A stretch of 39,735 nt of DNA, from assembly GCA_025057395.1 (NCBI GenBank), contig JANWXU010000024.1, forward strand, positions 2,413 through 42,147. Direction: 5' to 3'. Shown one piece after another: positions 1 through 39,735 of the stretch; position 1 is the first letter of the stretch, and each line of letters opens with the position of its first letter. The translations under genes were made by a program, and so were the position numbers. The notes under the pieces are model-generated. The model was not told where the DNA came from. It did not search any database and worked only from the letters and a program-made list of their open reading frames with translations. This DNA comes from Bacteroidia bacterium. Lineage in GTDB: Bacteria > Bacteroidota > Bacteroidia > J057 > JANWXU01.

Positions 1-3000
1 CATTATAAATGTAACTTCCTGCTGGGGTAACGCTTACTATAAACCGCCCGTCGTTTGCACCTGGCTGCGTTTCGTTTGTCACTTGTACTGTAGCTGTAGG
101 AGCAGGTATTACCGTAACGTTAATCGAAGAAATAGCTGTAGCACAACCTGCTTTGCTCAGGCGAAGTTCATAAGTGCCACTTTGCGTAGCAGTAAGGGTT
201 TGGCTAGTACCTACAGTATTGCCTGCCCGCAACCACTGGTAACTAAACTCACTTCCTACAAAAGCGGTACTTAACCGCACATCTCCACACCCTTCAGTAG
301 CTGTAATTGGAAAACCCGAATTAGGACAAGGCGCCGGCAATACACGTACTGTCGCACTTCCACTCACTTGACCTGCCCCACAATTATTAGCATCCGTCAC
401 ACTTACTAATATATAAGTTCTATCGCCTACCGCAGTAGGAGTTACTACCAGACGATAAGTAAAGGGTGAAGTTCCATTGATGTTGCTTACAGTAATAGGA
501 TTATTATTTGCTTCCCGATACTGGAAGCTCCATGGACCACGTCCTGTTAATACTACTGTTAATTCAGCTGTTTGCCCTAGCGTAATTTGTTGTTCTGGAG
601 CACTTAGGGTAGCTGTTGCCCCTTGCCCTGTTACATTCACAGTAGCAGTACCACTTATTTGCCCCGTGCCACAATAAATACTACTTACTGAACCTAAAGT
701 GTAGGTATTATTACCTTGCGCTGTAGGTGTAACAGTAAAAGTAAATGTGTTAGCGAAAATCGGGTTGCCATTATTAAGCGGAATTTCTTCCCCTCCATTA
801 ACGCGATATGTACCAAAGAAAGGTTGAATGCCCGTAAAATTCACCGTTATAGTAGAACTTTGTCCACCACATATAGAAGCAGGTACCCCGCCACTAATAC
901 TAGCCGTTGTGGCTGGTAATACATTTACACTTCTGGTAGTTTGAGCGCTTCCTAAAGCACAGCCATTAGCATCAGTTCCGCCTGTAATGCGGAAAGTACG
1001 AATACCTCCTGCGCTAGGAGTAACTACTAATCCAAAAGGCGAACGCTGAATATTATTCACTACCACAGGAGAGCCATTATTTTCAGTATAAGTTAAGCTA
1101 AAGGGTGGAGTGCCTATCAAATCTACTAGCAACAATGCTTGCTCACCCTGACACACTAATTGAGTACTCGCTACCCCACCAAACTCTACAGAAGTAGGCG
1201 GACTTATCGATACACGCCCTTCACCACTTACTTGCGTGCTCACACAACCTGTATTATCCACCACATCTATTAGGGTATAAGTATACCTTCCGGCCTCTGT
1301 AGGAGTAACTGTAAAATTGAAAGGTGAAGTATTGATATTATTAATTACAGTAGGGTTGCCTGCTCCTGAACGGTACCTTACAGTAAACGGAGCCTGGCCT
1401 GTCAAATTTAAAGTTAAAGTTGCTGGCTGTATAGGAGAACACCCCTTAACATCCCCACTAATGGTAGCTGTAGGTAAAGTACGTACCGGAACAGTGACTA
1501 TACTATTAAGTCCTGTAGCTGTACAAATAGCATCTGTAACCTCGGTTATAGAATAGATAGTAGTAGTATTGGGGCGTACTGTCAAAGTATAAGGAGTACT
1601 TGTTGCTGTAAAACTCCTTACTTCTCCTCCCTCTGTATAACGCACAGTGAAACCCGGTGTACCACTTAAATTTACTACCAGTTGAACATCAGTGCCAGCA
1701 CAAACTGGTGCAGGAGCCGCTCCAAAAGAGGCTGTAGGCCGTGCCACTACTCTAACTACTACTTCGTCACTTCGAGTACAGCCATTAGCATCGGTAGCAC
1801 TAGCTGTGTAAGTATACGTTCCCGTTGCTAGCCCCGATACTGTAGGGGTGGCTGTGTTAAAGCCTACTAGCCCAGTAGTTGGAGTCCAACTAAAGCTTTG
1901 GGCTATACTTCCACTTACAGTTGCTGTAAGCTGCCGACTATCTCCTACACACATAGTAACATCATCGCCAGCACTAATAGTCAAGGTACTACTAATCACC
2001 GTAACATTTACACTTGCACTTCCCGTGCAACCATTAACATCGGTTGCAGTAGCCGTGTATACATAACTGCCGGCTGTAGGATTATTGATAATAGGATTGG
2101 CAATAGTGGTATTACTTAAGAAAGTTATTCCTACTGCAGGGTTAGAGCTCCAAACAAAGCTAGCTGTACCCCCTCCTTGAATACTTGCATTTAGCTGCCT
2201 ACTGCTTTGCGTACACATGATGAAATTAGGATCTACTACTACCGTAGGCAAAGCATTTACTGTAACCACAATGCTAGCATTTGCTGTGCAGCCATTAGCG
2301 TCCGTTACGTTTGCAGCATAAGTATACGTACCTGCTGGAGCATTCAAAATGGTAGGATTAGGGGCACTCACATTATTTAGAAATCCGGTTGCGGCTGGGG
2401 GAGTAGCACTCCAAGAATACGAATATGGTTGCTGACCACCCGTTACAGTAGGAGTAAGTTGTTGAGAAGTACCTACACAAAAACTTATATTTCCTCCAAA
2501 AGCCACTACCGGACGAGCTACTACATTAACCACTACCTCGTCTGTATTACTACAATTATTAGCATCCGTAACTGTAATTCGATAAGTATAAGAGCCAGGG
2601 GTAGCGTTTAGGATTGCGGGATTCAACGTGTTGGTATTGCTCAAAAAGCTAAGCCCAATAATTGGCGTACAAGACCAGCTTATTGTTTGTGCTGTGCCAA
2701 AACTAATACTTGCTGCTAAGCTCTTGGTATTATCGCCCTGGCATATCGTTTGGTCTGCACCAGCATTTACTATTACTCCACTACTAACGGATAGGTTAAA
2801 GTTAGCACTAGCAGTACAACTATTAGCATCCGTTACATTCACAGTATAACTATAACTTCCTGCTACAGGATTATTTACTGTAGGATTAGAAATTGTGGTA
2901 TTAGAAAGAAAACCATTAGCTGGTACACTACTCCAATTATATTTATATTCTGTAGCTCCTCCTAGTGCTATGGCAGTAAGTTGAGCTGTAGTGCCTGCAC

Positions 3001-3575
3001 AAATACTACTTGGACCATTAATATTTACTACCAAGTTGTTATTCACAGGGTTCACTATTAAAGAAGCACTGCCTGTACAAGAACCATCGGATACTACTAC
3101 CGTTAAGTTGGCAGGAGTAGCATTTGCCGGAAGGGTTATTGTGGGGTTAGATATATTATTAGCACTTAAGTAATTTACATTTGTGCCGCTCCAGGTATAA
3201 GTATAACCCGAAACATTAGGTAGCACTTGCAATTGCCGAGAAGCGCCACGACATAAATTAAAACTAGATACAGTTTGGTTATTAGCTTGGATGGATACGC
3301 TTAAGCTTTGAGCTACAGTTACCGTAGCATTTGCTGTTTTTACACAGTTATTTGCGTCTGTAACTGTCACAGTATAATTATATACCCCAGCAGTAGGTAA
3401 ATTTACTGTAATGCTGCTTCCTGTATTGCTACCCACAATACCTGGCCCACTCCAATTGTATACGTATGTTGGAATACCCTTACTTACCGTTGCAGAAAGC
3501 TGCGCGTTCGATCCTGTACAAGTAGAAGTACTAGGCACCGTTACCGTCATAAAATCACATACTGTAGCTGTTCGC
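1..3575 (-). repeat. PKD/SprB-like repeat array, period about 260 bp
   Basis: Plus-strand copies of the complement of a DAN[GSN]C codon block recur at about 375, 960, 1790, 2030, 2290, 2552, 2818 and 3345. Between 1790 and 2818 the spacing is 240-265 bp, equal to about 80-88 residues per repeat. The protein motif is Y.....VTDANGC followed by a V.V stretch. The left part (1-1700) has a related but distinct repeat type, with motifs such as LTGQAPFTVRYR and FTVTPT. The array continues past the left edge. Confidence 0.8.
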
Positions 3576-6500
3576 TTAGGCTTAATATTATCTTGGTAAC
3601 CATAAGTTTGTTCATTGTTTTCAATAAGTAACACATCATCGGGGATTACGGTACCGTTAAAGGCTTCTACGTTGTAGGGAGTAGGTCGTGTATTAGGAGT
3701 TTGGTCGTCTTCGTTACCAGCAAGCCATGGACTGTACACTACTTGAGTTGCACTTGCACCCAAAATCTGCTGCCTGGGCGTAGTTTGGCTACTAATAGGC
3801 GCATTCGGGTCAGGGTTCAAACGGGGTGTTCCATCCCCTCCTACAGGATTAGAAGCTACTTGTGGACCCGTAGCTACTCCCCACCAATTATTAGTTGCTT
3901 CTAAAGTACCACTACCCTCATGCCGAATACCACAACCCATTGTACCCGCATTGTAATTATTGTTGTGGAATAAATTTCTTTCTACCTTTAGCCCACTTGC
4001 GGAGCTTGCACTTTGTACTACTAGCCCATTTTGTAAATTATTACGCAAGATGTTACGAGCAATATTTACGTTGCTTGCGTTATTAGAAAAAAACGTAATT
4101 CCTCCCTGGTTAATAGCATTACCTGTATTATTATTCCACACTTCATTATAAGTGATATTCAAGTTAGCTAAGGGGCCACTATTACTCTGGGCAAAAATAC
4201 CACTTTGCGAATGATATAGAATTAAATTTCCATCCACCTCCACATTACTTACTCCATCCAAACGAATGGCTGTAGCCGAAGCCGAAGCGGGACTATTAGG
4301 ATTAAAAATAGCTACCGGATTACCATTTTGGTATACATAACGACGACCATCAAATACGTTATCAGTAATCGAGCCTTTTTTAACTCCCGTAAGGCTAAGC
4401 ATAATGCCACCTGGACTAAACGAACCACTTCGGAAACGGCAATCATCAATAATTATTTCTCCTGTGTGATTGGTAAAGTTAAAGTTAGTAAGAATAGCTG
4501 CCGAACCTCGATTATCAATAAGGCAGTTTTTAAGTACCACATTCGCAGAAGTACCTACAGCTTCAACCGCCCTATTAACACTCGCATTGATGGTAAAGCC
4601 ATTGATAGTTACATTAGCATTATCTCCAATAGTAATTGTATTACCTAAGAAATTTTGGTCAATTTGAGCTTCATTAATGTTATAAAAACCAAATTGATTA
4701 AGATCTACATTAATGGAGCGGTTGATATCAAATGGAGATACGTCCTTATACTTAATTGCATTGAGGGTCCATTGCGTATTAGCAGGAAAAGTAATGTTTT
4801 CTCGATACACTCCCGGATGTACCCAAACTCTATCTCCACTTTTTCCTAATTGAATGGCTTTGCTAATATAGCCAATCTCAAGCCCTAAGTTATTGCGAGG
4901 AATTAAGTTTTTAGCGGCTACGGTAGCGGGAGTACCCTGCGTAGATTGCCCTGGAATATTTTGTGGAGTATTTCCCCCATAAAGCTCGGCAACATACCAA
5001 TCTTTAGGAGCAGTAAGTTGTACACCAATAGTACCCAGGTCATCATCTGGCACGTTACTTCCTCCCAGCCAGGGCGAATAAGCTACAATCTTGTTAGTGG
5101 TGATAATCGATTGTCCTTGGGAAGCATTCCAAGGGTTAGTATTATTGGTCGTTTCAAAGGGACCTAAAGCGTCGCTTCCTCCCCACCAGTTACCCGTTGC
5201 ATCCAGTTGGTGCCCTGCTGCACCTCCCTGTAAAATTCGTAACCCCGCGTCATTTCCATTCAAAATATTGTAATTTATACGAATATTTCTCAAGATAGGA
5301 TCATTGGTATTACTCAGGATACAAGCAATACCTGAAATCTTGTTATTAGTAATAGAGTTATTTAGAATTTGCAAGGTAGTAGTAGCAGTATTATTCGAAA
5401 TATTAAAATATATTCCGCCATCATTAGCGCTGCTTTCTCGATTAGCATTGTCAATATTATTTTCTTGTATAGTAACAGTATTAATAGCCAAGTTAGTAGC
5501 ATCTTCAATATAAATTCCTGAGCGGCGCATATTGGTAATATTATTTCTATAAATGCTAAGGCTGTTGCCTCCTCGTACATAAATGCCGTTTTCTGTACCC
5601 GGAGTAGGAATTAAAGTAGCGGCTGCATCAAAATCAGTAATCAAATTATTTTCTATTCTTCCTCCAATTGGCCCATCAATTTCAATACGGTTTCCTCTTA
5701 CTCGAGTTAAAATATTATTCCTAATAAATGCAGTAAGAGCAGTAGTAGAATTAATACGAATACCTCGTTGAGAATAAGTACTAGCTAAAGTATTATTCTC
5801 TATTCGGTGGCTTACGCCACTAATTACCTCAATACACGTAGCTTGACTCAGTGCCGTAGAGCTTCCTACTTGCGAAATATTGTTGCTAGTTACAATAGCA
5901 GAGTCTATAGGCTCATTAGTTCCTGTGCCGCCTATGCGAATGCCAAACGCTGCACCGCTGTTTTCTAAAACATTATTAAGGGTATTACTTTCTACACGGG
6001 CACGTACTCCCCCCTGCGCCTGAAGAAGAGCAGCAGTGATAGTAGCTCCACTGTACTTAAATGCTGAGATCGAGTTATTCTTTACCTCGGGAAATCGTAT
6101 ACTTTTAACATGAATAGCTCCTCCATCACTCTGGCAATTAGTAATAGTATTTTCACTTATAAGAGTATTATCCACATTTCCTACTCCTCCAGGTATATCT
6201 TCCACAAAAATCAATGGGCGGGTATTATTATTAGCTGTTGTAATAGAACTGATAGCATTACGCTGAATAAAGCTATTAGGACTGCCATTTACGTATATGC
6301 AACCAAATGCTGTAGGTGTGGTTATCGAAACATTATTGAAACTATTATCTGTAATTTGAACACTAATATTATTATTAGGAGTTCCGGGAGTAACATTTAT
6401 AATACTCGTGTTAGCCGCAGGGTTAAAATCCACAAACTTATTATTCTGAACACTCACACTTTTACAATTTTGAATAGTAACACTTGCAAGGGCATTACCA

Positions 6501-7234
6501 CTACCCCCTCCCAAAAACTCATTTCCCGACACCGTAACATTTCCAATTACTACATCCTGTACGCTAAAAGGCTGGTGGTTAGCAGAAGTAACTCCTACCA
6601 CTCGGTTGTTTACATATTCAAAACTGGCAATATTTTGAAACTGGTTAGTAGAAGGTAAATTTCCTGTAAATATATTATTTCTGAGAACAATATTTGCGTT
6701 ATTATTTGCAGTCGTAATAGTAAAACCACTATTTTCAAAAGTAAAGCCTTCAAAGATGATAGTATTATTAGTTCCTACCGGGTTAGTGACAGTTTGCCCT
6801 ACTATACGGGCTTCTGAAAGTGAGTTAGGTACCCTCCCCGTAGTATTAGGATTTTGATTAAAGGTTTGAGCAGCACGGAAAATAAAGGTTTTATTAGTTG
6901 GCTGGTTACCGTTAAAAGCAAAATATCCTGTCCCTGTGCTGGCTAGATTAAAATTAGTATTATTATAGGTCCCCGGTTTTACCATTACAATTAGTCCAGA
7001 TAAGTGATAATTGGGTATAATAGGAAGCGAACCCGATTCTACTGCTTGCTGTAGAGTGCTGCACGGCTCTGCTTCCGTCCCTTTCCATGGACCTGGCCAA
7101 TCGTCATCTATCCAAACAACAGGTAGATTTTGGGCAGGCAAGGGTTGCCCAAACACAATCCAGAATGTAGCTACTAGCGCTATTAAAAAGTAAGTTTTCG
7201 AATACTTCCAATACTTTTGTAATATAGTACTCAT
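1..7234 (-). CDS. Giant secreted beta-helix / PKD-SprB-like repeat adhesin (C-terminus beyond left edge)
   Basis: Reading the minus strand from ATG at 7234, the frame stays open to base 2, giving 2411 visible codons and no stop. Residues 1-35 form a signal peptide (a hydrophobic run, then PLPAQN). Residues of about 60-690 and 740-1120 are two right-handed parallel beta-helix modules, rich in xNNxI and INxNxI rungs. Each opens with a PGxY motif (KPGTYNN; HPGVYREN) and ends with NWWG (about residues 680 and 1115), as in NosD/PbH1-type proteins. From residue about 1225 the chain is PKD/SprB-like repeats of about 85 residues marked by VTDANGC-type motifs. They then grade into Ig-like repeats with LPTATISG and QPF/PPF-type strands. 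The architecture fits a surface adhesin or gliding-type filament exported through Sec and T9SS. The expected C-terminal sorting domain lies outside the window, so that part is inference. A good promoter sits just upstream. Function and ligand are unknown. Confidence 0.93.
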   Translation of the reverse strand, partial: MSTILQKYWKYSKTYFLIALVATFWIVFGQPLPAQNLPVVWIDDDWPGPWKGTEAEPCSTLQQAVESGSLPIIPNYHLSGLIVMVKPGTYNNTNFNLASTGTGYFAFNGNQPTNKTFIFRAAQTFNQNPNTTGRVPNSLSEARIVGQTVTNPVGTNNTIIFEGFTFENSGFTITTANNNANIVLRNNIFTGNLPSTNQFQNIASFEYVNNRVVGVTSANHQPFSVQDVVIGNVTVSGNEFLGGGSGNALASVTIQNCKSVSVQNNKFVDFNPAANTSIINVTPGTPNNNISVQITDNSFNNVSITTPTAFGCIYVNGSPNSFIQRNAISSITTANNNTRPLIFVEDIPGGVGNVDNTLISENTITNCQSDGGAIHVKSIRFPEVKNNSISAFKYSGATITAALLQAQGGVRARVESNTLNNVLENSGAAFGIRIGGTGTNEPIDSAIVTSNNISQVGSSTALSQATCIEVISGVSHRIENNTLASTYSQRGIRINSTTALTAFIRNNILTRVRGNRIEIDGPIGGRIENNLITDFDAAATLIPTPGTENGIYVRGGNSLSIYRNNITNMRRSGIYIEDATNLAINTVTIQENNIDNANRESSANDGGIYFNISNNTATTTLQILNNSITNNKISGIACILSNTNDPILRNIRINYNILNGNDAGLRILQGGAAGHQLDATGNWWGGSDALGPFETTNNTNPWNASQGQSIITTNKIVAYSPWLGGSNVPDDDLGTIGVQLTAPKDWYVAELYGGNTPQNIPGQSTQGTPATVAAKNLIPRNNLGLEIGYISKAIQLGKSGDRVWVHPGVYRENITFPANTQWTLNAIKYKDVSPFDINRSINVDLNQFGFYNINEAQIDQNFLGNTITIGDNANVTINGFTINASVNRAVEAVGTSANVVLKNCLIDNRGSAAILTNFNFTNHTGEIIIDDCRFRSGSFSPGGIMLSLTGVKKGSITDNVFDGRRYVYQNGNPVAIFNPNSPASASATAIRLDGVSNVEVDGNLILYHSQSGIFAQSNSGPLANLNITYNEVWNNNTGNAINQGGITFFSNNASNVNIARNILRNNLQNGLVVQSASSASGLKVERNLFHNNNYNAGTMGCGIRHEGSGTLEATNNWWGVATGPQVASNPVGGDGTPRLNPDPNAPISSQTTPRQQILGASATQVVYSPWLAGNEDDQTPNTRPTPYNVEAFNGTVIPDDVLLIENNEQTYGYQDNIKPKRTATVCDFMTVTVPSTSTCTGSNAQLSATVSKGIPTYVYNWSGPGIVGSNTGSSITVNLPTAGVYNYTVTVTDANNCVKTANATVTVAQSLSVSIQANNQTVSSFNLCRGASRQLQVLPNVSGYTYTWSGTNVNYLSANNISNPTITLPANATPANLTVVVSDGSCTGSASLIVNPVNNNLVVNINGPSSICAGTTAQLTAIALGGATEYKYNWSSVPANGFLSNTTISNPTVNNPVAGSYSYTVNVTDANSCTASANFNLSVSSGVIVNAGADQTICQGDNTKSLAASISFGTAQTISWSCTPIIGLSFLSNTNTLNPAILNATPGSYTYRITVTDANNCSNTDEVVVNVVARPVVAFGGNISFCVGTSQQLTPTVTGGQQPYSYSWSATPPAATGFLNNVSAPNPTILNAPAGTYTYAANVTDANGCTANASIVVTVNALPTVVVDPNFIMCTQSSRQLNASIQGGGTASFVWSSNPAVGITFLSNTTIANPIINNPTAGSYVYTATATDVNGCTGSASVNVTVISSTLTISAGDDVTMCVGDSRQLTATVSGSIAQSFSWTPTTGLVGFNTATPTVSGLATGTYTYTASATDANGCTRSDEVVVRVVARPTASFGAAPAPVCAGTDVQLVVNLSGTPGFTVRYTEGGEVRSFTATSTPYTLTVRPNTTTIYSITEVTDAICTATGLNSIVTVPVRTLPTATISGDVKGCSPIQPATLTLNLTGQAPFTVRYRSGAGNPTVINNINTSPFNFTVTPTEAGRYTYTLIDVVDNTGCVSTQVSGEGRVSISPPTSVEFGGVASTQLVCQGEQALLLVDLIGTPPFSLTYTENNGSPVVVNNIQRSPFGLVVTPSAGGIRTFRITGGTDANGCALGSAQTTRSVNVLPATTASISGGVPASICGGQSSTITVNFTGIQPFFGTYRVNGGEEIPLNNGNPIFANTFTFTVTPTAQGNNTYTLGSVSSIYCGTGQISGTATVNVTGQGATATLSAPEQQITLGQTAELTVVLTGRGPWSFQYREANNNPITVSNINGTSPFTYRLVVTPTAVGDRTYILVSVTDANNCGAGQVSGSATVRVLPAPCPNSGFPITATEGCGDVRLSTAFVGSEFSYQWLRAGNTVGTSQTLTATQSGTYELRLSKAGCATAISSINVTVIPAPTATVQVTNETQPGANDGRFIVSVTPAGSYIYN
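3860..7060 (-). repeat. Two tandem right-handed beta-helix modules within the giant adhesin
   Basis: This is the coding DNA for two beta-helix blocks. Module 1 is at about 5160-7060 and module 2 at about 3860-5010. Both are dominated by short asparagine-rich rungs and both finish with an NWWG segment followed by a GP.......NP stretch, then a SPWLxG motif (about 5060 and 3725). The shared order of landmarks suggests an ancient module duplication. The rungs have drifted too far for DNA-level repeats to be visible. Confidence 0.75.
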
Positions 7235-7257
7235 TTGCTTTTTGGTTTAGAATTATG

Positions 7258-7286
7258 CAAATTTAAGAAAAATGTTGAACGAACAA
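7258..7286 (-). promoter_or_regulatory. Bacteroidota-type promoter of the giant adhesin
   Basis: On the minus strand, TTG at 7286-7284 is followed after 18 bases by TAAATTTG at 7265-7258, an exact match to the TAnnTTTG -7 box. Transcription would begin near 7251, about 17 bases before the ATG at 7234. Confidence 0.6.
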
Positions 7287-7387
7287 GGACAAAATTTACT
7301 GCAGGAAAAAGGTTCTATATTATACTTTATTTTTTCGTGAATATCAAAGATTTATGAATAAAGGTACATAAATACTTATAAATATTT

Positions 7388-8422
7388 TTAGAAAAGTATA
7401 GGCTGCTCAAAAATTTGAACTATTGCCTTTTTTAAAGCCGCTGGTAGGGCAGCCTTAGAAAGCTCCGAATAGCTAAGCCAAAGTACCTGTTCCCCCTCTA
7501 ACTTATAATAAACTGAACTATCGTTCTGATACTTATAAATGGCAAAGTGCATATCAAAATGAGTAAAGGTATGCTTTCCTTGAAAAACTAAGGGTAGTTC
7601 TTCTAATTTCAAGAAAGCTTCTTCTTGTACTTCATTATAAGGCAATACCCATAGCAATTTCCAAAAGCTTTTTTTATCTTTTTGTATAAGTAAAATTTGA
7701 GAATTACTATTTTGAACAAGAAAAAAGTGGTAATACTTAATTCTTCGCTTTAAAGTTTTACTTTTATAAGGAAAGAGCCCCTGTTGCTTTTGTATAAAAG
7801 CAAGGCAGGCACTTTGCAAAGGACATAGGTGACAACTTGGTTTTTGGGGAGTACAAATAAGAGCACCTAAGTCCATAAGTGCGTTATTAAATTCAGCACT
7901 ATTTTGACCCTGTAGCCAAGTATTCACTTTCTCCTGATAATAATTTTTACATTCAATAGGGGTAGAATCTGCATAAAAACGACTAACAATACGTAATACA
8001 TTGCCATCGAGCACTACTACAGGAGCTTGATAAGCAAAAGAAGCAATAGCATTAGCTGTATAAGAACCGATTCCCTTAAGTTGTAATAGTTCTCGAGGGT
8101 CGGCAGGAAGTTTGCCTCCATAGTTTTTAACCAGCTGCTGAGCAGTAGCATGCAAATGAATAGCACGGCTATAATAACCTAAACCTTGCCATACTTGCAA
8201 AACCTGGTTAATATTAGCTTGAGCAAGAGCATACACATTAGGAAAAGCTTCAATAAAGCGCAAGTAATACTGCCACCCTTGATTAACACGTGTTTGTTGT
8301 AAAATAACTTCTGAAATCCAAATTTTATAAGGATCTTTAATCTCACGCCAGGGGAGTTTTCTACCATTTTTACGGTACCACTCAATTAATTTTTGACAAA
8401 GCTCTAGTGAAAAAAATTGCAC
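7388..8422 (-). CDS. mutY: A/G-specific adenine glycosylase MutY
   Basis: MutY removes adenine mispaired with 8-oxoguanine or guanine in base excision repair. With GTG at 8422 as start the protein is 344 residues. The catalytic Glu is residue 38 (SEVILQQT), the helix-hairpin-helix is LKGIGSYTANAI and the catalytic Asp is residue 139 (VLDGNVLRI). The iron-sulfur loop is C190-x6-C197-x2-C200-x5-C206. The C-terminal third is the NUDIX-like 8-oxoG recognition domain with FTHFDMHF. These positions lie within two residues of E. coli MutY (E37, D138, C192-C208), which is why I prefer GTG 8422. An in-frame ATG at 8491 would add 23 residues and run through the likely HU promoter. It is divergent from HU, and the giant adhesin lies downstream on the same strand with its own promoter. 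Confidence 0.95.
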   Translation of the reverse strand: MQFFSLELCQKLIEWYRKNGRKLPWREIKDPYKIWISEVILQQTRVNQGWQYYLRFIEAFPNVYALAQANINQVLQVWQGLGYYSRAIHLHATAQQLVKNYGGKLPADPRELLQLKGIGSYTANAIASFAYQAPVVVLDGNVLRIVSRFYADSTPIECKNYYQEKVNTWLQGQNSAEFNNALMDLGALICTPQKPSCHLCPLQSACLAFIQKQQGLFPYKSKTLKRRIKYYHFFLVQNSNSQILLIQKDKKSFWKLLWVLPYNEVQEEAFLKLEELPLVFQGKHTFTHFDMHFAIYKYQNDSSVYYKLEGEQVLWLSYSELSKAALPAALKKAIVQIFEQPILF

Positions 8423-8440
8423 AATCACATTATCAAAAGC

Positions 8441-8471
8441 TTTACTTAAAACTAATTTTACTCTATCTTTG
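8441..8471 (+). promoter_or_regulatory. Probable HU-gene promoter
   Basis: TATCTTTG at 8464-8471 is an exact TAnnTTTG -7 box about 48 bases before the HU start. A weak -33-like TTTAC lies at 8441-8445, 18 bases upstream. The element overlaps the optional N-terminal extension of divergent mutY. The -33 part is the uncertain half. Confidence 0.45.
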
Positions 8472-8518
8472 CGAAAATATTTGATTTTCAAATTAAAACC
8501 TAGTACAAGTCAAGTGTT

Positions 8519-8869
8519 GTGACAAAAGCAGAACTTGTTGCCAAAATTGCGGAAAGAACTAATATGGATAAAGAGGAAGTAGCTCTAGTAGTAGAAGAAT
8601 TCTGCAGAATTGTTAAAGAATCGGTAATTAGTGGCGAGCCGGTGTTCATCCGGCGCTTTGGCAGTTTTGTGCTCAAAAAAAGAGCAGCCAAAAAAGGAAG
8701 AAATATTAAACAAAATCTGATTGTGGATATTCCCGCACACTTTATACCTAATTTTAAGCCTTCTAAGCAATTTAGTGAAAAAGTGAAAAATAGCTCTATT
8801 CTCCAGAATCTAATTAATGATCCTAATTTTGATAGACGAAATATTCGGGATTTTTTAAAAGATGAATAA
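8519..8869 (+). CDS. HU/IHF-family DNA-binding protein
   Basis: This is a small nucleoid-associated protein of the HU/IHF family, 116 residues. The N-terminal helices (TKAELVAKIAERTNM) form the dimer core. The characteristic segment FIRRFGSFVLKKR precedes the DNA-binding arm, whose usual RNP tip is here replaced by a short loop around KKGRNIKQN. PAHFIPNFKPSKQF is the conserved arm-exit segment ending in FKPS. The start is GTG at 8519, chosen because it begins the helix exactly where HU proteins begin and no ATG precedes it. The last 25 residues (NDPNFDRRNIRDFL region) are a tail beyond the normal roughly 90-residue HU. The next gene starts 6 bases after the stop, so the two are likely cotranscribed. 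Confidence 0.93.
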   Translation: MTKAELVAKIAERTNMDKEEVALVVEEFCRIVKESVISGEPVFIRRFGSFVLKKRAAKKGRNIKQNLIVDIPAHFIPNFKPSKQFSEKVKNSSILQNLINDPNFDRRNIRDFLKDE

Positions 8870-8875
8870 CAAATA

Positions 8876-9739
8876 ATGGGGTTCCTTTTGGAGAAAAAGC
8901 AATTCCAGCTTCAACTTCCACACTACTTGCTTATACTAATAGGAGCAGCTTTGATGCTTTTACTAGCTCTGACAGAAAAAAAAGCTGCCCTCCACAAGCC
9001 CGAAAATTCTACAGTATCCCCTTCTTCTAGGCAAATTCTATCTAGCAAAAAAGATCTCTCAACCAACTTAGCTCCCCCAAATTTACCTCCCGAATTACAA
9101 CAAAGAATCAACATTCTAGAAAAAGCTACTACTCTGCAGGACTCTCTAAAAATATTACAAGAAATAGTAAACGTAGCCATTTCCCAAGACCGCTACGATG
9201 TAGCTTCGAATTACCAGGAACAAATATTACTAAAATATAAAGATCAAGAAGTAAACTTATTAGAAAAAACAGCAAGATATTTTTATGAAGCAAGCTTGCG
9301 AGCAGACTCTTTAGAAAATACCACCTTTACCCAAAAAGCACTCAACTATTATGAAAAGTATTTAAGTAAAAAACCGCAGGATTTAGATGCACAAGTTATA
9401 CAGGCTCTTTTATGGGTAAAGGGGAATACGCCTATGCAGGGCATCCAAAAACTTGTAAAATTAGCAGAAGAAAATCCTGGCCTTTATAAGGCCCACCTGG
9501 AATTAGGTAAATTTTCTTTACAAACAGGCCAGCTAGATAAAGCTATCATGCGCCTACAGCAAGCGCAAAAAGTAAATTCTAGCGACTGGGAAGCTCATTT
9601 TTATTTAGGCTTAGCTCTGCAGCAGAAAGAAAAAGGGGAAGAAGCTCAGGCAGCCTACCGGAAAGCAATGAGCCTAGCTCCCACTTCGCAGATAAAATCA
9701 ATTATAGAACAGCAACTACATACAATTTCTAATAATTAA
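8876..9739 (+). CDS. Membrane-anchored TPR protein
   Basis: A 287-residue protein with one N-terminal membrane helix (about residues 18-34, LLILIGAALMLLLAL), so most of it is probably periplasmic. A coil-rich linker (residues 35-85) is followed by TPR-like helical pairs. The clearest are at about residues 195-280, with LGKFSLQTGQLDKAI, LGLALQQKEKGEEAQAAYRKA and the typical A/G-Y pattern. TPR units serve as protein-binding scaffolds and no enzyme motif is present. It starts 6 bases after the HU stop. I recall HU-TPR-RNase G as a common Bacteroidota arrangement, but the partner of this protein is unknown. Confidence 0.85.
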   Translation: MGFLLEKKQFQLQLPHYLLILIGAALMLLLALTEKKAALHKPENSTVSPSSRQILSSKKDLSTNLAPPNLPPELQQRINILEKATTLQDSLKILQEIVNVAISQDRYDVASNYQEQILLKYKDQEVNLLEKTARYFYEASLRADSLENTTFTQKALNYYEKYLSKKPQDLDAQVIQALLWVKGNTPMQGIQKLVKLAEENPGLYKAHLELGKFSLQTGQLDKAIMRLQQAQKVNSSDWEAHFYLGLALQQKEKGEEAQAAYRKAMSLAPTSQIKSIIEQQLHTISNN

Positions 9740-9785
9740 TAATTTTTGTTTATTTATTCACATTTAACTAAAGAGAAAAGAAAAC

Positions 9786-9881
9786 ATGCCTTGCGGTAAA
9801 AAAAGAAAAAGACACAAAATGGCAACACATAAGCGCAAAAAAAGGCTTAGAAAAAATCGCCATAAGAAAAAGTTGCGCTAA
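9786..9881 (+). CDS. AURKAIP1/COX24-domain tiny basic ribosomal-type protein
   Basis: This 31-residue ORF begins MPCGKKRKRHKMATHKRKKR and ends in lysine- and arginine-rich sequence. It matches from memory the very conserved Bacteroidota AURKAIP1/COX24 (DUF1713) family, which is related to mitochondrial ribosomal protein mS38. More than half of its residues are Lys, Arg or His, consistent with an rRNA-bound small-subunit protein. A purine-rich stretch (GAGAAAAG) precedes the ATG. It sits between the TPR gene (46 bases upstream) and the RNase G gene (32 bases downstream), a location that suits rRNA biology. It is too short for most ORF cut-offs and easily missed. Confidence 0.9.
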   Translation: MPCGKKRKRHKMATHKRKKRLRKNRHKKKLR

Positions 9882-9913
9882 AGTAAGGTTGGACAATTAA
9901 TTTCTAAGGACGC

Positions 9914-11467
9914 TTGGCAAATGAATTAATCGTTAGTGAAGGCGAAGATGGGTTGCAAATAGCGATCCTAGAAAACAAAAAACTAGTAGAGCTGCATTAT
10001 GAGAAAAAAAATAATCTCTTCTCGGTAGGGGATATATTTTTGGGAAAGGTAAAAAGAATTCTGCCCGGGTTGCATGCAGTATTCATAGATATTGGGTATC
10101 CTAAAGATGCTTTTTTGCACTACACGGATTTAGGACCCCAGATTCGAACCCAGCTTAAATATATCAAGGCAGTAATGGCTTCTAAATCAAACATAGTACC
10201 ACTGCATAAATTCGCCCCACTGCCTGATATTGATAAGCATGGGAAAATAAGTGATGTGCTCAAGGTGGGGAGTGTAGTATTGGTTCAAATTATGAAAGAA
10301 GCTATCTCATCTAAAGGTCCCCGCCTTTCTAGTCAAATATCTATTCCTGGTCAGTATCTTATCTTATTACCTTTTTCTTCGGAAGTATCTGTTTCACGAA
10401 AATTCAAAAGCCTGGAAGAGAAAAGAAGAATTAAGCAGCTTGTGGAGTCGATCCGTCCGCCAGGGATGGGGTTAATTGTTCGAACCGCTGCAGAGGGAGT
10501 AGAGTTCTCGAGAATTCAGGATGAGCTGGAGATTCTTCTACTCAAATGGGAAAATATTGTTAGCAGTTTAGTAGGGGCAACTGCCCCTATGAAGGTAATG
10601 AGTGAGGTAGACCGTACTTCCGGCATTTTACGCGACATGCTAAGTATAGGCTTCGACGCCATTTATACTGATGATATCAATGTATATAATGATATCTTAG
10701 ACTACCTAGAAAAAAATCAGCCGGAAAAAAAGAAAATATTACACTACAAAAAAACAAAAGGGAATCTATTTGAAATCTATGGAATTGAGAAACAAATTAA
10801 ATCAGCATTCGGCAAGATTGTAAACTTGTCTAACGGAAGCTATCTGGTCGTGGAGCACACAGAAGCACTCCACGTTTTTGATGTTAATAGTGGCAGCCAG
10901 CGCATGAATGAAGGCTCGCCTGAAGAAAACGCACTGCGTATCAATTTAGAAGCCGCTAGTGAAATCGCACGGCAATTGCGTTTAAGAGACATGGGTGGAA
11001 TTATTGTGATTGATTTCATCGACCAAAAAGAGTATGAAAATCGAAAAAAAATTTACCAGTTCCTCAAAGAAGAAATGAGTAGAGACCGGGCTAAGCATAC
11101 CATTTTGCCTATGAGTCGCTTTGGATTAGTTCAAATTACAAGGCAAAGAGTGCGCCCGGAAGTTAATATCATTACAGAAGAAAACTGTCCTTCCTGTGGA
11201 GGAACAGGTAAAATTCGTCCTGCTATACTATTAGCCGATGAAATCGAGAACAATATAGACTATTTGCTGCGCAAAAGTAAGATTAAAAGACTTAAGCTTA
11301 TAGTTAATCCTTTTGTAGCCGCTTTTTTTAAACGCGGAATAATAAGCAGGCAGTTGAAATGGTTTTTTCGTTACGGGAAGTGGATCAAAATAGAAGCTAA
11401 TACAGCTATTCCCTTTACTAAAGTACGTTATTTTGACGAAAAAGACGATGAAATTAAATTAGACTAG
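9914..11467 (+). CDS. rng: Ribonuclease E/G family endoribonuclease (RNase G-like)
   Basis: This endonuclease cleaves single-stranded A/U-rich RNA in rRNA maturation and mRNA decay. At 517 residues it has the RNase G length, lacking the long RNase E scaffold tail. The N-terminal S1 domain is interrupted as usual (GDIFLGKVKRILPGLHAVFIDIG). The catalytic magnesium ligands are D323 in FDVNSGS and D367 in VIDFIDQ. The zinc-link is C425-PS-C428 followed by GGTGK. The start is TTG at 9914, giving MANELIVSE, with a TAAGGA ribosome site 7 bases ahead; no ATG gives a full S1 domain. The aag gene follows after 6 bases, so they form an operon. Confidence 0.97.
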   Translation: MANELIVSEGEDGLQIAILENKKLVELHYEKKNNLFSVGDIFLGKVKRILPGLHAVFIDIGYPKDAFLHYTDLGPQIRTQLKYIKAVMASKSNIVPLHKFAPLPDIDKHGKISDVLKVGSVVLVQIMKEAISSKGPRLSSQISIPGQYLILLPFSSEVSVSRKFKSLEEKRRIKQLVESIRPPGMGLIVRTAAEGVEFSRIQDELEILLLKWENIVSSLVGATAPMKVMSEVDRTSGILRDMLSIGFDAIYTDDINVYNDILDYLEKNQPEKKKILHYKKTKGNLFEIYGIEKQIKSAFGKIVNLSNGSYLVVEHTEALHVFDVNSGSQRMNEGSPEENALRINLEAASEIARQLRLRDMGGIIVIDFIDQKEYENRKKIYQFLKEEMSRDRAKHTILPMSRFGLVQITRQRVRPEVNIITEENCPSCGGTGKIRPAILLADEIENNIDYLLRKSKIKRLKLIVNPFVAAFFKRGIISRQLKWFFRYGKWIKIEANTAIPFTKVRYFDEKDDEIKLD

Positions 11468-11473
11468 TGTACT

Positions 11474-12082
11474 ATGCAAGGGGGCTACCTATCGCAGGAT
11501 TTTTTTATCCGACCGGATGTAACCACCATTGCACGTGAGCTTTTGGGACAATTTCTTTTTGTTCGCTGCTCCAACGGAAATATAGTTGGAGGTATAATAG
11601 TAGAAACTGAAGCTTATAACGGCATATACGATAAGGCTTGCCATGCATATGGCAATAGGAAAACACAAAGAACAGCAGTAATGTACCAAAAAGGGGGATG
11701 CTTGTATGTCTATCTATGCTACGGCTTGCACTACCTCTTAAATATCATTACTAACGAAGCGGGCAAAGCCGATGCAGTATTAATTAGAGCCATAGAACCA
11801 AGAGTAGGAATTAGTACTATGTTAGCTAACCGTAAAATGAAAACATTAGGGCCAGAGCTTACCTCGGGCCCTGGCAAATTAACACAAGCACTAGGAATAA
11901 ACTTACGTCATAATGGTTTATACCTTTCGCCTAATCAAGTATGGCTAGAGCAGGGAATTTGCCCAAAAGAAATTGTGGCTGATACTCGAATAGGGGTGAG
12001 CTACGCACAGGAGCATGCCTTATTACCCTGGCGTTTTTACATCGCCAACAACCCATGGGTAAGTAAGCCTAAATTTTATTAA
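11474..12082 (+). CDS. DNA-3-methyladenine glycosylase, AAG/MPG family
   Basis: A 202-residue single-domain enzyme that excises alkylated or deaminated purines in base excision repair. The family motifs are clear: RELLGQFLF near the N-terminus, VETEAY with catalytic Glu46 and Tyr48, KGGCLYVYLCYGLHYLLNI forming the beta-hairpin and substrate pocket, ADAVLIRAIEP, and TSGPGKLTQALGI. The length is normal for bacterial members. The ATG at 11474 lies 6 bases after the rng stop, which implies coupling to that gene although the functions are unrelated. It is the second DNA glycosylase in this 5-kb segment, the other being mutY. Confidence 0.96.
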   Translation: MQGGYLSQDFFIRPDVTTIARELLGQFLFVRCSNGNIVGGIIVETEAYNGIYDKACHAYGNRKTQRTAVMYQKGGCLYVYLCYGLHYLLNIITNEAGKADAVLIRAIEPRVGISTMLANRKMKTLGPELTSGPGKLTQALGINLRHNGLYLSPNQVWLEQGICPKEIVADTRIGVSYAQEHALLPWRFYIANNPWVSKPKFY

Positions 12083-12124
12083 TTTTTTTTCTAATACTTG
12101 CTAAACTTTAATTTGTAAAAACTT

Positions 12125-12949
12125 ATGAAAAAACAATTGTATTTATTAGTTTCTAGTTTATCTGTTTGTTTACTCGTTCTTTTAACAAGTTCAACCCAAA
12201 AAATTGATGGACCTCCAGTAGCTGTTACTGGAGCCCCTAACGAAGGGCTGTGTACTCGCTGTCATAGTGGAGCTAATCCTAATTCAGGCCCTGCTTCTGT
12301 GAACATCAAATTTGGGAATAACGAGGCAAACTACGAGCCGGGCAAAACTTATGAAATAGAAGTTAATGTGAATGGCTCAGACAAGTCGAACCACGGTTTC
12401 CAGTTGGTCGCAAAAAACGCAAATAATCAAACTGTAGGAACATTTAGGGTAACTGATAACATTAATACCCAGCTGAATCCTTCTAATAATGCCTATATTC
12501 AACATACACGTGCGGGCCAGGTTTCAAGGAATTCCTGGAAAATGGAATGGACAGCCCCCTCCACTGAAGCGGGACCCATTACTTTTTATGTAGCGGTATT
12601 AGCAGCTAACGGTGATACTCGTAATTCTGGAGACTTAACATATACCTATAACAAAACTATTACTCCTAAAACAGTGGGCAATGAGGAAGAAATACTACCA
12701 TCTTTCTTTACCATTTTTCCTAATCCTGCCAAAAATAAGCTTTTTATTAAATGTCTAAAAGAATATGGACTAAATTTTATAATTCGAATTTGGAATATGG
12801 ATGGAAAGTTAGTACAGTCTACTACACTCGAAAAGCTAGCTCAAACAGAAACCATCGAGCTTAAACTAGATAATTTACCCCCTGGACTCTACGGCTTAGA
12901 AATTCAAAACGAAGGTAAAAGTTATTATCAAAATATCTTTATTTATTAA
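12125..12949 (+). CDS. Secreted T9SS cargo with choice-of-anchor-V-like domain and CxxCH motif
   Basis: A 274-residue exported protein. Residues 1-25 are a signal peptide (hydrophobic LLVSSLSVCLLVLLTSS). Residues of about 35-180 look like the choice-of-anchor-V / Reeler-like beta domain: GAPNEGLCTRCHSG, then YEPGKTYEIEV and HGFQLVAKN. CTRCH is a c-type haem-binding signature, so haem attachment is possible but not shown. Residues of about 195-274 form the T9SS type A sorting domain, with FTIFPNPAKNKLFI, an IWNMDGK turn and LPPGLYGLEI. It would be released or anchored at the cell surface after export by Sec and T9SS. A strong hairpin terminator follows. The role is unknown. Confidence 0.85.
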   Translation: MKKQLYLLVSSLSVCLLVLLTSSTQKIDGPPVAVTGAPNEGLCTRCHSGANPNSGPASVNIKFGNNEANYEPGKTYEIEVNVNGSDKSNHGFQLVAKNANNQTVGTFRVTDNINTQLNPSNNAYIQHTRAGQVSRNSWKMEWTAPSTEAGPITFYVAVLAANGDTRNSGDLTYTYNKTITPKTVGNEEEILPSFFTIFPNPAKNKLFIKCLKEYGLNFIIRIWNMDGKLVQSTTLEKLAQTETIELKLDNLPPGLYGLEIQNEGKSYYQNIFIY

Positions 12950-12980
12950 ATATTATTTATCTTCTTTACCTAAGAACTTA

Positions 12981-13036
12981 AGAAGTTTAATTACTACTTT
13001 AAGTAATTAAACTTCTTTCCTGTTTTTTATTTTTTA
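12981..13036 (+). terminator. Strong hairpin terminator after the T9SS cargo gene
   Basis: AGAAGTTTAATTACT (12981-12995) pairs perfectly with AGTAATTAAACTTCT (13002-13016), a 15-bp stem with a 6-base loop. T-rich sequence follows (13022-13036). It separates the rng-aag-cargo block from aroC. Confidence 0.75.
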
Positions 13037-13132
13037 CTAAACACTGCTAATTTTTATGTTAGAAACTCAACCCAAATACAAAAGTAATAAAAGTAATATG
13101 TAATATGCGAGTTAGGGTGGCAGAAGTAGCAT

Positions 13133-14215
13133 ATGAGTAATACCTGGGGAAAACTTTTTCGAATTACTAGCTTTGGAGAATCACATGGCCCGGGTATAGG
13201 CATCGTAATAGATGGATGCCCCGCTGGTATAACTTGGGATAGTGCCTATATTGAAAAACAGCTTCAAAGAAGGAAGCCGGGCCAAAATAAACTTACAACT
13301 CAGCGCAAAGAAGAGGATATCCCTCAAGTGTTGTCGGGAATCTTTGAAGGGAAAACTACAGGTACTCCTATTACCCTGTGGATTCCTAATGAAAATGCTA
13401 AGCCACAAGATTATGAACATCTAAAGGATGTTTTCCGTCCATCCCACGCAGATTTCACGTGGTGGAAGAAATATGCTATTCGAGATTTTCGTGGAGGAGG
13501 AAGAGCCTCGGCTCGTGTTACGGCTGGATGGGTAGCTGCAGGCGCAGTAGCAGAATTGGTACTGCAAACCTATACTTCTATCCAAATTCGAGCTTGGGTA
13601 GAACAATTAGGCCCTATAAAATTACCTCCATTGGATTGTATTCCTAGTAGGGAAGTTATTGATAGTTCTGCATTACGATGCCCCGAAGCTGAAACTTCTA
13701 AGCAAATGGAAGCCTTTTTGCAAGCAATTCGAAAGAATGGAGATACTGTAGGAGGTGTGATATACGGCTGCGCCTCGGGAGTACCCGCTGGCTTGGGCGA
13801 ACCCCTTTTCGACAAATTTTCTGCTCGCCTTGCCCAAGCTATGTTTTCGATTAATGCGGTTAAAGGATTTGAAATTGGAATGGGCTTTGCTGGAGCTTGC
13901 CGCAAAGGAAGCGAAGTAAATGATATTATGAGCTATGAACACGGGCGCTTTTTTACTTTAAGTAATTACTCAGGCGGAATCCAGGGCGGTATTACTAACG
14001 GAGAACTTATCTATTTTCGCGTAGCCTTCAAGCCTGTTGCTACTATTTTGAAGGAACAGCCCGGCGTTGATAAAGAAGGTAAGCCTGTAATAATCAAAGG
14101 ACGTGGAAGACATGACCCCTGTGTTTTGCCCCGCGCTGTACCTATCATTGAAGCCATGACTGCTTTGGTAGTAACCGACTTCTTACTTTTGGATAAAGCT
14201 AGAAAAGGTTGTTAG
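13133..14215 (+). CDS. aroC: Chorismate synthase
   Basis: This enzyme catalyses the last common step of aromatic amino acid biosynthesis, EPSP to chorismate, using reduced FMN. The 360 residues match the family length. Conserved elements are FGESHG (residues 14-19), RPSHADFTW, RDFRGGGRASAR, a GFEIGMGF / GGIQGGITNG pair and the C-terminal GRHDPCVLPRAVPIIEAM. The glycine-rich flavin loop carries V129 and W133 (SARVTAGWVAAGA), where I expect Glu and Arg from the usual SARET..R form. The protein otherwise looks intact. The start at ATG 13133 gives the standard N-terminus. The LRR gene starts 26 bases after its stop. Confidence 0.97.
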   Translation: MSNTWGKLFRITSFGESHGPGIGIVIDGCPAGITWDSAYIEKQLQRRKPGQNKLTTQRKEEDIPQVLSGIFEGKTTGTPITLWIPNENAKPQDYEHLKDVFRPSHADFTWWKKYAIRDFRGGGRASARVTAGWVAAGAVAELVLQTYTSIQIRAWVEQLGPIKLPPLDCIPSREVIDSSALRCPEAETSKQMEAFLQAIRKNGDTVGGVIYGCASGVPAGLGEPLFDKFSARLAQAMFSINAVKGFEIGMGFAGACRKGSEVNDIMSYEHGRFFTLSNYSGGIQGGITNGELIYFRVAFKPVATILKEQPGVDKEGKPVIIKGRGRHDPCVLPRAVPIIEAMTALVVTDFLLLDKARKGC

Positions 14216-14241
14216 CCTTGCCTTTGTAATTAATAGTAAAA

Positions 14242-15123
14242 ATGGCAAAATACTCTTTATGGAAAATAGCTCTGAGTTTTAAAGTATTCCTGCTAACAAT
14301 TCTATCAATTCTATCCTACCCTTCTTTTGCGCAAAACAAACTAAAAGAAAAAGTTGCTTGGAAAGAACGAATATATTACCGTATTTTCCGCAACCCTACC
14401 TTTCTAGATAGTGTACAGCACCTAGATCTGAGCTTGCAACAACTATACAATCTAGACACGCTAATAAAACATTGTAAGCAATTACGAACGCTCAATATTA
14501 GCGATAATAATATTCGACAATTAGTGAGCTTGCCCTACGATTCTAAACTACAGGCTCTTTGGGCACAAAATAATCTAATTAATCATTTTGACCCTTTTAT
14601 ATGCAACCTAAACCACCTACAGGAGTTAAACTTAGCTAATAACAAACTATCTTATTTACCCGAATGCCTTTGTAATTTACAAAATTTACGTATTCTTAAT
14701 TTAAGTCACAATCCCTTAGAGCAATTATGCAGCTGTTTCCCAGGATATGCTCCACTTATTAGTATAGAACTTGCCAATTGTCAACTTCGAAGTGTTCCTA
14801 ATCTACTGTTCTGCAACCCTAAGTTAGAAAAGCTAAATCTTTCTGGTAACTTTTTACAAAGCCTTCCTGATACAACCGCACCTCTACCCGCACTAAAAGA
14901 ATTAAATTTGAGCCGTAATTATCTACAGCAAGTTCCTAGCATAATTCGACGATTGGTGCATTTACAAGTTCTCAATCTAAGCTACAATAAGCTTATTGAC
15001 TTTTCTGCCCTAGTAAAGTTGCCCCAATTAAAAGTAGTTATCTTAAAAGGCAACCCCCTAATTACGAAAAGCCAAAAAAAAGAAATACGCTCTAAGTTAC
15101 CGGGCGTAAAAATTATATTTTAG
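14242..15123 (+). CDS. Secreted leucine-rich-repeat protein
   Basis: A 293-residue exported protein. Residues 1-31 are a signal peptide ending FAQN. Residues of about 55-290 are LRRs of about 22-24 residues with the LxxLxLxxNxL pattern, for example LRTLNISDNNI, LQELNLANNKL, LRILNLSHNPL, LEKLNLSGNFL, LKELNLSRNYL and LQVLNLSYNKL. That makes about ten repeats forming a curved binding surface. There is no T9SS sorting domain and no lipobox Cys after the signal peptide, so it is probably periplasmic. It follows aroC closely and may be cotranscribed, but no functional link is evident. The ligand is unknown. Confidence 0.85.
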   Translation: MAKYSLWKIALSFKVFLLTILSILSYPSFAQNKLKEKVAWKERIYYRIFRNPTFLDSVQHLDLSLQQLYNLDTLIKHCKQLRTLNISDNNIRQLVSLPYDSKLQALWAQNNLINHFDPFICNLNHLQELNLANNKLSYLPECLCNLQNLRILNLSHNPLEQLCSCFPGYAPLISIELANCQLRSVPNLLFCNPKLEKLNLSGNFLQSLPDTTAPLPALKELNLSRNYLQQVPSIIRRLVHLQVLNLSYNKLIDFSALVKLPQLKVVILKGNPLITKSQKKEIRSKLPGVKIIF

Positions 15124-15246
15124 ACTACTTCATATTTTAATTAATTTTTCCACTTTTACCCCAAAAATCTTTTTGGCCCCTTATTAATTTAATAAAAATT
15201 GTATTTTAGCTATCAATTGTAAAAACTTCTACTACTTTCAACAACC

Positions 15247-18200
15247 ATGCTGGCTGCCAAAGAGCCCCTTCTAAGTATTCGCTTTGCCCGCATTGAGTTT
15301 ATTCATTATGATAGTAGCGTACATGTAGAGGGCGAAAATTTTACTTACAGTCGAAAAAAAGAAAACTACGCCTGGCCAATTTCTCAAACAGCCATAATAG
15401 GAGCTAGTAACCGGCTAGGAATTGTTGAATTTGATCCCTCCAAGCAAGGCATAAATACTCCGTGCCTTACTGCTCTAGTAGCTTATCAATACCAAAAGTT
15501 TTTTGAATACTTGCAAGGTGATTTAGAAGAAATCACTTTGGTAACCAATAACCGTCCGGAATTTGATACTATCATTGCTTGCTATTTAGTATACTTCTAT
15601 AAAAAAAACGGATGTTTACCTAAAAATGTTGATGTTTTAGCAGATTATGTTTATGACGTAGTTACAGGTAAAGTAGCCGTGGATATTGAAAATCCACAAA
15701 CCCTACATATCTATATCTTAGGAATTCGCTATGTACTTTTAGAAGAGCGGCTGCCCGAAAAAGCAAAAAATATTGCATATTTCGAGCGTTGTTTCCTCCT
15801 TTTAGACCAACTTATTCTACGCTTAGAAGCAGGTATTTCGCCTCGCTCTACTGAATTTCTTGAAGATATTCAATTTTTTGAGCATACACGCGAGTTTATT
15901 TTGCGCGATAGCGAAAACTATAAACAAGACTTAAAAAATAGCCGACGCTCCATTGTTTGGTTAGAAAATAAAAACACGGGTCGCTTACACCAAGTAGACA
16001 TCCTTGCCACAGAAGACCCCAAGAGCATTCTCTGGAAACACTGGACGCGTGGAAGCCGCATCGAAACTAAAACCCAGGAGGGTATTTTAGCAACTTGTGA
16101 ATTTTATACTACCAACAACGGAAGGACAAGAGCAATTATACGAACAGATGCCCAATCTCCTTACTGGTTACGCGGCCTTAGTATCTTATTAGATTACTAC
16201 GAAATTCAAAAACTATTAGAAACTTACTCCCAAGAAGCTCTTCTAGAAGAACCTATTAAACAAGGTTATTGCCGTAGTACACCATGGCTAGATGGAAGGG
16301 AAAAAAATGACTTCACTATAGTAGAATCTCCGCGCCCAGGCTCCGTGCTTAGTGTGAATGAAATATGGAGCTGCATTCGTAAATACGAGCTATGGCAATA
16401 CTTGGGCCGCCAAAAAGTGTTATACACTAGTTTTGATGCCCTAAAAGGACAGATTATTCCCGATATTCCTCCCTCTCAAAAAGAAGTTGAGCAAATATTA
16501 GAAATCATTGCAAGCTCCCAGAAAGCCAACCCTAAAAAAGCTTTTGCCAAACTCGAAGATATTAGCATGGGGCTAATGGCAATGGAGATAAAAAGCGATA
16601 AAATGGAAGAAGAAAGAACTAACTTACGCAACCAAATACTACAAGCGCTTATACAATACTATAATCAATTACCCGCTACCATAGACCCCACCAACTCTGC
16701 AGTAGTTATTACTATTTTAATAAATAATTATTTTCCTCCTAGTTATTTAGAAAAATGGTTTTGCCAAACCAGAGATCTGGCTCCTGACGCCCTTCGTGAA
16801 GGAATAGAGCCCCTAATTAGTCGTACCCAAGAAAATAGAATTATTCCCCTGATGCTTATTTTACAAGATAGACACCCCAGAGGAATTAACGTATTACTTG
16901 CCCAGCGAGCTAATTCAGAATATCAAAAATATGCCCATGTTAGTATTGCCACTGAGCTATTACACTGGCTTCATGTTCTCTTTACAAGGGACTCTATCTG
17001 CGAAGATTTACCTATCTATACTTTTAATCGTCTTAAAAATTACTTAGATGATTGTTTAGTTTGTGCTTGCCTTAGTACCCAAAACGAAATTGACCCTGAG
17101 CTAGCTCATTTTATTGCTAATGATTTTAAGCATTTTATCGAACAATCCGCTATTCAACCCATCTGGCACCCAGATTACCTCACTGGTGAATATCCAGAAT
17201 TTCGCAAGTTGTACCAAAGATTAGTACAAAAATATCTAATACAATATGAATTTGGAGAGAATTTACCCAAGTTTCGATGGGCAAGGGCTATAATCCTAAA
17301 TACTGCTTATGGCCAGCAGCTAGAGCAGTATAATCTTCAAGACCCTGAATCATATTCTGCTATGAGTTTTGAAGAAACTTACTTAATGCAGAAGCGCTTT
17401 CTTAATACACTGGGGAAACTATTAAAAGAAGAGTTTGGCAACCCTGATATTCAGTTAGCTACCTCAATTTTACTAAACAGGGTCAATTTACTTTTTGCCA
17501 TTAAAGCATTTGAAAATTTAGCAGAACGCATCGATTTAGTATTTCGACTATGTTACCTAGAAAAGCTTCCTGTGGGGCAATGGTACTTTAATTATCACCC
17601 CGATCTGATGCTATTTCAGCAATTTACCATACATCTATTTAGCGCTACTATTCAATTTATGAATTCAAGTGACCCACAAGGCTACTTACAAAATTTGAAC
17701 GACTCTTTGGATATTCTCAATGAATTAAAAGTCACACCCGCCTCTACACCCAATATCAACTTACAGCCAACCTTAAACTTATTATACCGTTTTGTTAGCA
17801 ACCTAGTTAAGGAACATGATATTCCTTTTAACCAAATCGATAGACAAATTGAAAGCGCTTTTAACCAGTTCAACCTATTAACAGCCTCTGATGGTTTACT
17901 TTCTACCACTCAAGCCTTGCCTCTCTTTTATAAAACAGTTTTAAAAGAAATTTTTCTATCTTATAAAAGGCATTATACGGAAAAAATTAAATTTTTACAG
18001 TCTAAAATCAAAAGCGTAACAGATGTAAGTCACTTAGGAGGAAAAAATGAAGAAGAATTTATTGCACTCAGTAATTATCTTTTTAACCAAACTATCTATT
18101 TTGATTGGCAAGCTCTCAAAGGTAATGTAGACACTTTTATAGTTTCCCAAGCCCCCGAAAATAAAAATAGACTATCTCGCCTTTTTTACCGGCGTTATTT

Positions 18201-19329
18201 TTACTGGCAACAGCTAAGTTATTATAATCTTCCGCATTTGCTTGTTTTTAATTCCTCTATTCGTTCAGCTATAGGACGCTTTACTACTTTAGATAAAATT
18301 ATTGAATCTATCCCCGAACCAGAAGATTTTGCAGGTTTTCCTGCCCATCGTTCCATTTTGTTTGAAAACCGTAGCTTAAATGCAGCTATCAATCATTTTC
18401 CTGAATGGTACCACCTCGATGCTTATGACTACTTAAGCGATCATTTCTTAGAAAAGTTTGACATTAGTAGCGTACAACGATCTATTGAAAATTTTTCCGC
18501 ACGCCTGCCCGCTTATTATAAAATTATGACCCACAAACGCTATTTAAGCATGCTCACCCTAGGTATTGCGACTTTATTACTACTTATTGGGTGCTTTGAC
18601 CCTAATGAGTACGAGGTAGGTGGAATAAAAATGCGCCCTACTGTTGCACAATTCTTTTGGAATTTTCTAGGACAACGTACTTATTACGTTATATCCAAGT
18701 TAATCACTACTCTCTGGGGCCTCCTTATTTGTACTATATATATTCTACCACTCGCCTTCATTGTGTACTACCTAATTCGTCTTCCTACTACTTTGCAAAG
18801 AAAGCAAAATATTACCCTTAATTACATGCAAATGCTAGAAAAAATTGAAGGCAAAAAGTCGCGCTTGCTTTACCTACAGTTTATTACCCCCTTATTACTC
18901 ATGATTTTACAAATTGCTAACCCCGATGCAATGAATATGATTACTAATATTAAGGGTATTTCTTTTATTACTATTATGTTTGTCTTGGTAGGCCTAGTAT
19001 ACACTACTCTTTATAATGATATTTCTAAAGTAAATCCTAACCGATCCAAAGATTGGTTAACGGGTCGAGTTTGGCACATGTTTTGGCTCTATTCGCTACA
19101 AGCAATTATACTCACTTTTATTACCACAGAAGTTTTAGTAAGGCTGGATAGCAAGCCCACTTTTACTTATAACACTCTTGATGATCTAGAATTATTAGGC
19201 ATGGCCAAAACAGTATACTACCAATTTTTCTGGGGGATCGAAGTAGCTATTATGCCGGTGATAACACTTATTATGACTATGATTTCCCTTTATTTTAGCT
19301 TTTTCTTAAATAAAGTAGTCGGCAAGTAA
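15247..19329 (+). CDS. 1360-residue protein: degenerate DHH-like N-terminus, helical middle, six membrane segments
   Basis: I cannot name a characterised homologue. The N-terminal 390 residues have a layout reminiscent of DHH-type phosphoesterase-like proteins: VTNNRPEFDTIIACYLV (about residue 98), then LADYVYDVVTGK, IVWLENKN, SPYWLRGLS and STPWLDGREKNDFTIVESPRPGS. The His expected in an active DHH site is Asn, so catalysis is doubtful. Residues of about 400-1090 are mostly helical with no clear motif. Six hydrophobic segments follow, near residues 1099-1115, 1150-1175, 1210-1225, 1238-1258, 1280-1297 and 1330-1355. The N-terminus has no signal peptide, so the large domain is probably cytoplasmic and tethered by the C-terminal membrane bundle. 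It lies between the LRR gene and ftsY with gaps over 100 bases on each side, so it is probably its own unit. Confidence 0.85.
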   Translation: MLAAKEPLLSIRFARIEFIHYDSSVHVEGENFTYSRKKENYAWPISQTAIIGASNRLGIVEFDPSKQGINTPCLTALVAYQYQKFFEYLQGDLEEITLVTNNRPEFDTIIACYLVYFYKKNGCLPKNVDVLADYVYDVVTGKVAVDIENPQTLHIYILGIRYVLLEERLPEKAKNIAYFERCFLLLDQLILRLEAGISPRSTEFLEDIQFFEHTREFILRDSENYKQDLKNSRRSIVWLENKNTGRLHQVDILATEDPKSILWKHWTRGSRIETKTQEGILATCEFYTTNNGRTRAIIRTDAQSPYWLRGLSILLDYYEIQKLLETYSQEALLEEPIKQGYCRSTPWLDGREKNDFTIVESPRPGSVLSVNEIWSCIRKYELWQYLGRQKVLYTSFDALKGQIIPDIPPSQKEVEQILEIIASSQKANPKKAFAKLEDISMGLMAMEIKSDKMEEERTNLRNQILQALIQYYNQLPATIDPTNSAVVITILINNYFPPSYLEKWFCQTRDLAPDALREGIEPLISRTQENRIIPLMLILQDRHPRGINVLLAQRANSEYQKYAHVSIATELLHWLHVLFTRDSICEDLPIYTFNRLKNYLDDCLVCACLSTQNEIDPELAHFIANDFKHFIEQSAIQPIWHPDYLTGEYPEFRKLYQRLVQKYLIQYEFGENLPKFRWARAIILNTAYGQQLEQYNLQDPESYSAMSFEETYLMQKRFLNTLGKLLKEEFGNPDIQLATSILLNRVNLLFAIKAFENLAERIDLVFRLCYLEKLPVGQWYFNYHPDLMLFQQFTIHLFSATIQFMNSSDPQGYLQNLNDSLDILNELKVTPASTPNINLQPTLNLLYRFVSNLVKEHDIPFNQIDRQIESAFNQFNLLTASDGLLSTTQALPLFYKTVLKEIFLSYKRHYTEKIKFLQSKIKSVTDVSHLGGKNEEEFIALSNYLFNQTIYFDWQALKGNVDTFIVSQAPENKNRLSRLFYRRYFYWQQLSYYNLPHLLVFNSSIRSAIGRFTTLDKIIESIPEPEDFAGFPAHRSILFENRSLNAAINHFPEWYHLDAYDYLSDHFLEKFDISSVQRSIENFSARLPAYYKIMTHKRYLSMLTLGIATLLLLIGCFDPNEYEVGGIKMRPTVAQFFWNFLGQRTYYVISKLITTLWGLLICTIYILPLAFIVYYLIRLPTTLQRKQNITLNYMQMLEKIEGKKSRLLYLQFITPLLLMILQIANPDAMNMITNIKGISFITIMFVLVGLVYTTLYNDISKVNPNRSKDWLTGRVWHMFWLYSLQAIILTFITTEVLVRLDSKPTFTYNTLDDLELLGMAKTVYYQFFWGIEVAIMPVITLIMTMISLYFSFFLNKVVGK

Positions 19330-19462
19330 AATCCTGCGCTCTTTTAGCTTTACATTTAGCTTTAGAAACATAAAACCCAAGAATCGCCTCTGAAAATTTT
19401 ATTTTTTCCTGGAAATATAGCATTTTTGAATTAAATACATAGAAATATAAAGCCAAAACAGA

Positions 19463-20431
19463 ATGGGACTTTTCGATTTTTTCAAAAAAAATAAAAGTGA
19501 AAAAGAGGAAAAGCTAGATAAAAGTTTAGAAAAAACAAAATCCAACTTATTTACCCGGATAAGTAAAGCAGTTCTGGGCAAATCTAAAATTGACGATGAC
19601 GTTCTAGATGAATTAGAAGAAAGCTTACTATTAAGCGATGTAGGGGTAGATACTACTGTCAAAATTATCAATAACCTGCGTGAAAGGGTGGCACGTGATA
19701 AATATACCAGTATCAGTGAACTAGAGGACCTACTAAGAGACGAGATAGCTGCTCTTATGATTCAAAATACTGCTACTTTCGAGCTCGAAAATGTTAAAAC
19801 TCCTTACGTAATGATGGTAGTTGGCGTCAATGGTGTGGGGAAAACAACTACCATTGGAAAACTTGCGTGGCAATTTAAACAAGCGGGCAATCAAGTAGTA
19901 TTAGGAGCCGCCGACACTTTTCGAGCGGCAGCTGTAGACCAGCTTCGTATATGGTCTCAACGAGTAGATGTCCCACTTATCGAAAAAGGAATGGGAGTAG
20001 ATCCTGCTGCAGTAGCCTTTGAAGCAGTTCGCTATGCTGTAGAAAATAATGCGGACGTAGTAATTATCGATACTGCCGGTAGATTGCACAATAAAAAAAA
20101 TTTAATGAATGAGCTTGCTAAAATTAGGCGCTCAATAGCTAAAACTATTCCAGATGCTCCCCATGAAGTATTGCTTGTATTGGATGCTTCAACTGGTCAA
20201 AATGCAATAATGCAGGCTGAAGAATTTATTAATTTCACTGAAGTAACTGCTTTAGCCCTCACCAAACTCGACGGTACTGCTAAAGGAGGAGTAGTAGTAG
20301 GAATTAGCGATCGCTTCAAAATACCTGTCAAATATATTGGCATAGGAGAGGGTATGGAAGATTTACAAATTTTCGACCCCCAAAATTTTGTGGAAACTCT
20401 ATTTAAGAAAAAAAGTATTACTACCGAATAA
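19463..20431 (+). CDS. ftsY: Signal recognition particle receptor FtsY
   Basis: This GTPase receptor docks SRP-ribosome complexes at the Sec translocon. At 322 residues it is a short FtsY with a charged N-terminus ([19 protein letters not shown]), in place of the long acidic A domain of E. coli, and a membrane-targeting N helix. The NG domain carries the P-loop [10 protein letters not shown] at residues 121-130, then the SRP-GTPase insertion [30 protein letters not shown] and [13 protein letters not shown]. The ATG at 19463 is the first plausible start. No signal peptide is expected and none is seen. Confidence 0.98.
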
Positions 20432-20583
20432 CTTATATATACTTCACTTTATAAAAATAAAAATTTCCAAACTAGAACTCACTACTATTTATATTATGAA
20501 CTCCATAATTTAGTCACTAACTTCTCTTCTTGCCCCTAAAAGAAACCAGTATTCTCATAATTGTGTTATCCATAAACAAAAAA

Positions 20584-20614
20584 TTGCGTGTGTAGGGAAA
20601 ATTACGTACCTTAG
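20584..20614 (+). promoter_or_regulatory. Candidate promoter of the S41 protease gene
   Basis: TTG at 20584-20586 is followed after 20 bases by TACCTTAG at 20607-20614, one base off TAnnTTTG. The distance to the ATG at 20640 suits a short leader. TAATTTTG, about 10 bases further on, is an alternative -7 box without a partner. Confidence 0.35.
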
Positions 20615-20639
20615 GATTGATTAATTTTGTATTAGCTAT

Positions 20640-22286
20640 ATGCGCAAACATGCATTATTTTTATTCTTATCCATTAGTTTTTGTTGCATTGGTTTTTTAG
20701 TAGGGTTCACACTTAAAGACTCTTTTTCTTCTAGCGGTTCTAATTTAAGCCGTTATGCTAGTAGTGTTGCCAAGTTTGAAGAGGTGCTACGCTATTTGCA
20801 AGCTAATTATTTTGAACCTCTAGAGCCAGATAAGCTTGTAGAAGATGCTATAAAAGGAATGCTACAAAAACTTGATCCCCATACCTTCTATATTCCTAGC
20901 TCAGAACTCAAAGAAATAAATGAGCAAATGGAGGGCAGCTTCGAAGGAATAGGAATAGAGTTCAACATAATAGAAGATACTTTGTATGTGGTTTCTCCTA
21001 TTGCGGGCGGTCCAAGCGAAAGAGCAGGAATTCAGGCGGGAGACCGTATTATAAAAGTAGATAACGAAAATATTGCCGGTGTAGGAATTACAAACAACGA
21101 TGTTATCAAAAGACTCCGTGGCAAAAAAGGTACCCAAGTAAAGTTAGAAGTTCGAAGAAAGGGGATAAAGAAAAACCTCGAATTTACTATAACCCGAGAT
21201 AAAATTCCTATCTATAGCGTGGATAATTCCACGATGGTAGATAAAGAAACGGGCTACATTCGCATTATTCGCTTTGCCTCCACCACCTTTCGTGAGTTTA
21301 GTGACCATGTGGCTCGTCTAAAGGAGCAGGGAATGAAAAACTTGATTTTAGACTTGCGTAATAATCCGGGGGGTTACTTGGACCAGGCCTTTTATGTATG
21401 TGATATGTTTTTAGAAGAGGGTAAGATGATAGTTTCCACTAAAGGTCGTATCCCTTCTTCTAATAAAGAGTACCGTGCTACTTCTGAAATTAGTGACTTG
21501 GAAAAGGGCGGTGTTATTGTCCTTATAAATGACGGTTCGGCCTCAGCAAGCGAAATTGTGGCTGGTGCTATCCAAGATTGGGATAGAGGGCTCATTATTG
21601 GAACACGCTCCTTTGGAAAAGGATTAGTGCAGCAGCAACATATTCTTAGCGACGAATCAGCTATCCGAGTAGTAGTCTCTCGCTATTTTACACCTAAAGG
21701 GCGCTGTATCCAAAAACCCTTTTCTAGAGGCGATAGGGAATATAATAACGAGATACTTAGACGCTATGATTCGGGAGAAATATTTCATGAAGAACTGATT
21801 AAATTGCCAGATTCTTTAAAGTACAAAACACACGCAGGTCGTATTGTTTACGGTGGCGGTGGAATTATGCCCGATATATACCTACCACCAGATACTAGCG
21901 GTAAAAGTAACTATCTTAACAATCTATTCATTAAGAATATTTTTAATGACTTTGCCCTTAGGTATGTAGAGAAAAATCCACGTTTTAAACAACTATACAA
22001 GGATGGTAAAGATTTTGCTCAACGTTTTGAATTTAGTGAGCCCCTCATCCAGGAGTTTATTCAATATGCTACCAACCAAGGTGTAGAATACAATGCTAAA
22101 GATTTTGAAACTTCACGTAAAATTATTTCCTTACGCCTAAAAATGTCTCTAGCAAGAGCTGCCTACGGCGAAGAAGGGTTTTTAAGTGTATACTTGCAAG
22201 AAGACCCTGTGCTTAAAAAAGCGGTTGAACTAATGCCTGCTTCCATAGAGCTAGCCCGAACAGGGAAATTTGCCAAAAGCAAGTAG
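20640..22286 (+). CDS. C-terminal processing peptidase, S41 family (CtpA/Prc type)
   Basis: A periplasmic serine protease with PDZ-controlled activity, 548 residues. An N-terminal signal or anchor (LFLFLSISFCCIGFLVGF) is followed by a helical cap, a PDZ domain at about residues 95-170 (PIAGGPSERAGIQAGDRII), and the S41 core. The nucleophile is S302 in GSASASEI and the general base is K327 in GTRSFGKGLVQ, with Gln331 four residues later. The Ser-Lys spacing of 25 equals that in CtpB. A C-terminal helical extension from about residue 425 is longer than in minimal CtpA. A perfect hairpin terminator follows, so the gene ends its own transcript. Confidence 0.95.
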   Translation: MRKHALFLFLSISFCCIGFLVGFTLKDSFSSSGSNLSRYASSVAKFEEVLRYLQANYFEPLEPDKLVEDAIKGMLQKLDPHTFYIPSSELKEINEQMEGSFEGIGIEFNIIEDTLYVVSPIAGGPSERAGIQAGDRIIKVDNENIAGVGITNNDVIKRLRGKKGTQVKLEVRRKGIKKNLEFTITRDKIPIYSVDNSTMVDKETGYIRIIRFASTTFREFSDHVARLKEQGMKNLILDLRNNPGGYLDQAFYVCDMFLEEGKMIVSTKGRIPSSNKEYRATSEISDLEKGGVIVLINDGSASASEIVAGAIQDWDRGLIIGTRSFGKGLVQQQHILSDESAIRVVVSRYFTPKGRCIQKPFSRGDREYNNEILRRYDSGEIFHEELIKLPDSLKYKTHAGRIVYGGGGIMPDIYLPPDTSGKSNYLNNLFIKNIFNDFALRYVEKNPRFKQLYKDGKDFAQRFEFSEPLIQEFIQYATNQGVEYNAKDFETSRKIISLRLKMSLARAAYGEEGFLSVYLQEDPVLKKAVELMPASIELARTGKFAKSK

Positions 22287-22303
22287 TAAAAATTCATGGC
22301 TGC

Positions 22304-22337
22304 AAAAACCCTCATTTAAAAATAATGAGGGTTTTTT
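22304..22337 (+). terminator. Intrinsic terminator after the S41 protease
   Basis: AAAAACCCTCATT (22304-22316) pairs with AATGAGGGTTTTT (22324-22336), a 13-bp stem with a 7-base loop that ends in T residues. Confidence 0.9.
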
Positions 22338-22361
22338 GCTCTTTTATTTTATTTTACAATT

Positions 22362-23354
22362 ATGCTACAATTTCAGTCTCCACAATGGTTGTTACTACTT
22401 CTTTTAATTCCTGTTTATTGGACTTGGTATTTTATTTGGTACTCCCCCAAAAGACTAGTTTTATCTCTTAGTATTACACCTAACCAAACTTTTTCTTCTT
22501 CTGTTATATACCTTTCTTACTTGCGCTTTTTACCAGATATTTTTTTTTCTGCTGCCCTTCTTTTGATGATAGTAGCTCTTGCAAGACCTGTTACCCTTGG
22601 AGAACCAATTACAAAAAATTATATGGGCAGACTTCTAACCCTTGCCATAGACGTTTCGGCTAGTATGGAAACCCCTGATATTTCACCAAACCGCTTCGCC
22701 TATACCAAGAAAATAATAAATACGCTTCTTGAACAAAAAAACACAGATTTAATAGGAATAGTAATCTTTGCCCAAAATGCCTACCAGCATTTGCCTCCTA
22801 CCGCAGATAAACAAGCTTTGCGGACGGTAATTGAACGCCTAGAAATAGAATCTAAGTTTAAGGAAGGAACAGCCATAGGAAATGGTATTGCAGTAGCAGT
22901 CTATCAACAGGAAAGATTTCGCTCACGGGCTAAAAATATAATTCTACTTAGCGATGGAGTAAACAATGCAGGAGACTTTGAGCCTGTTGCCGCTGCAACT
23001 TTAGCAGCCTATAAAGGAAGTAAAGTGCACGCCATAGCATTAGGAAGAGAAAAACTAGAAAAAATAGTTAATGATAGTGCCCATATTATCCGAACAGGAT
23101 TTCAGCCAGAACTTTTAGAAAAAATAGCTGCTCAAGGAAAGGGAGCTTTTATTAAAGTCCAAGACACCATTGACGAAAATGAAGTATTACGCCCTCTATG
23201 GTATGCTATTCAAAATCAAAAACCAGATATCCCTTATACCTTGTATTATAAAACTGAAAAACAACTTTATATAGAGTACCTTGCTTACTCTGCTTTTTGC
23301 TTATTGCTGGGCGTAATATTTCAATTAGTAGGTTTTTATAATCCCTTGGAATAA
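22362..23354 (+). CDS. BatA-like VWA-domain membrane protein
   Basis: A 330-residue protein of the Bat (aerotolerance) family. It has an N-terminal membrane segment (SPQWLLLLLLIPVYWTWYF, the BatA-type start), a second one at about residues 55-75 and a C-terminal one at about residues 305-325. Between them lies a von Willebrand factor A domain with the metal-binding MIDAS motif DVSASM at D97, T167 in the KEGTAIG segment, and LLSDGVNNAGD. Bat proteins usually occur as moxR-DUF58-batA-batB-batC-batD. Here no batB or batD neighbour follows, because the next gene is convergent. The function of BatA proteins is poorly known; membrane complex assembly with a MoxR ATPase is the usual proposal. Confidence 0.88.
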   Translation: MLQFQSPQWLLLLLLIPVYWTWYFIWYSPKRLVLSLSITPNQTFSSSVIYLSYLRFLPDIFFSAALLLMIVALARPVTLGEPITKNYMGRLLTLAIDVSASMETPDISPNRFAYTKKIINTLLEQKNTDLIGIVIFAQNAYQHLPPTADKQALRTVIERLEIESKFKEGTAIGNGIAVAVYQQERFRSRAKNIILLSDGVNNAGDFEPVAAATLAAYKGSKVHAIALGREKLEKIVNDSAHIIRTGFQPELLEKIAAQGKGAFIKVQDTIDENEVLRPLWYAIQNQKPDIPYTLYYKTEKQLYIEYLAYSAFCLLLGVIFQLVGFYNPLE

Positions 23355-23372
23355 AACTGCTTTACCTCACTT

Positions 23373-23990
23373 TTATCTTACTGGCTTAAAGTGCCCATCA
23401 TCCAAATAAGGTTTAATTCCTGGTTTTACAATTTCTTCCGAATGCAATAATTTTATAATTTCTAGATTAATAGAAATTCCCCAATCTCCCCCTTCAAAAG
23501 AGCATATAAAAGTGTAATCGGCAATATGAAAATTAAATTCACTTTCTAGCCGATGCTTATTAAAGTATTTAATAACACTATCTTCAAACTCAATCTTATA
23601 ACTGTAATAATCGGGCTCATAAAAATAGAGTCGATTCATTAAATTAAACAATTCCGTTACATAAGTATTCATATCTGTGTGGTCTACTACCTTAGGAGCT
23701 ATAGAAAGACGAAGTTTAGTATGGTGCCTTAAACAAGCTTTTTGAGTAATCGTAACGTAGCGTCCTGGTGTAAGCAGGGCTTGCTCGGTCTTAGTATTAT
23801 CATCAAAAGTATGATTAAAAAAGAAAGGATTAGTAGGAGAAATAATAGGGCACAGTGCTTCTTTTTCCATGCGGCAGGGTTTATCTTTATGCTCCTTCTG
23901 ATAGACTCGAATTTCTTGTCCTTTTATAGTAGTTATAGCGGTGAAACAAAAAATTACTGCAGTACCTAAGAACCTAGATAGAATCATCAT
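23373..23990 (-). CDS. Small secreted protein of unknown function
   Basis: I do not recognise this 205-residue protein. Residues 1-24 are a signal peptide (LGTAVIFCFTAITTIKG, cleavage near GQE). The mature part has Cys39, Cys47 and further Cys residues, a proline- and phenylalanine-rich stretch (PTNPFFFNHTFDD), YVTITQKACLRHHTKL and a hydrophobic ICSFEGGDWGISINLEI strand. There is no T9SS sorting domain and no lipobox. Its first 17 bases overlap the 3' end of thiD, which indicates translational coupling or a shared transcript, although a thiamine kinase and an exported protein have no obvious connection. It converges on batA with an 18-base gap. Confidence 0.75.
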   Translation of the reverse strand: MMILSRFLGTAVIFCFTAITTIKGQEIRVYQKEHKDKPCRMEKEALCPIISPTNPFFFNHTFDDNTKTEQALLTPGRYVTITQKACLRHHTKLRLSIAPKVVDHTDMNTYVTELFNLMNRLYFYEPDYYSYKIEFEDSVIKYFNKHRLESEFNFHIADYTFICSFEGGDWGISINLEIIKLLHSEEIVKPGIKPYLDDGHFKPVR

Positions 23991-24795
23991 TAAAGTTGGC
24001 TAAATGATTTAATAAAATACGACCTTTTCCTAAAGGGGGCATAGAACGAGTTATTGTCAAATATACATATTCCTTTGCAAGCCGCACAGCCTCAGGTAGC
24101 GAAAAACCCTGCGCTACCCTTGCTGCAATTGCAGAAGATAAAGTGCAGCCTGTACCGTGCAAAGACTTTTGCCCTATAAAAACACTTGTAAAACTCTGTA
24201 TTTTACCTTGGTGCCAAAGCCAATCCGTAGTCTGTAAAAGAGTGCCCGTAGGATTATTCACTAAATGCGCCCCTTTTAACAAAATAGCAGCTTGCGGGCA
24301 ATAAGTGACTAAACGAGCAAATACCTTAGGAATTTCCATAGGTGCTGAAAAAGATTTTCCATAAAGCAAAGCCGCCTCCTCAGCATTAGGCGTAAGCAAA
24401 GAAATAATTGGAAAAAGCTCTTTAAGCATAACTTGCAAGGCATCTTCTTCTTGCAACCATTTACCCGTACCAGCCCTCCAAACAGGATCTAAAACAATAA
24501 AACCTTTATAATTAGATAACTTCTCGGCTATTACTTTTACAATCTCCGCACTGTATAGCATACCAATCTTTATAGCGCTAATTCTAAAATCTTCGAAAAG
24601 AGCATCTAATTGCGCACCTACCACTGAAGCTTTCAGAGGAAATATTTCTTTTACTGCACAGGTGTTCTGAGCCGTAATCGCAGTTATAACAGTAACTCCA
24701 TAAACCTGGTGCGCCATAAATGTCTTTAAATCAGCTTGAATTCCCGCTCCAGCTCCTGAGTCAGAGCCCGCAATACTCAGTACCACTGGTACCAT
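23974..24795 (-). CDS. thiD: Hydroxymethylpyrimidine / phosphomethylpyrimidine kinase
   Basis: ThiD phosphorylates HMP and then HMP-phosphate to HMP-PP for thiamine synthesis. The 273 residues are typical. The ribokinase-fold landmarks are present: SIAGSDSGAGAGIQADLKTF at the N-terminus, GVTVITAITAQNT, IKIGML, TPNAEEAALL, LLKGAHL and the anion-hole motif HGTGCTLSSAIAA (H213-C217). The magnesium/ATP-region motif reads DPVWRAGTGK at D103, where DPVMV..SG is usual, a noticeable substitution. There is no fused thiE or tenA domain. The start at 24795 gives the exact family N-terminus. It stands alone with respect to other thi genes in this window. Confidence 0.95.
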   Translation of the reverse strand: MVPVVLSIAGSDSGAGAGIQADLKTFMAHQVYGVTVITAITAQNTCAVKEIFPLKASVVGAQLDALFEDFRISAIKIGMLYSAEIVKVIAEKLSNYKGFIVLDPVWRAGTGKWLQEEDALQVMLKELFPIISLLTPNAEEAALLYGKSFSAPMEIPKVFARLVTYCPQAAILLKGAHLVNNPTGTLLQTTDWLWHQGKIQSFTSVFIGQKSLHGTGCTLSSAIAARVAQGFSLPEAVRLAKEYVYLTITRSMPPLGKGRILLNHLANFNDDSI

Positions 24796-24978
24796 ATCAT
24801 TTTTTATAGTTAAGCGGGAAATTTACTTACTTTGAATTTATCTTTTTTCAATAATTTATCGACATTTAGTACTACTTATTTCTTACTGTGAGTATTCGTA
24901 GTATCATTTTATAGTATCTACGTTTCTATTCTTTCATAACTAATAATGTATAAAAAAGGCAAACTTTACAAAAATACG

Positions 24979-25011
24979 AAAAGCACTAAAAGAATATCTT
25001 TTAGTGCTTTT
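24979..25011 (-). terminator. Terminator of the 2711-residue adhesin gene
   Basis: AAAAGCACTAAAAGA (24979-24993) pairs perfectly with TCTTTTAGTGCTTTT (24997-25011), a 15-bp stem with a 3-base loop. It lies about 22 bases beyond the adhesin stop on the minus strand and has T residues on the exit side. The remaining intergenic sequence to thiD (24796-24978) shows no gene and no convincing promoter boxes. Confidence 0.8.
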
Positions 25012-25033
25012 ACTCCAAAATTTTTATAGAACT

Positions 25034-28000
25034 TTACTTCATTCTTACTAAGCGCAATTTTTGAACCTGAGTAGCTGTTTCTAAAACCACTTGATAAATC
25101 CCTTCAGGTAAATCTCCTAAAGAGATAGTACCCTCTTTAGATAGAATGCCCTTTTTCACTACACTTCCGCAATTGTCCCAAAAAGTATATTTAATTGGGT
25201 ATGTTCCTATGCCATTATTATCATTCCACTCAACCCATACTTGCTCACGAGCAGGATTAGGATAAAAAAATACCGAAGTAATTACTTCTGCTTCAGGGCC
25301 AGCTTTCCTATCACAAGTTCGTACTTCTACTAAAAAGGTAGCTTCCTGAGAAGTACAACCATTTTGAATAATTACCAATGAATATATGCCACTATTTTGA
25401 GTAGTAATATTTGGGATTAATGGAGTGACATTACTACTAGTAAAACCAGCGGGTCCACTCCAAAAATATTGAATGCCCGGCAAAGAAGCTGTCGATGGAG
25501 TAAGGTGTAAGGTAGTACCTGCGCAGGGAGAATTACTAGAACTAGAAATTTTAGGTTTATCAGGCGCAGGTCTTACTACTACTTGCAAGGGCGGTGAAAG
25601 CGTAGTACAGCTATTAGTCCAAACTTGTAAACGATAAACGCCGGTATGTAGGGTACTTGTATTAGCAATTATCGGGTTTTGAAGTGTACTATTGAAGTTA
25701 TTGGGCCCACTCCATTGGTAATGTAACCCGGCTATCGGAATAGTAGGCGCAGTAAGGCGAAGTGCTTGCCCTACACAAATTGGCGAGTTACTACTAATTT
25801 CGGGTACAGGAGGCTTAGGATTTACTACAACAGATACATTTGCTGCCTCCGAAGTACAACCTTCTAGAATAGCAACAGCGGTGTACTGCCCACTCGAAGT
25901 AGTGGTTGCATCAAAAATACGGGGAGCACTTTGAGTGCTCTGAAAGCCATTTGGCCCGGTCCAATAAAAAGCTACACGACTTTCTCGACTAGAAGCAGTA
26001 AGCAAAATTGCTTCTCCACTGCAAATTGGAGAATTAGAACGCACTTGCGACGCTGTAGGGAGCTGTTTTATAACTACATTTACTGCTTGTGCCTGACTAG
26101 TACAAGCGCCATTAATAGCTACTACTTCATATACACCTGCATTAGAAGAAACAACATTTGGAATTACGGGCATTCTTTGTGTACTGCGAAAGCCATTAGG
26201 TCCGTACCAAACATAGCTAGTTGCTTCACGAGCATCTACTACTAAGTTTAGAGTCTCGCCTTGGCAAAGGGGAGAATTACTTTGAACCGAAATTAGCTCA
26301 GGGGGCAAATCTGGTAGCACATTTACTACTGCTGCTGTAGAAGTACAGCCTCCAGCCATTGCAACTACACTGTACATTCCTCTTTGGTTTAAGTTTCTGG
26401 GCAATACACTCACACAAGCCCCACTCGCTTCAAAACCTGCTGGACCCCTCCAAAGATATTGCACCTGAGCTATACGACCCTGTACACATAAATTTATCAT
26501 AGAACCTAGGCAGGTACGAGGAATATCGGCTATTAGAGGGGATGCAGGGGCTGCAACAACATCTACCACAAAATTAGTTGGCTTGCTCGTACAACCATTT
26601 TGAATAGCTACAACACTGTAATTTCCAGCTTGTAAACTAGAAACATTCGTTAATTCAATAAAGTGCTTTGTAGATACAGCTCCACTTGGCCCCTGCCAGT
26701 AATAGTTCACTCCTACCTCTTGACGAACCGCTAAACTAAAGCTTGTACCCTCACAGTACCTCCTATGGCTCTCTCCTATAATAGTAGGGGTCAAAGGTAG
26801 CTCAAAAATCTCTATCCACGTCCTAGCAAATTGGCTCGTACAGCCCTTGGAAATAGCATAAGCCTGATACTCTCCTTTATTTTGTAGTGTCACATTAGGT
26901 ATTAGAAATTCTCTTCCTGCTCCGATAAGATTACTTCCATATTCCCAAATTACTTCAGCATCCCAAGGATTAGTTATCGCTGTGAGGCGCAGCGTTTGTC
27001 CTGTACAAATAGGAACGTTTGAAAACAAAGTAGGCGGATCTGGAAGAGGATGCACTACCACCGCAATCGACCTTTTAGCAGAATAACAATATCCATCAAA
27101 ACTTGAAACATAATAAAGCCCACTATGTTCTGGAGTTACATTAGGTAAATTTACAATAGCTAAAGTACTAGCAAAACCATTAGGACCTTGCCAACGAACA
27201 GCCCGAGGATGAGGCGCTGGTATACTCAAAACTAGAGTTTGGCCTGCACAGATAACAGTAGCATTGGCCATAGGAACAACAGGCTCTGGCAACCTACGTA
27301 CATTCACAGAAACTAGAGCAGGCAATGAAGTACAGCCGTTATAGGTAGCTACTACTGAATAGCCTCCACCAAGAGTTGCAGCTGAAGCAATTCGCTGCAT
27401 AGTAGTGGAGGTTACACTAAAATTTTGCGGACCTGCCCAAACATACTGCCAATTATGGATAGGATTCAAGATTGCGAGCTCGATAGTATCACCTAGGCAG
27501 TAGGTAGTCCTTCCATAGATACTAGGTGGCTGCGGTTTGGGTACCCATTGAAGGTTAATAGTTTGTGTTACCGAGGTGCAGCCTCTAGCTGTTCCATATA
27601 CTTTAATCGAATGTAAATTACTTGCTACAGAATAAGGTAGTACTAAACTATTTCCACTATGCGTAGTAGACCCTATTTCCCAGATATACTCAGTATTAGA
27701 TTCGGGAGCAAATATTTCTAGCTTAAGGTCCTGATCTTGGCATAGAGTAGTTGTTCCAATTACAGAAGGGCGCTGCGGCTGAGGTAATACCGTTACACTA
27801 ATGCTAGCTACAGAACTCGTACAATTACCAATTATATAAGAAACACTATATACTCCTGCATCTGCTTGTGTTATATCAGAACGTAAAAGGGTAGAAGAAG
27901 AGGTTATAAAAGTTTCTCCTGCTGGTGTTTTCCAGATATAAGTAGCCCCCGAAATGGGAGTAGCTTCCAGCATAAAAGAACTTCCCTGGCAGCGACTACC

Positions 28001-31000
28001 TCTTACTAATAAACTTAGGTCATGCGGTGCTTTTAGCAGTTCTACTTGAGTAAATGCTGTATCAGAATAACACCCTTGTGGAGAAATTGCCACCACCCTA
28101 TACTTTCCCCCTACATTAGGGGTAACTACTCTAACATGCTGTGCCCCCTGGGCATGCCAAGCATCAGGCCCTATCCAATAATAGCGCATAGAATCTACAG
28201 GATTGAGTACAAAGAGCTCTAAATTTGAAGGGTTTTGTGCGCCTAAGCAAAGCGGAGAATTACTCGTTATTTGAGGTGTAAGGGGTTTAGGATAAACTTG
28301 TACCCATACCCTACCTACTTGCGAAGTACATCCTTGAGCCACTACACGTACCGTATAATACCCCGTGTGATGTAATTCAGCTCTAGGCACGCCAGGAAAA
28401 GGATGAGGCTCGTGATAAAATCCAGCTGGTCCTTCCCAGATAAAACGTGCACCATCAGGATAACTAGGATAATTCAAAACCGAAAGGTTAATTTCATTAC
28501 CCTGGCATAAAGGTACTTCTTGCTTAAAAATATGATAGTAAGTAACAACGGGTGTGGTAGGAAGAGGATTAACTCTAACTACCTGGCTCCTTGCCTCAGA
28601 GGTGCAATTAAAACTATTAATGATCCTTAGTGAATAAGTATAATTGCCTGCTGAATGAGCTACCCATTTATATGAACTACTGGTGGTATCAAGTAAAAAG
28701 CCATTAGGCCCCTGCCATAAGAATCTATGTCCAGCTTGAAAATTGCTATTGGCTGCAAGCAACACGGTATCTCCTTGGCAATATTGCCGAGCAACACTAA
28801 AATTCGAAGCTGAAGGCACAGGTAAAATAGTTACCCTTACTGGGGAGCGAGAAGAACCACACTGGGCTTGAATATTATAATTTTCTAACCAAAAGGTGGT
28901 AGTTATAGAAAGATTAGAAGAAGCAAGAGATGGAGCTGTAAATACATAAGGCGCCTGATTCACAATTTGATAAGGTTGATTATTATTATAAGTAAATAGA
29001 CGTAAACTTTGTAGGTCTGTACCTGTGATGGTAAAAGTTACACTTCCACTACCACAACGTGATAACTCTAAAGAAGGTGGCGGAGGAGGAGGTAAAACTA
29101 CTTGAATCGCTAAACTATGAGTATCGGCACAATACGCAGAACTTACAATAAGCTCAACCGTCCGAACCCCAGGCGTAGACCAACCTATCCAAAATGGACC
29201 TGCGGTGGTATGATTAATGCTTTCACCTGAGTTTAGTTTCCACGAGTAACTAAAATTAGGAAACGATATAATATTTCTCAAAGTAATTGAGTCATTAATA
29301 CAAAGTATAGCACGAGAAGCTATAATTTGTGCCTTTGGAACAGGATGAACAGTTACTCCCCGTTCTACCACTCGGCTAGTACAGCCGTAACTACTAATAG
29401 CATACGCCGAAATAGTAAAATTACCTACATTCACTCCTTGGAGTACATGCGGACCTGCACCTATAATATTAGAAGGAACTAAGCCAGAGGAGGGAGTAAT
29501 ATTCCATATGTAAGCATGAGTAGGATTTTGTAGTTGCGAAGGAATAGTTAGAGTTACTTGCTGAGCTTGACAAAAATCACTTTTGCTAACCTGAAAATCA
29601 AATTCGGGTATAGGATAAATAGTGAAAACTACATGCTTAGGTTCTGCCGTACAGTTATTATCTGTAATGTTTAAATTCAAGCGATATTTTCCTGCTGTTA
29701 AGTTTTGTATGGAATAGGGACCTCGGTGCGTAGATTGGGCTATTTCTTCTACAGGCAGGGGTTCTAAACGCTCAAGTTTCCACAAGAAATTAGCATTAGG
29801 CCCTGCTATTCCAACATGCGAAACAAGCTGCAGCCTATTTTGACAAAAGCTTTCAGAGACAGTACTCAGCGTAGCATTCGGTGTTTGCAAAACTGTAACT
29901 ACTCTGGTAGCATATTCACTAGTACAGCCATTTGCTACCCCTCGTAAGCGAACTGTTTTAGTACCTATTGTTTGCCAGCTCAGCGAAATAGGATTCTGTG
30001 AAACTGGAAAAGCACCTGTAGAAAAATCACTTACTTCCCAAAGATAAGCCTGAAGAGTTATATCACTTTGGCTTTTTACTTCTACTACTTGTTGAGTACA
30101 GACTCTTTCAGGCGCATCAATTGTTACCTGCGGACGAGGCTTTATTAATACAGTTTGCGTATATTGAGGTAAAGAACAACCATTATTATCTACAACAAGG
30201 CTAACAGTAACCACGCCTGCCAATTGAGTAGGAAGCCTATGCGGACCAGGCGAATTAGTCCAATTTTGAGCCTGCCCATTTGGTAAAGTAACCTGCCATT
30301 GAAATTGCCAACCGGATTGATAAGTTCCAGGGTAGTTAACATTTCGAATTTCATGTTGGCAAATCTGTTGCTCCCCCCCTATAGAAAACTGGTTATTAGG
30401 ATAGGCATATACTGTAACAATACTCCTTCGCTCTAAAGAACATCCATTTTGAATAGCTAACAATGAAATGGTTCGAATTCCTGGTGTATTCCAAGTAATT
30501 TGAAAAGTATTATTATCAATAGGTTGTGGAGTAGCTCCCTCTGAAATATTCCAAACTCTTTGAGCTGTTGGGGGCATCAGATTTAGCACCTGAAATTGAA
30601 AATTCTTTCCGCCACACGTAGTCCCAGCTTCAGGAGTCAGTTGGAAACTTGGCATTTGATTCACTACCCAAGTTTTAGTTATTACATTACTAGAACAGTT
30701 ACTAGGGCTAGTCACTACCAAAGTTAGTTCATAGGTTCCGGCTTCTTCTAGAACTTTAGTATAAGGACCGGGCCCTTTCCAATCGTTGGGTAGAGAGATA
30801 CTTACTCCCTCACGCTTTAATTGCCAATGGTAAGTACTAAGTGTACCTGAGAGTACAGCCCTTAGGTTTAACCAATCGCCAGTGCACTTAGGAGTAGCTA
30901 CCTGCTCAATAATTTCTGCTATTGGCGTAGGAGTTACTTCTATATTTGCAGTGATTACAGTACTCGAACAATTTCCTACAGTGGCTACCAGACGCAAGGT

Positions 31001-33169
31001 TTTAGTACCAGGCGTTGACCAACTTATTTGAAACACATTGTTTCCAATACTTGTAGGGGATACTCCATCGGAAGCCTGCCAAACTAATTGCGCTTGTGGT
31101 GGACTAAGGCCCGCTACTGTCATTGTCAAGGGTTGACCTGTACAAGCTACTGGCGGCGTCATCGGAAATTGAAGACTCAAACTAGGAACAGGATCTACTT
31201 TCCAGTTTATTGGACCTACCTTTGCCTGACATCCTCCTGGCGTAGTAACTTCTAAACTGGCTTCATAATTTCCAGGAGATAAACTTTGCAAATTATGCGC
31301 ACCCCGTCCACTCCAAGTTGTACTTATATTTAATATTTGACCCTCCCTTTTCACTTCCCACTTATATGTAGAGCCTGCTACTCCAGCATCGTTAGCAGAT
31401 AACTGCAAATTTCCTCCGCTACACTGCGGTAGTTGCTGTATAGCCAAGGAAGCTGTTGGCAAAGCTAATACTTCCACAGTTTGAGTAGTAAAGGCACTAG
31501 TACACCTGCTTGTAAATGCTCGCAGCCTAATAGTTTTTACTCCTGGGGTACTCCAGCTAACTACATATACACCGGGACTTTGCTGCTGGGGAACCACCCC
31601 ATCAGTATTATTCCAAAATAGCTGAGCATTACTAGGAGACAAAGTATTGACAGTAATAACTAAATTAGCTCCTGCACAAATAGGCTGACTATTACCTGAA
31701 AACTGAAGATTAAAACTAGGAATAGGATCCACTTGCCAAGTTTGAGTAATAGAAGTGGATTTACAATCAGCTTCCGCCTCGAAATAAAGTTGATAAGTAC
31801 CAGGCTGAGTTAGTACAACTGAATGTAAACCTTGCCCTTGCCAACTAGGAGGTAAAGCTACAGCTTGCCCGTCTCTTTGTAGATACCACTTATAAGTAGC
31901 GTTTGCTACGCCGGCTTCATTAGCACGTACTCTTAAGGTTTCACCAGCACAAGTTGTTTTTTCAAAAATACTAAAGGTAGCCGTAGGCCTAGGACTGATA
32001 GTTACCACCTGTGAAACAAAAGCCGATGTACATTGGGGAGCAGAAGTAAAGGCTCGGAAGCGTATTGTTTTGGTACCAGTTGTATTCCAGCTTATAGTAA
32101 AAGGTGCCGTAGAAGGATTACTCGGAGTAGCAATACCACCTCCTAATTGCCAAATGTATTGAGTGTTAGGAGGATTACCTGATACCTGCGGAGTTACAGA
32201 AATTCCTTGATCAACGCAAGCAGTAAGAGCCCCCAAGGTAAAATTGGCTTCCGGCATTGGTGCAATATTTATCGTTGCGGTGCAAGTTTCTGGTGTGTTA
32301 CTATAAGGAGTTTTATCAATATGCAAGGTAACTGTTTTAGGACCAGGCGTATTCCAAATTACAAAATAAGGGGTTACAAAAGGAAAATCAGGCTTATCAG
32401 TAGCTTTCCAAGTGTAATTGTATTGAGGAATTTTTCTTCCTGTGAAGAATACCTTAACGCTTTGACCTGTACAATAGGTTCGAAGATTAACGGAATCAAT
32501 AGCAATTTCACAAATGGGAACTAAAGGTATTTTGCAACCAATATTTTTGTATGAAACTGTGCCGTTAGGTTCAAAAAAAGCAGCATCTCCATCTCCTAAT
32601 TTCGATAGATCGTTAGGCACATAAGAAACCTCGTCTTCACAATTTGTAGATTTTTGTCTGATTTCTAAATTCCTGGGATTACTAGGATTATTTGCGTTAT
32701 AGTTAGCAAAATGTCCATTAGTATTGCCTGGACATTGGAAAACTACATACACTTCATCACATAAGTTGCTAAAGTCATGAGAGCCCACCTTGTAATTTAC
32801 ACTAGTAATAATTAGCACTCTAGCACCTGCGGGTAAAACTCCATTGGTAGGTTCAATAAGTTTACCTGTTGGGCAGGTAATAGTTTGGTTGATTTGCTGC
32901 ACCTTTTGAGCCGTAGTTGAATTTTGACAAAAGTTAAGCCAGGGATTTCCCGCATTCGGCCACTTAATTTCAAAATCATTAGTATTAATCGGATTAGGTC
33001 CAATGCGCAGATATACCATTTCATTCTCTCCCTCTGGGAGGTCGCAAGCATCTACAAGAATACTCTCGATTTCGAAACACTTAGAAGAAAGTGGCTGCGC
33101 TGCAAGCTTTTGCAAGAATAAAAATTTTATGTAAAAAATTATTATAAGCCCAATAACTACTCTTTTCAT
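25034..33169 (-). CDS. Giant T9SS-exported adhesin with 28 Ig/PKD-like repeats
   Basis: This protein has 2711 residues. Residues 1-24 are a signal peptide (GLIIIFYIKFLFL, then AAQP). Residues 30-225 are a conserved-looking N-terminal domain (CFEIESILVDACDLPEGENEM, GVLPAGARVLIITS, FSNLCDEVYVVFQCPGNTNGHF). It resembles in style the N-termini of other large Bacteroidota surface proteins and may be lamin-tail-like. Residues of about 226-2615 are 28 repeats of 80-90 residues, each with a Cys after about 12 residues, a central W, and a closing NGCTS-type Cys motif before VxVxP. The last 90 residues are a T9SS type A sorting domain (FFYPNPAREQVWVEW, LPEGIYQVVLET). The two Cys per repeat could form one disulfide each. 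It is inferred to be a long extracellular fibre; its ligand is unknown. Confidence 0.95.
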   Translation of the reverse strand: MKRVVIGLIIIFYIKFLFLQKLAAQPLSSKCFEIESILVDACDLPEGENEMVYLRIGPNPINTNDFEIKWPNAGNPWLNFCQNSTTAQKVQQINQTITCPTGKLIEPTNGVLPAGARVLIITSVNYKVGSHDFSNLCDEVYVVFQCPGNTNGHFANYNANNPSNPRNLEIRQKSTNCEDEVSYVPNDLSKLGDGDAAFFEPNGTVSYKNIGCKIPLVPICEIAIDSVNLRTYCTGQSVKVFFTGRKIPQYNYTWKATDKPDFPFVTPYFVIWNTPGPKTVTLHIDKTPYSNTPETCTATINIAPMPEANFTLGALTACVDQGISVTPQVSGNPPNTQYIWQLGGGIATPSNPSTAPFTISWNTTGTKTIRFRAFTSAPQCTSAFVSQVVTISPRPTATFSIFEKTTCAGETLRVRANEAGVANATYKWYLQRDGQAVALPPSWQGQGLHSVVLTQPGTYQLYFEAEADCKSTSITQTWQVDPIPSFNLQFSGNSQPICAGANLVITVNTLSPSNAQLFWNNTDGVVPQQQSPGVYVVSWSTPGVKTIRLRAFTSRCTSAFTTQTVEVLALPTASLAIQQLPQCSGGNLQLSANDAGVAGSTYKWEVKREGQILNISTTWSGRGAHNLQSLSPGNYEASLEVTTPGGCQAKVGPINWKVDPVPSLSLQFPMTPPVACTGQPLTMTVAGLSPPQAQLVWQASDGVSPTSIGNNVFQISWSTPGTKTLRLVATVGNCSSTVITANIEVTPTPIAEIIEQVATPKCTGDWLNLRAVLSGTLSTYHWQLKREGVSISLPNDWKGPGPYTKVLEEAGTYELTLVVTSPSNCSSNVITKTWVVNQMPSFQLTPEAGTTCGGKNFQFQVLNLMPPTAQRVWNISEGATPQPIDNNTFQITWNTPGIRTISLLAIQNGCSLERRSIVTVYAYPNNQFSIGGEQQICQHEIRNVNYPGTYQSGWQFQWQVTLPNGQAQNWTNSPGPHRLPTQLAGVVTVSLVVDNNGCSLPQYTQTVLIKPRPQVTIDAPERVCTQQVVEVKSQSDITLQAYLWEVSDFSTGAFPVSQNPISLSWQTIGTKTVRLRGVANGCTSEYATRVVTVLQTPNATLSTVSESFCQNRLQLVSHVGIAGPNANFLWKLERLEPLPVEEIAQSTHRGPYSIQNLTAGKYRLNLNITDNNCTAEPKHVVFTIYPIPEFDFQVSKSDFCQAQQVTLTIPSQLQNPTHAYIWNITPSSGLVPSNIIGAGPHVLQGVNVGNFTISAYAISSYGCTSRVVERGVTVHPVPKAQIIASRAILCINDSITLRNIISFPNFSYSWKLNSGESINHTTAGPFWIGWSTPGVRTVELIVSSAYCADTHSLAIQVVLPPPPPPSLELSRCGSGSVTFTITGTDLQSLRLFTYNNNQPYQIVNQAPYVFTAPSLASSNLSITTTFWLENYNIQAQCGSSRSPVRVTILPVPSASNFSVARQYCQGDTVLLAANSNFQAGHRFLWQGPNGFLLDTTSSSYKWVAHSAGNYTYSLRIINSFNCTSEARSQVVRVNPLPTTPVVTYYHIFKQEVPLCQGNEINLSVLNYPSYPDGARFIWEGPAGFYHEPHPFPGVPRAELHHTGYYTVRVVAQGCTSQVGRVWVQVYPKPLTPQITSNSPLCLGAQNPSNLELFVLNPVDSMRYYWIGPDAWHAQGAQHVRVVTPNVGGKYRVVAISPQGCYSDTAFTQVELLKAPHDLSLLVRGSRCQGSSFMLEATPISGATYIWKTPAGETFITSSSTLLRSDITQADAGVYSVSYIIGNCTSSVASISVTVLPQPQRPSVIGTTTLCQDQDLKLEIFAPESNTEYIWEIGSTTHSGNSLVLPYSVASNLHSIKVYGTARGCTSVTQTINLQWVPKPQPPSIYGRTTYCLGDTIELAILNPIHNWQYVWAGPQNFSVTSTTMQRIASAATLGGGYSVVATYNGCTSLPALVSVNVRRLPEPVVPMANATVICAGQTLVLSIPAPHPRAVRWQGPNGFASTLAIVNLPNVTPEHSGLYYVSSFDGYCYSAKRSIAVVVHPLPDPPTLFSNVPICTGQTLRLTAITNPWDAEVIWEYGSNLIGAGREFLIPNVTLQNKGEYQAYAISKGCTSQFARTWIEIFELPLTPTIIGESHRRYCEGTSFSLAVRQEVGVNYYWQGPSGAVSTKHFIELTNVSSLQAGNYSVVAIQNGCTSKPTNFVVDVVAAPASPLIADIPRTCLGSMINLCVQGRIAQVQYLWRGPAGFEASGACVSVLPRNLNQRGMYSVVAMAGGCTSTAAVVNVLPDLPPELISVQSNSPLCQGETLNLVVDAREATSYVWYGPNGFRSTQRMPVIPNVVSSNAGVYEVVAINGACTSQAQAVNVVIKQLPTASQVRSNSPICSGEAILLTASSRESRVAFYWTGPNGFQSTQSAPRIFDATTTSSGQYTAVAILEGCTSEAANVSVVVNPKPPVPEISSNSPICVGQALRLTAPTIPIAGLHYQWSGPNNFNSTLQNPIIANTSTLHTGVYRLQVWTNSCTTLSPPLQVVVRPAPDKPKISSSSNSPCAGTTLHLTPSTASLPGIQYFWSGPAGFTSSNVTPLIPNITTQNSGIYSLVIIQNGCTSQEATFLVEVRTCDRKAGPEAEVITSVFFYPNPAREQVWVEWNDNNGIGTYPIKYTFWDNCGSVVKKGILSKEGTISLGDLPEGIYQVVLETATQVQKLRLVRMK
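25320..32515 (-). repeat. 28 tandem Ig/PKD-like repeats, two classes
   Basis: Counting by the closing P-P boundary (for example VTVLP QP or VSVVVNP KP) gives 28 units of about 255 bp. Repeats 3-12 (N-terminal half) mostly alternate between two kinds, one with YKW..KREG plus W.G.G and one with SWSTPGVKTIRL. Together these give a roughly 175-residue dimeric period. Repeats 15-28 are mostly the single type SNSPIC.G..L.L....YYWxGPNGF.ST....SGxYxVVAxxNGCTS. Confidence 0.85.
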
Positions 33170-33347
33170 TGATTAAGCAAATTGTATTCTAACTATTAAG
33201 TTAATCGAATCATTTAACCGTCACGCAACTAGAAAGTTAAAATTTTGTTATGAATTTAAACCATATCTCAAACATAGTGAGTTAAGTTTTGGGATCATTA
33301 TTTTGCCCCATTAGTAATGCCAATAACAATCTTTGGAGTTTTAACTA

Positions 33348-33365
33348 AACTAGTTATAACTGGTT
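33348..33365. promoter_or_regulatory. Imperfect palindrome, possible operator
   Basis: AACTAGTTATAACTGGTT equals its own reverse complement except for one pair (8 of 9 pairs match). It lies about 260 bases before the efflux start, between that gene and the divergent adhesin gene. A role as a repressor site is inference. No regulator gene lies beside it. Confidence 0.3.
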
Positions 33366-33568
33366 GTCTAATTTTTAGTTTGGAGGGTCTGTTGAGCTAT
33401 GTTCAAAAATTTTTAATAAAAGCAAGCAATAACAAAAAAAAATTGATAAATGCCTTAAAAAATTAAAAATCAAATAATTTATTAATTATTAAGCTAGAAC
33501 TTACTTAAGTATAGTTAAGTGAATTTATAATTAAAATAAGTTGTTATAGAAGCAAAATTTACCAATTT

Positions 33569-33598
33569 TTGACTTTTAATTTATCCTTTTAGCCTTTG
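33569..33598 (+). promoter_or_regulatory. Candidate promoter of the RND efflux operon
   Basis: TTTTTG ends at 33571, and TAGCCTTTG lies at 33590-33598 after a gap of about 18 bases. This is the Bacteroidota arrangement, with three rather than two bases between TA and TTTG. The ATG follows 29 bases later. Confidence 0.4.
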
Positions 33599-33627
33599 GG
33601 GCTATATCTAACTTAAATAAATTATGT

Positions 33628-34686
33628 ATGAAGAAAGCCTTATTGTATATTTTAGTATTAGGAGGAATTACTGCCCTAATTGTAAATACTCTTTATAGCA
33701 ATAAAAAAACTCTAGAAACCAAAAAAAAGCCAGTAGCCATAAAGCCGGTAGCTGTAACCACAGCTGAAGTTATCGAACGTAAATTCGAAGACAATTTGTT
33801 GCTCATAGGTACAATTATTCCGAACAGAGATGTAATGGTAGTATCCGAAACCCAGGGTAAAGCTAAGCAAGTAACTTTTGAAGTAGGAGATTACAAGCAA
33901 GCTGGCTCTGTACTAGTAAAGGTAGATGATGAGCTCAAAAAAGCAAATTTGGAAAGCGCGCAAGCCACCTATGAAAAAGCCCAAAAAGACCTGCAGCGCT
34001 TAGAAGAGTTATACAAAAAGAACGTAGGAACACTTAGTCAGCTAGAACAAGCAAGACATGCTCTAAAAATAGCAGAAACCCAGCTTATTGTTGCTCGAAG
34101 GCAATTCCATGATACAGAAATTACCGCTCCTATTTCGGGCATAATTACTAGCCGTCTTGTAGAAACGGGCTCTATGCTTGCACCTGGCAGTCCTGTGGCT
34201 AACATTATTGACATTTCCCAACTCAAAGTACGAGTGAATGTTCCAGAAATGGATGTATTCAAACTTAAGGTAGGTAGCCAGGTAAAAATTACTACAGAAG
34301 TTTACCCAGGAGTTAATTATACGGGCACTATTCGTTACATTAGCTCCAAGGGAGATGAAGCTCATACCTACCCTGTAGAAATTATCCTTAGCAATAACCC
34401 ACAATATCCCTTAAAGGCAGGAATGTACGCAAAAATAGAATTCCTTTCTATTGATGCTAATGCTAGCTTAGCAATTCCCAGAAAAGCTATTACAGGTAGC
34501 ACTAAAGAACCTATTGTTTACGTAGTGCAAGGCAACAGAGTAAAGCAAAGAAAAATTTTAGTAGGTAAAGACGCCGGAAATTACATACAAGTACTTTCGG
34601 GCCTGGAGCCAGGCGAACAAGTTGTCACTTCGGGTCAAATTAATTTACAAGATAATACTCTCGTTTCAGTAGTTAACGAAAACTAA
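33628..34686 (+). CDS. RND efflux membrane fusion protein (periplasmic adaptor)
   Basis: The adaptor links an inner-membrane RND pump to an outer-membrane channel. It is 352 residues long. An N-terminal hydrophobic anchor (residues 4-23, LLYILVLGGITALIVNTLY) has no lipobox Cys. The first lipoyl half-motif is ETQGKAKQVTFEVGD. A short coiled-coil hairpin at about residues 105-155 includes LEELYKKNVGTLSQLEQA. The second lipoyl half is ITAPISGIITSRLVETGSML. The beta-barrel and membrane-proximal domains include LEPGEQVVTSG near the end. The short hairpin is typical of Bacteroidota and metal/multidrug HlyD-like adaptors. The permease gene starts 17 bases downstream. Confidence 0.95.
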   Translation: MKKALLYILVLGGITALIVNTLYSNKKTLETKKKPVAIKPVAVTTAEVIERKFEDNLLLIGTIIPNRDVMVVSETQGKAKQVTFEVGDYKQAGSVLVKVDDELKKANLESAQATYEKAQKDLQRLEELYKKNVGTLSQLEQARHALKIAETQLIVARRQFHDTEITAPISGIITSRLVETGSMLAPGSPVANIIDISQLKVRVNVPEMDVFKLKVGSQVKITTEVYPGVNYTGTIRYISSKGDEAHTYPVEIILSNNPQYPLKAGMYAKIEFLSIDANASLAIPRKAITGSTKEPIVYVVQGNRVKQRKILVGKDAGNYIQVLSGLEPGEQVVTSGQINLQDNTLVSVVNEN

Positions 34687-34703
34687 TTTTTTTATACAAG
34701 ACT

Positions 34704-37700
34704 ATGACAATTACTGAGATTAGCATAAAGCGTCCTTCTTTAATTATTGTAATTTTTTCAGCGTTAACGATTATCGGCCTGTACTGTTATTCTTTGCTAC
34801 AATATGAGTTGCTACCGAAAATTACCCCGCCTATAGTTACCATAATGACGCCCTACCCTGGTGCCTCACCCAGTGAAGTAGAAAAAAGCGTTTCTCGCCC
34901 TATTGAAGATGCAGTTTCTACCATTGATAAGGTAGTGGATATTCATACTCGTTCGCAGGAAGGCTTATCCATGATTACTATTGAGCTAGAGCAAGATGCA
35001 AACGTAGATGTAGCTCTACAAGATGCGCAACGAAAAGTTAATGCTCTAGCAGCTACCTTTCCCGCCGATGTGAAAACACCCATGTTGGGGAAAATTAAAT
35101 TGGACGAAACCCCTATTTTACGAATAGGGGTAACTTCCGAAGAAGAACCTCGTGCTTTTTACCAATTTGTTAAAGACTACATACAACCGCGACTTTCGAA
35201 CATAGAAGGAGTAGGGCAAATAGTAACTGTAGGGGGCGAAGCAAGAGAAATAAAAATTAACCTAGATATGCCTAAAATTCGAGCCTTGGGTATATCTATT
35301 ATGCAGGTAACACAGGCTATTAAGGCTGCTAATTTAGACTATCCTACTGGAAAAATTAAAGATCGGGATGGACAATTTATCGTACGTTTAGCGGGCAAAT
35401 TTCAAACAATTGAAGAGATTGGTAACTTGATTGTAGGGGTTTCACGGCAAGGGGGGCAAATTAAGCTCAAAGACATTGCTGAAATCCAAGACGGTTATCG
35501 TGAATATGAAAGAATTAGTCGTTTAAATGGGGTGAATTCTATAGGTCTACTTATTGTAAAGCAGGCTGAAGCAAATGCAGTGGAAGTAGCCCAAAAAGTA
35601 AAAAAAGAACTCCAAGTCTTAGAGCAAGAATATGCCAAAATTAAACTCCATTTTGATATTGCTCAAGATGCATCCTACTTCACGGTAGCTGCTGCGGATG
35701 CGGTAAAGTTTGATTTAATGCTTGCTGTTTTATTAGTAGCAGCAGTAATGTTTGTTTTTCTTCATAGCCTGCGTAATTCAATTATTGTAATGATAGCCAT
35801 TCCTACTTCCCTTATTTCCACCTTCATTGCAATGTGGCTCTTCAACTTTTCCCTTAATTTAATGACCCTACTTGCCCTTTCCCTAGTGATTGGTATACTT
35901 GTCGATGATTCTATCGTAGTGCTAGAAAATATCTACCGTCACCTAGAAATGGGAAAAGATTCTCGCACAGCTGCGCTTGAAGGAAGGAATGAAATTGGCT
36001 TTACCGCGCTTTCAATTACATTAGTAGATGTGGTGGTCTTCTTTCCGCTAGCTGTTTTAACGGGAATTGTGGGCAATATTATGCGGGAATTTTCGATTAC
36101 AGTGGTAGTTTCTACCCTTATGAGTCTCTTTGTTTCTTTTACCATTACACCAATGCTAGCTTCTCGCTTCAGCAAGCTTCAAAAACCGAATAACTCACTT
36201 TGGGGAAAAATGGTACGCGGATTTGAAGAGGGTATGGAAAACTTCAAAAAAACATACGCAGAAGTACTAAGCTGGTGCTTGAAACACCCATGGATAACTA
36301 CCGCTATTGCGCTGGTACTATTCTTCTCTGCTCTCTCTTTGCCGCAACTAGGCCTCATTGGAAGAGAATTCATGACGTATTCAGACCGAGGCGAATTTTC
36401 GGTAATGATAGAGTTGGCACCTGGAGTAAGGATTGAGCAAACCAACCAAGTTTCTCAAAAAGTAGAAGCAATGCTTGCCACTATTCCCGAAGTAGAAAAA
36501 ATTTACGCTAATGTAGGAGCTGCCTCAGAGGGCTTTTTAGACCAAAGCTCTAATAATATATCAGAAATTATTGTTACGCTTAAAGACAAAAAAGAAAGGG
36601 CACGCTCTACAGATGAAGTGATTACAGAAGTAAAAGATAGACTTTTACAAATGCCAGGGGTTAAAGCAAGAGTTAACCCTGTGGGGATTTTTGGAACTGC
36701 TAATTTTTCTCCTATCCAACTAGTAGTAAGCGGTCCAGACTATAATAGTGTAATGGTAACAGCACGTAAAATTCAAAACCTACTTGCTCAAATTCCTGGC
36801 ACCTCCGATGTCCGTCTCTCTGTAGAAGAGGGCAAGCCCGAAATGCGCATTGATATTGATAGGGAAAAAATGGCCCTCTATGGCTTAACAATGGCAGAAG
36901 TAGGAGCCACTCTCAATATTGCTCTACGTGGAGACGATAAATCTACCTACCGTGATGGTAACACAGATTATGATATTCGTATTACGCTAGATGAATACGA
37001 TAAATCTAAAACAGAAAAATTAGAAGAAATTACTTTTACTAATCGCCTAGGGCAAATTATTCCTCTTTCGCAGTTTGCTAATATTAGTTTTACTACAGGA
37101 CCTAGCGTACTACAAAGAGAAAACCGTAACCCTGCGGTTACTATCCTTTCGCAAGCAATAGGCCGCCCAAGCGGCGATATCGCTGCAGAATTAGATGCTA
37201 AAATGGCTAACTTTAAATTACCAGAGGGGGTAAAAACGAAATGGCTAGGCGATATCAAAAATCAAAATGAATCAGGAGAAAGCATGGGTATTGCGATGGC
37301 TGCCTCCATTATTTTTGTTTATCTGATTATGGTAGCTTTGTATGATTCTTTCATCTACCCTTTAGTAGTACTATTTTCTATTCCGTTGGCTACTATTGGA
37401 GCCTTTTATGCTCTTGGTCTTACTATGAGTTCTTTAAGTATATTCACGATGTTGGGCTTGATTATGCAAGGAGGGCTAGTAGCGAAAAATGCTATTCTTT
37501 TAGTAGATTTTACTAATCACCTTAAAGCCAAGGGCTTCAAGCTCAGAGAGGCTCTTATAGAAGCTGGTCAGGAACGTCTACGCCCTATCTTAATGACTAC
37601 CTTATCTATGATTATTGGCATGCTGCCCATAGCACTAGCCAAGGGTGCAGCTTCAGAATGGAAAAACGGCTTAGCCTGGGTATTAATTGGCGGATTAACA

Positions 37701-37853
37701 AGCTCCATGTTTCTAACTCTCGTATTTGTACCTGTAGTTTACCAGGCCGCCGATAAAATTGTCTATTTCCTTAAAAACTTAAAATACTACTTCATTAAAA
37801 AGCCTCGGATTGAAGAGGAAGTACAGCCTTTAGGAGAAACATATTTGCCATAA
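34704..37853 (+). CDS. RND-type efflux permease (AcrB/HAE1-like)
   Basis: This is the proton-driven inner-membrane exporter of the pair, 1049 residues. The first membrane helix (RPSLIIVIFSALTIIGLY) is followed by a large periplasmic loop starting PPIVTIMTPYPGASPSEVE. Helices 2-6 are at about residues 340-480 and include the proton-relay pair D401-D402 in VDDSIVVLENIYRH. A second large loop follows helix 7, and helices 8-12 run from about residue 860 to 1030 with GGLVAKNAILLVDF. Both proton-pathway Asp residues are present, so it should be active, and the length is normal for HAE1. Substrates cannot be read from the sequence. No outer-membrane TolC-like gene follows; transcription ends at a strong hairpin, so the channel must be encoded elsewhere. 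Confidence 0.96.
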   Translation: MTITEISIKRPSLIIVIFSALTIIGLYCYSLLQYELLPKITPPIVTIMTPYPGASPSEVEKSVSRPIEDAVSTIDKVVDIHTRSQEGLSMITIELEQDANVDVALQDAQRKVNALAATFPADVKTPMLGKIKLDETPILRIGVTSEEEPRAFYQFVKDYIQPRLSNIEGVGQIVTVGGEAREIKINLDMPKIRALGISIMQVTQAIKAANLDYPTGKIKDRDGQFIVRLAGKFQTIEEIGNLIVGVSRQGGQIKLKDIAEIQDGYREYERISRLNGVNSIGLLIVKQAEANAVEVAQKVKKELQVLEQEYAKIKLHFDIAQDASYFTVAAADAVKFDLMLAVLLVAAVMFVFLHSLRNSIIVMIAIPTSLISTFIAMWLFNFSLNLMTLLALSLVIGILVDDSIVVLENIYRHLEMGKDSRTAALEGRNEIGFTALSITLVDVVVFFPLAVLTGIVGNIMREFSITVVVSTLMSLFVSFTITPMLASRFSKLQKPNNSLWGKMVRGFEEGMENFKKTYAEVLSWCLKHPWITTAIALVLFFSALSLPQLGLIGREFMTYSDRGEFSVMIELAPGVRIEQTNQVSQKVEAMLATIPEVEKIYANVGAASEGFLDQSSNNISEIIVTLKDKKERARSTDEVITEVKDRLLQMPGVKARVNPVGIFGTANFSPIQLVVSGPDYNSVMVTARKIQNLLAQIPGTSDVRLSVEEGKPEMRIDIDREKMALYGLTMAEVGATLNIALRGDDKSTYRDGNTDYDIRITLDEYDKSKTEKLEEITFTNRLGQIIPLSQFANISFTTGPSVLQRENRNPAVTILSQAIGRPSGDIAAELDAKMANFKLPEGVKTKWLGDIKNQNESGESMGIAMAASIIFVYLIMVALYDSFIYPLVVLFSIPLATIGAFYALGLTMSSLSIFTMLGLIMQGGLVAKNAILLVDFTNHLKAKGFKLREALIEAGQERLRPILMTTLSMIIGMLPIALAKGAASEWKNGLAWVLIGGLTSSMFLTLVFVPVVYQAADKIVYFLKNLKYYFIKKPRIEEEVQPLGETYLP

Positions 37854-37878
37854 AAACGAATTTATTCAAATTATCACT

Positions 37879-37909
37879 AAGCCGCCTTACTCTGAGGCGG
37901 CTTTTTTAT
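37879..37909 (+). terminator. Terminator of the RND operon
   Basis: AAGCCGCCT (37879-37887) pairs with AGGCGGCTT (37895-37903), with a 7-base loop, followed by TTTTTATT. It is the most GC-rich stem in the window and lies 26 bases after the permease stop. Confidence 0.92.
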
Positions 37910-38287
37910 TTTCTATGATCTTTGCACTGTAACTTCCAAAACTCAAGAAATTCCTTACTATTTAAAGTAAAAGCTAGTATCTATGAAATAGATACGAAGT
38001 AAACAAATGACTGTCTTTTTTTAATTGATAAAAAGGCTAGAAAAAATACAAAATAGTTAAAATAATCTCTTGCTTATTATATCACTTTTTCTTAGATTTA
38101 TAACTTGAAATACAAATTATTTTATTCAATAACTTTTATGGATTTTTTGTAATTGAATATGCTTTTTTTCAAAAAAGATTGCTAAAAGCAGCTATTTATA
38201 TAACATATTATTTGTATAATTTGACTTATATATTCTCAAGTAACAAAATAATTCTAGTTACTATAAACTGAATATAAATAAATATTT
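37910..38287. other. 378-base AT-rich region upstream of the Cas10 gene
   Basis: This is very AT-rich with no ORF of note. I see no CRISPR repeat units. It contains the perfect inverted repeat at 37977-37995. TATTATTTG and TATAATTTG near 38210-38222 are weak -7-like boxes, but neither fits the two-base TAnnTTTG spacing. The region presumably carries the promoter of the Cas10 gene. Confidence 0.5.
37977..37995. promoter_or_regulatory. Perfect 8-bp inverted repeat upstream of Cas10
   Basis: GTATCTAT (37977-37984), loop GAA, ATAGATAC (37988-37995). It has no T tract, so it is unlikely to be a terminator. It could be an operator for the Cas10 transcript or a chance palindrome. Confidence 0.3.
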
Positions 38288-39735
38288 ATGAAAAAAATTC
38301 ATGCGAAATTAATATTAGAAGCATATAAGCCATTGATTCGAGCACTAAGCAGCGAAGGGAAGGATTTTAATGTAGGGGCAGAAGAAGAAACAGATTATGA
38401 TAAGCAAGTTCTTGTAGAAGAAATTTTAAAACAAGCCCACACTTTGGCGGGCCTACCTATTAATAACTTATTACAGGCTTATACTTTAAAGCCCCTTCCT
38501 TTAGTTTTTAATAGTTTATCCCTTTCTGCTATAGAATTAGCCCCCAAGCCTCAAAGTAAGAAAATTACCCCTATTCAACCTCTAAATATTTATGGTAGCA
38601 TAGAGCATTATTACCAAGAACTAGAAAGCACAGATATAACAGACGCCATCCAAGAACTTAAAAAACAATTCCAAAAAGAATATGAATACTTTCTAGAAAA
38701 CACTCAACAAAATCAGGAAACTCGGCTTTCTACCTTGCAGCATTTACTAAGAAAATATGCATATTGCATAGGAATAGAAGGAGTAACAGGCTGTAGTGCT
38801 TTCGAATTTACTAAGTCTATAGCCGCTTTTGCTATTGCTATATACGAAAATCAAAAATTTCTCTACTTTAGCAGGGCACCCCAGGAGTTTTATCAAAAAT
38901 ATCCTTTCCTTTTTGTTGGAGCAGACATTTCAGGCATTCAAAACTTTATTTATGATATTGTAACTAAGGGCGCCTCTAAGAACCTAAAAGGCCGATCTTT
39001 TTATTTACAGTTACTTACCGATTGTACGGCACAGCTCGTGTTGCATAAAGTAAACATCCGACACTCCTGCCCTATTGTGTATTCTAGTGGGGGCAAATTC
39101 TTTATGCTTCTGCCCCATACTCCAGAAGTTGTGCAAATTTTAGAAGAAATTCAAAAAGAAATTGAAAAAGAATTATGGAACTTACATAAGGGTAAATTAT
39201 ACCTGAGCTTTGGTTACGTTCCTTTTGCCCTACAAGTGCAAAATGGCGTACAAAAAGTATCCATACCCGAAGATTATCTAGAAAATAAATTCGTAGACTC
39301 TAGCAATTTAGAATGGTCTACCCTTTGGCAGACAATTAATCATATAACCAGCAAAAGAAAACAAAAAAAATTTCTAAACCTAATTGCCAGCCAAGAAAAT
39401 TTCACTGAGTTTTTTGGAGAAGAGATTTCATCGAATTTACGCAAGGGCATAGGCAGGGGTGGTGACCTCGAAAATGACCCAGCTTACAGAATCTGCAGCA
39501 TCACGGGCGAGGAGATAGATGTCAAAGAAGAATTTTATAGCCTAATTGAGCCCGAGGATTATGAAGAATCAATGGCAGAAAAAAAGAAAAAAGCCCTAAG
39601 TACAATCTCTAAAAAAATTCTCAACCTAGGAGACGATTTACAAAGTGCCTATGCCTGGGTACGAGTACCTTCTAATAAAAAAGCAGGAAAATATTTTACA
39701 ATATTCAATATTGAGGGTGCTCCAGTGTATCAGTT
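38288..39735 (+). CDS. cas10: Type III CRISPR Cas10/Csm1-like protein, N-terminal part, runs off right edge
   Basis: From ATG 38288 the frame is open to the window end, giving 482 visible residues. The palm-1 signature is very clear: GADISGIQNF at about residues 211-220 (D213), then KGASKNLKGRSFYLQLL, and YSSGGKFFMLLP at about residues 265-276. This is the Cas10 cyclase palm of type III effector complexes, which senses target RNA and makes cyclic oligoadenylates. The usual N-terminal HD nuclease is missing: there is no HD pair or HDIGK motif, and only about 70 residues precede the region that aligns with the helical linker. The linker zinc site is reduced (CSITGEE, where C..C is usual). The second palm with GGDD lies beyond the edge. 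Subtype III-D or an HD-less III-A is likely. Confidence 0.88.
   Translation, partial: MKKIHAKLILEAYKPLIRALSSEGKDFNVGAEEETDYDKQVLVEEILKQAHTLAGLPINNLLQAYTLKPLPLVFNSLSLSAIELAPKPQSKKITPIQPLNIYGSIEHYYQELESTDITDAIQELKKQFQKEYEYFLENTQQNQETRLSTLQHLLRKYAYCIGIEGVTGCSAFEFTKSIAAFAIAIYENQKFLYFSRAPQEFYQKYPFLFVGADISGIQNFIYDIVTKGASKNLKGRSFYLQLLTDCTAQLVLHKVNIRHSCPIVYSSGGKFFMLLPHTPEVVQILEEIQKEIEKELWNLHKGKLYLSFGYVPFALQVQNGVQKVSIPEDYLENKFVDSSNLEWSTLWQTINHITSKRKQKKFLNLIASQENFTEFFGEEISSNLRKGIGRGGDLENDPAYRICSITGEEIDVKEEFYSLIEPEDYEESMAEKKKKALSTISKKILNLGDDLQSAYAWVRVPSNKKAGKYFTIFNIEGAPVYQ

Follow-up and report, generated by a model that had tools for sequence, protein, structure and literature searches.

What might a 1360-residue protein do if, taken whole, it has no significant match in Pfam, NCBIfam, or PADLOC and no sequence match in the PDB? 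The protein in question (P0001) is encoded at 15247-19329 on the forward strand of the window, by which we mean the whole stretch of 39,735 nucleotides from a Bacteroidia bacterium that we analyzed. Its reading frame is real and intact: it starts with ATG and contains no internal stops, an open frame this long has a probability of ~3e-40 by chance at the local base composition, and its GC3 (0.318) lies inside the range of the neighboring genes. The initial annotation described an apparently inactive DHH-like head, a long helical region, and a six-helix membrane tail, and it suggested a membrane-tethered sensor of nucleotides or polyphosphate.

Full-length relatives of P0001 were not found. Searches with the whole protein against the order (22 genomes), the class (395 genomes), plasmids, phages, and species-genome contigs gave no credible relatives; the GTDB family of the source genome has a single representative among the genomes searched, which is the source genome itself; and the full-length build was seen in that one genome only. 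A search with the N-terminal part in 395 genomes of the phylum gave matches with E values of 0.001-0.04, which we dismissed as chance (the two that we inspected were ABC transporters), and viral scans turned up no relatives. All of the N-terminal motifs quoted in the initial annotation are present, and because one of these, PWLDGR..DFTIVESPR, resembles a signature, we scanned 85,000 species genomes for DNA that encodes DGR-x(n)-(F/Y)T(I/V)V(D/E)xPR. Four of the six matches are in long frames, with motifs in the same order as in P0001 across ~400 residues. These true relatives are from a delta-proteobacterium (L015), Oceanirhabdus (L017), Verrucomicrobiales (L018), and Clostridia (L019); the other two matches (L016 and L020) were due to chance.

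We aligned the four relatives with P0001 and used the resulting profile for a wider search. It identified members in 7 of 237 genomes from the phylum of L015 (counting the starting genome), in 2 of 196 genomes from the class of L017 (one of them a weak match), and in 1 of 195 genomes from the phylum of L018, which was the starting genome. The initial annotation had pointed to other Bacteroidota as a place to look, and these did not help: among 395 genomes from the phylum, 22 from the order, and 80 further genomes from the class, only P0001's own genome had a credible member. The head family is rare and patchy in its distribution. A profile of 11 relatives, with P0001 excluded, matches P0001 at 144 bits (E = 1.2e-42), as compared to 10.7 bits for the best of 5,000 shuffled sequences. 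So the head of P0001 is the same domain as in the relatives, even though they are just 19-24% identical. The head also finds relatives directly by blastp. Given the profile score and the fold matches described below, we assign residues 1-375 (15247-16371, forward strand) to a DHH-like head family with the PWxDGR signature. This family has no entry in Pfam or NCBIfam, and a literature search found no description of it. Querying PDB sequences with the profile of the family gave nothing beyond chance matches, such as designed helical proteins.

Most of the relatives contain (L/V)D(V/A)G(N/G)...PG(V/I)(I/F)DxH, and then HxxPDxD about 40-80 residues on. The initial annotation saw the order of motifs that is found in DHH-type proteins. 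We agree that the motifs are DHH-like, but DxH precedes HxxPDxD, whereas ordinary DHH proteins have them the other way round, and the PWxDGR/TIVxSPR module is specific to this family rather than standard for DHH. The reversed order suggests circular permutation, that is, that the head family is a circularly permuted DHH. MYG1/UPF0160-type DHH proteins have DVGG..DHH after the His/Asp motif; compared by motif text alone, the head family has a similar DVGG...DHH-style motif, but the order is reversed. Comparison to the Pfam family for DHH (PF01368), which had been proposed as a check, gave a mixed outcome: P0001 has no match at the gathering score, but within the head family, 4 of 12 members match below the threshold (best E = 8.5e-4). 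The L017 match covers just positions 3-48, the beginning of the Pfam model, and falls on the HxxPDxD motif, which fits the permuted order.

In P0001, four of the six putative metal-site residues are replaced. By alignment to the relatives, the DVGN...DxH motif (residues 48-67, within TAIIGASNRLGIVEFDPSKQ; 15388-15447, forward strand) has lost D52 (to Gly) and H65 (to Ser) and has kept D63, and the HxxPDxD motif (residues 98-112; 15538-15582, forward strand) has lost H101 (to Asn) and D105 (to Glu) and has kept D107. N101 aligns with His in 10 of the 11 relatives, so the initial annotation was right that a key His is Asn. Two of the relatives that are fused to a cyclase, L040 and L042, also lack D52, H65, and D105, and L042 lacks H101 as well. 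Coupled loss of these two distant motifs within single proteins is expected if they form a joint site, and we take it as support for one. Our best reading is that the head of P0001 is catalytically dead. Alternatively, the head might still be an enzyme, in which D63, D107, and E105 support an altered metal site or some other chemistry. Two invariant aspartates and a conservative change from Asp to Glu do remain, but both of the putative His ligands and D52 are missing, and such a loss normally abolishes DHH activity, so we consider this very improbable. The D/H/H triple mutant of NrN, a DHH phosphodiesterase, is inactive (PMC10600005).

The C-terminal part of the head has fared better. P0001 retains a conserved LRGLxxxLxxxE segment (residues 305-320; 16159-16206, forward strand), as seen in the alignment, and the signature PWxDGRx(n)(F/Y)TIVxSPRxGSxL (residues 345-368; 16279-16350, forward strand), as seen in both the motif scan and the alignment. 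In a post hoc comparison, 25 of 36 conserved positions are kept at residues 239-372 versus 5 of 15 at residues 18-107 (Fisher p = 0.028).

Another proposed check was a fold search. We modeled the head of P0001 with AlphaFold, using an alignment that was five sequences deep, and the model is of moderate confidence (pLDDT 64, pTM 0.69). The first 14 PDB matches from Foldseek are all DHH phosphodiesterases (E values from 2.7e-3), including PAP phosphatase, TM1595, Rv2837c/NrnA, DhhP, and GdpP. On the other hand, the TM-scores are only ~0.2, which could be explained by the permutation, a domain hinge, or error in the model. Also, a model for L019, a relative with intact motifs, had a pLDDT of 56, and Foldseek gave no DHH match and nothing useful for it. 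A search of viral folds (BFVD) with the P0001 model placed exopolyphosphatase/DHH proteins among the best matches (E values from 9e-5, best probability 1.00). The fold search is supportive of a DHH-like head, but not conclusive. Along with the intact motifs of the relatives and the sub-threshold Pfam matches, it supports the view that the head is DHH-like and inactive. Among solved structures, the predicted head is closest to the DHH-DHHA1 proteins GdpP, DhhP, and NrnA, and the relatives carry DHH-type metal-site motifs. The head family differs from these proteins in its motif order, an extra helical insert, and the absence of a Pfam-level match, and P0001 lacks the site.

What does the head act on? 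The middle of P0001 (residues 376-1097; 16372-18537, forward strand) is ~700 residues with no recognizable domain, no internal repeat, and no match to a Pfam family. Hydropathy analysis found six segments after residue 1097, the same number of membrane segments as in the initial annotation: residues 1098-1120 (18538-18606), 1149-1180 (18691-18786), 1206-1226 (18862-18924), 1232-1257 (18940-19017), 1278-1298 (19078-19140), and 1327-1355 (19225-19311), all on the forward strand. The fifth is the weakest: it passes a cutoff of 1.5 and fails at 1.6. The predicted inside loops have somewhat more Lys and Arg than the outside loops do, which weakly favors a cytosolic N-terminus and head. The tail has no CorA-like match in PADLOC or Pfam, and phmmer found no relation between the C-terminal 965 residues and the relatives' tails or partner proteins. 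Judging from these comparisons, the middle and the tail are orphans among the sequences searched.

The relatives' heads are joined to more familiar domains. All five of the relatives with membrane tails (L030, L038, L039, L041, and L043) match CorA-like models from PADLOC, with E values across the five of 6.7e-21, 5.9e-9, 1.9e-6, 2.9e-5, and 9.9e-5. In three others (L037, L040, and L042), a class III cyclase is fused N-terminal to the head. Oceanirhabdus has a separate gene for a class III cyclase (L043:6034-6651), 1.3 kb upstream of its head-CorA gene, which mirrors these fusions. In L015, a Ser/Thr kinase is fused after the head. CorA-like tails, cyclases, and a kinase look like the company of second-messenger signaling. 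So a membrane-tethered nucleotide sensor is plausible, but the polyphosphate alternative has no specific support. Also, in three relatives, the head gene adjoins a gene for a large protein of ~765-1090 residues (L015:970-3816, L038:9322-12585, and L041:8936-11230); these partners are homologous to each other and have no match in Pfam. In Oceanirhabdus, a second, short, stop-containing piece of the head domain lies downstream of the first (L043:12586-12801, L027) and is perhaps a decayed duplicate.

Some of these proteins match models of defense systems. The CorA-like tails do so in PADLOC, the cyclase-fused relatives match PADLOC's models of Pycsar cyclases, and residues 786-938 of the large partner in L038 match a PADLOC candidate, PDC-S11 (E = 3e-30). 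P0001 might then be a defense effector in which an infection signal at the head leads the membrane part to kill or arrest the infected cell, as with NrN-CorA. We think that this is very unlikely. P0001 itself has no match in PADLOC, its tail is not CorA-like, and its locus is not a defense island. No cas genes are beside it; the genes in the window are for housekeeping or adhesins. Furthermore, the matches to Pycsar cyclases may merely reflect the general class III fold. We saw no link of the head family to CRISPR, with the relatives checked through a few scanned neighbors only.

Among known systems, degenerate phosphodiesterase domains (GGDEF/EAL) serve as receptors for a membrane output in LapD-type proteins. 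These domains are unrelated to the head of P0001, but the working idea is similar: a dead nucleotide-cleaving domain is reused as a receptor. The initial annotation knew of no characterized protein with this build, which holds only with a qualification. NrN is beside or fused with CorA and degrades SAM-AMP, and NrN-CorA fusions and NrN/CorA pairs are known from type III-B CRISPR loci (PMC10600005). NrN with CorA is a close functional parallel to the head-CorA relatives, which likewise combine a DHH-like domain with a CorA-like membrane tail (L030, L038, L039, L041, and L043). Nevertheless, the head family looks distinct, with its reversed motif order and its PWxDGR/TIVxSPR module, and P0001 differs further: its sequence points to inactivity, its six-helix tail does not resemble CorA, and we saw no CRISPR link.

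The gene for P0001 is flanked by the gene for an LRR protein and by ftsY, in a housekeeping neighborhood (chorismate synthase, FtsY), and no signaling gene adjoins it in the window. These surroundings, the length of the middle region, and the loss of the metal site would also suit a head that serves as a scaffold, structural or protein-binding, in which a dead DHH fold docks a partner as part of envelope biology without sensing any ligand. We regard a scaffold as unlikely, given that the PWxDGR/TIVxSPR module, which may face the ligand, was preferentially retained.

We favor instead the idea that P0001 is a receptor, given the homology of the head, the loss of the metal site, the retention of the C-terminal module, the fold matches, and the signaling partners of the relatives. 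P0001 is probably a nucleotide receptor that has lost catalysis. Its head would be a cytosolic, dead member of an uncurated family of DHH-like phosphodiesterases. The retained C-terminal module would bind, but not cleave, a phosphorylated small molecule, which is probably a nucleotide that serves as a second messenger. Binding would be relayed via the ~700-residue middle to the membrane module, which would open or change state on the head's signal. P0001 would then be the receptor-only counterpart of the relatives that have intact heads on CorA-like tails. As to the general form of this proposal, in which the dead DHH-like head binds a phosphorylated small molecule uncut and controls the membrane module, as a receptor or an effector, it seems to us an even call. 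We lean somewhat against, but take seriously, the broader idea that the motif-permuted family is a second-messenger module across distant phyla, acting as an eraser if intact or as a receptor if dead, joined to channels, cyclases, or a kinase, with P0001 as a receptor-only form with a new six-helix output. If true, this would expose a head family through which the cleavage or sensing of nucleotides is coupled to membrane tails, cyclases, and a kinase; P0001, as a natural dead version, would be a test case for DHH domains as nucleotide receptors; and the DHH-CorA theme of type III CRISPR would reach beyond the CRISPR setting.

We also note some other genes in the window. The LRR protein gene (14242-15123, forward strand) is on the same strand as the P0001 gene and ~123 bases upstream of it; beyond adjacency and shared strand, we found no evidence that the two are linked. 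The gene at 25034-33169 (reverse strand) encodes a giant, type IX-secreted, adhesin-like protein of 2711 residues, in which CHU_C-associated Ig-like domains (PF19081) are repeated and a secretion-sorting tail (PF18962) is present. A 2411-residue open frame (2-7234, reverse strand) extends past the edge of the window; by eye, it has an N-terminus that resembles a parallel beta-helix, followed by PKD/Ig-like repeats, and because this frame occupies the region, other open reading frames are missing there. Finally, a 205-residue protein with no match in Pfam is encoded at 23373-23990 (reverse strand), where it overlaps the end of the gene for phosphomethylpyrimidine kinase.
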